Assembly: GCA_027627705.1 (NCBI GenBank)
Contig: CP091242.1
Coordinates: 1,645,581-1,694,883, forward strand
From: Hyphomonadaceae bacterium BL14
GTDB taxonomy: Bacteria > Pseudomonadota > Alphaproteobacteria > Caulobacterales > Maricaulaceae
Direction: 5' to 3'
DNA length: 49,303 nucleotides
Shown: in pieces, positions 1 through 49,303 of the stretch
Position numbering within the stretch: the stretch's first letter is position 1
Layout of the letters: each line of letters opens with the position of its first letter
Position numbers and translations under genes: made by a program
The notes under the pieces: generated by a model
The model's database searches: none
Told to the model about the DNA's origin: nothing
The model's input: only the letters and a program-made list of their open reading frames with translations

Positions 1-122
1 GCCGCCTGCGTTTCTCTTTCCAATTTCCAACGATGTCAAAGAGCCGGCATCCAGGCGGGCCGCAGCCCGGTCTTTCCGCCCCGGACTGCTCTGGCGAGCC
101 GCCCGGTCTGCAAGGAGCGCGG

Positions 123-151
123 TGTCTACTGACGCGCCACTCCGAAGTCAA
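123..151 (-). promoter_or_regulatory. Proximal rRNA promoter (P2)
   Basis: On the minus strand a -35 TTGACT (146-151) and a -10 TAGACA (123-128) are separated by exactly 17 bp. The -10 is followed by a GC-rich discriminator, CCGCGCTCC, of the kind associated with stringent control. Initiation would be near position 116, giving a leader of more than 115 nt. Confidence 0.75.
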
Positions 152-214
152 TCGCCTCTTTGCAGTGCGCTGAAAACTCGTTTCCAGCGATGCATATGAC
201 GGCGAGGAGCGCGG

Positions 215-243
215 TGTCTATTGACTGGCGCTTCCCGTGTCAA
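215..243 (-). promoter_or_regulatory. Distal rRNA promoter (P1)
   Basis: On the minus strand a perfect -35 TTGACA (238-243) and a -10 TAGACA (215-220) are separated by 17 bp. The block from the -10 into the discriminator (206-220) is identical to that of the proximal promoter (114-128), 92 bp away. The two promoters therefore look like a tandem duplication, as in many rRNA operons. Confidence 0.78.
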
Positions 244-558
244 CCGCCCCGAATGAAGTTCTTGTCAGCGTTATCTGCCGGGCGAAAAAGAGCAAAAAGC
301 TCTTCCTCGGCGCGGCTGACACGCCGTCGATGAACTCCCGTCCGAAGCGGAGAGGCTCAGCAGTATGAAGCGCTTCGATGCTGTCCGCAAGAGGAATTTG
401 CCGTGAGGCGCGTTCCCGTTTGCGTCCGGAGCCGAAGCAGTCCGCCGCCGAGGAGGGGGGTTCTATCCCCCTGCCCGGACCGGAGCAACCCCTCATGACG
501 GTTTTTTTGCATTGCGGCTCAGCGGCCCGGGGCAGATGCCTTGGCCTGACAGGCGGAC

Positions 559-990
559 TCAGGCTGTTTCGATATATGCTTTGAGCGTCTCGGCTTCGGC
601 CTGGGCGTCGGCGATCTTGCGTTTGACCACGTCGCCGATGGAGACCACCCCGGTCATGCGCCCGGAATCGAGGATGATGATGTGGCGCACGCGCCGGTCG
701 GTCATCATCCCCATGAGCTCGTCCACGTGTGCCCCGGGCCCGGCAGTAATCAAACCGCGTGTCATGGCGGACGATACCGGCATGGACAGAGCCGCCGCGC
801 CGTGGTCGGCCACCATGCGCACCAGATCGCGTTCGGAAAAGACGCCGGCCGGCTGGCCGTCATTGCCCAGCACCACCGCAGCGCCGATCCGTTTTTCACG
901 CAACACCCGGACCGCGGTTTCCAGCGTGTCCTCCGGCCGGATCGTAACGACGTCCGAGCCTTTGTCGGACAGGATTTTGCCTGCCGTCAT
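559..990 (-). CDS. CBS-domain protein (143 aa)
   Basis: A small stand-alone protein of two CBS domains, roughly residues 8-60 and 75-130, with the typical pattern TVRPEDTLETAVRVL..GAAVV and RRVRHIIILD..MTGVVSIGDVV. Paired CBS domains form a Bateman module that binds adenine nucleotides, often AMP, ATP or S-adenosylmethionine, and acts as an energy sensor. No catalytic partner domain is fused, so its target is unknown. The start at 990 is chosen over an upstream ATG (1053) because GGAGG sits 7 nt before it and the upstream extension is atypical of the family. It is monocistronic, divergent from the DUF2157 gene, and ends just upstream of the rRNA promoter region. Confidence 0.88.
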   Translation of the reverse strand: MTAGKILSDKGSDVVTIRPEDTLETAVRVLREKRIGAAVVLGNDGQPAGVFSERDLVRMVADHGAAALSMPVSSAMTRGLITAGPGAHVDELMGMMTDRRVRHIIILDSGRMTGVVSIGDVVKRKIADAQAEAETLKAYIETA

Positions 991-1080
991 ATTCGCCTCC
1001 TTCGATGTGGCGATATCGGATATGATCATGCCTGAAGGCGGCGGGCGGCGCAAACCCGCGTCCGGGAAGACGGGGACAGC

Positions 1081-2382
1081 ATGGCGGACGGATATCTCAA
1101 ACGGCTGGCGCGCGATCTCGACCGGTGGATTGCCGACGGGCTGGTGCCGGCACAGAACCGCCAGACGATTCTCGACAGCGCCGCGCCGGCTGCGCGCCGC
1201 TGGAGCGTAGCAGGGGCCGCGGCGATTCTCGGGGCGGTTCTGCTGGCACTCGCGGCGCTGAGCTTTGTCGGTGCCAACTGGAGCGAGCTACCCAAGCTCG
1301 CCCGCTTCATCCTGATTCTCGCCGCGCTGTGGACGAGCCTGGCCGGCGCAGCCGCAGCATTCGCCCGTGGCGCTCCGGCGCTGGGCCATGCCCTGGCGCT
1401 GCTGGGGGCGGCGCTGTTCGGCGCGGCGATCATGCTGACGGCCCAGACTTTCAATATGAGCGCGTTCCGCAATACCGGCGTGCTGATCTGGGCGGCGGGT
1501 GCGCTGGCCACGGCTGTGATCGTGCCCTCGCGCCCGGTTCTGGTACTGGCGGCCGGCGTGGGTGCGCTCTGGGCGGGGCTTGAGGCCGGCAATCCCTTCG
1601 CGCCGGGCCCGGTCTGGGGCTATCTGGGGCTGTGGGTGGCGACGGCATGGGCGGCCGTGCAGATGAAATCGTCCGTGACGCTGCATCTTCTGGCCGCGGG
1701 GCTGGTGGTGTGGACCGGCCACGCCCTGTTCGAGGCCCTGGGCCATTTCGACAGTGATACGCGCTACTGGCTGTGCGCTTTCATCCTTGTATCGGGTGCC
1801 CTGGCCATGGCGGCCTCGCTGGCGCTGGACCGGCGCATCGCGGGGGCGGGCGTGCTGGCGGGCTGGGCGGCATGGGCGGCGGCGTTTGGCGCGCTGGCGC
1901 TGCAGGGCGCAGACTTTGTCGGCAGCCACCGGACCGGGCCGGCTGTCGCCTATGCGATCATCGCCGGCGTCGCGTTTGTGGCGTTCGCGGCCTTGAGCTT
2001 CTGGCGCCTGCGCGCGCAGACGCTGGAGCGCGGGCCGGCGGCGGCTTTGCTGCTCGCGGCGGCGTTCGTGCTCGCCTGGCCCGCCGTTGTGATGAACGAA
2101 ACCGCTGCCGAAATGACGCTTGGCGCGGTCATCTATGCCGGTGCCGCCGCACTGGTGCTGGCGGGCGCGGCGCCCGGTCGGCGATTCGCCGGGGCGCTGG
2201 GCGTGACCGTGTTCGCGCTGCAATCGCTTTACGTTTATGCGCGCCTGTTCGGTGATCTTCTGAGCACTGCAGCCTTCTTCTTCATTGGCGGGCTTCTATT
2301 GATCGCCCTGTCCATCGTTATCGGGCGCTGGGCGCGCAGGCGCGCGCCAGCCTCCTCGGCACAGACCGGAGATCAGCCATGA
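1081..2382 (+). CDS. DUF2157 multi-pass membrane protein
   Basis: A 433-residue inner-membrane protein. A soluble N-terminal DUF2157 segment (about residues 1-45, with W16 and a GLVPAQNRQ stretch) is followed by about a dozen hydrophobic helices from residue 45 to 420 and a short basic tail. The function of DUF2157 proteins is not established. They commonly sit in operon with a GDYXXLXY-domain protein, as here: the next gene starts inside this gene's last codons (4-bp ATGA overlap). The usual third partner, a DUF4401 protein, is not seen separately and may be covered by the long C-terminal membrane part. It is divergent from the CBS gene with only 90 bp between the two starts. Confidence 0.85.
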   Translation: MADGYLKRLARDLDRWIADGLVPAQNRQTILDSAAPAARRWSVAGAAAILGAVLLALAALSFVGANWSELPKLARFILILAALWTSLAGAAAAFARGAPALGHALALLGAALFGAAIMLTAQTFNMSAFRNTGVLIWAAGALATAVIVPSRPVLVLAAGVGALWAGLEAGNPFAPGPVWGYLGLWVATAWAAVQMKSSVTLHLLAAGLVVWTGHALFEALGHFDSDTRYWLCAFILVSGALAMAASLALDRRIAGAGVLAGWAAWAAAFGALALQGADFVGSHRTGPAVAYAIIAGVAFVAFAALSFWRLRAQTLERGPAAALLLAAAFVLAWPAVVMNETAAEMTLGAVIYAGAAALVLAGAAPGRRFAGALGVTVFALQSLYVYARLFGDLLSTAAFFFIGGLLLIALSIVIGRWARRRAPASSAQTGDQP

Positions 2383-2975
2383 CCGCGCCCGTCCGCCTGA
2401 TCGTGATGGCGCTGGCGATGGGCGCCGTGCTGATCGCCATGGCCGGTCTGCATGCCGCGCAGCGCGCGGGCGGAACTGAAATCCGGCTGGACATGCTGGC
2501 GGTCGATCCGCGCGATCCGCTGCTGGGCCATTATGTCGTGATTGAAACCCCGCTTCACCGGCTGGACCTGAACGCGTACGGCCCCGTCCAGACCGGATTC
2601 TCACGCGGCAGCGATGTCTACGTTTCCCTGCGCCGTGACAGCGAGACCGGAACCTGGACCGCGGCCAGCGTCCATGACCGCCATCCCGGAGAGGGCGTGG
2701 TGATCCGGGGCAAGGTGGAGCGCGTGATGGAGCGCGTCGACCAGGTCACGGACGCAGACGGCGAGCGGGTGCGCGACCGGGACAGCGCCCGCAGCGAACT
2801 GCGTGTGCACTATAATCTGGAACGCTACTATGCCAGCCGGGATGAAGCTCTGGAGCTGGAATACATGCGCGAGGAGGCGCGGTTGCGCCTGATTGTATCG
2901 GTCAGCAATTCAGGCAATGCCGTCATCAAGGGACTGGAGATTGACGGCGAGGATCGGCTGGACCGGTTGTTTTAG
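2379..2975 (+). CDS. GDYXXLXY-domain membrane-anchored protein
   Basis: A 198-residue protein with one N-terminal membrane anchor or signal segment (residues 7-26) and a periplasmic domain. It carries a variant of the family motif, GHYVVIET at about residues 50-57, in place of GDYxxLxY. The C-terminal half is rich in charged residues (RDRDSARSEL, YMREEARLRL). These proteins are the usual operon partner of DUF2157 membrane proteins and the pair is presumed to act together; no biochemical role is known. The ATGA overlap with the upstream gene indicates translational coupling. The Asp-to-His and Tyr-to-Thr changes in the signature are the only oddities. Confidence 0.78.
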   Translation: MTAPVRLIVMALAMGAVLIAMAGLHAAQRAGGTEIRLDMLAVDPRDPLLGHYVVIETPLHRLDLNAYGPVQTGFSRGSDVYVSLRRDSETGTWTAASVHDRHPGEGVVIRGKVERVMERVDQVTDADGERVRDRDSARSELRVHYNLERYYASRDEALELEYMREEARLRLIVSVSNSGNAVIKGLEIDGEDRLDRLF

Positions 2976-3033
2976 GCTCTTGATTGAGCCGTTTCGAACC
3001 GAGAAACCGGGCCCCGCTTTCGCTGAAAGTGCT

Positions 3034-3714
3034 CTAAGGCCGCGCGAAAATCCGTACGAAGGCCGGATAGGCGATCATCCCCACCAAAAGCCCACCCACA
3101 TGGCCTGTCCAGGCGATGGGCAGGCTGAGCCAGGGATCGGCCAGGATCATCACGACGTGCAGGGCCAGAAGGGGCACCGCCAGGCGCAGCATGCCCCGGC
3201 GGCCGCCCTGGGCCCAGCCGGCCGCGGCCAGCAATCCCATCACCGCCGTCGATGACCCGGCCATGACGCTGGCCTCGCTCATGTGCACCAGGGCATGCAG
3301 GCCCGCCCCCGCCAGCCCGCAGGCAAAGAAGAAGGCAAGGAAGCCCGCCGATCCGACCGGGCCCGTCCCGAAGGGCCGCGCCGCCGCCGCGCCAAAGGCC
3401 AGCAGTGCCCCGGCATTGAGCAGCAGGTGCGCCCAGCCAAAATGTAAAAAGACATGCGCCAGATAGGGTGCAAACCCGCCCAGCGGGCCCGTCCCGAACC
3501 GGTCTGCGGTGTCGCCGGTGCGCACGGCGGCGGTGTCTACCAGCCAGCCATGAAAAGCGCCGTCACCCTGATTGACCGACCACCAGTCCAGAGCGTGCGT
3601 GCCGATCATGACCGCCAGCAGAAGGGCGATCACCGGCGGCAGCCCCGTCAGAATCGGCTGGCGCGGCGCCTGCACGGGGGGTGGCGGACGTGTATCGGGA
3701 TCCGGACCGGTCAT
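3034..3714 (-). CDS. Rhomboid family intramembrane serine protease
   Basis: A 226-residue six-helix membrane protein with the full rhomboid signature. HxxxN (H96, N100) lies in the second helix, the GSS serine motif (nucleophile S155) in the fourth and the catalytic histidine H205 in TGHVGG in the sixth. The cytoplasmic N-terminus is proline-rich (residues 6-20). Rhomboids cleave transmembrane helices of client proteins inside the bilayer; the substrate here is unknown. The gene stands alone. It converges on the GDYXXLXY gene and is divergent from hfaA across a 111-bp gap. All catalytic residues are present, so activity is expected. Confidence 0.9.
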   Translation of the reverse strand: MTGPDPDTRPPPPVQAPRQPILTGLPPVIALLLAVMIGTHALDWWSVNQGDGAFHGWLVDTAAVRTGDTADRFGTGPLGGFAPYLAHVFLHFGWAHLLLNAGALLAFGAAAARPFGTGPVGSAGFLAFFFACGLAGAGLHALVHMSEASVMAGSSTAVMGLLAAAGWAQGGRRGMLRLAVPLLALHVVMILADPWLSLPIAWTGHVGGLLVGMIAYPAFVRIFARP

Positions 3715-3768
3715 GGCGTTTCCTTACATCATATAGCGCGGGTCTGGCCTCCGGCCGGCACAGCGGCG

Positions 3769-3784
3769 TGGCACGGAGGTTGCA
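3769..3784 (+). promoter_or_regulatory. Sigma-54 promoter of the hfaABD operon
   Basis: TGGCAC (3769-3774), 5 bp, then TTGCA (3780-3784) matches the RpoN -24/-12 consensus without mismatch and has the required 12-bp spacing between the invariant GG and GC. It lies 41 bp upstream of the hfaA ATG, giving a predicted start of transcription near 3796. Activation would need an enhancer-binding protein such as FlbD; no enhancer site was identified. Confidence 0.75.
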
Positions 3785-3825
3785 GCAGACCGGTCAATCG
3801 AGTCTTCAAAGAGGACACATAGACC

Positions 3826-4302
3826 ATGCGTAGCCCCCTCAAAGCCCTCCCCGCCGCTCTTGCCGGCCTTGCATTCATTGCGGCGGGCGCCAGCGCCCAG
3901 GCACCGCAGTCCAATCCGTCAGAATGGAACCGGCCCTATGGCCAGTCCCATCAGGACGTCAGCCAGCCCTTTGCCGGAGCGCGTTCGCGGGCCGGCAACC
4001 GGGTGGTGATCAACGGGATCATCCAGACCGGTGTCGGTGTTTCGGCTCAGGCCAGCGCCTTCGCCCAGGGGTCTGCCAGCCTCGGCGGCGGCGTTCAGAA
4101 CGGCGCAGGTGCCGGGACCGGCTACACCTTCCATCAGGCCACCGCCATCGCCAATCAGCTCAACGTGGTGGTGAACGGCAATTACAACACCGTCGTGGTC
4201 AACAGCCGCCAGATCAATTCCGGCCAGGTCACGGCCAATGCCGGTCAGACATCGGCCAATGCCGGTCCGGCGCCGGTAACGGGAGACAGCGACAATGACT
4301 AA
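3826..4302 (+). CDS. hfaA: Holdfast anchor protein HfaA
   Basis: A small secreted protein of 158 residues with a cleavable signal peptide (predicted cut after ASA, residue 24). The mature chain is rich in Asn, Gln, Gly, Ala and Val, with curlin-like stretches such as NQLNVVVNGNYNTVVVN (about residues 109-125). In Caulobacter HfaA, together with HfaB and HfaD, attaches the polysaccharide holdfast to the stalk tip; HfaA and HfaD form amyloid-like multimers on the cell surface. It is first in the operon, under a sigma-54 consensus promoter, and overlaps hfaB by 8 bp. The identification rests on size, composition and its place before a CsgG-like gene and an hfaD-like gene. Confidence 0.85.
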   Translation: MRSPLKALPAALAGLAFIAAGASAQAPQSNPSEWNRPYGQSHQDVSQPFAGARSRAGNRVVINGIIQTGVGVSAQASAFAQGSASLGGGVQNGAGAGTGYTFHQATAIANQLNVVVNGNYNTVVVNSRQINSGQVTANAGQTSANAGPAPVTGDSDND

Positions 4303-5287
4303 GCTGCGCACCCTTCTCGCTGTGGCGGCGTCCGCCTTGAGCGTCACCGCCTGCGCCACCAGCACGCCGGGCTCGGACGGGCTGTACGCCACACCGACCG
4401 GCAGCGCGCCGGTCACCCCGAACCCGACGCCCTATTCGCAGGCGCTGGTATGCATGTCATCCCACGCCCGTCAGGCCGGACGCGCCGCGCCGCGTATCGC
4501 TGTGGGACGCATCGCCGATTATACCGGCCAGATGGCACCCGAAGGCGGCACCCGCGTCACCCAGGGTGCCTCGCTGATGGCGATCAGCGCGCTGGCCAAG
4601 GCCGGTGTGCGCCTGGTGGAGCGGTTCGACACTTCGGTGGCCGAGCTGGAGCTGCGCTACGCCAATAACCAGCTGATCACCGACGAGGGCGAAGAGCAGG
4701 GTTTTCGTCAGATCTATGCCGGCTCGATCCCGGGCTCGGACTATTATCTGGTGGGCGGCGTCACTGAGCTGAACGCCAATATCCGCTCCAACGGCCAGGA
4801 CCTGTTCGCGGGTGACAGCGTCGATTCCAGCCCCTCGGGCGTGTTCTCGCGCCGCGTCTACGTGATGAATGTCGGCCTTGATCTGCGCCTGATCGATTCG
4901 CGCACACTCGAGGTGGTCGATGTGGTGTCCTACCAGAAACAGATCATCGGCCGCGAATTGTCGGCCGGCGTGTTTGCCTTCTTCGGCGACGCCGTGGTGG
5001 ACGTATCGGCCGGCGGCCGTTCGCTGGAACCGATCCAGCTGGCCGTCCGCTCGGTGGTCGAGCGCGCCGTCCTGGAAATGACCGCCACGCTTTATGGCGT
5101 CAGCCCGGACCGGGTCTGCGCCTATGCCGACCCGCTCGGTCCGTCGAATTCGACCGGCGGCGTCCAGCTTCAAACCCGTTACGCCCCCACGGAGGCTCCC
5201 TATGTCCAGGCACGCACAAGCATTGATCGCGGGCACAACCGCCGCGATGCTGATCTCCGCAGCCAGCTTCGCGGAACCTACCAGTAG
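4295..5287 (+). CDS. hfaB: Holdfast anchor secretion lipoprotein HfaB (CsgG family)
   Basis: A 330-residue outer-membrane lipoprotein with a lipobox VTAC (lipidated Cys20) and a CsgG-type domain at about residues 60-285 (IAVGRIADYTG..., SLMAISALAKAGVRLVERFD..., DLRLIDSRTLEVVDVVSYQKQI). CsgG proteins form a secretion ring for curli subunits. By family knowledge HfaB exports and stabilises HfaA and HfaD at the stalk tip. It lies in the middle of hfaABD. Its last 86 bp overlap the start of hfaD in another frame, so its C-terminal tail (RTSIDRGHNRRDADLRS) is encoded by DNA that also encodes the HfaD signal peptide. Confidence 0.9.
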   Translation: MTKLRTLLAVAASALSVTACATSTPGSDGLYATPTGSAPVTPNPTPYSQALVCMSSHARQAGRAAPRIAVGRIADYTGQMAPEGGTRVTQGASLMAISALAKAGVRLVERFDTSVAELELRYANNQLITDEGEEQGFRQIYAGSIPGSDYYLVGGVTELNANIRSNGQDLFAGDSVDSSPSGVFSRRVYVMNVGLDLRLIDSRTLEVVDVVSYQKQIIGRELSAGVFAFFGDAVVDVSAGGRSLEPIQLAVRSVVERAVLEMTATLYGVSPDRVCAYADPLGPSNSTGGVQLQTRYAPTEAPYVQARTSIDRGHNRRDADLRSQLRGTYQ

Positions 5288-6440
5288 GGTCACCCTCAAC
5301 CAGTCCAATTCCGCCGCCAATGCAGCTTCGGACGCGGTGACGGTAGGGGTCGGCGAATCGGTGAACTCCACCGCCATGGTGCAAGCCAATGCGGCCACCG
5401 GCTTCGTCACCGACTGGACCTCGGTGACCGGGGGGCAGTCCTTCACTGGTTCGGCGGATTCGGTCTCGCGCGTCGAGGCGGATGAAATCTGGTCATGGAT
5501 CATTTCCGGTGCCGTGGCACAGGGCAATGGCATGACCGTGCAGAGCCTGAGCGATCTGGACATGGACCTGACCCAGGAGGCCGCCGCCGGCTCGCGCGTC
5601 AGCGCCCTGTCCGAGCTGCGCGTCGCCGACTACACCGCGCATGTGATCCAGACATCGGTCGCTGCCGCCAATGCGGTCGAGGTGAATGGGGCCAATGGCA
5701 GCCAGGCCATCGACCTGACCCAGACCGCCGCAGGCGACACGTATGCGGGCGCACGCCTGGCCGCTGAAGACGCGCGCATCGAGGATGTGGCCGCCGCCGT
5801 TCAGGCGTCGGGCAACAGCCTGCAGGCGTCAGGTAACGAGGCCGATCCGGTCGCCCTCATCAACCAGTCCCAGTCCGGCACAGTCACCGCCGAAGCCGAC
5901 ATCACGGCGCGCGACGTGCACTGGGGGCTGACGGCGGCGACGGAAGCGGCAGGCAATACCGCCGTCATGACCAATGACTGGGGCTATGCCCATCTTCAGG
6001 GCACGCAGAGCAATAGCGGCGGCGTCACGGCGCGCACGGTGGTCAATCTGGGCGAGTTTTCCAATGGCGTCGCGGCGATCAGCGCCCATGGCGTCGGCAA
6101 TAACGCGCTGGTCTCCAATATCGGTGCAGACGCGTATAGCGGGATCGGCCAGGTCAATTCCGGGGCCGTGACCGGCGAGGCCCTGTTCAGTGGCGGGCAT
6201 AATGGCGGATCGGGCCTGGGCGGCGGCATCACCGCCTCGGCCTCGGCCATCGGCAACGCCCAGTCGGGTTATATCTGCTCAGAGTGCCCGGTGGGACTGA
6301 CCGCCAATATCAACCAGACCAATTCGGGACCGGTGACGGCGCGCGCACAGATCAACTCGCCCGGCTACACGCCCTTCATCTCCAGCTCGGCCACGGCCGT
6401 GGGCAATGCAGCGACCTTTTCCAGCCGCAGCCCGAACTGA
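5202..6440 (+). CDS. hfaD: Holdfast anchor protein HfaD
   Basis: A 412-residue secreted, low-complexity protein with a signal peptide (predicted cut after SFA, residue 24). The mature part consists of irregular repeats rich in Asn, Ser, Thr, Ala and Gly, such as VNSTAMVQANAATG, INQSQSGTVTAEAD and INQTNSGPVTARAQ, typical of an adhesive beta-structured surface protein. HfaD is the major holdfast-anchoring adhesin in Caulobacter. The start at 5202 is chosen because GGAGG lies 6 nt upstream and the encoded signal peptide begins there; the open frame extends further upstream inside hfaB without a signal sequence. The two Cys of the sequence lie close together near residue 364 (ICSEC). The gene is followed by an intrinsic terminator. 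Confidence 0.85.
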   Translation: MSRHAQALIAGTTAAMLISAASFAEPTSRVTLNQSNSAANAASDAVTVGVGESVNSTAMVQANAATGFVTDWTSVTGGQSFTGSADSVSRVEADEIWSWIISGAVAQGNGMTVQSLSDLDMDLTQEAAAGSRVSALSELRVADYTAHVIQTSVAAANAVEVNGANGSQAIDLTQTAAGDTYAGARLAAEDARIEDVAAAVQASGNSLQASGNEADPVALINQSQSGTVTAEADITARDVHWGLTAATEAAGNTAVMTNDWGYAHLQGTQSNSGGVTARTVVNLGEFSNGVAAISAHGVGNNALVSNIGADAYSGIGQVNSGAVTGEALFSGGHNGGSGLGGGITASASAIGNAQSGYICSECPVGLTANINQTNSGPVTARAQINSPGYTPFISSSATAVGNAATFSSRSPN

Positions 6441-6465
6441 AACCCGCACCCAGCCTGCACCTCGC

Positions 6466-6499
6466 CCCCCGGATCGCCCTGATCCGGGGGTCTTTCTTT
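6466..6499 (+). terminator. Intrinsic terminator after hfaD
   Basis: A perfect 10-bp stem CCCCCGGATC (6466-6475) / GATCCGGGGG (6481-6490) with a 5-nt loop is followed by TCTTTCTTT. It lies 26 bp after the hfaD stop and closes the hfa operon. Confidence 0.88.
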
Positions 6500-6600
6500 G
6501 GGCCGTGCGGTGCCACTACACCCTGTTCGGCGCGCTTCAGGTGTGAAACCATGCGCCATCCAGACAGAACCAGCCCGCTTTCAGTCAGCAGAGAGAGTCC

Positions 6601-7773
6601 ATGAGCCAGCGCGAATTTGACGTGATCGTTTTCGGTGCCACCGGTTTTACCGGCCGCCTTGTCGCCGAATACCTGCACCAGCAATACGGCGCGTCGGTGC
6701 GCTGGGCGATGGCGGGGCGATCGGCTGACAAGCTGGCCGCCGTGCGCGACGAGATCGGTGCCGCCAGCGATACACCGCTGATCACCGCCGACAGTGCGGA
6801 CGCCGCCTCGCTGAAAACCCTGGCCGCGCGTGCCAGGGTCGTGATCACCACCGTCGGGCCGTACCAGAATTTCGGCGAGCCGCTGGTCGCCGCCTGTGTT
6901 GAGGCCGGGACCGATTATGTCGATCTGTGCGGCGAGCCGGCCTGGATGCGCGATATCATCCACCGCTATGACGCCGCGGCCAAAGCGTCCGGCGCGCGCA
7001 TCGTTCTGTCGTGCGGCTTTGATTCAGTGCCCTTTGATTTCGGCGTCTATGTCCTGCAGCGCGAGGCCATTGCCCGCAGCGGCAAGCCGATCACCCGGGT
7101 CAAGGGCCGGGTGCGCAAGATGAAAGGCACATTCTCGGGCGGTACGGCGGCGAGCTTTGCGCAAACCATGGCCCGCGCGGCACGCGAGCCCGAGGTGATC
7201 AACTGGCTCAAAGACCCCTTCTCCCTGACCCCGGACTTCCGCGGCCCGGATCAGCCACACGGTGCCAAACCGCTTTACGAGGAAGACCTGGGCAGCTGGT
7301 CGGCCCCGTTCATGATGGCCGCCATCAACACCAAGAATATCCACCGCTCCAACCTTTTGCTGGGCCATCTCTACGGGACGGACTTTGTCTATGACGAGAT
7401 GCTGCTGACCGGGCCGGGCGAGCAGGGCGAGGCGATCGCGAACCATGTGGCCAAGGACCGCTCCATGGCCGAGAACCCGCCCAAGCCCGGCGAGGGCCCT
7501 TCGCGTGCCGAACGCGACGCGGGCCATTACCAGATCATGTTCACCGGCGAGATGACCAATGGCGCGCGCCTGACTGCAGTGGCCGGCGGGGATCTCGATC
7601 CCGGCTATGGCTCGACCTCGCGCATGATCAGCGAATGCGCGCTGGCTCTGGCAGGCGATGTCAGCCGCGAGGCCACGCCCGGCGGCGTGTGGACGCCCGC
7701 CCCGGCCCTGCGCGAAGCGGGAATTGCCCGCCTGACCGGCAAGGCCGGGCTGTATTTCCGCATCGAGGATTGA
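6601..7773 (+). CDS. Saccharopine dehydrogenase-like NAD(P)-binding oxidoreductase
   Basis: A 390-residue protein with an N-terminal Rossmann fold GATGFTGR (residues 12-19) followed by AGRSADKL, the hallmark of the saccharopine dehydrogenase NADP-binding family. The closest characterised relatives by architecture are the mycobacterial trans-acting enoyl reductases and eukaryotic saccharopine-dehydrogenase-like oxidoreductases, not the lysine pathway enzyme. The substrate is probably lipid-related but cannot be fixed from the sequence. A conserved CGFDSVPFDFG stretch (about residues 138-148) also fits this subfamily. It is a single gene between the hfa terminator and a hairpin at 7787-7819. 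Confidence 0.8.
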   Translation: MSQREFDVIVFGATGFTGRLVAEYLHQQYGASVRWAMAGRSADKLAAVRDEIGAASDTPLITADSADAASLKTLAARARVVITTVGPYQNFGEPLVAACVEAGTDYVDLCGEPAWMRDIIHRYDAAAKASGARIVLSCGFDSVPFDFGVYVLQREAIARSGKPITRVKGRVRKMKGTFSGGTAASFAQTMARAAREPEVINWLKDPFSLTPDFRGPDQPHGAKPLYEEDLGSWSAPFMMAAINTKNIHRSNLLLGHLYGTDFVYDEMLLTGPGEQGEAIANHVAKDRSMAENPPKPGEGPSRAERDAGHYQIMFTGEMTNGARLTAVAGGDLDPGYGSTSRMISECALALAGDVSREATPGGVWTPAPALREAGIARLTGKAGLYFRIED

Positions 7774-7786
7774 GGGGTCAGGCACG

Positions 7787-7819
7787 GTGATGGCGGGTCA
7801 ACGTAAACCCGCCATTCAC
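7787..7819 (+). terminator. Hairpin downstream of the saccharopine dehydrogenase-like gene
   Basis: GTGA-TGGCGGGT pairs with ACCCGCCA-TTCAC across an 8-nt loop (12 bp with one bulged T), starting 14 bp after the stop codon. There is no clear T-run, so it could be a weak terminator or an mRNA 3'-end stabiliser. Confidence 0.45.
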
Positions 7820-7892
7820 CCTATTGCCCGAATTGAGCGGCGCGCACCCCTCTAAAGCTCTATAGAAATGGGCTGAAGAGGAGAGACGCATC

Positions 7893-8699
7893 GTGACCGT
7901 TCAGCCCCCCGCAAAGGCCGCGCGCGTCAGCGCGAAAACCGATTGGCGCCTGCGGCCCATCGTGCTGTGCGAGCCGAGCGGATTTCTGCGCCGCCTGACC
8001 GTCGACATTCTGCGCCATGCCGGGGCCGAGCGTATCACCGCCGTGGACGACGCCGAGGGCGCACTCTGGTTCATGCGTCAGACCCGGCGCGCGATTCTGG
8101 TGGCAGGCTGGCTGGACAACCCCGAGGCGGGCGACGCCGCCGATCTGGTGCGCCGCATGCGTCAGGATGCCAGCCCGGCAGGGCTCGCGCCCTCGCTCAT
8201 CGTGTCCTCGCGCCGTGACATGACCGATATGGAGCGCGCGCGCGATAGCGGCGTGGACGCGCTCGTGCTGCGCCCCGTGGCTCCCAAAGACATCATTGTC
8301 CGCCTTGACCAGCTGGTGCAGCGCCGGCGCCCCTTTGTGCGCAGCGAGCATTTTGCCGGACCCGACCGGCGCATCCGTCCGGGTTCGGAGGCCGCCTTCA
8401 AGCGCAATGTGGATGTGACAGCGGGCCTGACCACGCCCATCGAGGCAGCCCGCGCCCAGGCCTACGCCATGATTGTGCGCATGCGCCGGCGCCAAGACCC
8501 CCTGGCCGAGCGCGTGGGCCGGTCGCTGGCGCGCAGCCTGGAAAACGCCGAGTCGCTGGGGCCGAAAGAAGCGCAAATCACGTCGCTGCATCGCGCGACA
8601 CTGGCCAAGCTGGAGGCGCTGCACGGCGCGCCCGGCGAAGTGCGCGCTGAAATCGTGGACAGCCTGGAGCGGCTGACCGCCCGGCGGCGCGCCGCCTGA
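7893..8699 (+). CDS. Degenerate CheY-like receiver protein
   Basis: A 268-residue protein with a receiver-like fold at residues 20-145 and an alpha-helical, arginine-rich C-terminal part (about 180-268) with no recognised output domain. The phosphorylation chemistry is missing. The acidic pair is CEP (residues 26-28), the phospho-acceptor Asp is replaced by Gly72 in ILVAGWLD, the switch Ser/Thr is S105/S106, and the invariant Lys of the KP motif is Arg127 (VLRP). It should therefore be a phosphorylation-independent pseudo-receiver, perhaps a protein-binding module. The GTG start has GAGGAGA about 9 nt upstream. It lies alone before the thioesterase pair. The fold assignment is moderately sure; the function is unknown. 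Confidence 0.72.
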   Translation: MTVQPPAKAARVSAKTDWRLRPIVLCEPSGFLRRLTVDILRHAGAERITAVDDAEGALWFMRQTRRAILVAGWLDNPEAGDAADLVRRMRQDASPAGLAPSLIVSSRRDMTDMERARDSGVDALVLRPVAPKDIIVRLDQLVQRRRPFVRSEHFAGPDRRIRPGSEAAFKRNVDVTAGLTTPIEAARAQAYAMIVRMRRRQDPLAERVGRSLARSLENAESLGPKEAQITSLHRATLAKLEALHGAPGEVRAEIVDSLERLTARRRAA

Positions 8700-8740
8700 C
8701 GCACTGGCGTTGGGGCCTGCGCGCGGCTAACTAGGCGCTC

Positions 8741-9274
8741 ATGACAGACGATCTTCAATCAAGGCTCGACCAGCTGGCACCGCTTCTGGTGGCCGGCAGC
8801 CCCCATGCCGCCGATCTCGGCTTTGTGCTGGACGCGGTGCGGCCGGGCGAAGCTGTCGTGCGCGCGCCCTATCGCGAAGACCTGGTGGGCGATCCCGACA
8901 CCGGCGTGACCCATGGCGGCGTGGTGACGGCGCTGCTGGATCACGCCTCGGGCACGGCAGCGTTTGCCGGACTGGGTGGCGACAAGGCCCTGGCGACGCT
9001 GGATCTGCGCATCGACTATATGCGCCCGGCCGCGCCGGGCCGCGCGATCATCGCCGAAGCGCATACGGTGAAGGTCTCCGGCCTCATCGCCTTTGTCAGC
9101 GCCATCGCCCATGACGGCGACCGAAATGATCCGGTGGCGACATCTCATGCCGCCTTCATGGTGTCGCGCGTCAGCCAGGAAGCCGCCGAGCGCGTACGCG
9201 CTGACATCGAGGCGGGGCGCGCCGGCCCCTATACCCGCACGCCGGGCCCGGGCCAGGCGGGGGGCGCACGATGA
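8741..9274 (+). CDS. PaaI-type hot-dog thioesterase (first of two)
   Basis: A 177-residue acyl-CoA thioesterase of the PaaI/YdiI hot-dog family. The signature THGGVVTALLDHASG lies at about residues 64-78, followed by the conserved LDLRIDYMRPA strand (about 88-98). Such enzymes hydrolyse aryl- or acyl-CoA esters; the substrate is not predictable. The C-terminal tail after residue 150 is longer than usual. It shares an ATGA overlap with a second, shorter thioesterase, so the two are co-translated and may form a heteromeric assembly. Confidence 0.87.
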   Translation: MTDDLQSRLDQLAPLLVAGSPHAADLGFVLDAVRPGEAVVRAPYREDLVGDPDTGVTHGGVVTALLDHASGTAAFAGLGGDKALATLDLRIDYMRPAAPGRAIIAEAHTVKVSGLIAFVSAIAHDGDRNDPVATSHAAFMVSRVSQEAAERVRADIEAGRAGPYTRTPGPGQAGGAR

Positions 9275-9684
9275 GCGCGCGCCTGTCATTGCTGATGAAC
9301 AGCCCCTATGTGCGCCGCCTCGGCGTGCGCTTTGACGATCATGGCGATGAGCTGACGGGCATTTTGCCCTACGCCGAGGCGCTGGTGGGCAATCCGCTGA
9401 TCCCGGCCCTGCATGGCGGGGCAATAGGGGCTTTCATGGAGATCACGGCCTCGGCCGGCCTGCTGGCCGCCAGTGATCTGGCCGCTCTGCCCAAGCCCAT
9501 CGATGTGTCCATCGACTATCTGCGCCCGGTGCGCCCGGCGGATGTCTATGCCCGCGCGACCATCACCCGGCAAGGCTCTCGCGTGGCCAATGTGCGTGTG
9601 GAAGCCTGGCAGGAGCGCCGCGCCGCTCCGGTCGCGACGCTCCATGGTCATTTCCTGGTCAAGCCGTCCGGCTCGGCCAGTTAG
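9271..9684 (+). CDS. PaaI-type hot-dog thioesterase (second of two)
   Basis: A 137-residue hot-dog protein with the PaaI pattern ALHGGAIGAFMEITASAG (about residues 46-63) and the IDVSIDYLRPVRPADVYARATI strand pair (about 74-95). In the first thioesterase the active-site helix reads HGGVVTALLDHASG; here an acidic residue is kept (FME) but the neighbourhood differs, so substrate range may differ. It is translationally coupled to the upstream copy (4-bp overlap). Its stop codon overlaps that of the convergent SIMPL gene in TTAG (9681-9684). Confidence 0.85.
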   Translation: MSARLSLLMNSPYVRRLGVRFDDHGDELTGILPYAEALVGNPLIPALHGGAIGAFMEITASAGLLAASDLAALPKPIDVSIDYLRPVRPADVYARATITRQGSRVANVRVEAWQERRAAPVATLHGHFLVKPSGSAS

Positions 9685-10391
9685 CCTTCAATCTCCCAGG
9701 CGGCGTTGACGGTCGCCTCGATGGTGATTTCGCCGGCGGCGACGGGAGTGGAGGCGCTGTCGGAGCGGGCCATGGCGTACATCGCGGTCTCGGGCCGGTA
9801 GCTGCCGCTTTCAGAGAAGCTCACCAGACGCACAATCTGGAACCCGCCTGCATCCGCGTAGAGGTCCCGCAGGGCGTGCAGCTCGGCCACCGCCGCACGG
9901 CGGGCCTCATTGCGGGCCTCGTCCTCGCCCGAATAGCCAAAGCGCACGCCTTCCAGCTGATTGGCACCAGCGGTCACCATGGCGTCGATCACCTGACCGG
10001 TGCGGTCCAGATCGCGGATCAGCGCCGTGACGGTATTGCGCGCCTCATAGCCGGTGATCAGGGGCGACTGGTTCGAATCGCGCCCCGGCTGGGTATAGAC
10101 CGGCGACACGGTCAGCTGGCGGGTCTGCATGTCCCGCTCGGCCACGCCGGCGCGGCGCAGTTCGGCGAACACGCGGGTCATGGCCTGGCTGTTGGCGCGC
10201 AAGGCGTCGGCGGCAGTGTCGCCACGCGTCACCACGCCGGACGAGATATGGGCCTGGTCCGGCGTCACCGTGACACTGCCCGTGGCGGACAGGTCCAGAC
10301 GCGCTGGTTCCGGGGCCTCGGACTGGGCGAAAGCGGCGGGTGCGGCGGCCAGCATGACCGGTAGCATGACAAGAAGGGCAAGTTGGCGCAT
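9681..10391 (-). CDS. SIMPL (DUF541) domain periplasmic protein
   Basis: A 236-residue exported protein with a signal peptide (predicted cut after AFA, residue 22) and a SIMPL/DUF541 domain spanning the rest: LDLSATGSVTVTPDQAHISSGVVTRG..., QTRQLTVSPVY..., and the C-terminal PVAAGEITIEATVNAAWEIE strand. Bacterial members (YggE, BP26) are oligomeric periplasmic or outer-membrane proteins linked to oxidative-stress tolerance; the molecular function is not settled. The gene is monocistronic, converges on the thioesterase pair with shared stop bases, and faces the tRNA promoter region. Confidence 0.88.
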   Translation of the reverse strand: MRQLALLVMLPVMLAAAPAAFAQSEAPEPARLDLSATGSVTVTPDQAHISSGVVTRGDTAADALRANSQAMTRVFAELRRAGVAERDMQTRQLTVSPVYTQPGRDSNQSPLITGYEARNTVTALIRDLDRTGQVIDAMVTAGANQLEGVRFGYSGEDEARNEARRAAVAELHALRDLYADAGGFQIVRLVSFSESGSYRPETAMYAMARSDSASTPVAAGEITIEATVNAAWEIEG

Positions 10392-10582
10392 GGGTAAGCT
10401 CCTGTTTTGGCGGCCCGATGGACCGCACGGCCCAGATCAGCCGCCGATCACGGCACCAATGGGGCGCCCGCGCGGCAGTCTCCGGGAGATGCGGCACTCT
10501 ACCACGGCGCAGATCAGGATGCGCTGACACAGATGGGTGTGGGGCGAGGCGCGCCCCGGGACACCCGGCTGGCGATGCGCGC

Positions 10583-10611
10583 TTGGCGCGCGCGCATGTC
10601 CGCGCTATGAA
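10583..10611 (+). promoter_or_regulatory. Promoter of the tRNA gene
   Basis: TTGGCG (-35, 10583-10588), a 17-bp spacer and TATGAA (-10, 10606-10611) lie 22 bp before the tRNA 5' end, the right place for a short-leader tRNA transcript. Confidence 0.55.
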
Positions 10612-10633
10612 ACCGCCCTTGCGCAATCGCGCC

Positions 10634-10710
10634 GGGCCTGTAGCTCAATTGGTTAGAGTCGGCGGCTCATAACCGCTTGGTTGGGGGTTCGAGTCCCTCC
10701 GGGCCCACCA
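10634..10710 (+). tRNA. tRNA with CAT anticodon, probably tRNA-Ile2 (lysidine type)
   Basis: A 77-nt cloverleaf folds fully. Acceptor GGGCCTG pairs with CGGGCCC (one G-T pair), D stem GCTC/GAGT, anticodon arm GGCGG-CTCATAA-CCGCT, T arm GGGGG-TTCGAGT-CCCTC, and an encoded discriminator A plus CCA. The anticodon is CAT. It is not the initiator type, because the anticodon stem lacks the three G-C pairs. C4-G69 and C5-G68 and the similarity of the anticodon arm and variable loop to Escherichia coli tRNA-Ile2 favour the isoleucine tRNA whose C34 is changed to lysidine by TilS. An elongator methionine tRNA is the alternative. Confidence 0.9.
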
Positions 10711-10719
10711 TTTTTCCTG

Positions 10720-10980
10720 GTCCTCCCTCGCTCCGCTCGGTCGGTCCTCGCTGACGCTGCGGGCGGGCGGTCGCCCTTGCGAACCCTGCGGGTTCGGGGT
10801 GTGCCTGTTTAGTCCTCCCTCGCTCCGCCCGGTAGGTCCTCGCTAAAGCTGCGAGCGCGCGGGTTGCGCTCTCGCCTCGGCGAAGCCGGGGCTTCGCTCC
10901 GGCGTAGCTGGGTGCGGGGCTTCGCCGCGGGGCTGCGTCCTCCCTCGCTCCGCCCGGACGGTCATGGCCGACGCTGCGGG
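10720..10980. repeat. Three degenerate 44-bp direct repeats with hairpins
   Basis: Copies at 10720-10763, 10812-10855 and 10937-10980 all begin GTCCTCCCTCGCTCCGC and end near CGCTGCGGG; the middle copy ends in CTGCGAG. Between them lie hairpins CGAACCC/GGGTTCG (10780-10796) and CGAAGC/GCTTCG (10881-10896). The tRNA-to-glycosyltransferase interval (10711-11044) holds no gene; these repeats are its only structure. They look like dispersed REP-type intergenic elements. Confidence 0.7.
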
Positions 10981-11044
10981 TAGGATTGGAAAGCGGGCGG
11001 AGCCTCGCGCGCAGGCTGAAGCGGACTGTTTGCAGCGCGATGCA

Positions 11045-11665
11045 TCATGTCACCCAGCCCACCATGCGCGGCCTGGGAAGGCCATGAAAGCAGACAATAG
11101 AAGCCCCGTTCGGCACGCCATTCTGCGCGACATTGGCAACCATATAGGAAGCGACCCGGCCCGGGGCAGCGTCCTGGATCCGGCCAACATGATCATCTAG
11201 GAGCCAGTGCAGGAATTCGCCGTCGCCGCGAAACCGGCTCATCACACCCTCCATACCGTGCATCCAGACGTACCGCCTCACGCGATCAATTGCGTCTCGG
11301 CGCAGGATCATCAGGCCTGACTGCGCGAGTTCCGGAGACACCAGATCACTCAACAGATAGCTGCGCTCCCCAAGCATCCACATCCAGGTAAAGTCGTGCA
11401 CGAAAACCGTGTCGAGGTCCGCATAGATAAAGCCTCCTGGAAGCTGCAGGAACAGGTTCAGCTTTGCCCACCATCCGGGTAAATCAACGCACATCGGTAT
11501 GAAATGCACGCCTGCTATTGAAGGCGCGCTATTTAAATCGTCATGGATACAATGTATTTTTACAGGAACAGATAAATTGGCGATGCTTTTCGCCATTTCT
11601 TCGAGGTAGTCGTAATCATACTCGTCTGACCGCTTCAGGACGGTATGCAGAACCAAGTCACCCAT
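11045..11665 (-). CDS. Putative glycosyltransferase with DLD motif, AT-rich
   Basis: A 206-residue protein with WWAKLNLFLQLPGGFIYADLD at its centre: a W-W-K-L segment followed by a D-x-D metal-nucleotide-sugar motif, and QSGLMILRR downstream. This is the layout of small GT-A (GT8-like) sugar transferases. No close family or acceptor can be named. Base composition is visibly more AT-rich than all neighbours (for example around 11515-11640), suggesting recent transfer, and the gene stands alone between the repeat cluster and an SDR gene. The ATG at 11665 is preferred; an in-frame GTG at 11692 would add 9 residues. Neither has a strong ribosome binding site. Confidence 0.6.
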   Translation of the reverse strand: MGDLVLHTVLKRSDEYDYDYLEEMAKSIANLSVPVKIHCIHDDLNSAPSIAGVHFIPMCVDLPGWWAKLNLFLQLPGGFIYADLDTVFVHDFTWMWMLGERSYLLSDLVSPELAQSGLMILRRDAIDRVRRYVWMHGMEGVMSRFRGDGEFLHWLLDDHVGRIQDAAPGRVASYMVANVAQNGVPNGASIVCFHGLPRPRMVGWVT

Positions 11666-11756
11666 CAGCCACCAACACAATGCCGCCCTCACCGCCTCAT
11701 CAAAGATAGCGGAAAGCGCGTTATGGTTGCAACTTAATACCGTCTCATCTCACCCC

Positions 11757-12545
11757 TCAAACCTTCCGCGTCTCCCGCCGCGTCATCCACCGCAGCACCG
11801 GCGCGGGCGCGAGCTTCATCAGCCACATCGCGCGGCGCATGGCGGCGCCGGTGAGGACGAAGCGGCGGTTCTGGTCGAGCCCGGCGATGATGTCGCTGGC
11901 GACCTCTTCGGCGGTGGTGGCGGTGAAGCTGGTGAAGGTGCGCACGCCCTCCATCCCGGCGCGTTTGAGGAAGGGCGTGTCGGATATGGCGGACGGGCAC
12001 ACCGTCATCACCCGCACCGGGCTGTTCGCCTCCTCCAGCTCGGCAGTGAGCGCTTCGGAGTAGTGCTTCACGAAGGCCTTGGTGGCGGCATAGACGGCGA
12101 GGTCCGGCGCGGGCACGAAGGCGGAATTGGACGCGATATTGACGATGGTTCCGCCGCCGCGCGCCGTCATGGCGGGCAGGACGAGGCGCGTGAGCGCATG
12201 CAGCGCTGCGATATTGACCGCGATCATCGCCTGCTCGGCCTCCAGCGCCAGGTTGGACGACGGGCCGTAGACGCCAAACCCGGCATTATTGATCAGGAGA
12301 TCGCAGCCGCCCTGAGTTTCAGCCCACTCGAACACGCGCTGCGGCGCATCCGGGACGGCGAGATCAAGGGCCAGCCCCTCAATCAGCGCGCCGGGGAGTG
12401 TGGCGAGGAGCGCCTCGCGCGCCGCAGCGATCTCGTCTTCGCTCAAGGAGACCCACAGCAAGCGCCAGCCTCGCGCGGCGAGACGGCGGGAGACTTCCAG
12501 CCCGATGCCGCTGGATCCGCCGGTGATCAGGGCCGTCTGGGTCAT
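11757..12545 (-). CDS. Short-chain dehydrogenase/reductase
   Basis: A 262-residue SDR with the cofactor motif TGGSSGIG (residues 8-15), NNAG (about 88-91), a catalytic Ser in NIASNSAF and the YAATK active-site motif. The pattern (NAGFGVYGP, FVKHYSEALTAELE) matches the classical SDR group often annotated YqjQ/DltE-like. The C-terminus (about residues 230-262) adds a hydrophobic, basic segment ending in RRETRKV that may bind the membrane. The start at 12545 overlaps the stop of the upstream strictosidine-synthase-like gene in ATGA, so the two are co-translated. The substrate is unknown. Confidence 0.85.
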   Translation of the reverse strand: MTQTALITGGSSGIGLEVSRRLAARGWRLLWVSLSEDEIAAAREALLATLPGALIEGLALDLAVPDAPQRVFEWAETQGGCDLLINNAGFGVYGPSSNLALEAEQAMIAVNIAALHALTRLVLPAMTARGGGTIVNIASNSAFVPAPDLAVYAATKAFVKHYSEALTAELEEANSPVRVMTVCPSAISDTPFLKRAGMEGVRTFTSFTATTAEEVASDIIAGLDQNRRFVLTGAAMRRAMWLMKLAPAPVLRWMTRRETRKV

Positions 12546-13603
12546 GGCAACGTCTCTGGCCAGGCAAACGCGTCCACGCTTTCGCGCTCCAGCCCGCCGA
12601 CCCAGATACGGCCCTGCCAGGGGGCCATGCCGGTGGCGCCATAGGGCTGATCGTCCGGCCCGTGGATGACGTGAACGGGCGTTCCGTCGCGATCCACAGC
12701 CAGGATCATCACCGGGCGCGGCGGCAGAGGCGGCAGGCCGGCGATCTGGATCCAGCGCCAAATCAGGCGCTTGACGAAGGGGCGCGGGTGCAGCGCCTCG
12801 ATGTCGGCGGCGCGCAAGGACGGCATGGCGATCCACAACAGGCCCGTTTCGGGATCGAAATGCATGTTGTCAGGATAACCCGGCAGGCCGTCCAGGAAGG
12901 GTTCCAGGACGCCCGTATCCGGGTCCAGCGTCCAGACCCGCGCCGCCCAGGTCTCGTTGATATAGACAACGCCCGTCGCCGGATCGTGGGTAACGCCATT
13001 GGCGAAGGCGAGGCCATCGGCCAGCACCTCGTACTCATCCGGTCCGCGCACGCGGTAGATGACGCCCGTCGCCTCGCCCTCCAGATAGGAGGTCATGTAG
13101 TTGCCATACCCATAGCGCTTGGACGCATCCGACAGGATGACCGAGCCGTCGGCCAGCACGGTGATGTCGTCGGTGAACACCAGGCGGCCTTCGGGTTCCT
13201 GCGCCAGCCAGACCTCCCAGTCATTGCCGCCGGTATGCATGAGCAGGCCCCGCAGCGCGTCAGCCACGAACAGCGTGCCGTCAGGACCAAAGCCCAGCCC
13301 CAGCGGGCGCCCGCCGGTATGGGCGAATTCGCTCCAGCCGCCATCCGCGTCGCGCGCCATGATGCGCCCGTCCTGCAGCCCGGCATACAGCCGCCCATCG
13401 GGGCCGGGCTCGATGTCCTCCGCGCCGATGAGACCGGATTCGCGGATTTCAGGAGACACAGGCTCGATATCGAACAGGGCCGCCAGCGCCGGATCGGGCG
13501 GTGTGGGTTCGAACTTCACGGCGCTCAGCGATCCGGGCCCGTAGGCGGCCAGCACCACCAGCAGCACCAGCGTGGCGATGATCGAGACAATCCAGCGCGT
13601 CAT
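12542..13603 (-). CDS. Strictosidine synthase/SMP-30-like membrane-anchored beta-propeller
   Basis: A 353-residue protein with an N-terminal membrane anchor (residues 4-22) and a six-bladed beta-propeller of the strictosidine-synthase/APMAP type: GAEDIEPGPDGRLYAG, GRPLGLGFGPDGTLFVADA, FANGVTHDPATGVVYINET, PGYPDNMHFDPETGLLWIAM. Family members are calcium-dependent hydrolases (lactonase, arylesterase) or enzymes of unknown substrate. The acidic and Asn residues expected to bind the metal are in place, but activity is not predictable. It is co-translated with the following SDR and lies downstream of kynureninase with a 64-bp gap. Confidence 0.82.
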   Translation of the reverse strand: MTRWIVSIIATLVLLVVLAAYGPGSLSAVKFEPTPPDPALAALFDIEPVSPEIRESGLIGAEDIEPGPDGRLYAGLQDGRIMARDADGGWSEFAHTGGRPLGLGFGPDGTLFVADALRGLLMHTGGNDWEVWLAQEPEGRLVFTDDITVLADGSVILSDASKRYGYGNYMTSYLEGEATGVIYRVRGPDEYEVLADGLAFANGVTHDPATGVVYINETWAARVWTLDPDTGVLEPFLDGLPGYPDNMHFDPETGLLWIAMPSLRAADIEALHPRPFVKRLIWRWIQIAGLPPLPPRPVMILAVDRDGTPVHVIHGPDDQPYGATGMAPWQGRIWVGGLERESVDAFAWPETLP

Positions 13604-13667
13604 GACAGCCCTCCCCGGCTATGGTTGGCGCGAGCGTGCGCGAGGCGGACGGGACGCGCAAGCGTGA

Positions 13668-14879
13668 TCAGGTCACCGCCTTGCGGGTGGTGAATTCCGG
13701 CCGGTCCCAGGCGCGTGTCTCGATCACCTCGGCCAGCGCCGCGCCCGCATCGAACACCTCCACATGGGAGAGGTAGAGCGGGTTGAAGCCGAACCGCATC
13801 AGGTCCGGCGCGCGGAAATCGCCGGTCATGCCGCGCGCGATCATCGCCTGGACGATGGCGTAGCCCTGCTCATGGCGCAGCACCACATGGCCGCCGCGCC
13901 GCTCGCCAATGCCCGGACACGCGGTCTCGAGCCCCAGCGCTTGCGCGCGCTCCAGAAGGATGTCGCCCAGCACGCCGGCCTTGGCCTCCACCCGCGCCAT
14001 ATCCACGCCGTCATAGGCGTCCAGCGCGCCGTCCAGCGTGGACAGCGCCAGGATGGAGGGCGAGCTGGTGCGCCAGCGCACGATGCCGTCCGCCGGGGCG
14101 TAGGGGTCCTCAAACCCGAACGGCCGGGCATGCCCGAGCCAGCCGGTCACCGGATGCTCCAGCTTTGGCGTCTCACCCCGTGCGCAATAGAGGAAGGCGG
14201 GCGCGCCGGGGCCGCCATTCAAAAACTTGTACCCGCAGCCCACGGCGTATCGCGCGCCCCAGGCCTTGAGCTTCAGGTCCACCAGGCCCGTGGCGTGGCT
14301 GAGATCCCAGATGATGGAGAGGCCCCGCGCGGCGGCTTCGCGCTCCCAGCGCTCGAAATCGGCGATGCGCGCGCTTTTGTAATGCACCGCGCTTTTGACC
14401 AGCACGCGCACGTCGTCCGGCAATTCAGACGGCGGGGTATCGGGCGCCACGCGGTGGAAGGGCGCGCCGGACATGCGCGACAGGCCCTCCAGCACATGGC
14501 CGTCTGTGGGAAACTCGCCCGCCTCGGCGGCCAGCGCCCCGCCCTCGCGCGCAATCAGGGCGGCGGCCAGCTTGAAGATATTGATGGTGACGGTGTCGAT
14601 GGCGATCACCTCATCACCGTCCACGCCGATCAGGCGGGCGAGCCTTGCGCCCAGCGTCAGCGGCAGATCCATCCAGCCGGCCGCATTCCATGACCCGATC
14701 AGGCCCTCAGCCCACTCCTGACGTGCCGCCGTGTCGAGCCGTTTGAGCGCGCTGTTTGGCGGCGGCCCCAGCGAATTGCCGTCGAGATAGATATCGCCTG
14801 CCCGCAGCGCGAACAGCGCCCGGCGGTCTTTGAGCGGATCGGCGGCGTCCAGCGCCGCGCAGGCCTCGCGCGTGCGCAT
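13668..14879 (-). CDS. kynU: Kynureninase
   Basis: A 403-residue PLP-dependent enzyme that hydrolyses kynurenine to anthranilate and alanine (or 3-hydroxykynurenine to 3-hydroxyanthranilate) in tryptophan degradation. Visible hallmarks are LDGNSLGPP (residues 32-40), WDLSHATG with the PLP-binding Asp192, GCGYKFLNGGPG with the Schiff-base Lys218, and VRWRTSSPSILAL. The length fits the family. The start at 14879 places it 5 bp after the upstream SDR stop, in operon with it; the longer open frame to 14930 would overlap that gene and lacks a family-like N-terminus. No tryptophan dioxygenase or kynurenine formamidase gene is present in the window. Confidence 0.93.
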   Translation of the reverse strand: MRTREACAALDAADPLKDRRALFALRAGDIYLDGNSLGPPPNSALKRLDTAARQEWAEGLIGSWNAAGWMDLPLTLGARLARLIGVDGDEVIAIDTVTINIFKLAAALIAREGGALAAEAGEFPTDGHVLEGLSRMSGAPFHRVAPDTPPSELPDDVRVLVKSAVHYKSARIADFERWEREAAARGLSIIWDLSHATGLVDLKLKAWGARYAVGCGYKFLNGGPGAPAFLYCARGETPKLEHPVTGWLGHARPFGFEDPYAPADGIVRWRTSSPSILALSTLDGALDAYDGVDMARVEAKAGVLGDILLERAQALGLETACPGIGERRGGHVVLRHEQGYAIVQAMIARGMTGDFRAPDLMRFGFNPLYLSHVEVFDAGAALAEVIETRAWDRPEFTTRKAVT

Positions 14880-14884
14880 CGGCG

Positions 14885-15661
14885 TCAGAGCGGCCCGCGC
14901 GCGGTGATGCCCGCATCGATGATCAGGCACTGTCCGGTCATGTAGCTCGACGCATCGCTCGCCAGGAAGTGGATGGCCGCGGCCATGTCTTCAGGCTGTC
15001 CCACGCGCTGGATCGAGAAATTGCGCTTCATCATGTCGTCCAGCGCAGGATCGGCGGTCAGCGCCGAAGCCAGCTTGGTCTCGGTCAGGCCCGGGCACAG
15101 GGCATTCACGCGGATTTTGTGGGCACCGTATTCCTGGGCCAGCACCTGGGTCATGGAGATCACGGCGGCTTTCGACACCGAGTACACACCCTGGAAGAAT
15201 CCCGGACGGATGCCGTTGATGGAGGCGACATTGATGATCGAGCCGCCGCCCTGGGCCGACATCATCGGAATCGCCAGCGAGGACAGGAAGAACGGGCCTT
15301 TGACATTGACCTCCATCGTCTTGTCCCAGGCGCCGTCCGGGGTTTTGGCGGCCTCGCCGAAATACGGGCTGGTGGCGCCGTTATTGACCAGGATGTCCAG
15401 CCGGCCTTCGGTCTTCTGGATCGATTCGATCGCCGCTTCGCGGTGCTCGGCCTCGCCCAGATGCAGGACCATGGCGCGGGCCTGGCCGCCCTCGGCCTTG
15501 ATCTCGTCAGCCACGCGCTGGCAATCGTCCAGCTTGCGGCTGGAGCAGATCACCATGGCGCCATTGCGCGCCAGGCGCTTGGCCGCAGCCTCGCCAATCC
15601 CGCGGCTGGCACCAGCGATGAGCGCGACCTTGCCCTTGAGCGACAGATCCTGTTCGGACAT
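14885..15661 (-). CDS. Short-chain dehydrogenase/reductase
   Basis: A 258-residue classical SDR: GASRGIGE cofactor loop (residues 17-24), NNGA (about 92-95), catalytic Ser in INVASINGIRPG and YSVSK (Tyr and Lys both present), then PGLTETKLA and a C-terminal GITARGPL. The sequence is that of a typical 3-oxoacyl-ACP or secondary-alcohol dehydrogenase and is commonly annotated only as an SDR. It is followed 5 bp later by kynU. Between its start and the MerR gene lies a 78-bp gap. It could equally serve the acyl-CoA catabolic locus next door, as a hydroxyacyl-CoA or alcohol dehydrogenase. Confidence 0.85.
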   Translation of the reverse strand: MSEQDLSLKGKVALIAGASRGIGEAAAKRLARNGAMVICSSRKLDDCQRVADEIKAEGGQARAMVLHLGEAEHREAAIESIQKTEGRLDILVNNGATSPYFGEAAKTPDGAWDKTMEVNVKGPFFLSSLAIPMMSAQGGGSIINVASINGIRPGFFQGVYSVSKAAVISMTQVLAQEYGAHKIRVNALCPGLTETKLASALTADPALDDMMKRNFSIQRVGQPEDMAAAIHFLASDASSYMTGQCLIIDAGITARGPL

Positions 15662-15739
15662 GGAATTCCTCCCGTTTTGAGTCTTGTTTGAGATGTGTTG
15701 CGGCGCACCCTAGCGGGGCAAATGCGCAGTGGCGAGCCC

Positions 15740-16153
15740 TCAGCCGCGCCGGCGGGCCAGCCGCTCGCGCGCGCCGTCATGGATGATCCTGAGTTCCGCC
15801 AGCGTCTGGTCGATCTGGCGCTTTTTGGCTTCCAGCGCCTCGATCTCGGCGGCGGTCTTCTCGATGACAAATTCCAGCTGGCGCAATCGGCCCTCACCCT
15901 CGCGGCCATAGAGCTCCAGAAACATGCGGATGTCAGACAGCTTCGTGCCGATCGCCTTGGCGCGCAGGATCAGCGACAGACGCTTTGAATCAGCCTCGCC
16001 GTAGACGCGCTGCCCCCCGACACGGCGCGGGCTGAGCAGCCCCTTGTCCTCATAGAAGCGGATGGTGCGCTGGCTGACGCCATGGGCCTGCGCCAGTTCG
16101 GCGATTCCGTACAGCGTCTCGCTGGCTGCGCCGTCCTTGATGTTCGCGCCCAT
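15740..16153 (-). CDS. MerR-family regulator, LiuR-like
   Basis: A 137-residue MerR protein. The N-terminal winged helix (YGIAELAQAHGVSQRTIRFYEDKGLLSPRRVGGQRVY, about residues 15-51) is followed by a coiled-coil dimer helix (about 85-125) and no metal-binding cysteines. The short, metal-free form is that of LiuR, the regulator of leucine/isovalerate and terpene-acid catabolism in proteobacteria. It is divergent from the acyl-CoA carboxylase operon, and the gap contains a perfect palindrome that fits a LiuR-type operator. The start at 16153 has GGGAGA 6 nt upstream; the longer frame to 16261 would run across the operator. Confidence 0.85.
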   Translation of the reverse strand: MGANIKDGAASETLYGIAELAQAHGVSQRTIRFYEDKGLLSPRRVGGQRVYGEADSKRLSLILRAKAIGTKLSDIRMFLELYGREGEGRLRQLEFVIEKTAAEIEALEAKKRQIDQTLAELRIIHDGARERLARRRG

Positions 16154-16210
16154 GGCCTGTCTCCCGTGCCCGCAGCCTAGCCAAGGCAGCTGACGCAAAC
16201 AAGAGCCCCT

Positions 16211-16224
16211 TGACGTATACGTCA
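16211..16224. promoter_or_regulatory. Palindromic operator for the MerR/LiuR-like regulator
   Basis: TGACGTATACGTCA is a perfect 14-bp palindrome between the divergent regulator and the carboxylase operon. It overlaps a TTGACG that could be a -35 box (16210-16215). MerR-family proteins bind such elements in long-spacer promoters, and ACGT-centred half-sites resemble the known LiuR sites. Confidence 0.7.
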
Positions 16225-16297
16225 GCGTAGGAGAGGCTGGCGTTCTGGATCGTGGCGGCATGTATCGCCGGACCAGTCAGGGAGGAGACGGGGCCGC

Positions 16298-17182
16298 ATG
16301 ACCGACACGCAAGCCCGTTATGACAGCGTGTTCCGGCCCGGCCTGTTTGAAGGCCAGGTCATTCTGGTCACCGGCGGCGGCTCCGGCATCGGGCGCTGCA
16401 TCGCCCATGAGCTGGCCTCGCTGGGCGCGCAGGTCGTGCTGGCCGGGCGCAAGCCGGACAAGCTTACCGCCGTCGCCGCAGAGATCACCGCTGATGGCGG
16501 ACAGGCGGATACCCAGGCCTTCGACATTCGCGACGAAGAGGCGGTGCGCGCGGGCGTGGCGGAGATTGTCGCGCGCCACAGTGTGATCCATGGCCTGGTC
16601 AACAATGCCGGCGGGCAGTTCCCGGCCGAGATCAAGGATATATCCAAAAAGGGCTGGGACGCGGTGGTCGCCACCAATCTGACCGGCGGTTTTCTGGTCA
16701 TGAAGGCGGTATTCGAGGCGAGCCTGAAAGACCATGGCGGCGCGGTGGTGAACATCACCGCCGACATGCATAACGGCATGCCCGGCATGGCCCATTCGGG
16801 CGCCGCGCGGGCCGGCATGGAGAATCTGACCATGACGGCGGCGGTGGAGTGGGCCAGGCACGGCGTGCGCGTCAACGCCGTGGCGCCCGGCTGGGTCGCC
16901 TCGTCGGGCATGGACACCTATGGCGGCGCGGTGCGCGCCATGATCCCCTATCTCAAACAGCATCTGCCCGCCCAGCGCCTGGGGTCGGAAGCCGAGATCG
17001 CTGCGGCAGTGACCTTCTTGCTGAGCCCCGCAGCCGCCTTCATCACCGGAACGATGCTGCGCGTGGATGGCGGCGCGCCCCTGGGCGGACGCCACTGGCC
17101 GCTGGAAGCCCACGAGGCCGCGCCGGTGTATAACGGGTTTCACCGGGCGGTTGACCCGGCCGTGCTGCGCGGAGAGGGCTGA
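16298..17182 (+). CDS. Atypical SDR, enoyl-CoA/dienoyl-CoA reductase type (AtuB position)
   Basis: A 294-residue SDR with TGGGSGIG (about residues 25-32) and NNAGGQFPAE. The usual YxxxK is replaced by HSGAARAG (about 168-175), the arrangement found in 2,4-dienoyl-CoA and peroxisomal trans-2-enoyl-CoA reductases, where the catalytic tyrosine lies elsewhere. It is first in the carboxylase operon, directly downstream of the palindromic operator, and overlaps the next gene by 1 bp (TGATG). In atu clusters an SDR (atuB) stands at this position. A role in reducing an unsaturated acyl-CoA or oxidising a terpenol is possible; the substrate is unproven. Confidence 0.78.
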   Translation: MTDTQARYDSVFRPGLFEGQVILVTGGGSGIGRCIAHELASLGAQVVLAGRKPDKLTAVAAEITADGGQADTQAFDIRDEEAVRAGVAEIVARHSVIHGLVNNAGGQFPAEIKDISKKGWDAVVATNLTGGFLVMKAVFEASLKDHGGAVVNITADMHNGMPGMAHSGAARAGMENLTMTAAVEWARHGVRVNAVAPGWVASSGMDTYGGAVRAMIPYLKQHLPAQRLGSEAEIAAAVTFLLSPAAAFITGTMLRVDGGAPLGGRHWPLEAHEAAPVYNGFHRAVDPAVLRGEG

Positions 17183-18792
17183 TGCCGGCGATTGTCTCAC
17201 GCCTCAATCCGGTTTCGGAGGCGTTCACCGCCGCGCGCGACGCGATGACCGGGAAGCTGCAAGAGGCGCGCGGCCTCGAAGACAAGGTGCGCGCCAACTC
17301 CGCCTCAAAGCGCGAGCGCTTTGCCGAACGCGGGCAGATCCTGCCGCGCGAGCGCGTGGCCCTTCTGGTCGACCGCGATGCGCCGTTTCTCGAGCTCTCG
17401 GCGCTGGCCGGCCTGAAAATGCACGACGATGATGGCGGGCGCGGCGCGTCGGGCGGCGGGTCGGTCATCGGCATTGGCGTGGTGGCCGGCAAGCGCTGCG
17501 TGGTCTCGGCCTCCGACAGCGCCATCAAGGGCGGTACTGTCGCGCCCATGGGTCTGAAGAAGGCCCTGCGCGCCCAGGAGATCGCGCTCGAAAACAAGCT
17601 GCCCATGATCCATCTGGTGGAATCGGGCGGTGCCAACCTGCTGTATCAGGCGGAGATTTTCGTTGATGGCGGGCGCAGCTTCGCCAATCAGGCGCGCCTG
17701 AGCGCCGCCGGCATTCCCCAGATCGCCGTGGTGCACGGCTCCTCCACCGCCGGGGGCGCCTATCTGCCGGGCCTGTCAGACTATGTCGTGCTGGTGCGCA
17801 AGAAATCGAAAATCTTCCTGGCCGGGCCGCCGCTGGTCAAAGCCGCCATTGGCGAAGACGCCGATGACGAATCCCTGGGCGGCGCGGACCTCCATGCCGA
17901 AGTGACGGGCCTTGGCGAATACATCGTCGATGATGACGCGCAAGCGCTCGCCTGCGCGCGCGAGATCATGGACAAGCTCAATTGGGACGCCGCCACGCCG
18001 CCCGGCGCCGGTGCCCCCCCGCTCCATGACGCTGACGAGCTTCTGGGCATTATCCCGCCCGACGACCGCACGCCGTGGGATGTGCGCGAGGTGATTGCCC
18101 GCATCGTGGACGGATCGGACTTCCTGGCGTTCAAGGAGCGCTATGGCGCCGAGACGGTTTGCGGCCATGCACGCATGGGCGGGCGGCCTGTGGGCATTAT
18201 CGGCAATAACGGTCCGATCCAGCCTGAAGGCTCCATGAAGGCGGGACAGTTCATCCAGCTGTGCGACCAGTCAGGCACACCGCTGGTCTTCCTCCAGAAC
18301 ACCACCGGCTACATGGTCGGCACGCGCGCCGAGCGCGAGGGGGCCATCAAGCACGGTTCGAAAATGATCCAGGCCGTGGCCAATGCCCGCGTGCCCAAGC
18401 TGACCATCGTGCTGGGCGGCAGTTTCGGCGCGGGCAATTACGGCATGTGCGGACGCGGGTTCGATCCGCGCTTCATCTTCGCCTGGCCCACCGCGCGCAC
18501 CGCCGTGATGGGCGGCGCGCAAGCCGCCAAGGTGATGGAGATCGTCACCCGTACCAAGAATGCCCGCGATGGTCAGGACACAGACGAAGCGGGTCTGGCC
18601 CAGATGAGCGCCATGATCGAACAGGGGCTCAACGAGCAGTCCCAGGCGCTGTTTGGATCGGCCCGGCTCTGGGATGACGGCATCATTGATCCGCGCGATA
18701 CCCGCGCCATCCTCATGGAATGCCTGAATATCTGTGCCGAAGCCGAGGCGCGGACCTTGCGGCCCAACACCTTCGGCGTGGCTCGGTTCTGA
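17182..18792 (+). CDS. Acyl-CoA carboxylase beta subunit (methylcrotonyl/geranyl-CoA type)
   Basis: A 536-residue carboxyltransferase that moves CO2 from carboxybiotin to the gamma-methyl carbon of a 3-methyl-2-enoyl-CoA. Typical sequences are VESGGANLLYQAEIF, GSSTAGGAYLPGLSDYVV (oxyanion loop, N-half), FLQNTTGYMVG and GGSFGAGNYGMCGRGFDPRFIF (C-half). The length fits both methylcrotonyl-CoA carboxylase (LiuB) and geranyl-CoA carboxylase (AtuC). The segment GGRSFANQARLSAAGIPQ, with SFANQ where methylcrotonyl enzymes usually have an aromatic pair, and the atu-like gene order lean towards the geranyl-CoA type; this is an inference. The alpha subunit is three genes downstream. Hairpins follow the stop codon. 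Confidence 0.9.
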   Translation: MPAIVSRLNPVSEAFTAARDAMTGKLQEARGLEDKVRANSASKRERFAERGQILPRERVALLVDRDAPFLELSALAGLKMHDDDGGRGASGGGSVIGIGVVAGKRCVVSASDSAIKGGTVAPMGLKKALRAQEIALENKLPMIHLVESGGANLLYQAEIFVDGGRSFANQARLSAAGIPQIAVVHGSSTAGGAYLPGLSDYVVLVRKKSKIFLAGPPLVKAAIGEDADDESLGGADLHAEVTGLGEYIVDDDAQALACAREIMDKLNWDAATPPGAGAPPLHDADELLGIIPPDDRTPWDVREVIARIVDGSDFLAFKERYGAETVCGHARMGGRPVGIIGNNGPIQPEGSMKAGQFIQLCDQSGTPLVFLQNTTGYMVGTRAEREGAIKHGSKMIQAVANARVPKLTIVLGGSFGAGNYGMCGRGFDPRFIFAWPTARTAVMGGAQAAKVMEIVTRTKNARDGQDTDEAGLAQMSAMIEQGLNEQSQALFGSARLWDDGIIDPRDTRAILMECLNICAEAEARTLRPNTFGVARF

Positions 18793-18815
18793 ACCGCGCG
18801 CGCCTTGCCCTCTAA

Positions 18816-18860
18816 GTCCCGGGCTGCGCCCGGGACACCTCCTCCGCAGGCGGCGGAGGA
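18816..18860 (+). repeat. Two intercistronic hairpins
   Basis: GTCCCGGGC (18816-18824) pairs perfectly with GCCCGGGAC (18828-18836) over a 3-nt loop; TCCTCCGC (18840-18847) pairs with GCGGAGGA (18853-18860) over a 5-nt loop. They sit between the carboxylase beta and acyl-CoA dehydrogenase genes, directly before the latter's ribosome binding site. There is no T-run. REP-type element or RNA-processing/stability element. Confidence 0.7.
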
Positions 18861-18879
18861 CACCGAAAGGAGACCAGAC

Positions 18880-20052
18880 ATGCAGTTCACCGAGCAGCAC
18901 GAGCAATTGCGCGACACGGTCGCGAAATTCATCACCCAGGAAATCAATCCGCATGTGGAGGAATGGGAGGCTGCGGGCGAGTTTCCGTCCCACGCCCTGT
19001 TCAAGAAGATGGGTGATCTGGGCCTTCTGGGCCTGCGCTGGCCGGAGAAGTATGGCGGCGCAGGGCTGGACATGTCCTACTCCATGGTGATGGCCGAGGA
19101 GCTGGGCCTGATCAATTGCGGCGGCGTGCCGATGGCCATCGGCGTCCACACCGATATGTGCACACCGGCGCTGGCCAATTTCGGTTCTGAAGACCTGTGC
19201 CGGGAATTCCTGACCCCCTCCATCACCGGCGATTATGTCGGGTGCCTGGGCGTGTCAGAGCCGGGCGGCGGCTCGGACGTGGCGGCGGTGACCACGAAAG
19301 CGGTGTCCGACGGCGATGATTACGTCATTACCGGCACCAAGATGTGGATCACCAACGGCATGAAGGCCGATTGGTGCTGCCTGCTGGCCAATACGTCCGA
19401 CGGCAAGGCCCACGAGAACAAGTCCCTGATCATCGTGCCGATGAACGAAAAGGGCATCAGCCGCCAGAAAATCCACAAGATCGGCATGCACTCGTCCGAC
19501 ACCGCGCAGCTCTTCTTCGATGAAGTGCGCGTGCCCAAGCGTAACCGGATCGGCGATGAAGGCGCGGGCTTCCTCTATCAGATGCTGCAATTCCAGGAAG
19601 AGCGCATCTATGGCGCGGCGTCTTCTCTCAAGGCATTGGACCGCCAGATTGATCTGACCATCGAATACACCCGCGATCGCAAGACCTTCGGCACGCCGAT
19701 CCTGGACAATCAGGTGGTGCATTTCCGCCTGGCCGAGCTGCGCACCGAGGTCGAGGCCCTGCGCTCGCTGACCTACCGCGCCGTGGAGGATTTCATCGCC
19801 GGCAAGGACGTCACCAAGCTCGCCTCCATGGCCAAGCTGAAGACCGGCCGGCTGTCGCGCGAAGTGGCCGACGCGTGCCTGCAATACTGGGGCGGCATGG
19901 GCTACACGGCCGACAACCCCATCGCGCGCGCTTTCCGCGACGGGCGCCTGGTGTCCATTGGCGGCGGGGCCGACGAGATCATGCTGGGCATTATCGCCAA
20001 GCTGGAAGGCACCTTGCCCCGGCGCAAGAAACCGGTGGAAGGCAATGCCTGA
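18880..20052 (+). CDS. Acyl-CoA dehydrogenase, isovaleryl/citronellyl-CoA type
   Basis: A 390-residue FAD enzyme that introduces the 2,3-double bond in an acyl-CoA. Visible hallmarks are LGVSEPGGGSD (substrate/FAD loop), KMWITNG, TFGTPI and LQYWGGMGYTADNPIARAFRDGRL. The segment FQEERIYGA places a Glu just before the Arg, the position of the catalytic base in isovaleryl-CoA dehydrogenase, while the C-terminal site reads IGGGADEI. This supports a 3-methyl-branched substrate. The start at 18880 follows AAGGAG by 8 nt. In atu order it is the atuD (citronellyl-CoA dehydrogenase) position. It overlaps the next gene by 8 bp. Confidence 0.9.
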   Translation: MQFTEQHEQLRDTVAKFITQEINPHVEEWEAAGEFPSHALFKKMGDLGLLGLRWPEKYGGAGLDMSYSMVMAEELGLINCGGVPMAIGVHTDMCTPALANFGSEDLCREFLTPSITGDYVGCLGVSEPGGGSDVAAVTTKAVSDGDDYVITGTKMWITNGMKADWCCLLANTSDGKAHENKSLIIVPMNEKGISRQKIHKIGMHSSDTAQLFFDEVRVPKRNRIGDEGAGFLYQMLQFQEERIYGAASSLKALDRQIDLTIEYTRDRKTFGTPILDNQVVHFRLAELRTEVEALRSLTYRAVEDFIAGKDVTKLASMAKLKTGRLSREVADACLQYWGGMGYTADNPIARAFRDGRLVSIGGGADEIMLGIIAKLEGTLPRRKKPVEGNA

Positions 20053-20848
20053 GACCTGGGACACCCTCAGCGTCGAGGCCCGCGCCGGCGTGGTCCACAT
20101 CACGCTGAACCGGCCCGAACTGCGCAATGCCATGTCGCTGGCCATGGTGGATGAGCTGCTGGCCGCGCTGGCGGCGGCTGAGGCCGGCCCTGCGCGCGCC
20201 ATCGTGCTGCGCGGGGCCGGCGGGCATTTCTGTTCGGGCGGCGACATCAAGGATATGGGCGCGGCGCAAGGCGCTGCGGGCACCGACGGGGTGGACCCGG
20301 CGGCGCGCGTGAATGCACGGTTCGGCCATCTGTGCAAAGCCTATGCTGAGACCGGCCTGCCGGTGGTCGCGGTCCTGGACGGCGCGGTGATGGGGGGCGG
20401 ATTTGGCCTCGCCTGCGTGGCCGATGTGGCGCTGGCGCGCGAGACCGCCCTGTTCCGTCTGCCTGAAACGGGCCTCGGCCTGGTACCCGCCCAGATCGCG
20501 CCTTTCCTTGTGGAGCGTCTGGGCTATTCGCAGGCGCGCCGCCTGGCGGTCACCGGTGGAAAGATCGATGCCCGCGCCGCGCTGGCGCTGGGACTGGTGC
20601 ATGGCGTGTGTGACGGTGAGGACGCCCTGGTCGAGGCGCTGGACGGCGTGCTGGGCGACATTCGCAAAGGTGCCCCCAACGCCATCGCCGCCACCAAGCG
20701 CCTGATGCGCAAGGCGCGCCTGAATGATGCGGGCGATCTCATTGATGACGCTGCAGCCGTGTTTGCCGCCGCGGTGAAAAGTGCAGAAGGCGCTGAAGGC
20801 CTGACGGCGTTCCTGGAAAAGCGCCCGGCGAAATGGGTGCAGGGATGA
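20045..20848 (+). CDS. Enoyl-CoA hydratase/isomerase (AtuE/LiuC-like)
   Basis: A 267-residue crotonase-fold protein. The oxyanion-hole motifs are FCSGGDIKDMG (about residues 61-71) and DGAVMGGGFGLA (about 110-121), and FRLPETGLGLVP (about 134-145) carries a catalytic-type Glu. By position it should hydrate the carboxylated product (methylglutaconyl-CoA or isohexenyl-glutaconyl-CoA) between the alpha and beta carboxylase genes, as LiuC or AtuE do. The start at 20045 overlaps the dehydrogenase end by 8 bp and its stop overlaps the next start in ATGA, so the three genes are translationally coupled. Confidence 0.9.
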   Translation: MPETWDTLSVEARAGVVHITLNRPELRNAMSLAMVDELLAALAAAEAGPARAIVLRGAGGHFCSGGDIKDMGAAQGAAGTDGVDPAARVNARFGHLCKAYAETGLPVVAVLDGAVMGGGFGLACVADVALARETALFRLPETGLGLVPAQIAPFLVERLGYSQARRLAVTGGKIDARAALALGLVHGVCDGEDALVEALDGVLGDIRKGAPNAIAATKRLMRKARLNDAGDLIDDAAAVFAAAVKSAEGAEGLTAFLEKRPAKWVQG

Positions 20849-22812
20849 CCGCGCCCCGCCTTATCCGCTCTGTCCTGGTGGCCAATCGCGGCGAGATCGC
20901 GGTGCGGGTGTTGCGCCACGCCAAAGCCAATCAAATGCGCGCCATCGCTGTGTATTCCGACGCCGATGCGCTGGCCATGCATGTGCGCGAAGCCGATGAG
21001 GCGGTGCGCATCGGCCCGGCGCCGGCGGCTGAAAGCTATCTCGATAGCGCGGCGATCCTGGCGGCAGCAAAAGCCACGGGTGCCGACGCCATCCATCCCG
21101 GTTACGGCTTTTTGTCGGAGAACGCCGCCTTCGCCCGCGCGGTGATCGGGGCCGGCCTCATCTGGATCGGACCGCCGCCTGACGCCATAGACGCCATGGG
21201 CGACAAGGCGCGCGCCAAGGCGCTGATGATCAAGGCGGGTGTGCCCACCGTGCCCGGCTGGCAAGGCGAGGATCAGTCGGACGACAACTTGGCCCGGCAA
21301 GCCGGGACCATCGGCTTTCCCCTGCTGATCAAGGCGGTGGCGGGCGGCGGCGGGCGCGGCATGCGCGCCGTGCACAACGCCGCTGAGTTCGCCGAGGCGC
21401 TGGCTTCGGCCCGGCGCGAGGCGAAATCAGCCTTTGGCGATGACGCGGTGCTCCTGGAGAAACTGGTCGAGACCGCCCGCCATGTGGAGGTGCAGGTGTT
21501 TGGCGACCAGCAGGGTGCCATCATCCATCTGGGCGAGCGCGATTGCTCGGCCCAGCGCCGCCGCCAGAAAGTGGTGGAGGAAGCCCCCTCCCCCGCCGTC
21601 AACGCCGAACTTCGCGCGGCCATGGGCGCGGACGCGGTGCGCGCCGCCAAGGCCGTCCATTATGTGGGTGCCGGCACGGTGGAGTTTCTGCTGGATGCGT
21701 CGGGCGCTTACTACTTCCTTGAGATGAACACCCGGCTTCAGGTCGAGCATCCTGTGACCGAAATGGTCAATGGCGTCGACCTCGTCGAGTGGCAGTTCCT
21801 GATCGCGCAAGGCTTCGCCCTGCCGTTTGGCCAGGACATGATCGATCTCAACGGCCACGCGATAGAGGTGCGCCTCTATGCCGAGGACCCCCTCGACGGG
21901 TTCAGGCCGCAATCGGGCGATATCGCCTGGTTCGAACCGGACGACGCCGGGCGCGAGGTGCGCATCGATACAGGCTTCGTGACCGGCGACACCATCTCCA
22001 CCGCCTATGACGCCATGGTGGCCAAGATTATCGCCTGGGCGCCGAACCGCGCTGAAGCCGTCGACATGTTGCTGGCGGGTCTGGCCAAGGCGCCCTTGCT
22101 GGGGGTCAAGACCAATCGCGATCTTCTGATCCGCCTGATCGACAGTGCGGCGTTCCGGGCGGGTGCCCTCACCATTTCCGACCTGGACGAATGGGCGGGC
22201 GCACGCACGGGTCCATTTGCGCCCGCTGATGTCCCCACAGAGGCTGTTCTTGTCACCGCTCTGCTCCTGGCACGACACGCGCCAGGGGTGATCCGGTCCG
22301 GGTCTGTCACGCGTTTCGCCCTGCCGCTCGACGTCGACGGGACACGCGTTGAGCCCATGGTGGAGCAGGCCGGACCCGGCGCGCTCACCGTCACGATGGG
22401 GGATAACCGCCACGATATCACCCTTCTGGATCGCGACGGGCCGCGCCTGCGCTACCGCCTTGATGGCGTGGACCGGCGCTGCCTGGCGCTGCAGGACGCA
22501 GACGGGGCGGTGCATGTCGCGCTCAACAACCGCATCGCGGTGCTGCGCGAGCCGGCCTTGCTGGCCGGTGCCGGCGCGGCCGACCCCTCACGCCTGACGG
22601 CCCCGGTGAGCGGCGCGGTGGTGGCCGTCAACGTGAAGCCCGGTGACAGCGTGACCTCCGGCGATGTGCTGGCGGTGATGGAAGCCATGAAGATGGAAAT
22701 GCGCCTGACCGCCGCCGCCGATGGCGTGGTGGCGGCGGTACACACGGCACCGGGCCAACAGGCCAACGGCGGCGCGCTGCTGATCGAACTCAAGCTTGAG
22801 GACAAGGCATGA
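20845..22812 (+). CDS. Acyl-CoA carboxylase alpha subunit (biotin carboxylase + BCCP)
   Basis: A 655-residue biotin-containing subunit. The N-terminal biotin carboxylase (about residues 5-450) has VLVANRGEIAVRV, the ATP-grasp loop KAVAGGGGRGM, ERDCSAQRRRQKVVEEAPSP and EMNTRLQVEHPVTE. A linker follows, then a C-terminal biotinyl domain with EAMKMEM (biotinylated Lys616). It carboxylates biotin with ATP and bicarbonate for the beta subunit encoded three genes upstream. Size and layout match LiuD and AtuF. It overlaps its neighbours by 4 bp on both sides (ATGA), so it is fully embedded in the operon. Confidence 0.93.
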   Translation: MTAPRLIRSVLVANRGEIAVRVLRHAKANQMRAIAVYSDADALAMHVREADEAVRIGPAPAAESYLDSAAILAAAKATGADAIHPGYGFLSENAAFARAVIGAGLIWIGPPPDAIDAMGDKARAKALMIKAGVPTVPGWQGEDQSDDNLARQAGTIGFPLLIKAVAGGGGRGMRAVHNAAEFAEALASARREAKSAFGDDAVLLEKLVETARHVEVQVFGDQQGAIIHLGERDCSAQRRRQKVVEEAPSPAVNAELRAAMGADAVRAAKAVHYVGAGTVEFLLDASGAYYFLEMNTRLQVEHPVTEMVNGVDLVEWQFLIAQGFALPFGQDMIDLNGHAIEVRLYAEDPLDGFRPQSGDIAWFEPDDAGREVRIDTGFVTGDTISTAYDAMVAKIIAWAPNRAEAVDMLLAGLAKAPLLGVKTNRDLLIRLIDSAAFRAGALTISDLDEWAGARTGPFAPADVPTEAVLVTALLLARHAPGVIRSGSVTRFALPLDVDGTRVEPMVEQAGPGALTVTMGDNRHDITLLDRDGPRLRYRLDGVDRRCLALQDADGAVHVALNNRIAVLREPALLAGAGAADPSRLTAPVSGAVVAVNVKPGDSVTSGDVLAVMEAMKMEMRLTAAADGVVAAVHTAPGQQANGGALLIELKLEDKA

Positions 22813-23672
22813 TGGACAAGGCTGTATTGACCTGCGCGCTCAATGGCGTGCTGACCAATCCCAAGACCCACAAGGTCCCGGTGACTCCGCGGGAAATGGC
22901 GGCCAGCGCGCGCGAGGCCTATGATGCGGGGGCCAGCGTGATGCATGTCCATTTCCGCATGCAGGAAGACGGCGTCGGCCACTTCCCCAGCTGGGACCCT
23001 GAGGTGGCCGCGTCCATCATCGATGCGATCCGGGATGCCTGCCCGGGCGTGGTCATCAACCAGACTACCGGCATTGTCGGGCCGGACGTGTCGGGCCCCG
23101 TGGCGTGCATCAAACGGGTCAGGCCGGAGATCGCCGCCTGCAATGCCGGTTCACTCAATTACCTCAAACTGCGCAGCGATGGCAGCTGGGCCTGGCCGCC
23201 CATGGTGTTCGACAATCCGGTGGATAAAATCCAGACCATGCTCGACGCCATGGCCGAGGTGGGCGCGCACCCGGAGTTCGAATGCTTCGATGTCGGCATT
23301 GTGCGCAGCGTGGGCATGTTCATCGAGAACGGCATGGCCCCGGCAGCCCACTACAACTTCGTCATGGGCGTCGCCTCGGGCATGCCGTGCGATGCGCGGC
23401 TGCTGGAATTGCTGATTGATTACAAGCGTGTGGGCGATCCCTGGCAGGCGACCCTGATCGGGCGCGCCGAGATCTGGCCGGTCCACCAGCGCGTGGCCGA
23501 GCTTGGCGGCATGCTGCGCACCGGTCTGGAGGATACCTTCTACCTGCCCGACGGCGAACGGGCAGCGGGCAATGGCGCGCTGATCGAGGCCTTGGCACAG
23601 TGCGCGAAAAACGCCGGACGTGAGGTGGCGTCGCCTGCAGAAGCCCGTAAGATCATGGGACTGGCACACTAG
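22809..23672 (+). CDS. Beta-keto acid cleavage enzyme (BKACE, DUF849)
   Basis: A 287-residue TIM-barrel enzyme of the BKACE family, named after 3-keto-5-aminohexanoate cleavage enzyme (Kce). Family members condense a beta-keto acid with acetyl-CoA to give acetoacetate and a new acyl-CoA, using a metal. The metal-binding HVHFR (about residues 46-50) and the conserved GLEDTFYL near residue 236 are present. The N-terminus TCALNGV differs from the aminohexanoate enzyme, so the substrate is probably not an amino-keto acid. It takes the place where liu clusters carry HMG-CoA lyase. It overlaps the alpha subunit gene by 4 bp. Confidence 0.88.
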   Translation: MMDKAVLTCALNGVLTNPKTHKVPVTPREMAASAREAYDAGASVMHVHFRMQEDGVGHFPSWDPEVAASIIDAIRDACPGVVINQTTGIVGPDVSGPVACIKRVRPEIAACNAGSLNYLKLRSDGSWAWPPMVFDNPVDKIQTMLDAMAEVGAHPEFECFDVGIVRSVGMFIENGMAPAAHYNFVMGVASGMPCDARLLELLIDYKRVGDPWQATLIGRAEIWPVHQRVAELGGMLRTGLEDTFYLPDGERAAGNGALIEALAQCAKNAGREVASPAEARKIMGLAH

Positions 23673-23714
23673 ACCCTGCCGGCAGCGGACGGGGCGCGAT
23701 AACGGGAGGTTGGC

Positions 23715-25553
23715 ATGCAGGCGACAGCGAAGGACTTGCCGCGGATTCTGGACGGGCTGTTTCCCTCAACACCAGCGCGGATGCTGGATCAAGGACAGCG
23801 CCGGGGCGCAGAGCCGGCCTACACCGCCTATGACGGCGCGAACTGGGTCTCGACCAGCTGGGGCGAGTATGCTGACCAGACCCGCCAGGCGGCGCGTGCC
23901 CTGATCGCCCTGGGCTTCAAGGCCGACGATGCGTGCGCCATCCTCGGCTTCAACCGGCCTGAATGGACCATTGCCGCCATCGCCGCGATGATGGCAGGCG
24001 GGCGCCCGGCGGGCGTCTACTGGACCAGCTCCGAACCGGAAATCGCGTATATCCTCCAGCACTCGGAAAGCCCGGTCTATCTGGTCGAAACCGCCGAGCA
24101 GGCGCGCAACGCCCTGGCGCTGAAAGCCGAATGCCCGAACCTCACCCACATCATCATGATGCAGGGGCCTGAGCCCGCGCCCGAGGGCGCGCTGAGCTGG
24201 GAGGCCTTCATGGCCAAGGGCGAGGCGCAGTATGACGACGAAGTCAGCGCCCGGCTCATGGCCATCAACGAGGCGACCATCGGCGCACTGATCTATACAT
24301 CCGGCACCACCGGCCCGCCCAAGGCGGTGATGCTCACCCACGGCAACATCTCGTGGAGTGCGGGCATGCTGTCGGAAATGTTCCAGCATCGCGAAGGCGA
24401 TACCGGCTTGTCCTACCTGCCTATCGCCCACATCGCCGAGCAGCAGGCGAGCGTGCATAATCACGTGGCGTCAGGCTCCAATCTGTATTTTGCACGCTCC
24501 ATGGAAACCCTGGCGGAGGATTTGAAGGTTGCCCGCCCGACGGTGTTCTTTGGCGTGCCGCGGGTCTGGGAGAAGTTCAACGAGGCCCTGCGCGGGCGTC
24601 TCGCCGAGGCGACAGGCCCCAAGGCCAAGATCGCCGCCTGGGCCATGGGCGTGGCCAAACGCTATCACGAGGCAGACATTGCCGGCCGCAATCCGGGGCC
24701 CATCCTGAGCCTGCAGATGGGTCTGGCGCGCAAGCTGGTGCTGAACAAGATCAAGGCGGCGCTGGGTCTGGACCGGGCGCGCATGCTGATCTCCGGCGCG
24801 GCGCCGATCTCCAGGGACGTCCTGGTGTTTTTCACCGGTCTCGATCTGGTGATCTATGAAGGCTACGGCCAGTCGGAGACCAGCGCGCCCACGGCCTTCA
24901 ATCAGCCTGGTGCCGCGCGTCTGGGATCCGTGGGGCGCATGATCGACCATATGGAGGCGCGCATCTCCGAAGAGGGCGAGCTGCAGGTCAAAGGGCCCAA
25001 TGTTTTTGCCGGCTATATGAAGAATAACGAAGCCACCGAGAACACGTTCACCCGTGATGGCTGGATGCGCACTGGCGATGTCGTGCGGATGGACGAGGAT
25101 GGCTTCGTCTTCATCACGGGCCGGATCAAGGACATCATTATCACCTCGGGCGGCAAGAACATCACGCCGGCCAATATCGAGACCGATCTGATGAATGATC
25201 CGCTGATCGAGCATGCAGTGGTGGTTGGCGATGCACGCCCCTATCTGACCGCGCTCGTGACGCTGAGCGAAGACGGGCTCGCCAAGTTCGCCAAGGCCAA
25301 AGGCATGGATTCGGGAGAGGCGCGCTCGAGCGACGCCCTGACCGGCGCGCTCCAGACGGCAGTGGATGGCGTCAACAAGCGCTACGCCCGGGTGGAGAAT
25401 GTGCGCAAATTCCGCGTCCTGCCCGCCGCCCTCACCGTGGAAACCGGAGAGCTGACGCCCACGATGAAGGTGCGGCGCAATGTGGTGACGGCGCGCAACA
25501 GCGCGCTGATCGAGGCGATGTACGCTGAAGGCCATGCCGGCGCCGATATCTGA
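23715..25553 (+). CDS. AMP-dependent long-chain acyl-CoA synthetase
   Basis: A 612-residue adenylate-forming ligase with the AMP-binding signature IYTSGTTGPPKAVMLTH (about residues 193-209), GYGQSETSAPTAFN and TGDVVRMDEDGFVFITGRIKDIIITSGGKNI near the C-terminus. It activates a carboxylic acid to its CoA ester via an acyl-AMP. The overall form is that of long-chain (FadD15-type) synthetases, the type found as atuH in acyclic terpene clusters. It has a good ribosome binding site (GGGAGG, 6 nt) after a 42-bp gap. Its end overlaps the Baeyer-Villiger gene by 20 bp, linking activation of the acid to ring opening. Confidence 0.9.
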   Translation: MQATAKDLPRILDGLFPSTPARMLDQGQRRGAEPAYTAYDGANWVSTSWGEYADQTRQAARALIALGFKADDACAILGFNRPEWTIAAIAAMMAGGRPAGVYWTSSEPEIAYILQHSESPVYLVETAEQARNALALKAECPNLTHIIMMQGPEPAPEGALSWEAFMAKGEAQYDDEVSARLMAINEATIGALIYTSGTTGPPKAVMLTHGNISWSAGMLSEMFQHREGDTGLSYLPIAHIAEQQASVHNHVASGSNLYFARSMETLAEDLKVARPTVFFGVPRVWEKFNEALRGRLAEATGPKAKIAAWAMGVAKRYHEADIAGRNPGPILSLQMGLARKLVLNKIKAALGLDRARMLISGAAPISRDVLVFFTGLDLVIYEGYGQSETSAPTAFNQPGAARLGSVGRMIDHMEARISEEGELQVKGPNVFAGYMKNNEATENTFTRDGWMRTGDVVRMDEDGFVFITGRIKDIIITSGGKNITPANIETDLMNDPLIEHAVVVGDARPYLTALVTLSEDGLAKFAKAKGMDSGEARSSDALTGALQTAVDGVNKRYARVENVRKFRVLPAALTVETGELTPTMKVRRNVVTARNSALIEAMYAEGHAGADI

Positions 25554-27018
25554 CGCCCCGCTGCCTGACCGCTGCGACGCCGTCATCATTGGTGCCGGCT
25601 TTGCCGGGATTGCCATGGGCCGGCAGCTGGACCGGGCCGGCGTGAGCGATTTTGTCATCCTGGAGCGCGCCAGCGGACCGGGCGGAGTCTGGCGCGCCAA
25701 CCGCTATCCCGGCGCGGCGTGCGACGTGCCGAGCCATCTGTATTCCTTCAGCTTCTTTCCCAACCCGGACTGGAGCCGGAAATTCTCGCCCCAGGCCGAA
25801 ATCCTCGCCTATCTGGACAGAGCCGCCGATGCCTTCGATCTGCGCTCGCGCATGCGGTTCGGTTGCACAGTGACGGGGCTCTTGTTTGTTCAAGACCAGG
25901 GCCGCTGGCGCGTCAGGCTGTCCGACGGACGCACGCTCTGCGCGCGCGCCGTGATCAGCGCCGTGGGCCAACTATCCGAGCCGGTGATCCCGGCCATTCC
26001 CGGCCTCGAGACGTTCGAAGGTCAAGTCGTGCACTCGGCTGAGTGGCCCGAGGACCTCGACGTGACCGGGCAGAACGTCGCCGTCATCGGCGCCGCGGCA
26101 AGCGCCGTGCAGCTCCTGCCCGAGATGGCGGAGCGTGCGGCGCACCTGACCGTGTTTCAGCGCACACCCAACTGGATCATCGACAAGCCTGATCGCCCGT
26201 TCACCGCGCTGGAGAAGGCCGCCTTCCGCCACGTGCACGGCTGGCATTGGCTTTACCGCACCGCCAGCTTCCTGATCCACGAAACCCGCTTTGCCGCCTT
26301 TCTGTCGGGCACGCTGGCAAATGCGTTTACCCGCTGGCGCATGCTGGCGCGGCTGAAGCGCGAGGTCCGCGATCCGGCCTTGCGCGCCAGGCTGACACCG
26401 GATTTTGCGCCGGGCTGCAAGCGCATCCTGCTGACCAGCGAGTTCTATCCCACCCTGCAGCGGCCCAATGTCACGCTGGACGATAGCGGCGTAGCGAGCA
26501 TCGGCCCGCGCGAGATCATCAATGGCCAGGGCAATCGCATCGCCGCCGACACGCTGGTCTTTGCCACAGGCTTCAAGGCGACGGAATTTCTGCCCACCAT
26601 CTCGGTCACCGGCCGGGACGGGCTGGATCTGCGCGCCGCGTGGGGCGACAGCCCGCGCGCCTATCGCGGCGTGGCCGTCCACGGCTTTCCCAATTTGTTC
26701 ATCCTCTACGGGCCGAACACCAATCTGGGCCACAACTCGATCATCTTCATGCTGGAGCGCCAGAGCGAATATACCGCCCGCCAGGTGCGCCGCCTGATCA
26801 CAGAAGACTGGCGCATTCTGGAAGTCACCGCGCAGGCCGAGGCGCATTTCAATCAGGTCATGCAGGCACGTCTCGCCCGCACGGTCTGGGCAGAGGATTG
26901 TCCCAGCTGGTACAAGACGCGCGACGGGGTGATCACCAATAACTGGTCAGGGCTCGCCACCTCCTTTGCATTGGCACTGGCGGGCGGCGATGATCAGGCT
27001 TGGTCAGCCTCCAGATGA
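25534..27018 (+). CDS. Baeyer-Villiger-type flavin monooxygenase
   Basis: A 494-residue FAD/NADPH enzyme with the first Rossmann motif GAGFAG (residues 20-25), GGVWRANRYPGAACD, and the type I Baeyer-Villiger fingerprint FEGQVVHSAEWP (residues 161-172), an exact match to FxGxxxHxxxWP. The second nucleotide motif reads IGAAASA, with Ala where a middle Gly is usual. Such enzymes insert oxygen next to a ketone, giving an ester or lactone. It overlaps the upstream synthetase by 20 bp, and its 3' end overlaps the oppositely oriented hydrolase by 25 bp. It is a plausible source of a terpenoid lactone for that hydrolase. Confidence 0.9.
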   Translation: MPAPISDAPLPDRCDAVIIGAGFAGIAMGRQLDRAGVSDFVILERASGPGGVWRANRYPGAACDVPSHLYSFSFFPNPDWSRKFSPQAEILAYLDRAADAFDLRSRMRFGCTVTGLLFVQDQGRWRVRLSDGRTLCARAVISAVGQLSEPVIPAIPGLETFEGQVVHSAEWPEDLDVTGQNVAVIGAAASAVQLLPEMAERAAHLTVFQRTPNWIIDKPDRPFTALEKAAFRHVHGWHWLYRTASFLIHETRFAAFLSGTLANAFTRWRMLARLKREVRDPALRARLTPDFAPGCKRILLTSEFYPTLQRPNVTLDDSGVASIGPREIINGQGNRIAADTLVFATGFKATEFLPTISVTGRDGLDLRAAWGDSPRAYRGVAVHGFPNLFILYGPNTNLGHNSIIFMLERQSEYTARQVRRLITEDWRILEVTAQAEAHFNQVMQARLARTVWAEDCPSWYKTRDGVITNNWSGLATSFALALAGGDDQAWSASR

Positions 27019-27923
27019 GGCTTGAGCCAGTCTCTGGCCCGCTCCAGCGAGGCGTCGGCTTCGCTGATCAACGGCGCGAACAGCTGAAAATCATGCCACA
27101 TCCCGGCCCAGACCTCGCACCGGGTCACCACGCCAGCAGCCTCCAGGGCTGCGTGCAGGCGCACCGAGTCGTCGAGCAGAATCTCGTCCTCGCCGACCTG
27201 GATGAAGACGGGCGGCAGATCGGAAAGATCGGAATACAGCGGCGAGGCATCCGGGTCGCGCGGGTCGAGCTGGCGCAAATACAGCTCCGCCCCGGCTTTG
27301 AGATTGCCCGGCGTCAGCATGGGATCGGCGTCCGCGCGCGTCTTCACGCTGTCGCCCGAGAGCGACAGATCGGTCCAGGGCGAGATCAGGTACAGCGCGT
27401 CCGGCAAGCCGCCGCCCGCATCGCGCTGGCGGATGAGGCTGGCCAGCGCCAGCCCGCCGCCCGCACTGTCCCCGGCCAGCAGGAGCGGGCCGTCCTCCTC
27501 GGCGCAGGCGAGCGCCAGCGCCGCAGCCCCATCCTCCACCGCCGCCGGGCAGGCATGTTCAGGTGCCATGCGGTAATCCACCGACACGGCGCGCCTGTTG
27601 AACAGGGCCGACAGGCGGGCCACCAGCGGTTTGTGGCTCTGGGCCGACCCGCGCGAATACCCGCCGCCATGAAAGAACAGGATCAGGCCCGGCTCCGGCT
27701 GGCGCGGGGTGAAAGCCAGCGCCGGCAGGCCGGCATAAGTGATGCGATCGATCACAATGCCTTTGGGCGCGGGCAGGCGATCACCGGCATGATCCATCCG
27801 CGCGCGTTGGACCTCGACAGACGAGTCGCGCGACAACGCGCTGCGCCCTACCTTGCGCGCCATGCGCCGGCCGAGATAGCGGCGCAATCCCAGCCCGCCC
27901 TGCCTGCCGATCCGTTCCAGCAT
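26994..27923 (-). CDS. GDXG-family alpha/beta hydrolase (lactone/ester hydrolase)
   Basis: A 309-residue hydrolase of the hormone-sensitive-lipase (GDXG) family. It carries the oxyanion motif HGGGYSRG, the nucleophile in GDSAGGG, the acid in GEDEILLDD and the base His in MWHDFQ, so the triad is complete. The monoterpene epsilon-lactone hydrolase MlhB belongs to this family. Lying between a Baeyer-Villiger monooxygenase and an Old Yellow Enzyme, it is a good candidate to hydrolyse the lactone or ester product. It is on the opposite strand to both: its end overlaps the monooxygenase gene and its ATG (AGGAGA 6 nt upstream) is only 14 bp from the divergent start of the next gene. Confidence 0.9.
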   Translation of the reverse strand: MLERIGRQGGLGLRRYLGRRMARKVGRSALSRDSSVEVQRARMDHAGDRLPAPKGIVIDRITYAGLPALAFTPRQPEPGLILFFHGGGYSRGSAQSHKPLVARLSALFNRRAVSVDYRMAPEHACPAAVEDGAAALALACAEEDGPLLLAGDSAGGGLALASLIRQRDAGGGLPDALYLISPWTDLSLSGDSVKTRADADPMLTPGNLKAGAELYLRQLDPRDPDASPLYSDLSDLPPVFIQVGEDEILLDDSVRLHAALEAAGVVTRCEVWAGMWHDFQLFAPLISEADASLERARDWLKPHLEADQA

Positions 27924-27937
27924 GAAAGTCTCCTGTC

Positions 27938-29215
27938 ATGACCCTGATGGCTTCATCTTTCACCCTGCCATGCGGCGTGACAATCGCGAACCGCCTTGCC
28001 AAAGCCGCGATGACCGAGGGCCTGGCCGAGGCAGGCGGCCGGGCAGGGCCACGGATTATGCGTGCCTACCGCGCTTGGGCGGAGGGCGGGGCCGGCCTGC
28101 AGATCACCGGCAATATTATGGTTGACCGACGCTATCGCGAGCGTCCAGCCAATATCGTGGTGGACGGTGAACAAAGCGCTGAGGCCAGGGCGGGCCTCGC
28201 GGCCTTCGCCGAAGCCGCGGCATCCGGCGGCGGCGTCACGATAGCGCAGATATCCCATGCCGGGCGTCAAAGCCCGAAAATCATCGCCCCCGAACCGGTG
28301 GGGCCATCCGCCGTCGCGGTGAAGTTGCCTGGCGGCGTGTTTGCCGCGCCGCGCGCGCTGACTGAAGCTGAACTCACCGACATTATCGCGCGCTTCGCTC
28401 ACACGGCGCGCTGCCTGACCGATGCCGGCTTCGACGGTGTGCAGCTGCATGCCGCCCACGGCTATCTGATCAGCGAGTTCCTCAATCCGCGCGTCAATCA
28501 GCGTGAGGACCGCTGGGGCGGGGCGCTGGAAAACCGCGCGCGCCTGCTGATCGAGACTGTGCGCGCAGTGCGGCAGGCTGTTGGTACGGACAGGGTGGTG
28601 AGCGTGAAGTTGAACTCGTCTGATTTTCAGAAGGGCGGATTCAGCTTTGAAGACTGCCTGGCGGTGGTGGCCCTGCTGGATCAGGAAGGCGTCGACCTGA
28701 TCGAGATTTCCGGCGGCAATTACGAACAACCCCGCATGATGGGGCTGCAAGGTCTGGAGCCGCTGTTCGATCCCGGCGCACGTGAGAGCACACGGGCGCG
28801 CGAAGCCTATTTCATGACCTATGCCCGCGAGGTCATCGCGGCAGCGAAGACGCCAGTGATGGTTACAGGCGGCTTCAGGACCGCCAAAGCCATGACTGAA
28901 GCGCTGGAAGATGGCGTGGCGGTGATCGGTCTGGGCAGGCCCTTGTGCGTCGACCCGGACGCCCCGGCCAGGCTCCTGCGCGGTGACTGGGACTGGCTGC
29001 CCGCCTGGGAGACCCAGCTGAGGATCCATCCGGTTTTCACCGCTGCCTTTCCTGACGAGGTACGCCGGGTGGTGGAGGGGCTGGCCTTGATGGCATTCTT
29101 TTACCGCAACATAATACGGCTCGGGAACGGCAAGACCCCAAAGCGCTCGATGAGCCTGATGGCGGCGCTGATCGCCCACCAGATCACCGAACGCGAAGAC
29201 GCCAAGCGCATGTAA
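27938..29215 (+). CDS. NADH:flavin oxidoreductase (Old Yellow Enzyme family)
   Basis: A 425-residue FMN enzyme with the TIM-barrel pattern of OYE/2,4-dienoyl-CoA reductase-like proteins: AAMTEGLAE near the N-terminus, AQISHAGRQSP, GFDGVQLHAAHGYLISEFLNP and NQREDRWGG. It lacks the C-terminal FeS and FAD domains of full 2,4-dienoyl-CoA reductase. Members reduce the C=C bond of enones, for example carvone. The ATG at 27938 (alternative 27947) has no clear ribosome binding site, because the upstream 14 bp separate it from the divergent hydrolase start. It may be expressed by read-through from the upstream plus-strand genes. Confidence 0.87.
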   Translation: MTLMASSFTLPCGVTIANRLAKAAMTEGLAEAGGRAGPRIMRAYRAWAEGGAGLQITGNIMVDRRYRERPANIVVDGEQSAEARAGLAAFAEAAASGGGVTIAQISHAGRQSPKIIAPEPVGPSAVAVKLPGGVFAAPRALTEAELTDIIARFAHTARCLTDAGFDGVQLHAAHGYLISEFLNPRVNQREDRWGGALENRARLLIETVRAVRQAVGTDRVVSVKLNSSDFQKGGFSFEDCLAVVALLDQEGVDLIEISGGNYEQPRMMGLQGLEPLFDPGARESTRAREAYFMTYAREVIAAAKTPVMVTGGFRTAKAMTEALEDGVAVIGLGRPLCVDPDAPARLLRGDWDWLPAWETQLRIHPVFTAAFPDEVRRVVEGLALMAFFYRNIIRLGNGKTPKRSMSLMAALIAHQITEREDAKRM

Positions 29216-29239
29216 CGCCCTCCGGCGAGTGTTCCGGAC

Positions 29240-32200
29240 CTAGCGCCCCGCGCCGAACCCGCCGCGCCAGGCGCGCGCGCCGCCTACATCGGACAGCGTG
29301 CCGGCCAGCGCAGACAGGCGCGGATCGGCGGACCGGCCCGTGCTGTCGGACACCAGCGCGAACGCTTCGCGGTGGCGGCTTTCCGCCATCGCCGCGCCAT
29401 AACGCGCCTCGACCCGCTCCAGCCCCGCCCGATCCTCGGCCAGCGCATAGGCCAGCGCGGCGCGCAACACATCATGGGATTCGGCATCATCAAGCGGGGT
29501 GTCATCGCGCCAGCGCTCACCCAGCACCGCCTCCAGACGGCGGCCCGCCTCATCCCAGCGGCGGGCATCCCAGGCGATATCGGCGCGCAGGCGATCTGCC
29601 TCGCTCGAGCGGTCGCCGCTGATCAGCACCAGGGCCTGATCGGCACGATTGAGCCCGGCCAGAGCGCGGGCCTGCAGGATGCGCCGCGACGCGACGAGCT
29701 CCTGCGGCAAGCCGGCCATGCGCGTGCGCTCGATGGCGTTCAAGGCAGATTCAGCATTACCGTCCATAAGATGGACCTGCGCCAGCTCCTCGGCGATCTG
29801 GGCGCGCGCCAGGCTAGTCATGGTTACATCAGGGCTGAGCTGATGTTCGAGCAGCTGGGCGGCGCGGTCAAACAGGCCAATTTCCACAAGACGGCGCGCG
29901 ATGCGCCGCACGATGCGGTGACCGGAGGGACCTTGAGGCGTCAGTTCATGATTGCCGTACCACAGCGCCAGCGCCTGCATCGGGTCCATGCGGTCAAACC
30001 GCTCGCCCTCGAACAGTCTGCGGAATTCCTCCTGCATGTCGACACCCAGCTGGCGCGCCACACGGCTACCGGGAAAGCGCGCCTGGGCGGAAGCCATGAT
30101 CGCGAAGGCTTCTTCGTAGCGCCCGGCCTCGGCATAGGCCGTACCCAGCATGCCTGCGACGGCCTGCTCCACCTCGTCGCCGCGCCAGCGATAAAGCAAG
30201 CCTTCCAGCTGGATAGCCGCCACATCGGCGCTGATGCGCTCATGGGTCATCTCAAGGCGCGTCTTCTCGAGCAGGGCGCGCGCCTGGATGGGCGTCCAGG
30301 GATCACTGTCCAGCGCCGCATAGCGTGCAACGGCCAGATCAATATCACCTTGCGCCGCTGCCAGCCCGGCCAGCGCGAACGCTGTCTCGGCGCGGGCGCG
30401 CAGGTCGGCCGGTTCGGCCAGAGCGCGATCAATCCAGGCACTGGCACCGCCCAGATCCTGACTGTTCAGCGACGCAATGGCGGCTGCAGCCGACATGCGT
30501 GCGCGCCAGACCGGGTCCATGAAGAACAGTGCATCACGCCCTTCTTCAAACAGGCGGCGGGCGCGCGGCCAGTCGCCCCGCGCAGCCGCCAGCAGACCCT
30601 GCCACGGCCGCGCCGCTGTATCATTGACGAGCGCAGGGTGGGCGAAATACTGCTCAGCTTCGCCCAGGCGTCCGGCCATGTAGGCGGCCGCGCCGTGCAT
30701 GGCCGCAATCTCGGGCGCGGTCTCGTATTCGGGACGCAATTGCACGGCGAAGCGGACAACGCCGGCCGATTCGTTCGCCATCTCCCAGGCCAGTAAAAAG
30801 CGGGCCAGCGCCAGCACACTTTCAGGGTCCAGCGCGCGCGCCTGACGTTCATGATGGTGCCGCCCCTCCAGGAAGGGCTGATCGCCGCGCCAGCGCTCGA
30901 AATCGAGGAAGCCGGGCGATACCGGCGCATCAGCGCCCGCCGTCAGGGCAGGGTCCGACGCGCGCGACAACGTGAGACCGCCCGGACGGACAAGCTCCGC
31001 CCCGCCCGGGCGCATGATGAAGGACAGGCCGTCGGACAAGGGCTGGACTGCAGCACCATGCGTGGAAGCGAGGATCACCGCATCCGCAAAGCGGCGCTCG
31101 TCAGGCACGCCGGTCATGCGCCCGTCTGCGGCCAGTACGAACAGCCGGTCGCCAACCACCGGGTCGTCCAGTTCAACCACGGAGCGGGCCCCGGTCACCG
31201 CCATGCGCAGCACGGCGGGCCGCCCGGCCCCGGTATCGCGCGCCAGCCGCACCGGGCGCGGTGCCTCAGACAAGGAATCGGCCAGCGTAATGGTCCAACT
31301 CGCGCCCGCCGCGCGCGCTTCAGCCAGCGTCGCCGCAGTGGTCTCGAAGCGTAGCGCGGTGTGGCCCGGGCCATAGACCGGCCGGGCATTGCGCACCCGC
31401 GTCGATGGGGCCAGGTCCAGCGCGCTCAGATCCAGTTCGGCCCCTGCATCAAACACAATCCAGACCGCGCCCGCACGGCGGAACACGGCTGCGCCGGGCA
31501 GCGCGGCCCAGGGGAAATGCAGGCTTACCGCGCCGCCTGCCCCGGGCTGCACGCGCACCCGCACAATGCCGTCCTGCGGAACCGGGTCGGTCCGCACCTC
31601 AATGGCAGGCGGGCTCAGGTCCGGGGCATCGGTTTCAAAAAGCTCCGGAGTTTGCGTAGGGCGTGGCTCCGGACCTGGCTGTTGCTCAGGCTGGATTTGA
31701 GATGGTTCAGGCACCGATCTGGCCGCCGGTGCCTCGGGCGCAATGCCGTTCTCATCAGCAAACGCCTGCAAAGCGGCCAGCGCCGCATTCGCCGCTGACT
31801 GCGTGCGCGCGGCATCGACGGTCAGCTCCCCCGGCGCATCTGACCGGGCCCGCAGGCTCGCCCCATCTTCCAGGCGGAACACCAGAATGAAGTTTTGCCC
31901 GCCATCGCGCTCACGGCGGACAGACTGGATGAAGCGGGGCGGCGCGCCCAATAGGTCGGCCAGATCAATTTCGGCCTCGCGCGCAAACCGCAGGCGCATT
32001 TCCTCGGCGCTCTGCTCCAGCGTCCACGCCACTGGCTCAGGCCAGGTGAAAATCATGCGCGTCCAGTCGCTGGCCTCACCAACGCGCACACTGGCGGCCA
32101 GAGGCGGCAACGGGGCTGCAGCGGCCTCTGCAGCTTGTGCTGCTGCGGCGTCGCGCGCGGTTTGCGCCTCACGCTGGCGGCGAACGAAATCGCTGACCAC

Positions 32201-32605
32201 TGGCGCGAGCGCCGGGCTTCCCGGTGCCGCCAGATCAAGCGCGATCACGTTGTGGGAAACAGACACACGGGGCTCGATGGCGCGGTTGAGCGCCAGACGC
32301 AACGTGCGCCCGTCAGCGTCCAGACGGGCCATGGCGACGATATCCGGAAGCGAGTCGCGCACCGCGCTGGCATCCAGACTGACCGCTTCAGACAGGCGCG
32401 CGACCAGCACAGCGCCCGCCGCCACATCGGCTTCAGCTGACAGCGCGCCGCCGGAGGCTTCAGGCAAAGTGATTAACAGGCGTGCGGTCACGCCGGTGCG
32501 CTCCACCGACACACTGGCCGGAACCTGCGCCCCGGCCGCACCTGCCACCAGCACCGCCAGGGCTGCGCCGATCAGGGCGCGCAGGTCAGTCCACCGCCGC
32601 GACAC
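29240..32605 (-). CDS. Large secreted TPR protein in the fliL operon
   Basis: A 1121-residue protein, last in the leftward flagellar operon. A signal peptide or anchor (about residues 9-27) is followed by two AMIN-like beta segments (about 28-125 and 165-260), a proline/glutamine-rich linker (about 280-330), a further beta-rich part and a long alpha-helical TPR-like region (about 590-1100: LGEAEQYFAHPALVND, GRYEEAFAIMASAQARFPG, NAESALNAIERTRM). I recognise no named family. The GTG at 32605 with GGAGG 6 nt upstream is preferred over the GTG at 32626. It overlaps the motE-like gene by 20 bp. A periplasmic, motor-associated or polar scaffolding role is inferred from the context and domain types only. 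Confidence 0.75.
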   Translation of the reverse strand: MSRRWTDLRALIGAALAVLVAGAAGAQVPASVSVERTGVTARLLITLPEASGGALSAEADVAAGAVLVARLSEAVSLDASAVRDSLPDIVAMARLDADGRTLRLALNRAIEPRVSVSHNVIALDLAAPGSPALAPVVSDFVRRQREAQTARDAAAAQAAEAAAAPLPPLAASVRVGEASDWTRMIFTWPEPVAWTLEQSAEEMRLRFAREAEIDLADLLGAPPRFIQSVRRERDGGQNFILVFRLEDGASLRARSDAPGELTVDAARTQSAANAALAALQAFADENGIAPEAPAARSVPEPSQIQPEQQPGPEPRPTQTPELFETDAPDLSPPAIEVRTDPVPQDGIVRVRVQPGAGGAVSLHFPWAALPGAAVFRRAGAVWIVFDAGAELDLSALDLAPSTRVRNARPVYGPGHTALRFETTAATLAEARAAGASWTITLADSLSEAPRPVRLARDTGAGRPAVLRMAVTGARSVVELDDPVVGDRLFVLAADGRMTGVPDERRFADAVILASTHGAAVQPLSDGLSFIMRPGGAELVRPGGLTLSRASDPALTAGADAPVSPGFLDFERWRGDQPFLEGRHHHERQARALDPESVLALARFLLAWEMANESAGVVRFAVQLRPEYETAPEIAAMHGAAAYMAGRLGEAEQYFAHPALVNDTAARPWQGLLAAARGDWPRARRLFEEGRDALFFMDPVWRARMSAAAAIASLNSQDLGGASAWIDRALAEPADLRARAETAFALAGLAAAQGDIDLAVARYAALDSDPWTPIQARALLEKTRLEMTHERISADVAAIQLEGLLYRWRGDEVEQAVAGMLGTAYAEAGRYEEAFAIMASAQARFPGSRVARQLGVDMQEEFRRLFEGERFDRMDPMQALALWYGNHELTPQGPSGHRIVRRIARRLVEIGLFDRAAQLLEHQLSPDVTMTSLARAQIAEELAQVHLMDGNAESALNAIERTRMAGLPQELVASRRILQARALAGLNRADQALVLISGDRSSEADRLRADIAWDARRWDEAGRRLEAVLGERWRDDTPLDDAESHDVLRAALAYALAEDRAGLERVEARYGAAMAESRHREAFALVSDSTGRSADPRLSALAGTLSDVGGARAWRGGFGAGR

Positions 32606-33275
32606 GCCGCGCCTCCATCTCTGCACGGGTCAGAGGCGGCTGGGCGCGCGCCGCCAGCAGCGTCGTCAGATCGGCAACGAAGCGCGGGTTGGCGGCCTCC
32701 ATGATCTGGGAGTAACGGCGCGGATTCATTTCCTGCAGGGCCGCCGCGATCTGGATCAGCGTGTCACGATCCGTGATCATCAAGGTCTCCAGCACCGGCG
32801 CAGCGGCCTCCGGCTCCATCGTCGCATACACCTGCACGATGGCCCCAAGCTGGTTGTCGCGCGACGCATTCAGCGTCTCCACCAGCGCCTGAATCTCGTC
32901 GCGCAAGGCCAGAAGCTGACCCTCGCGCTCATCAAGGCGGGCTGCAGCAACAGTGATCAATTGCTCGCGCGTGTCGAGTTCGGCGGCTCGCCGGTCGAGG
33001 GCGCGCATCCGTTGGGCGACCCGGCTTTGCAGATCCAGCTCGGCCTGGGACGGCAATGCGACCGGTGCGGACTCCTCCCGTACAGGCAGCGGCGCGGCGT
33101 CTGCCGGTTGAGCCGGTTCAGCCGGTTCGGCTTCGGCCGGTGGCGGATCTTCGACCGCATAGGCGGACGCCTCGCCCAGCCAGACAAGCGCGCCATCAGC
33201 GAGCGACAGGCCCTTCAGGGCGAGCAGCCCGGCCAGAATGACCGACAAGAGGAGGAGAGGACGGGCGGCGCGCAT
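32586..33275 (-). CDS. MotE-like protein (MgtE N-domain type flagellar chaperone)
   Basis: A 229-residue protein with an N-terminal membrane segment (about residues 6-26), a Pro/Ala/Glu-rich linker (about 40-75), a coiled coil (about 80-140) and a C-terminal MgtE-N-like domain (IVQVYATMEPEAAAPVLETL, IAAALQEMNPRRYSQIMEAANP). This is the architecture of MotE, a periplasmic chaperone for the stator-stabilising MotC in Rhizobium. The ATG at 33275 is chosen over the TTG one codon upstream; GAGG lies 8 nt before it. It follows the DUF6468 gene after 5 bp and precedes the TPR gene with overlap, so it belongs to the fliL operon. Confidence 0.82.
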   Translation of the reverse strand: MRAARPLLLLSVILAGLLALKGLSLADGALVWLGEASAYAVEDPPPAEAEPAEPAQPADAAPLPVREESAPVALPSQAELDLQSRVAQRMRALDRRAAELDTREQLITVAAARLDEREGQLLALRDEIQALVETLNASRDNQLGAIVQVYATMEPEAAAPVLETLMITDRDTLIQIAAALQEMNPRRYSQIMEAANPRFVADLTTLLAARAQPPLTRAEMEARRVAAVD

Positions 33276-33280
33276 CAATC

Positions 33281-33679
33281 TTACCTCATCGCCTTGAGTG
33301 TTTCGAGGCGCCGGCGTGCCTCATCAGCCTGCGGGGCTGCGGCCGCGCGCGGTGCGGACGTACGCTGCGGGCGCCCGGCCAGGCGCGAGGCCTGCTCATC
33401 GGCACCGGCACCCAGAAAGCGCAGCTCATCGCAAAGACGGCGGGCCTGCTCGACATCACCCTTCAGGCTGGCACCCTGCTCGCGCGCGGCCCGGTCAAGC
33501 GCGGCCAGGCTTGCGCGGGCCCGGTCCACGGCGTCATTGAGGCTGGCGATGGTCTCCTTGAGACCGTCCTGCCCTTCGCGCAGCGTGCGCAGGCGGCGAT
33601 CCACACGCCAGCACATGACAGCAGCAGCCGCCAGCAGCAAACAGACCAGTCCTTCGAATGCGAGAGCCGCGAGCGTCAT
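33281..33679 (-). CDS. DUF6468 flagellar protein (PflI-like)
   Basis: A small bitopic membrane protein of 132 residues. One N-terminal transmembrane helix (about 4-24) is followed by a coiled coil (about 28-85, RRLRTLREGQDGLKETIASLNDAVDRARASLAALDR) and a basic, Ala/Pro-rich tail. DUF6468 proteins occur in alphaproteobacterial flagellar operons after fliM. In Caulobacter the gene at this place, pflI, is needed for polar positioning of the flagellum; equivalence is inferred from the context. The start at 33679 overlaps the fliM stop in ATGA and has GAGG 6 nt upstream. Confidence 0.75.
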   Translation of the reverse strand: MTLAALAFEGLVCLLLAAAAVMCWRVDRRLRTLREGQDGLKETIASLNDAVDRARASLAALDRAAREQGASLKGDVEQARRLCDELRFLGAGADEQASRLAGRPQRTSAPRAAAAPQADEARRRLETLKAMR

Positions 33680-34839
33680 GTGAACCTCATTACCGATTTG
33701 CGGGCGGCGTTCGACAGCGGGGCGTCGAGGCGCACACCAATATTGTGACCGATCCGGCCCATGCGCCCGTGGGTCAGCTGAATCGGGCCACACCGAAGTT
33801 CAATCGCGCCGTCCGGGCCTGTATCGAGCAGGAGCGTGTCGCCAACCTTCAGCTTCATGACCTCGCCCAAGGGCTTTCGCATTTCGTCCAACACGGCAGC
33901 GACTTCCACCTTGGTGGACCACAGCTCGGTCGCGAGGTGGCTTTCCCAGATATTATCGCGTCCGAACTTCTCGCCCATGAACTGCTGGAGCAGCATTTTG
34001 CGGATCGGCTCCAGCGTAGCGTAAGGCAGCAGCATTTCGATGCGGCCGCCACGATCTTCCATGTCGATGCGCAGCTTGACCAGAATGGCTGCGTTGGCAG
34101 GGCGGGCAATGGCGGCGAAGCGCGGATTGGTCTCGACCCGGTCGAGATCGAAATCAACTTCCGTCAGCGGTGCAAAAGCGGCACGCGCATCATTCAGCAC
34201 CACTTCAATCATGCGCTGGACGAGCGTCCGCTCGATCGTGGTGTAAGGCCGACCCTCCACACGCATGGCCGAGGTGCCGCGCCGGCCGCCCAGCAACACG
34301 TCGACGATCGAATAAATCAGGTTGGAGTCCACCGTCAGTAGACCGAAATTGTCCAGCTGGCGCGCCCGGAACACGGCCAGAATCGCGGGCAGCGGGATGG
34401 AGTTGAGGTAGTCACCGAACCGGATGGAGGAGATGTTGTCGAGGCTGACCTCGACATTGTCGGACGTGAAATTGCGAAGCGAGGTTGTCATCAGCCGCAC
34501 CAGGCGGTCGAAGACGATCTCCAGCATGGGCAGGCGCTCATAGGACACCAGCGCCGAGTTGATGATGGCGCGAATGCCCGAGCGCTCATTGCTCTCGTCA
34601 TCGGAGACCGAGAAACCGAGCAGTGAGTCGATCTCGTCCTGATTGAGGATGCGCTCCTGGATCTGGCCACTTTGGGTCGGCAAGGAGGGATGGGTAGAAT
34701 CCCCGACCATCGCCTCCCATTCAGACGCCAGCGCCTCGCCACCCTCAGACTCTTCGCCGATCGACGAGAAATCCGGCTGATCGCTTTCGGCGGCCGCCTC
34801 CCATTCGGCGGCCATGGCATCCTGATCGACGTCGCTCAC
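33676..34839 (-). CDS. fliM: Flagellar motor switch protein FliM
   Basis: A 387-residue C-ring protein that binds phospho-CheY and sets rotation direction. The CheY-binding motif EIDSLLG lies unusually far in, at residues 69-75, behind an acidic extension that contains a repeated AEWEA/SEWEA element (near residues 11 and 39). The middle CheC-like domain (about 110-290, with GRRGTSAMRVEGRPYTTIER) and the C-terminal SpoA domain (about 310-387, LKVGDTLLLDTGPDGAIELRCG) are complete. It follows fliL by 13 bp and overlaps the DUF6468 gene by 4 bp. Confidence 0.95.
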   Translation of the reverse strand: MSDVDQDAMAAEWEAAAESDQPDFSSIGEESEGGEALASEWEAMVGDSTHPSLPTQSGQIQERILNQDEIDSLLGFSVSDDESNERSGIRAIINSALVSYERLPMLEIVFDRLVRLMTTSLRNFTSDNVEVSLDNISSIRFGDYLNSIPLPAILAVFRARQLDNFGLLTVDSNLIYSIVDVLLGGRRGTSAMRVEGRPYTTIERTLVQRMIEVVLNDARAAFAPLTEVDFDLDRVETNPRFAAIARPANAAILVKLRIDMEDRGGRIEMLLPYATLEPIRKMLLQQFMGEKFGRDNIWESHLATELWSTKVEVAAVLDEMRKPLGEVMKLKVGDTLLLDTGPDGAIELRCGPIQLTHGRMGRIGHNIGVRLDAPLSNAARKSVMRFT

Positions 34840-34852
34840 AGCCCGGTCCCCG

Positions 34853-35401
34853 CTATTGCATCATGAATTCGTCGAACAGGACATCGTCCACCTCGAGCGG
34901 GGCGATGATCAGGTTCGTGCGCCGCACCAGCTCAGCCTTGAAGCGGAAATGGCCCATGGAGCCGTCCAGGTCTTCTGGGCGCAGGGTGCGCAAGAACTCC
35001 ATGTAACTGTCTTTCAGGAGCTCACGGCGGGTTGGATCCGCCAGCTGCTCGGCGACACGGGCATCTTCAAACGCCACTTGGAACGACACGATGATTGTGG
35101 TGCGCCGTCCTGCACCGGCCAAGGTCGCGGTGAGAGGGTCGTCAAGGGGCGAGGCGGTCTGGATCCGGTCAAAATAAGACTGCGGTTCAAGCTCTGCGGC
35201 CGCGGCCGCTTCGGCGGCGGCCACATCAACCTCGTCATCTCCACCGCCCAGCAACAGCAGGGCACCGGCGACGCCGGCAAGGATCAGGATGACCGCCGGC
35301 AAGCCGATAAACAGGGCCAGCTTCTTTATGTCCGGCTTGGACTTTGCAGCTTCGGCTTCAGCGCCGTCCGCTTCGCCCTCGTTTTCCACATCCTCGGCCA
35401 T
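34853..35401 (-). CDS. fliL: Flagellar basal body protein FliL
   Basis: A 182-residue single-pass inner-membrane protein. An acidic cytoplasmic tail (residues 1-20) is followed by a transmembrane helix (about 27-50), an Ala-rich linker and the periplasmic FliL domain (about 75-182, with TTIIVSFQVAFEDARVAEQL and RRELLKDSYMEFLRTL). FliL surrounds and stabilises the stator units of the motor. It is first in the leftward operon fliL-fliM-DUF6468-motE-TPR. The 266-bp region to the divergent flgF contains a TTAACC-type palindrome 40-60 bp before its start. Confidence 0.9.
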   Translation of the reverse strand: MAEDVENEGEADGAEAEAAKSKPDIKKLALFIGLPAVILILAGVAGALLLLGGGDDEVDVAAAEAAAAAELEPQSYFDRIQTASPLDDPLTATLAGAGRRTTIIVSFQVAFEDARVAEQLADPTRRELLKDSYMEFLRTLRPEDLDGSMGHFRFKAELVRRTNLIIAPLEVDDVLFDEFMMQ

Positions 35402-35440
35402 AGCCAGCTCCCGCCGCGACGCATTTGCGATCCATCGGCA

Positions 35441-35460
35441 TTAACCGCCGCTGCGGTTAA
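35441..35460. repeat. Palindrome with TTAACC half-sites upstream of fliL
   Basis: TTAACCGC (35441-35448) and GCGGTTAA (35453-35460) form a perfect inverted repeat with a 4-bp centre, 40-60 bp upstream of the fliL start. The half-sites resemble CtrA half-sites, but the spacing is not the canonical TTAA-N7-TTAA. Candidate operator for fliL. Confidence 0.5.
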
Positions 35461-35585
35461 CGATTCGTTGGGAAAGCGCTATCACCCGGCAGTTATTGCC
35501 GCCTTGTGCACACAAGAGCGGCAATCCTGCGCCATCTGATCGGGATGGCCGAAAGCCCGCATCAATAAAATCAATGCATTAACCA

Positions 35586-35602
35586 TGGCACGAGGCTTGC
35601 GC
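35586..35602 (+). promoter_or_regulatory. Sigma-54 promoter of flgF
   Basis: TGGCAC (35586-35591), 5 bp, then TTGC (35597-35600) matches the -24/-12 consensus. It is preceded at 1 bp by TTAACC (35579-35584), exactly as at the flgI promoter. It lies about 66 bp before the flgF ATG. Confidence 0.8.
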
Positions 35603-35667
35603 CCGCAATCTGGAACGGCCGCCAAGAACCCGCGGCTGGGGCTCAACGCCAGAAGGAGAGGCGCCCC

Positions 35668-36399
35668 ATGGACAATACGATGCTCATCGGCCTGTCGCGC
35701 CAGCTCACGCTGCGCCGCGAGATGGACATCACGGCCAATAATATCGCGAACATCAATACGGACGGCTTCAAGGCCGAGCGCGTGATGCTGGAATCGCGCG
35801 AGACCCGCCGCGCACGTCATGAGGACGGGCCCCCGCAGGTTCAGTTCGTGGGTGAATGGGCGATGGCGCGCGATTTCACGCAAGGCGCGCTGACCTCCAC
35901 CGGACGTCCGCTCGATCTGGCACTCGACGGTCCAGGCTTTTTCGTTCTTGAGACACCGGCTGGCGAGCGCTTCACCCGCGACGGCCGCTTCACGCTGAAT
36001 GCCCAGGGCGAGCTGACAGCATCTGATGGTGCCCGTGTGCTTGATGAAGGCGGCGCGCCTGTGGTGATCGATCCCAACGCGGGCCCTGTGCAATTCGGCA
36101 CGGACGGCGTGCTGATCCAGAACGGCAATCCCGGTGCCCGTCTGGCGCTGGCCGTGTTCGAAGCGCCCGGCCAGCTCTCCAAGACTGGCGACAACCGGTA
36201 CCAGGCACCCGAAGATGCCGCGCGCCTCGATGAGCGGCCGGTTTTGCGCCAGGGCTTCAGCGAGAGCTCGAATGTCCGCGCCATCCTTGAAATGACCCGG
36301 ATGATGGAAGTCAGCCGCGCCTATCAGTCGGTGACCCGCATGATTCGTGACGCCGATGAACTGAGCCGCAAGGCGATCGAACGCCTTGGCCGGCCGTAA
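35668..36399 (+). CDS. flgF: Flagellar proximal rod protein FlgF
   Basis: A 243-residue rod protein with the N-terminal rod/hook signature LTLRREMDITANNIANINTDGFKAER (about residues 11-36), the D1 core DLALDGPGFFVLETPAGERFTRDGRF and the C-terminal FSESSNVRAILEMTRMMEVSRAYQ pairing helix. FlgF is part of the proximal rod between the MS ring and the distal rod FlgG. It is first in flgFGAH, downstream of a sigma-54 promoter, with AAGGAGAGG before the ATG. It is exported by the flagellar type III apparatus and has no cleaved signal peptide. Confidence 0.95.
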   Translation: MDNTMLIGLSRQLTLRREMDITANNIANINTDGFKAERVMLESRETRRARHEDGPPQVQFVGEWAMARDFTQGALTSTGRPLDLALDGPGFFVLETPAGERFTRDGRFTLNAQGELTASDGARVLDEGGAPVVIDPNAGPVQFGTDGVLIQNGNPGARLALAVFEAPGQLSKTGDNRYQAPEDAARLDERPVLRQGFSESSNVRAILEMTRMMEVSRAYQSVTRMIRDADELSRKAIERLGRP

Positions 36400-36424
36400 T
36401 TTCACTTAAGCTGGAGACCGCATC

Positions 36425-37210
36425 ATGCGCGCCCTGTCCACCGCCGCCACCGGGATGGAAGCCCAGCAGCTGGCCGTTGAAGTGATCGCCCATAACCTGG
36501 CGAACATGAACACCACGGCCTTCAAACGCCAGCGGGCAGAGTTTCAGGATTTGCTCTACCAGACCCTGCGCCAGCCAGGCGCAGCCTCGTCCGATGCCGG
36601 CACGATCGTGCCCACCGGGGTGCAGGTCGGTCTCGGGGTGAATGCCGGCTCGGTCTACCGCATTACCGAACAGGGCAGCCTGTCGCAAACGACCAACCCC
36701 TACGACGTTGCGATCTCCGGCGACGGGTATTTCCGCATCCAGCTGCCCAATGGTGCCGATGCCTACACGCGGGCGGGCAATTTCTCGCTCAGCCCGGAAG
36801 GCGAGCTGGTCACCTCTGACGGCTACCGGGTGGAACCCGGCATCGTGGTGCCCCAGGAGGCGCGCCAGATGGTGATCAACCAGCAAGGCCAGGTGCAGAT
36901 TCTGCTGGATGGCCAGGCCGAACCCCAAATTGTTGGCCAGCTGGAGCTGGTGATTTTCGCCAATGAGGCGGGCCTCGAACAGATTGGCGGCAATCTGCTG
37001 CTGGAAAGCGCGGCTTCGGGCGCGCCCCAGCCCGGCGTGCCGGGCGATGCCGGCTTCGGCCTCATCCGGCAGGGTTTTATCGAGAGCTCAAACGTTGACG
37101 CGGTCACCGAGGTCACCTCGCTGATCGCGGCCCAGCGCGCCTATGAAATGAACGCCCGCGTCATCAGCGCCGCCGACGAGATGCTCGCCGCCTCGTCGAA
37201 CCTGCGCTGA
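36425..37210 (+). CDS. flgG: Flagellar distal rod protein FlgG
   Basis: A 261-residue protein of the normal FlgG length. It begins MRALSTAATGMEAQQLAVEVIAHNLANMNTTAFKRQRAEF, continues with the FlgG-type loop (QDLLYQTLRQPGA), GSLSQTTNPYDVAISGDGYFRIQLPNG, and ends with SSNVDAVTEVTSLIAAQRAYEMNARVISAADEML. FlgG forms the distal rod, around which the P and L rings (FlgI, FlgH) assemble. It lies 25 bp after flgF and 19 bp before flgA, in one transcription unit. Confidence 0.97.
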   Translation: MRALSTAATGMEAQQLAVEVIAHNLANMNTTAFKRQRAEFQDLLYQTLRQPGAASSDAGTIVPTGVQVGLGVNAGSVYRITEQGSLSQTTNPYDVAISGDGYFRIQLPNGADAYTRAGNFSLSPEGELVTSDGYRVEPGIVVPQEARQMVINQQGQVQILLDGQAEPQIVGQLELVIFANEAGLEQIGGNLLLESAASGAPQPGVPGDAGFGLIRQGFIESSNVDAVTEVTSLIAAQRAYEMNARVISAADEMLAASSNLR

Positions 37211-37229
37211 TGGATAGGAAAGGCACGTC

Positions 37230-38171
37230 ATGACCCGCACGCTCGCCCTGCTCGCCGCGCTCGCCCTGGCCGCATCGCCCGCTGCCGCAGCCGACGAGGC
37301 GCGCACGGTCATCCTGAAAGACCGGCTGACCACGCTGGACGGTGTGATCACGCTGGGAGATCTGTTCGACGGGGCCGGCGAGGCTGCGGATGCCATGCTG
37401 GCGCGCGCGCCCTCGCCTGGTCAGCGGGTGTCGCTGGATCCGGCCTTCGTCCGCGCAGAGGCCGCGCGCCACGGGCTGCACTGGGCCAATGCCGGCGGCG
37501 TGATGCGCGTCACCGTGGAGCGGGCGGCGCGGACGGTCAGCGCGGCAGAGATGTCCCGCCTGATCGAAGAAGCCCTGTACGTGGAAAGCGGGCAGGCCCA
37601 TCTGGTAGAACTGTCCAACCGCACCCAGACCCTTCACGCCCCGCTCGATAGTGCAGGGGGTCCCGAGCTGGTCAGCCTGGAGCATGATGCGCGCGCGGGC
37701 CTGTTCCGCGCCGAGATCGCACCCTGGCCGGGTGCCGCGCCCGAGCGTGTCGGCGGACGGGCCGAGGCCGTCAGCGATGTGCCGGTGCTGACCCGTGCGG
37801 TGGCGCGCGGGGATGTGATCACAGACGACATGGTGCGATGGGAGCGGCTGGCCGCAGGTCAGGTCCGCCCCGACACCCTGATGAGCGCCGAGGCGATGAT
37901 CGGCCTCGAGGCGCGCCGGACACTGCGCGCCGACACGCCCCTGCGCGCCCTGGACCTGCAGGCACCGGTCATCATCACCCGCGGCGAGATCGTACAGCTG
38001 GTCTATCAGACCGCCGGCCTCGCAATGACCGCACGCGCACGCGCGCTGGACAATGTGTCCGAGGGCCAGACCGCGCGCTTTTTGAACCTTCAGTCCAACC
38101 GTACGATCCAGGCGATCGCCGAGGCACCGGGCCAGGCCCGGGTCGCGTCCGGTCCCACCTTCACCAACTAG
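37230..38171 (+). CDS. flgA: P-ring assembly chaperone FlgA
   Basis: A 313-residue periplasmic protein with a Sec signal peptide (residues 1-20, cut near AAA-ADE), a variable N-terminal part and a C-terminal SAF/FlgA domain (about residues 180-313: VPVLTRAVARGDVITDDMVRWERLA, MIGLEARRTLRADTPLRALDLQAPVIITRGEIVQLVYQ). FlgA binds FlgI and helps P-ring polymerisation. Spacing to flgG (19 bp) and flgH (12 bp) supports one operon. Sequence conservation is highest in the SAF part, as is normal. Confidence 0.93.
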   Translation: MTRTLALLAALALAASPAAAADEARTVILKDRLTTLDGVITLGDLFDGAGEAADAMLARAPSPGQRVSLDPAFVRAEAARHGLHWANAGGVMRVTVERAARTVSAAEMSRLIEEALYVESGQAHLVELSNRTQTLHAPLDSAGGPELVSLEHDARAGLFRAEIAPWPGAAPERVGGRAEAVSDVPVLTRAVARGDVITDDMVRWERLAAGQVRPDTLMSAEAMIGLEARRTLRADTPLRALDLQAPVIITRGEIVQLVYQTAGLAMTARARALDNVSEGQTARFLNLQSNRTIQAIAEAPGQARVASGPTFTN

Positions 38172-38183
38172 GAGCCAGCCGCC

Positions 38184-38981
38184 ATGCGCCGGACCTTGAT
38201 GAATACTGCTGCCGTCACGCTCGCCGGCGCTCTTCTGACTGCCTGTGCGACCACCGACAGGCTGGCACATATTGGCCAGCCCCCGCCCCTGTCACCGATG
38301 GACAATACCGCGGTCCTGACCGGCGCGGTGAGCAGTGCGGGCATGACGCCGGCGCAGATCGATGCGGCACGTGCGGCGCGTATCCAGCAGCTGATGGCCG
38401 AGCGGGCGCATTTGCGGCGCAACGTCAACTCGCTGTGGAGCGCCAATACGACCACCTTCTTCGGCGACCCGCGCGCCGCCCATGTGGGCGATATCCTGAC
38501 GGTGAAGATCGACATTTCCGATCGCGCCCAGGTTCAGAACCAGACCTCGCGCGCCCGCCAGACCTCGGAGCGCTCGAACCTGACCAATTTCCTGGGCGGT
38601 GAAGCGGCGCTGGATGCCATCTTCAACGACGCCATCGATCCGGCCAATCTGACCGGCTTCGGCTCCAATTCCTCAACGGAAGGCTCGGGCAGTGTGAACC
38701 GCTCTGAGACCATCTCCATGACGGCGGCGGCGATTGTGGTGGACGTGTTGTGGAACGGCAATCTGGTGATCCATGGCCGTCAGGAAGTACGCATCAACAA
38801 CGAGGTGCGCGAGCTTCTGATCTCCGGCATCGTGCGCCCGCAGGACATCGCTCCGGACAATACGATCGAGCATCGCAAGATCGCGGAAGCCCGGGTGTCC
38901 TATGGCGGCCGTGGCCACATATCCGAAATGCAGCGGCCGCCCATTGGGCAGGAAGTTTATAACCTTCTCTGGCCATTCTAG
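38184..38981 (+). CDS. flgH: L-ring lipoprotein FlgH
   Basis: A 265-residue outer-membrane lipoprotein with lipobox LLTAC (Cys20) and the FlgH signature: SLWSANTTTFFGDPRAAHVGDILTVKID, NLTNFLGG, GSGSVNRSETISMTAAAIVVDVLWNGNLVIHGRQEVRINNEVRELLISGIVRP. It forms the L ring that seals the outer membrane around the rod. It is last of the named genes in flgFGAH, followed 4 bp later by a small unknown gene. Confidence 0.96.
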   Translation: MRRTLMNTAAVTLAGALLTACATTDRLAHIGQPPPLSPMDNTAVLTGAVSSAGMTPAQIDAARAARIQQLMAERAHLRRNVNSLWSANTTTFFGDPRAAHVGDILTVKIDISDRAQVQNQTSRARQTSERSNLTNFLGGEAALDAIFNDAIDPANLTGFGSNSSTEGSGSVNRSETISMTAAAIVVDVLWNGNLVIHGRQEVRINNEVRELLISGIVRPQDIAPDNTIEHRKIAEARVSYGGRGHISEMQRPPIGQEVYNLLWPF

Positions 38982-38985
38982 AGGC

Positions 38986-39372
38986 ATGCCAAACAGCGCC
39001 CTGCAGATCGACCGCTTTGCCCTTGAAGACGCCAATGTGCTGTGCATCCGCACGCGCGGCCGAAACTCCGTGTCTGAAAGCCGGGCCAATGCGCCGCGCC
39101 TGTGCCAGCGCCTGACCGAGGAAAGGCGTGACGGGCTGTTGCTGGATTACAGCGACTGCGCGCTGGAACACACCGTGCCCCAATTCGCATCGATCGCCGA
39201 GATTTTCGCCGAGCGTCTGCCCAGGCATGTCGTGATCGGGTACGTCTACAGCGCGGCGAACATGATGCATGCGCTGATAATGACGAAAATGCTGCATAAG
39301 GCCGGGTTCAAGTCCCGGTGCTTCGCCGACTGGGATGAAGCCGAAAACTGGATGCGCGCCCAGCTGGGCTGA
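38986..39372 (+). CDS. Small protein, possibly SpoIIAA/STAS-like, after flgH
   Basis: A 128-residue protein without signal peptide or membrane helix. An alternation of strands and helices (NVLCIRTRG, RRDGLLLDYSDCALE, RHVVIGYVYSAANMMHALIMTKMLHKAGFKSRCFADWDEAENWM) resembles the SpoIIAA-like/STAS fold, with the typical C-terminal FADWDEAENWMRAQ ending. No phosphorylatable Ser motif is obvious. The ATG lies 4 bp after flgH; GAGG is only 1 nt before it, so translation is probably coupled to flgH. The function is unknown; co-expression with basal body genes is inferred from spacing. Confidence 0.6.
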   Translation: MPNSALQIDRFALEDANVLCIRTRGRNSVSESRANAPRLCQRLTEERRDGLLLDYSDCALEHTVPQFASIAEIFAERLPRHVVIGYVYSAANMMHALIMTKMLHKAGFKSRCFADWDEAENWMRAQLG

Positions 39373-39382
39373 GAGGTCGGGC

Positions 39383-39814
39383 TTAATCGTCGCGGTGGAC
39401 GCGCTCGGAGCGTTCGTGGCGTTCCTGGGCTTCAAGGCTCAGCGTGGCCACGGGCCGGGCGTCGAGGCGGGCCAGCGAGATGGGCTCACCGGTCTCTTCG
39501 CAGTAGCCGTACGTGTCATCCTCGATCCGGCGCAGTGCGGTCTCAATCTTGGAGACCAGCTTGCGTTGGCGGTCGCGGGCACGCAGTTCAAGGGCACGGT
39601 CGGTTTCGGTCGAGGCGCGGTCAGCCAGATCCGGCAGGGCACCGATATCTTCCTGCAGCGCGGACAAGGTTGACCGGCTCTCGCGGATGATCTCATCGCG
39701 CCAAGCCGTCAGCTTGCGCCGGAAGTACTCCTTCTGGCGCGCATTCATAAAGGGCTCGGCTTCGCTGGGTGCGTAGCCCTTGGGCAGTTCGATAGAGGAC
39801 TCGGTCACAGCCAT
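39383..39814 (-). CDS. dksA: DksA-family RNA polymerase-binding factor
   Basis: A 143-residue DksA protein. It starts with a helical coiled-coil part (about residues 28-95, FMNARQKEYFRRKLTAWRDEIIRESRSTL) and ends with the degenerate zinc-finger segment YGYCEETGEPISLARLDARPVATLSLEAQERHERSER. Only one of the four zinc-binding cysteines is kept, as is common in alphaproteobacterial DksA, so the fold must be metal-independent. DksA works with ppGpp in the RNA polymerase secondary channel to regulate rRNA and other promoters. It converges on the flgH operon and lies downstream of fliX. Its own promoter must lie in the 142-bp gap before it. Confidence 0.9.
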   Translation of the reverse strand: MAVTESSIELPKGYAPSEAEPFMNARQKEYFRRKLTAWRDEIIRESRSTLSALQEDIGALPDLADRASTETDRALELRARDRQRKLVSKIETALRRIEDDTYGYCEETGEPISLARLDARPVATLSLEAQERHERSERVHRDD

Positions 39815-39956
39815 ATTCGCGACTCCATAAATGCCCTGCCTTGAGCGCGCCGGAGCATATCCAGCAAGCCCTTCAAGTCAATCGGCCATGGCTTCTAGCG
39901 CGCAAGTTTGGCGCCAGTGTGAAATTCGAGAGGCAGGAGAGGCGCTTGAACAGTGA

Positions 39957-40382
39957 TCACCGGCGCCGGCCGTGCTTGGCCAGCTCCACCGCGGCGCGAA
40001 TTTCGACCTCGTCGAGCACGGCTTCCAGGCGCGGGTCTCTGGTATTGTCGCGCTGGGTCTTCACCGTTTCCATCAGGCGCACCAGCGTATCGCGGGGCAA
40101 AGACCCGTCCAGAAGCGCCAGCTTGAGATCATCGAGCACGTCCAGAATGGAGAAGGCGCGCTCGGTGGCGCGTTTGCGCGCACCGTGAAAATCATCTGCT
40201 CCCTGCAATGCCATTAGCGCTTCGATGGAGTTGACCGGGCCCGCCCCGCTCACGCCGGAGGCTGCGCCCGACCCGGACGACGCCGCCGCATTTTCAGGCG
40301 CAAAGCCTTGTGCAGACCCGGCACCTGGCTTGCGGCGAACCGGCGAGGCAGGCTGCGTGCTGCGCGGCGCGTTGACTTTCAT
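39957..40382 (-). CDS. fliX: Flagellar assembly regulator FliX
   Basis: A 141-residue protein with a disordered Pro/Ser/Gly-rich N-terminus (residues 1-48) and a conserved helical part: SIEALMALQG, ERAFSILDVLDDLKLALLDGSLPRDTLVRLMETVKTQRDNTRDPRLEAVLDEVEIRAAVELAK. FliX couples completion of the early basal body to activity of the sigma-54 activator FlbD in Caulobacter. There fliX is also divergent from flgI, as here. A CtrA-type box lies 50-64 bp upstream of the ATG. The presence of FliX implies FlbD-type control of the sigma-54 promoters in this window, although flbD is not in it. Confidence 0.9.
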   Translation of the reverse strand: MKVNAPRSTQPASPVRRKPGAGSAQGFAPENAAASSGSGAASGVSGAGPVNSIEALMALQGADDFHGARKRATERAFSILDVLDDLKLALLDGSLPRDTLVRLMETVKTQRDNTRDPRLEAVLDEVEIRAAVELAKHGRRR

Positions 40383-40431
40383 GGCGGGACCCCGGACGCA
40401 AATCGTCAGGCAGAAGCTGGCTTAACCTGGG

Positions 40432-40446
40432 TTAACGCTCGATTAA
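40432..40446 (-). promoter_or_regulatory. CtrA-type binding site for fliX
   Basis: On the minus strand TTAA-N7-TTAACC (40430-40446) matches the full CtrA consensus. A third TTAA half-site follows at 40422-40425, separated by N6. The site lies about 50-64 bp upstream of fliX, which in Caulobacter is CtrA-controlled. Confidence 0.7.
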
Positions 40447-40558
40447 GCCCGCGCCTCAAGCCGGGCAGATTTTGCCCATTTCCACGCCAACCGGCAGATA
40501 ACGCCGGCATCTGAAATCTCAGACCACTGATTTAATTGACTCTTTTTTGAATTAACCT

Positions 40559-40574
40559 TGGCACGCTTTTCGCA
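40559..40574 (+). promoter_or_regulatory. Sigma-54 promoter of flgI
   Basis: TGGCAC (40559-40564), then GC at 40572-40573 with the correct 12-bp spacing from GG; the -12 reads TCGCA in place of TTGCA. TTAACC (40552-40557) precedes it by 1 bp, as at flgF. It lies 38 bp before the flgI ATG. Confidence 0.7.
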
Positions 40575-40611
40575 GGTCCGCGTACAGGAGCCTGCCGGAG
40601 ATGCGTGCGCC

Positions 40612-41718
40612 ATGATGAGACCAGTCATATTCCTGACCGCCTTGGCCCTGTGCGCCAGCCTGGCAGCGGCGGCCCACGCCAATCCGCGCATCAAGGACAT
40701 CGCCGATGTGGAGGGCGTGCGATCAAACCAGCTGGTCGGATACGGCCTGGTGGTGGGTCTCGACGGCTCGGGCGACACGCTGCGCAATGCCGCCTTCACC
40801 CGTCAGGCGATGAACTCCATGCTGGAGCGCTTCAATATCAATGTACGCGAAGCCGATCTGCGCACCGGCAATGTCGCCGCCGTCATGGTGACGGCCGAGC
40901 TGCCGCCCTTCTCGATGCAGGGCACACGCATCGATGTGACCGTGTCGGCGCTGGGCGATGCCAGCAGCCTGCAAGGCGGCGTGCTCATCGCCACCCCGCT
41001 GGTGGGTGCCAATGGCGAAGTGTTCGCCGTGGCGCAGGGCTCGGTCGCGGCCGGTGGCTTCGCAGCCGGCGGCCAGGCGGCCAGCGTTACGCGCGGCGTG
41101 CCCACGACGGCGCGCATCGCCAATGGCGCCGTGATCGAGCGCGAGATGGAATTTGATCTCGCCGGTCGCAACGAGATCCGCCTGTCTCTGCGCAATCCCG
41201 ATTTCACCACTGCCCGGCGTATGGCCGACACGATCAACGCCTATCTGGGCTCCGGCGTTGCCGCAGCGCAGAACCCCTCTACCGTCGCACTGATCCGGCC
41301 TGCGAGCTTTCGCGGGGACATGGTGTCGCTGCTGGCCGATGTGGAGCAGCTGCGCGTCCAGACCGACATGCGCGCGCGCGTGGTGATCGACGAAAGCACC
41401 GGCACCATCGTGATGGGCGATAATGTGCGTGTCTCCACCGTCGCCATCGCCCAGGGCGGGCTGACCGTTACGGTCTCTGAAAGCCCGATCGCCATTCAGC
41501 CGGCGCCGTTCACCGAGGCCGAGGCGGTCGTCCTGCCGCGCACCGATGTCGCGGTGGAGGAAGACATGCGCGAGATGGGCGTGCTTCAAGGAACCGTGAC
41601 GCTGCGCGAACTGGTCGACGGGCTCAACGCGCTGGGTGTCAGCCCGCGCGACCTGATCACGATCCTGCAGACCATCAAGGCCGCAGGGGCGCTGCAAGCC
41701 GATATCGAGGTGCTGTAA
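40612..41718 (+). CDS. flgI: Flagellar P-ring protein FlgI
   Basis: A 368-residue periplasmic protein with a signal peptide (cut near HA-NPRIKD, about residue 23) and the highly conserved FlgI body: RIKDIADVEGVRSNQLVGYGLVVGLDGSGD, GDASSLQGGVLIATPLVGANGEVFAVAQGS, ATVxxVxIAQGGLTVTV and the C-terminal TLRELVDGLNALGVSPRDLITILQTIKAAGALQADIEVL. It polymerises as the P ring in the peptidoglycan layer. The start at 40612 is used (a second ATG follows at 40615). It is first in flgI-flgJ-flbY, under the sigma-54 motif, and overlaps flgJ by 1 bp. Confidence 0.97.
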   Translation: MMRPVIFLTALALCASLAAAAHANPRIKDIADVEGVRSNQLVGYGLVVGLDGSGDTLRNAAFTRQAMNSMLERFNINVREADLRTGNVAAVMVTAELPPFSMQGTRIDVTVSALGDASSLQGGVLIATPLVGANGEVFAVAQGSVAAGGFAAGGQAASVTRGVPTTARIANGAVIEREMEFDLAGRNEIRLSLRNPDFTTARRMADTINAYLGSGVAAAQNPSTVALIRPASFRGDMVSLLADVEQLRVQTDMRARVVIDESTGTIVMGDNVRVSTVAIAQGGLTVTVSESPIAIQPAPFTEAEAVVLPRTDVAVEEDMREMGVLQGTVTLRELVDGLNALGVSPRDLITILQTIKAAGALQADIEVL

Positions 41719-42041
41719 TGGACGGCCTTCTCGACGCCCAGATACAGGCGGCCATGCTGTCGGCGCGTTCGGTACCGGCCGGAACACAGGCACGTCAGGC
41801 CCGCACGCCAGATCAGTTGCGCGCAACGGCTGAGGACTTCGAGTCGGTCTTCCTGGCCCAGGTGCTTGAAGCGATGATGGGCGAAACCACCCAGTCGAGC
41901 TTTGGCGGCGGGCCCGGCGAAGCGGCGTTCAGCTCCATGCTCAATGAAGAGTACGCCAAGGTGATCACGCGGGCCGGTGGCATTGGCCTGGCCGATTCCC
42001 TGGCGCGTGAAATGCTCAGATATCAGGAGGCCGGATCGTGA
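41718..42041 (+). CDS. flgJ: Muramidase-less FlgJ (rod-binding protein, CheL type)
   Basis: A 107-residue protein that corresponds only to the N-terminal rod-binding domain of FlgJ: LRATAEDFESVFLAQVLEAMM (about residues 34-54) and GGGPGEAAFSSMLNEEYAKVITRAGGIGLADSLAREML. The C-terminal muramidase domain of gammaproteobacterial FlgJ is absent, which is normal in alphaproteobacteria, where the protein is often called CheL. It caps the growing rod. A separate lytic enzyme must open the peptidoglycan; none is seen nearby. The start overlaps the flgI stop by 1 bp. Confidence 0.9.
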   Translation: MDGLLDAQIQAAMLSARSVPAGTQARQARTPDQLRATAEDFESVFLAQVLEAMMGETTQSSFGGGPGEAAFSSMLNEEYAKVITRAGGIGLADSLAREMLRYQEAGS

Positions 42042-42481
42042 CCACCGAGCTCGCCGCCCAGACACCCGCCGAACGCGCAGAGGCTATGATCCGTCTGACA
42101 TCGCGCCTCACGGTCTTGCTGGAACAGGAAACCGATCTGTTCGAGGCACGCCGCCCCCATGAGGCGGTGAATCTTCAGACCGAGAAAATGCGCCTGGCCA
42201 CACTCTACCGCGCCGAGACCCAGCGCGCGGCGCGCGAACCGGAGCGATTGGCGGGGCTTGCCCCTGCCCTGAAAGGCCGGCTTCGCACGGCGACCGAGCA
42301 ATTCAACGCCGCGCTGGCGCGCAATCACGCTTCGGTCGAAGCGCTCAAAGTGCTCACCGAAGGCCTGGTGCGCGCCATCGCCGAGGAAGCCTCGCGCCAG
42401 AAACAGTCCCAGGCCGGATACGGTCCGTCCGCCGCCCGCTACGGCGCCGTGGGCGCGCTGGCGTGCAATCAGACGGCTTGA
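42038..42481 (+). CDS. flbY: FlbY/FlgN-like flagellar chaperone
   Basis: A 147-residue all-helical protein (RAEAMIRLTSRLTVLLEQETDLFEARRPHEAVNLQTEKMRLATLYRAE..., a long second helix to about residue 125) with a short, less ordered C-terminus. This is the FlgN-like pattern of the Caulobacter protein FlbY, which lies after flgI and cheL. FlgN proteins are export chaperones for the hook-junction proteins FlgK and FlgL. The GTG start overlaps the flgJ stop in GTGA, with AGGAGG 8 nt upstream, so translation is coupled. Confidence 0.8.
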   Translation: MTTELAAQTPAERAEAMIRLTSRLTVLLEQETDLFEARRPHEAVNLQTEKMRLATLYRAETQRAAREPERLAGLAPALKGRLRTATEQFNAALARNHASVEALKVLTEGLVRAIAEEASRQKQSQAGYGPSAARYGAVGALACNQTA

Positions 42482-42484
42482 GGC

Positions 42485-42949
42485 GTGACCAGCCCCGCGC
42501 ACGCCGCTGCGCTGCTGGAAAGCTTCGAAGGCATCGCCCCGAAGCCGAGCTGGGGTGAGACGTCTTACTACTACAATCCGGGCCGGCAGTTCTCGAACGG
42601 CACCTATTTCGCCACCATCAAACGGTCGGATGGGCCTAATGATACGGCGTCCGGGCTGTCACGCGAGGGCGTCTGGCGGTTGAGCTTCGGGGTGTCGAAG
42701 ACCCGGTATGCGGCCCTGTTCGGACCGCTGCCCGCAAGGCCGCCCAAAGGCGGGATCATCGCCGGGGACTGGGATTTCAAAGCGCTCAACCAGCTCACGC
42801 CCCATCCCGTCTATGGCTGGATGGGCTGGTGCGCCATGCTGTGCCCGGATCAGGCTGTGCTGGACCGGCACCGGGCATTGATCGAAGACGCCTATGCCCG
42901 CGCCCGTGCGGGTTTCGACGCCCGGGTGCACAAGCTCGGTCCGGCCTAG
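42485..42949 (+). CDS. DUF6194-type protein of unknown function
   Basis: A 154-residue cytoplasmic protein that I place in the DUF6194 group: SWGETSYYYNPGRQFSNGTYFATIKRSDGPNDTAS (about residues 22-56), REGVWRLSFGVSK, AGDWDFKALNQLTPHPVYGWMGWCAMLCP. The pattern of conserved aromatic residues recalls small MmcQ/YjbR-type DNA-binding-like folds, but no function is known. The GTG start is 3 bp after flbY, so it is co-transcribed with flagellar genes, perhaps by chance. The stop overlaps that of the convergent FlaEY-like gene in CTAG (42946-42949). Confidence 0.7.
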   Translation: MTSPAHAAALLESFEGIAPKPSWGETSYYYNPGRQFSNGTYFATIKRSDGPNDTASGLSREGVWRLSFGVSKTRYAALFGPLPARPPKGGIIAGDWDFKALNQLTPHPVYGWMGWCAMLCPDQAVLDRHRALIEDAYARARAGFDARVHKLGPA

Positions 42950-45693
42950 AAAAACCCGAGCGTATTGCCGCCCCCGCCCATCAGCCGGTCGAGACCGGCC
43001 TGGTAATTGGCGATCTGGCTGGTGAGATAACTCGGCACGGTTCCGCCGCGCTTGCCGTTGGCCGGGCCTTTGAGCATCTCCTTGAGAGCCGGGTCCATGG
43101 TCAAGTCGCGCCAGGCGCGCTGGATCTTGGCCTGGGCAGCCGACAGCGCCTCATAGGCGGCCTGGGCCGTGCTGCGATCGGAGATCGACAGGCGGTCGGG
43201 CAGCTCGAGGGCGAACACGGTGGGGGAGTCCGAAGTGGCGTCATCAGAGCGGGCCAGGAGGGAGGCCTTGCCGGTGATGCTGCCCGAGGGCAGGCCGAGG
43301 CCGGACAGGGCGTCGCGGCCATCGGCCCCGGCTGTCAGCTCGATCGTGACGCCGGGTTTGGGCGCAAGGCGCAGCATGTCGCCTGCGCCTGAGCGGCGCA
43401 CATCGGCCGAGCCATTGAACAGCATGACGGCATTCAGCTTGAAGGTCAGCGAGCGCATGGTCTCGTTGGGGCCGATCTCTATGCGGCGCTGGCGCCCGCC
43501 ATCCACCGAGATGAAGAAATGATCGCCTGCGCGCACCGACGAGCGCTGATTGATCGCACGGCTGTCAGCGTAGGCGATGGCTCCGTTTGGCAGGCCAAGC
43601 CGGTTCAGCACGGAATCCCCGCCCTGATCCACCACGAGGCCTGTCGCTTCCGACAGGCCGCCGCGACCTGAGACTTGCTGTGTCCACTCCAGCGCGCCGG
43701 TGGCCGCGTCAAACCCGGCTGCAAAGCTGTTGCGCTCGCCCGATTGCTGGGAACCGGGCAGCGCGCCGGATGTAGTTCCGGCCAGGTAAACCTTGCCGCC
43801 CGCCGTCTTCACCGACGCCGCGGTATTGTCGCCCTCGGTGCCGAGGAAAGTCGCATAGCTCACCGCCGGCGCGGCACCGTCTTCGAGACGCACCAGCACC
43901 GCATCGCGCCCGCCGGCATTGGCATTGATGACCGTGCCCGGCGCAAAGCCCGCCCCGGCGGAGCCCGCCAGATTGATCGCGCCATCGGCGTCCACGGCCA
44001 GGCCCGCAATGCGCCCGCCATCCAGATCGCCCATATCCAGGCGCCAGACCGGCGCGCCGGTCCCGTCATCGCCGGATGCGAACTTGGCGAGCACCGCGCG
44101 GCCATCGACTTCGCTGGCGGTGAGAAGCCCGCCATCGGCAGCCATGGCCACGGCGCGCACGCGCTCCACCCCGGCCCCGGCTTCTATCGCGCGGGTGTAG
44201 AGGGTTGCACCGGAGGCATTGAGGGCGCGCACATAGCCGTCCACCATTCCCTGGTGGGCCATGCCGCCGAAGCCGGACCGGGTCTCGCCGGCCACAAAAA
44301 CATTGCCGGCATCATCCACGGTGACGGCCAGCGCGCGGTCATCGCCCTGCCCGCCAAAGCGCTGAGCCCATTGCTCCACGCCGTCGGCATTGAATTTCAC
44401 CACCAGCGAATCCTCACCGCCCACGGCGTTGGTACCGCTGAGCGCCCCGGTCACCGAGCCGGCCACAATCACATTGCCCTGCCCGTCCACCGCCAGCGAC
44501 GCGCCTGAGGCGCTCTGCGCCGCGCCCAGCGCGCGGGTCCAGACCAGCTTGCCCGTGGTGTCAAAACGCTGAAGGATCAGGTCCTGCTCGCCCTTGAGCG
44601 CCTGGCCCGCCACGCTGGACGCGCCATGGCCCACGACATAGATGCCTCCATCAGCCGCCTGGGCGGTGTCCAGGATACGCAAGGGATTGCTGGTCTGGGT
44701 GGTTTTGGTGTCGCCCTTGTCATTGGTAGTTTCGGCCACATCCGGATCGGCCTCGATCCGGCGGGTAAAATCAGTCTGGCCGCCGTCACTGAGCCCGCTG
44801 ATCCGGGTGAGCTGACCGGACGCCGCCTCCTTGGCCCCGCTCACTCCGGCAAGCCAGACCGTGGGCGCAGAGGCCGGCGCGGAAAAGCTGATGCGTTCGG
44901 TCAAAATGCCCTGGATTTTAAAGCCCCAGTCATCGCCTTCGACCACGCCGTTTTCATTGGGTGTGCCCACGCGCTGGCGCCCGAACCGGGTCAGCATTTC
45001 GGCGTCTTCAAGTTTCTGATTGATCAGCCCGATCACGTTGTCGAGCGTGCGCGGGGTGCCGCCGAGATCGGCCAGGTCAATGGCCACATCGGTATCGTCG
45101 CCATTTTTGCGCACAGTGATGGTGAAGGCGGCATCGCCCTGAAACGCCGCCACCTCGGCGTCAAACGCGCCGGTATGGATGGCGGCGGTTGAGTATGCCG
45201 ACAGACCGCGCGAGATTGCGAGTTCGCTCTCGGCCTTGCTCAGCTCCTTGCCGCGCAGCACGGACACGCCTTCCAGCTCCAGATCCTGAAAGAACCCGCC
45301 CAGCTGTTCGAGGCCTTCATTGAAGCGGCGCTGCCAGAATTTGCTGTCCAACTCGCTGACATTGCGCTGCATGGCCGCGTCGGCCAGCGATTGCAGCCCG
45401 CGCAGGCCCTGATACATGGCGAATAATTGCTGCTCATCCCGGCTGACGCCGGGACCGGAGGCGTTGGTCAGCGAGGCGTCAAAGAAGCGTCCGCTACCCA
45501 GCACCTGACGACGCAGGGTTTCCAGCGCCGTGATTGACCCGCGCGCATCCCAGGGCGGCAGGGTTTGGGCGCTGCTCCGGCTCTGGTCACCTTGCCCGGC
45601 CGCCGGCGCGCGCGCAGCGTTCGACTGGCCGGCAAACTGCCGGGCAGACTGAGCCCCGTACCATGCGCCAAGCAGTTCGACCGAGAACGCCAT
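42946..45693 (-). CDS. flaEY: FlaEY-like flagellar protein with SBBP beta-propeller
   Basis: A 915-residue protein without signal peptide. The N-terminal helical part (about 1-160, QNEQ-type: SITALETLRRQVLGSGRFFDASL, ELDSKFWQRRFNEGLEQLGGFF) and the C-terminal helices (about 850-915) are reminiscent of flagellar axial proteins. Between residues about 355 and 720 lie repeated SBBP-type blades such as SLAVDGQGNVIVAGSVTGA, AVTVDDAGNVFVAGETRSG and LAVDADGAINLAGSAGAG. Caulobacter FlaEY, a protein needed for normal flagellin assembly, has comparable size, and a FlaEY assignment fits the neighbour flmA; I cannot verify the match here. It is divergent from flmA (188 bp between starts). Confidence 0.6.
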   Translation of the reverse strand: MAFSVELLGAWYGAQSARQFAGQSNAARAPAAGQGDQSRSSAQTLPPWDARGSITALETLRRQVLGSGRFFDASLTNASGPGVSRDEQQLFAMYQGLRGLQSLADAAMQRNVSELDSKFWQRRFNEGLEQLGGFFQDLELEGVSVLRGKELSKAESELAISRGLSAYSTAAIHTGAFDAEVAAFQGDAAFTITVRKNGDDTDVAIDLADLGGTPRTLDNVIGLINQKLEDAEMLTRFGRQRVGTPNENGVVEGDDWGFKIQGILTERISFSAPASAPTVWLAGVSGAKEAASGQLTRISGLSDGGQTDFTRRIEADPDVAETTNDKGDTKTTQTSNPLRILDTAQAADGGIYVVGHGASSVAGQALKGEQDLILQRFDTTGKLVWTRALGAAQSASGASLAVDGQGNVIVAGSVTGALSGTNAVGGEDSLVVKFNADGVEQWAQRFGGQGDDRALAVTVDDAGNVFVAGETRSGFGGMAHQGMVDGYVRALNASGATLYTRAIEAGAGVERVRAVAMAADGGLLTASEVDGRAVLAKFASGDDGTGAPVWRLDMGDLDGGRIAGLAVDADGAINLAGSAGAGFAPGTVINANAGGRDAVLVRLEDGAAPAVSYATFLGTEGDNTAASVKTAGGKVYLAGTTSGALPGSQQSGERNSFAAGFDAATGALEWTQQVSGRGGLSEATGLVVDQGGDSVLNRLGLPNGAIAYADSRAINQRSSVRAGDHFFISVDGGRQRRIEIGPNETMRSLTFKLNAVMLFNGSADVRRSGAGDMLRLAPKPGVTIELTAGADGRDALSGLGLPSGSITGKASLLARSDDATSDSPTVFALELPDRLSISDRSTAQAAYEALSAAQAKIQRAWRDLTMDPALKEMLKGPANGKRGGTVPSYLTSQIANYQAGLDRLMGGGGNTLGFF

Positions 45694-45881
45694 GTCCTGT
45701 CTGATTCTTGTCCAGCGGGCGCACAGACGCCGCCCGCGCGCAGTATGGCGCTCAAAGCGCTGACAATTGGTTAGGATTGCGCACGTCGAAGCCTTCTCGC
45801 GCCGTAATACAAACGGAGCGTTAACCCGCTGGCGTCAACCGTTAGACTGACGTGAAGAGAATCACTTGCGGGGCGCGTTTC

Positions 45882-46979
45882 ATGGCCGGATCAGCAGGAG
45901 CATCGCGCGATGCGCACGGCTCGACCTTGCGCGACTTCGCCGGCACAGCCTGTGATTTGACCGGGCGGTCCATCTTCCTGACCGGCGGCACCGGCTCGTT
46001 TGGCCATCAGTTTCTCGACACCGTGTCGCGCGGTTTCAAGCCGCGCCAGCTCACGGTGTTCTCGCGCGACGAGCTCAAACAATACGAAACAGCCCAGCGC
46101 TTCAGCCCTGACGCCTATCCGTGGCTACGCTTCATGATCGGGGATGTCCGCGATGCCGCGCGCGTGGCCGAAGCCATGCGCGGGGCGGACATCGTCATCC
46201 ACGCCGCCGCGATGAAGCATGTGCCCATCGCCGAGGCCAATCCGTTCGAGTGCGTGCAGACCAATATCCACGGTGCCGAGCACGTGGTGCGCGCCGCCAT
46301 CGCCAATGGCGTGGAGCGGGTGGTCGCGCTGTCATCGGACAAGGCCGCGGCCCCTGTGAACCTGTATGGCGCGACCAAGCTGGCGTCTGACAAGATCATC
46401 CTGGCCGCCAACGCTCTGGCGGGCGCGCAAGGCCCGCGGTTTTCGGTAGTGCGCTACGGCAATGTGGTGGGATCGCGCGGCTCGGTCGCGCCTTTCTTCC
46501 AGCGCCTTGTCTCAGAGGGTGCGCGCGATCTGCCCATCACCGACCCGCGCATGACACGGTTCTGGATCACCCTCGATCAGGGCGTGAACTTCGTCCTGTC
46601 CGTTCTGTCAGACATGCAGGGCGGCGAAGTGTTCGTCCCCAAACTGCCCTCCATGCGGACCATTGATCTGGCCCGCGCCATCGCCCCGACCCTGCCCCAC
46701 CGCATTGTCGGCGCGCGTCCGGGCGAGAAGCTGCACGAAGTGATGATCACGCCGGATGATTCGCGCTCCACGCTGGATGCCGGAGACCGCTATGTGGTGA
46801 TCGCCCAAGGCCGTGACGCGGTGCGCCGCGCCTGGGAGGAAGCGGGCGCGCGGGCCGTGCGTGATGGCTGGTCCTATTCGTCGGACAACAATCCCGAACA
46901 GCTGGATATACCCGGCCTTCAGGCGCTGCTGGGCCTGACCCGCCCGGTATTGCGGCCTGCCGCGGTCAAGGCCGTCTAG
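45882..46979 (+). CDS. flmA: UDP-GlcNAc 4,6-dehydratase, FlmA/PseB type
   Basis: A 365-residue NADP-dependent extended SDR that converts UDP-GlcNAc to a 4-keto-6-deoxy sugar, the first step to pseudaminic acid for flagellin glycosylation. It shows TGGTGSFGHQFLD, VFSRDELKQYE, HAAAMKHVPIAEANPFEC and the catalytic SSDKAAAPVNLYGATK, all typical of PseB/FlmA. About 35 N-terminal residues precede the usual start, so the ATG at 45882 (GGGG 9 nt upstream) is preferred over a GTG at 45852. Even so, the N-terminus is longer than usual. It is divergent from the FlaEY-like gene, a linkage also known in Caulobacter. Confidence 0.9.
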   Translation: MAGSAGASRDAHGSTLRDFAGTACDLTGRSIFLTGGTGSFGHQFLDTVSRGFKPRQLTVFSRDELKQYETAQRFSPDAYPWLRFMIGDVRDAARVAEAMRGADIVIHAAAMKHVPIAEANPFECVQTNIHGAEHVVRAAIANGVERVVALSSDKAAAPVNLYGATKLASDKIILAANALAGAQGPRFSVVRYGNVVGSRGSVAPFFQRLVSEGARDLPITDPRMTRFWITLDQGVNFVLSVLSDMQGGEVFVPKLPSMRTIDLARAIAPTLPHRIVGARPGEKLHEVMITPDDSRSTLDAGDRYVVIAQGRDAVRRAWEEAGARAVRDGWSYSSDNNPEQLDIPGLQALLGLTRPVLRPAAVKAV

Positions 46980-46983
46980 ACAC

Positions 46984-47886
46984 CTAGACGTCTTTGCGAC
47001 GGGTGCCGCGCCGGGCGATGAAAATGCCCAACAGGATGATCCCCAGCGCCAGCCAGGCAGTGAGGCCCAGCGATTCGCCCAGCAGCAGCCCGATCATGGC
47101 CGCCACCACCGGCACGGCATAATTGATCAGCGCGATAAAGGCCGCACCCACCTTCCGGGCAATGCCCATGTAAACGATGGTTGCCAGCGCCGTCGGCAGA
47201 AGGCCCAGCGCGATCACGGCCAGAATCGAATTGAGGCTCGGCTGCATGGCGGCGCCGGTCGCCCCATCCCAGATCACCAGCGGCAAGGTCAGCACTGAGG
47301 CGCAGATCAGCGATCCCGCCGCGACGGTGATGGGCGGCGTCTCGGGCATGCGCTGATACATGATGGCGTTGGTGGCGTAAGCCAGTGTGGCCGCGAAAAT
47401 CAGCATCTGCGCCAGAAAATCGGTCTCCAGCATGCCCGCCAGCGCGGACGGTCCCGTCAGCAGCACGATTCCGGAAAACCCGATCAGGAAGCCAGCCCCT
47501 TTCCAGGCATTGATCCGCTCGCCGGGCAACACGAAGTGCGCAGCCATGATGATGGCCAGCGGCGTCATGCCCATCAGAATGCCTGCCACGCCCGACGGCA
47601 CGGTCTGCTGGCCGATGGCGATCAGGGTGAAAGGCAGCGCATTGCCGAACAGGCCAAGCCCGGCAAACCACAGCCAGCGCCGGTCGGCGAGGGGCGGGAG
47701 ATAGCGCTTCTGCGCCACCGCCCAGACAGTGAGCACGGCCGCTGCCAGCGCCAGGCGCCCGAACGCGACCACAGACGGCGGCAAGGTCTCCACCCCGACT
47801 GTGATGAAGGCAAACGCCCCGCCCCACAGGAGCGCCAGCAGGAACAGTCCGCCCCAGCCCTTGAGACCCGGCTTGTCCGGCGTCAC
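46984..47886 (-). CDS. EamA/DMT-family transporter
   Basis: A 300-residue inner-membrane protein of ten transmembrane helices in two EamA repeats (about residues 10-140 and 155-290). The typical first-helix pattern is LALLWGGAFAFITVGVETLPPSVVAFGRLALAA; the second repeat reads ALIALGLLPTALATIVYMGIARKVGAAFIALINYAVPVVAAMIG. The substrate is probably an amino acid or another small metabolite and cannot be predicted. The start is GTG (47886) with GGAG 8 nt upstream. It converges on flmA, with stop codons 4 bp apart inside a short inverted repeat (46973-46990). Confidence 0.88.
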   Translation of the reverse strand: MTPDKPGLKGWGGLFLLALLWGGAFAFITVGVETLPPSVVAFGRLALAAAVLTVWAVAQKRYLPPLADRRWLWFAGLGLFGNALPFTLIAIGQQTVPSGVAGILMGMTPLAIIMAAHFVLPGERINAWKGAGFLIGFSGIVLLTGPSALAGMLETDFLAQMLIFAATLAYATNAIMYQRMPETPPITVAAGSLICASVLTLPLVIWDGATGAAMQPSLNSILAVIALGLLPTALATIVYMGIARKVGAAFIALINYAVPVVAAMIGLLLGESLGLTAWLALGIILLGIFIARRGTRRKDV

Positions 47887-47954
47887 GAGGGCCGCTCCAG
47901 GCCATGGAAGGCGCGGGCGGTCGAGGGGCGTTCAGGGTTGATCATGGCCGTGCC

Positions 47955-48028
47955 GGTAGGCGTGCGCCGCTCCCGCGTCAAGCCGCCGCCCCAGACAGGA
48001 TTTGACGCTGCACGCGCGAAGGCCTACC
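47955..48028 (+). ncRNA. Structured leader of serC
   Basis: Two nested perfect stems are present: GGTAGGC (47955-47961) with GCCTACC (48022-48028), and inside it GCGTCAA (47975-47981) with TTGACGC (48002-48008). The element ends 37 bp before the serC ATG. A serC-associated leader motif is known in alphaproteobacteria; whether this is that motif was not checked. Confidence 0.5.
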
Positions 48029-48065
48029 GCAATGGACTGCAAACCAGACAGCCGGGGGAATCGTC

Positions 48066-49235
48066 ATGGCCCGCTCCAAACCCAGCCTGCGCCCGTCCGA
48101 CGCCCGCTTTTCGTGCGGCCCCACGAAGAAGCGCCCGGGTTGGGAATGGAGCGCGCTGGCGGCTGCGCCGCTGGGCCGCAATCACCGCGCCGGCATGCCC
48201 AGGGCGCGCCTGGCCGAAGCGCTGGAACGCACAGCGGCTGTGCTGGAAATACCCTCTGACTACAAGGTGGTGATCCTGCCTGCGTCCGATACCGGTGCCA
48301 TGGAAGGCGCGCTGTGGTCCATGACCGGTGCGCGGCCCGTGGATGTGTTTTCCTGTGACGAGTTCGGCCGGCGCTGGCTGGTGGATTTGCGCGACGAGCT
48401 GAAACCTGCCGGGCTCAACGCCTATGAGGCACCCTACGGCCGTGCGCCCGATTACAGCCAAAGCAATCCGGCCCATGATCAGGTCTTCACCTGGAACGCC
48501 ACCGCGGCGGGCGTGCGGATACCGGAAGCCGCCTGGATCAAGGACGACCGTGAGGGCGTGACGATCTGCGATGCCACGTCGGCAGCCTTCGCCATGGACA
48601 TGCCTTGGGAGAAATTCGACGTCACGACTTTCAGCTGGCAGAAATGCCTGGGCGGAGAGGCACAGCACGGCATCGCCATCCTGTCGCCGCGCGCCCGGGC
48701 ACGCCTGCGCGACTACCGTCCCTCCTGGCCGGTGCCGCGCCTGTTGCAATTGTTTGAAGCGGGCGCTGAAGACGCCGCCATCTACGCCGGCTCCACCATC
48801 AACACGCCGTCGCTGATGTGCGTGGAAGATTATCTCGACGGTCTGAAATGGGCCGCGCGCGAGGGCGGCGTCACGGCACTGATCGCGCGCACCGACGCCA
48901 ATTTCGCAGCGCTCGCATCGTGGGTCGACAGCGCGTCCTGGATCGATTTCCTGGCCGAGGATCCGGCGACCCGGTCCACCACCTCGGTGACGCTCAAATT
49001 CGCCAGCGCGGAACTCGCCGCCAAGTCTGATGCAGAGCGCTGGGCGGTGTCGCGGCGCATGGGGCTGCTTCTGGACCGCGAAGGCGCGGCGTTTGACGTC
49101 ATCCCGCACCCGAAAGCCCCGGCGGGCCTGCGCATCTGGTGCGGTCCCACCGTGGACACTGACGACGTGGCCGCCCTCGGCCCCTGGCTGGACTGGGCTT
49201 ATGAAACGGCGATGGAAGAGCTGGAGATCGCTTAG
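48066..49235 (+). CDS. serC: Phosphoserine aminotransferase
   Basis: A 389-residue class V aminotransferase that makes 3-phosphoserine from 3-phosphohydroxypyruvate in serine synthesis (and may act in pyridoxal phosphate synthesis). It starts SLRPSDARFSCGPTKKRPGW, with SHR-like replacement LGRNHRAGMPR, a PLP-binding Asp in CDATSAAF (Asp169) and the Schiff-base Lys193 in SWQKCLGGE. This is the alphaproteobacterial form of SerC. GGGGGA lies 6 nt before the ATG. The 5' leader is structured (separate entry). A palindromic repeat follows the stop directly. serA would be expected downstream, outside the window. Confidence 0.95.
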   Translation: MARSKPSLRPSDARFSCGPTKKRPGWEWSALAAAPLGRNHRAGMPRARLAEALERTAAVLEIPSDYKVVILPASDTGAMEGALWSMTGARPVDVFSCDEFGRRWLVDLRDELKPAGLNAYEAPYGRAPDYSQSNPAHDQVFTWNATAAGVRIPEAAWIKDDREGVTICDATSAAFAMDMPWEKFDVTTFSWQKCLGGEAQHGIAILSPRARARLRDYRPSWPVPRLLQLFEAGAEDAAIYAGSTINTPSLMCVEDYLDGLKWAAREGGVTALIARTDANFAALASWVDSASWIDFLAEDPATRSTTSVTLKFASAELAAKSDAERWAVSRRMGLLLDREGAAFDVIPHPKAPAGLRIWCGPTVDTDDVAALGPWLDWAYETAMEELEIA

Positions 49236-49281
49236 AGCGCAATCCGAAAAGTGGGGACCGGTTTTCGGATAAATTGCGCTC
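49235..49281. repeat. Palindromic repeat after serC
   Basis: GAGCGCAAT (49235-49243) and CCGAAAA (49244-49250) are mirrored by TTTTCGG (49262-49268) and ATTGCGCTC (49273-49281), with an asymmetric 4-nt bulge and an 11-nt loop. This sequence belongs to an interspersed palindrome I know from many alphaproteobacterial genomes. Its left end overlaps the serC stop codon; it may also act as a transcript end. Confidence 0.75.
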
Positions 49282-49303
49282 CTGCTTATAGAGCCAGAGC
49301 GTG

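Follow-up and report, generated by a model that had tools for sequence, protein, structure and literature searches.

The genes considered here lie at positions 16154..29215 of a stretch of 49,303 nt (the window), to which all coordinates refer. Examination of open reading frames and family matches revealed every gene named in the initial annotation, in the order listed there, including a run of SDR, carboxylase beta, dehydrogenase, hydratase and carboxylase alpha genes like that of atuBCDEF. The starts given for the dehydrogenase (18880), hydratase (20045) and carboxylase alpha (20845) genes are chosen start codons, at which translation probably begins. The acyl-CoA synthetase scored 402 bits against its best NCBIfam model, FadD11, which is under the model cut-off of 950.

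Table 1. Features of the locus, in window coordinates
Feature	Position	Strand	Remarks
MerR-family (LiuR-like) regulator, 137 aa	15740..16153	-	Pfam MerR_1; divergent from operon
Operator-like dyad CTTGACGTATACGTCAG	16209..16225	none	overlaps -35-like TTGACG
SDR (AtuB position)	16298..17182	+	family matches; stop overlaps carboxylase beta start by 1 nt
Geranyl-CoA-carboxylase-type beta subunit	17182..18792	+	Gly163 at pocket, without three-residue insert
Acyl-CoA dehydrogenase (AtuD position)	18880..20052	+	family matches; probable start
Enoyl-CoA hydratase (AtuE position)	20045..20848	+	family matches; probable start
Carboxylase alpha (biotin carboxylase and biotinyl domain)	20845..22812	+	family matches; probable start
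BKACE	22809..23672	+	Pfam PF05853, 273 bits
AMP-binding acyl-CoA synthetase	23715..25553	+	best NCBIfam model FadD11
Type I Baeyer-Villiger monooxygenase (BVMO)	25534..27018	+	20-nt overlap of start with synthetase stop
GDXG (hormone-sensitive-lipase family) hydrolase	26994..27923	-	Abhydrolase_3; convergent with BVMO gene
Old Yellow Enzyme (OYE) family reductase	27938..29215	+	optional, in 13/22 clusters

To distinguish geranyl-CoA carboxylase (GCC) from methylcrotonyl-CoA carboxylase (MCC), two sequence rules were taken from PMC4673880, namely, a glycine at the position of GCC Gly162 and no three-residue insertion ahead of it. When aligned with 5ikl_B (GCC) and 3u9r_B (MCC), the beta subunit was found to carry this glycine and to lack the insertion, and scored 739 bits against the former versus 517 against the latter. 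The same pocket is seen in all 22 orthologues fetched from the host's family, while the host genome encodes a separate MCC with the insertion and a phenylalanine. These observations support the earlier view of the locus carboxylase as being of the GCC rather than the methylcrotonyl type, as judged by sequence.

A relative of the MerR regulator was found at the same place in 22/22 fetched loci of the host's family with a GCC beta subunit at least 74% identical. Searching for the dyad CTTGACGTATACGTCAG with up to two mismatches returned 2 matches, corresponding to both strands of a single dyad, against 0.09 expected by chance. When the best match to this dyad was taken from each locus, the site was found with at most one mismatch in 22 of 23 host-family loci, the window included, and with three in L045; mean column conservation was 0.95, versus 0.66 in the flanks. 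Genome-wide, the search returned, besides the two strands of the window dyad, only sites with two mismatches, 12 in number as opposed to 8 with a reversed-pattern control, such that these weak sites hardly exceed chance by count. Four overlapping sites of this kind directly precede a second MerR gene. No operator was detected near the MCC beta gene at up to three mismatches, nor a copy for the GDXG hydrolase gene at up to two.

Orthologues of the BVMO (57-100% identity, the next-best being 45% or less) were identified in 22 of 137 genomes of the host's family, and in all 22 GCC genes adjoin the BVMO gene on the same contig. The synthetase stop is overlapped by the BVMO start in 17 of 18 loci besides the window, by 11-26 nt as reckoned from the nearest start codon; L032 gave no recognised BVMO start. 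Given this linkage, the overlap and the conserved operator, it is well supported, at the sequence level, that the GCC half and the BVMO half comprise a single conserved unit, as had been supposed. The composition of the unit nonetheless varies, with OYE being absent from nine of the 22 clusters and one genome (G011, locus L046) presenting the cluster and the GDXG gene, yet no adjoining BVMO. Across the loci compared, for L139 and L050 of which gene content was taken from tblastn alone, the BVMO was seen in host-family clusters only, whereas the association of GCC with BKACE is wider. No description of a GCC/BKACE/BVMO combination was found among open-licence papers.

The BKACE protein resembles Kce, a member of the same family, in retaining equivalents of His46, His48, Glu143, Arg226, Glu230 and Asp231, that is, the metal-binding and several catalytic positions. 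It differs in that Glu14, Ser82 and Thr106 are replaced by Leu15, Thr and Ala, respectively, and in that its subgroup is tied to GCC-like carboxylases. In Kce, Glu14 is a ligand of the amino group of the substrate. Outside the host's family, relatives of this protein (E<=1e-85; fetched stretches of up to 20 kb) were obtained from 17 distinct genomes, in 15 of which, representing six of eight families, the stretch contains a GCC-like beta subunit; nine of the 15 come from one genus. As to the other two, L168 is a 7.6-kb contig bearing a GCC-type dehydrogenase, and no GCC-like beta subunit was seen near BKACE in the stretch fetched for L177. Because 12 of the 15 BKACE-linked beta subunits belong to a 53-57% type whose pocket loop carries one extra residue, these carboxylases may use a different substrate; the canonical loop occurs in L138, L175 and L176 only. 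Conversely, BKACE lies near only two of 30 class-level GCC loci, indicating that GCC functions without BKACE elsewhere. As no BVMO match was found in the 17 BKACE-bearing loci, of which L168 spans just 7.6 kb, or in any of the 30 GCC loci at class level, the core appears to be independent of the BVMO.

Type I BVMOs are marked by two fingerprints, FxGxxxHxxxW[P/D] and GxWxxxxYPGxxxD. Both are present in the window BVMO, the first as FEGQVVHSAEWP and the second as a 15-residue stretch. Among nine other aligned BVMOs, the second was seen in all and the first in full in six, with L031 and L039 ending it in N and L035 containing Y...WT. The window BVMO scored 235-241 bits against solved steroid, cyclohexanone, OTEMO and phenylacetone enzymes, so that similarity to these does not discriminate between cyclic and acyclic types; a BVMO profile search of the PDB with hmmsearch gave no match at 1e-100, too strict a threshold. 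An AlmA/EthA type (cf. PMC12449030) was considered and set aside as less likely, a 25-residue stretch of the protein differing from the AlmA motif.

The neighboring hydrolase was assigned, from its sequence, to the broad GDXG/HSL family. Since its minus-strand gene runs towards that of the BVMO and away from that of OYE, it lies outside the operon. In BVMO loci outside the host's family, a GDXG hydrolase was found within the locus in 36 of 79 cases, mostly directly after the BVMO. In a BVMO tree, those of the cluster branch together as a separate clade within a group of 44 rows, the 22 other rows of which have no GDXG match in their loci, while nearly all GDXG-paired BVMOs fall into a separate group of 46 rows. 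As such, analogy to aliphatic-ketone clusters is weak.

Among the closest known systems is Pseudomonas atuABCDEFGH with liuE, with which the locus shares the order SDR, GCC beta, dehydrogenase, hydratase and GCC alpha, as in atuBCDEF, and the GCC-type pocket. Several further GCC loci of alphaproteobacteria likewise show the Atu-type run, with or without a hydratase match. To this core the locus adds a MerR regulator and an operator to go with it, as well as BKACE, BVMO, GDXG hydrolase and OYE, and none of the cluster proteins matched Pfam PF07287, the AtuA family. In the Acinetobacter sad cluster for aliphatic 2-ketones (SadD BVMO, SadA/SadB esterases), a BVMO likewise stands beside a GDXG hydrolase. 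In Acinetobacter calcoaceticus, L097 contains a BVMO-SDR-Abhydrolase_3 run, the BVMO of which is 42% identical to that of the window and belongs to the other tree group, whereas at the present locus the hydrolase is on the opposite strand and the pair is joined to GCC genes. L097 is not equated with sad, since a GMC oxidoreductase gene comes next after its hydrolase and the likeness is to the description of sad rather than to Sad sequences.

Neither an HMG-CoA-type lyase gene nor an alcohol/aldehyde dehydrogenase pair was found among the locus genes. Only one gene in the genome, L025:1438-2397, gave an HMG-CoA lyase family match over the cut-off, and it lies about 1.3 Mb away, so that the locus is not the complete one that was first suggested. 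HMG-CoA lyases release acetyl-CoA and a free beta-keto acid. By contrast, a review lists 7-methyl-3-oxo-6-octenoyl-CoA and acetate as products of the lyase (LiuE, EC 4.1.3.26), and has Pseudomonas borrow this enzyme from leucine catabolism, as the present host would (PMC4097962). Because an acyl-CoA and acetate are not expected from the HMG-CoA lyase mechanism, the Atu scheme is weak in how it accounts for CoA at the isohexenylglutaryl-CoA lyase reaction; the products listed in the review would deprive BKACE of the role proposed below.

Overall, the locus looks like a regulated gene set apparently serving the breakdown of branched isoprenoid acids, with BKACE and a BVMO/hydrolase pair added on. 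The reading that we favour, tentatively and at somewhat less than even confidence, is of an Atu (acyclic-terpene) pathway modified by BKACE and a BVMO-esterase branch and placed under MerR/LiuR control, to which the GCC-type pocket, operon structure, operator, conserved linkage and BKACE-GCC linkage elsewhere lend sequence-level support. The scheme that follows is inferred, from the substrate and each reaction to the lyase products and the sequence in which BKACE and BVMO act. The synthetase would activate a 3-methyl-branched isoprenoid acid (of the citronellate/geranate type or longer), which would be dehydrogenated, carboxylated at the methyl branch by GCC and hydrated, before cleavage by the HMG-CoA lyase encoded elsewhere to acetyl-CoA and a free beta-keto acid. 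From these two lyase products, BKACE would make acetoacetate and a shortened acyl-CoA. Loss of CO2 from the beta-keto acid would yield an isoprenoid methyl ketone, such as 6-methylhept-5-en-2-one. The BVMO would oxidise this ketone to an acetate ester, from which the GDXG esterase would release acetate and a primary alcohol. That a free beta-keto acid is indeed released, that BKACE rather than a CoA-ester thiolase finishes the step with both lyase products, and that, in the host's family, the BVMO-esterase branch rescues the methyl ketone arising by spontaneous decarboxylation is possible, although doubtful enough to be offered with reserve.

Counting for this acyclic pathway are the BKACE-GCC linkage without this BVMO and the clusters missing OYE. 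Counting against it are the lack in the cluster of an alcohol/aldehyde dehydrogenase for the ester-derived alcohol, the opposite orientation of the GDXG gene and the BVMO-less locus of G011. Oceanicaulis, a marine genus, is the nearest named match to the host, and bacteria related to a marine genus may encounter algal isoprenoids. If correct, the proposal would supply a missing piece of the Atu pathway and give a BKACE subgroup a native role in several proteobacterial families. It offers a concrete substrate prediction for that subgroup and for one BVMO clade, and because the link of BKACE to GCC-like carboxylases extends to several families, the lyase step can be tested directly with two purified enzymes.

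Alternatively, as first proposed, the BVMO and a GDXG lactonase could open a p-menthane-type ketone, with the resulting 3,7-dimethyl-6-hydroxy/oxo-octanoate being activated and entering the GCC half. Menthone-type entry is chemically feasible, the ring-opened acid being 3-methyl-branched and, by general chemistry, a plausible GCC substrate, and the genes for the BVMO and hydrolase, along with that for OYE in 13 clusters, are in physical linkage with GCC. Ring opening of monoterpene ketones in Rhodococcus (MMKMO, MlhB) reportedly combines a BVMO and a GDXG hydrolase, in part with OYE, as here, a likeness by description rather than by sequence. Still, no result backs a cyclic substrate: no sequence feature indicates a ring, OYE is dispensable, the BVMO was seen in host-family clusters alone, being unmatched in the BKACE-bearing and class-level GCC loci, and the cluster includes no dedicated terpenol dehydrogenase. 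The loop altered in 12 of 15 carboxylases and the position of the BVMO in the tree make the acyclic pathway slightly weaker and this rival slightly stronger, yet a cyclic substrate is considered unlikely, if a serious candidate.

Also improbable, although worth weighing, is that the BVMO and esterase serve as entry for external acyclic isoprenoid methyl ketones and share the regulation of the Atu core since substrates of the two classes occur side by side. Phytone, geranylacetone and 6-methylhept-5-en-2-one, from breakdown of phytol, squalene or carotenoids, are candidates, and the marine habitat of Oceanicaulis speaks for such a supply. The BVMO-GDXG pairing recalls aliphatic 2-ketone clusters, as presented in PMC12753306, but the window BVMO falls outside the GDXG-paired tree group, its product would be 4-methyl-branched and so, by known chemistry, in no direct need of GCC, and neither uptake nor upstream genes were recognised in the cluster. 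Finally, a leucine/isovalerate (Liu) operon, as the LiuR-like regulator and the homology of MCC and GCC operons might suggest, or unrelated catabolic genes adjacent by chance are both highly improbable, the former being discounted by the GCC-type site and the separate MCC, and the latter by the synteny, gene overlap and operator that are all kept while BVMO identity drops to 57%.

The genes listed in the initial annotation and their order, namely a MerR-family regulator, an SDR, a geranyl-CoA carboxylase (GCC) beta subunit, a dehydrogenase, a hydratase, GCC alpha, a BKACE, a synthetase, a Baeyer-Villiger monooxygenase (BVMO), a GDXG hydrolase and an Old Yellow Enzyme (OYE), were confirmed in the window, the GDXG hydrolase lying on the minus strand. 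The window covers bases 1645581-1694883 of its genome. This observation is right, and stronger than its reader could know. A search of open-licence papers found no published description of the combination.

To address conservation, the 137 Maricaulaceae genomes were searched with GCC beta, yielding matches in 48 (E<=1e-170), of which 23, the window's own genome included, show 74-100% identity and 25 show 51-54%. Loci were fetched from all 22 other genomes of the former group and from 10 of the latter. The full run from MerR to GDXG was present in 18 of the 22; in L027 and L047 it is interrupted by a contig end, L045 gave no matches for hydratase, alpha subunit, BVMO or GDXG, and L046 none for hydratase or BVMO. 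Since GCC, BKACE, synthetase and GDXG genes are found in L046 with no BVMO in between, this locus offers a natural test case for BVMO loss, or for the state preceding acquisition. BVMO orthologues (57-100%) occur in 22 family genomes, own included, with the next family BVMOs being at most 45% identical. As 19 lie in full runs (18 plus the window) and the remaining three (G090, assessed through L058, whose coordinates and identity match G090:C5; G091; and G095) likewise adjoin GCC alpha, all 22 lie beside GCC genes. GDXG (55-100%) was detected in the same 22 genomes and in G011, with one stop inside the matched stretch in three of these 23 rows. OYE accompanies 13 of 22 clusters; a further 14 family genomes carry relatives at a greater distance (50-60%).

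In the window, the synthetase and BVMO genes share 20 nt, the start of the latter overlapping the stop of the former. The overlap is 11-26 nt in 17 of the 18 other loci when the nearest start codon is taken; in L032, the scripted search recognised no standard BVMO start. Between the MerR and SDR genes sits the dyad TTGACGTATACGTCA, which is exact or has a single mismatch in 22 of 23 loci; L045 has three. The site in each locus was chosen as the best match to that of the window, which inflates column conservation.

For the carboxylase beta subunit of the window, comparison with the solved GCC gave 739 bits and with methylcrotonyl-CoA carboxylase (MCC) 517 bits. In alignment it presents Gly at the substrate-size position without a 3-residue insertion, both being sequence rules for GCC according to PMC4673880. 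The same holds for all 22 fetched family orthologues. The second beta subunit of this genome (3.03 Mb, single contig), 50% identical to that of the window, scores 847 bits against MCC and carries the insertion and Phe, while a second alpha subunit (51%) lies away from the cluster. A PF00682 search of the genome found two genes, one within an open frame of 604 aa, the other an HMG-CoA lyase above its NCBIfam cut-off. The leucine-pathway genes are dispersed over the genome, with no single liu operon (see table). As the lyase gene is located elsewhere, the description of the locus as complete was not upheld. Loci L048-L057, from other family genera, encode a GCC-like beta subunit of a second kind, 51-54% identical to that of the window, with small pocket residues (GG; SG in L053) and a different preceding loop; an alpha-subunit match adjoins it in 9 of these 10 loci.

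Coordinates of features in the window, its genome and other fetched loci
Feature	Position	Remark
MCC beta	L007:9685-11292	leucine pathway
Probable MCC alpha	L018:1516-3510	leucine pathway
HMG-CoA lyase	L025:1438-2397	leucine pathway
Second MerR-family gene	L173:4383-4907	own genome, about 402 kb
GCC, BKACE, synthetase, GDXG	L046:6760-15998	no BVMO in between
MerR-SDR-GCC-BKACE core	L175:2200-10389	another class
BKACE relative	L177, about 9.5-10.4 kb	reversed locus
Kynureninase and SMP-30-like gene	window 12542-15661	MerR side of cluster

HMG-CoA lyase chemistry yields acetyl-CoA and a free beta-keto acid, and BKACE enzymes consume a beta-keto acid and acetyl-CoA. Relative to the reference enzyme Kce, the window BKACE aligns with most catalytic positions kept and with the substitutions Glu14 to Leu, Ser82 to Thr and Thr106 to Ala (alignment numbers minus a presumed 6-residue tag). 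The lyase step would hence supply both BKACE substrates, and the beta-keto acid would also lose CO2 spontaneously to form a methyl ketone, the type of compound that BVMOs naturally oxidise. As such, a free beta-keto acid and its decarboxylation would explain BKACE, BVMO and esterase together, with no ring needed. The chief evidence against this mechanism comes from PMC4097962, which gives the lyase products as a CoA ester and acetate. The earlier proposal that BVMO and a GDXG lactonase open a p-menthane-type ketone, the acid then entering the GCC half, is a somewhat less likely rival; a cyclic substrate is not supported. Less likely too is that BVMO and esterase serve as entry route for externally supplied acyclic isoprenoid methyl ketones. 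An aliphatic-ketone reading draws on the gene pairing and on PMC12753306, which treats SadD and SadA/SadB (the BVMO and esterases of an aliphatic 2-ketone cluster), not on orthology.

The closest named BVMO among the matches listed, in a scan that may omit the window's own genome, was that of the Oceanicaulis MAG L058 (74%, Maricaulaceae). When the best 80 loci from a BVMO pattern scan of named genomes were considered, one being Oceanicaulis, neither GCC nor BKACE was found in the other 79, some spanning only 3-6 kb, and 36 of these gave a GDXG match. A tree built by a quick method from 103 rows, with SH-aLRT as its sole support measure, unites the 22 cluster BVMOs in one clade (100), so that BVMO was probably recruited once in the family. 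This clade is nested in a group of 44 rows (98), and none of the 22 rows outside the clade gives a GDXG match; nearly all GDXG-paired BVMOs of Pseudomonas, Alcanivorax, Acinetobacter and Burkholderiales fall in a separate 46-row group (88, not starred).

Beyond the family, GCC beta (E<=1e-185) was detected in 31 of 385 class genomes, own included. The 30 fetched loci, three spanning only 3.6-10.7 kb, contained BKACE in 2, SDR in 16, any acyl-CoA dehydrogenase in 23, and BVMO or GDXG in none; GCC does not predict BKACE. BKACE relatives (E<=1e-85) were found in 5 non-own genomes among the 385 of the class and in 15 among 398 of the phylum, the sets sharing three, for 17 distinct genomes. A GCC-like beta subunit (53-73%) was present in the fetched stretch in 15 of the 17 (6 of 8 families; nine of the 15 genomes belong to one genus). 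The exceptions are L168, a 7.6-kb contig with a dehydrogenase only, and L177, from another class, with a close BKACE relative and no GCC match. Twelve of the 15 betas (L166, L169, L170, L178-L186) bear a one-residue insertion in the loop preceding the pocket, and small residues at the pocket site; L138, L175 and L176 retain the canonical loop. BKACE is thus predictive of a carboxylase of GCC-like type, which need not be a canonical GCC.

In L175, from another class of the phylum, MerR (56%), SDR, both carboxylase subunits (beta, 73%), dehydrogenase, hydratase and BKACE occur together, with no matches for synthetase, BVMO or GDXG. The presence of this core there hints at transfer between classes. 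The best dyad match of the locus, ATGACGTTAACGTAA in front of SDR, has four mismatches, others having five; solely its place makes it a candidate operator. A sister switch for beta-oxidation may exist elsewhere in the genome that holds the window: overlapping near-copies of the operator, TTGACGTTGACGTGAACGTAA, immediately precede the second MerR-family gene, 43% identical to the one in the window, and two genes resembling acyl-CoA dehydrogenases come after it. Finally, relatives of the kynureninase and SMP-30-like genes adjoining the window cluster occupy the same side, in differing orientation, in L030, L033, L034, L036 and L046.
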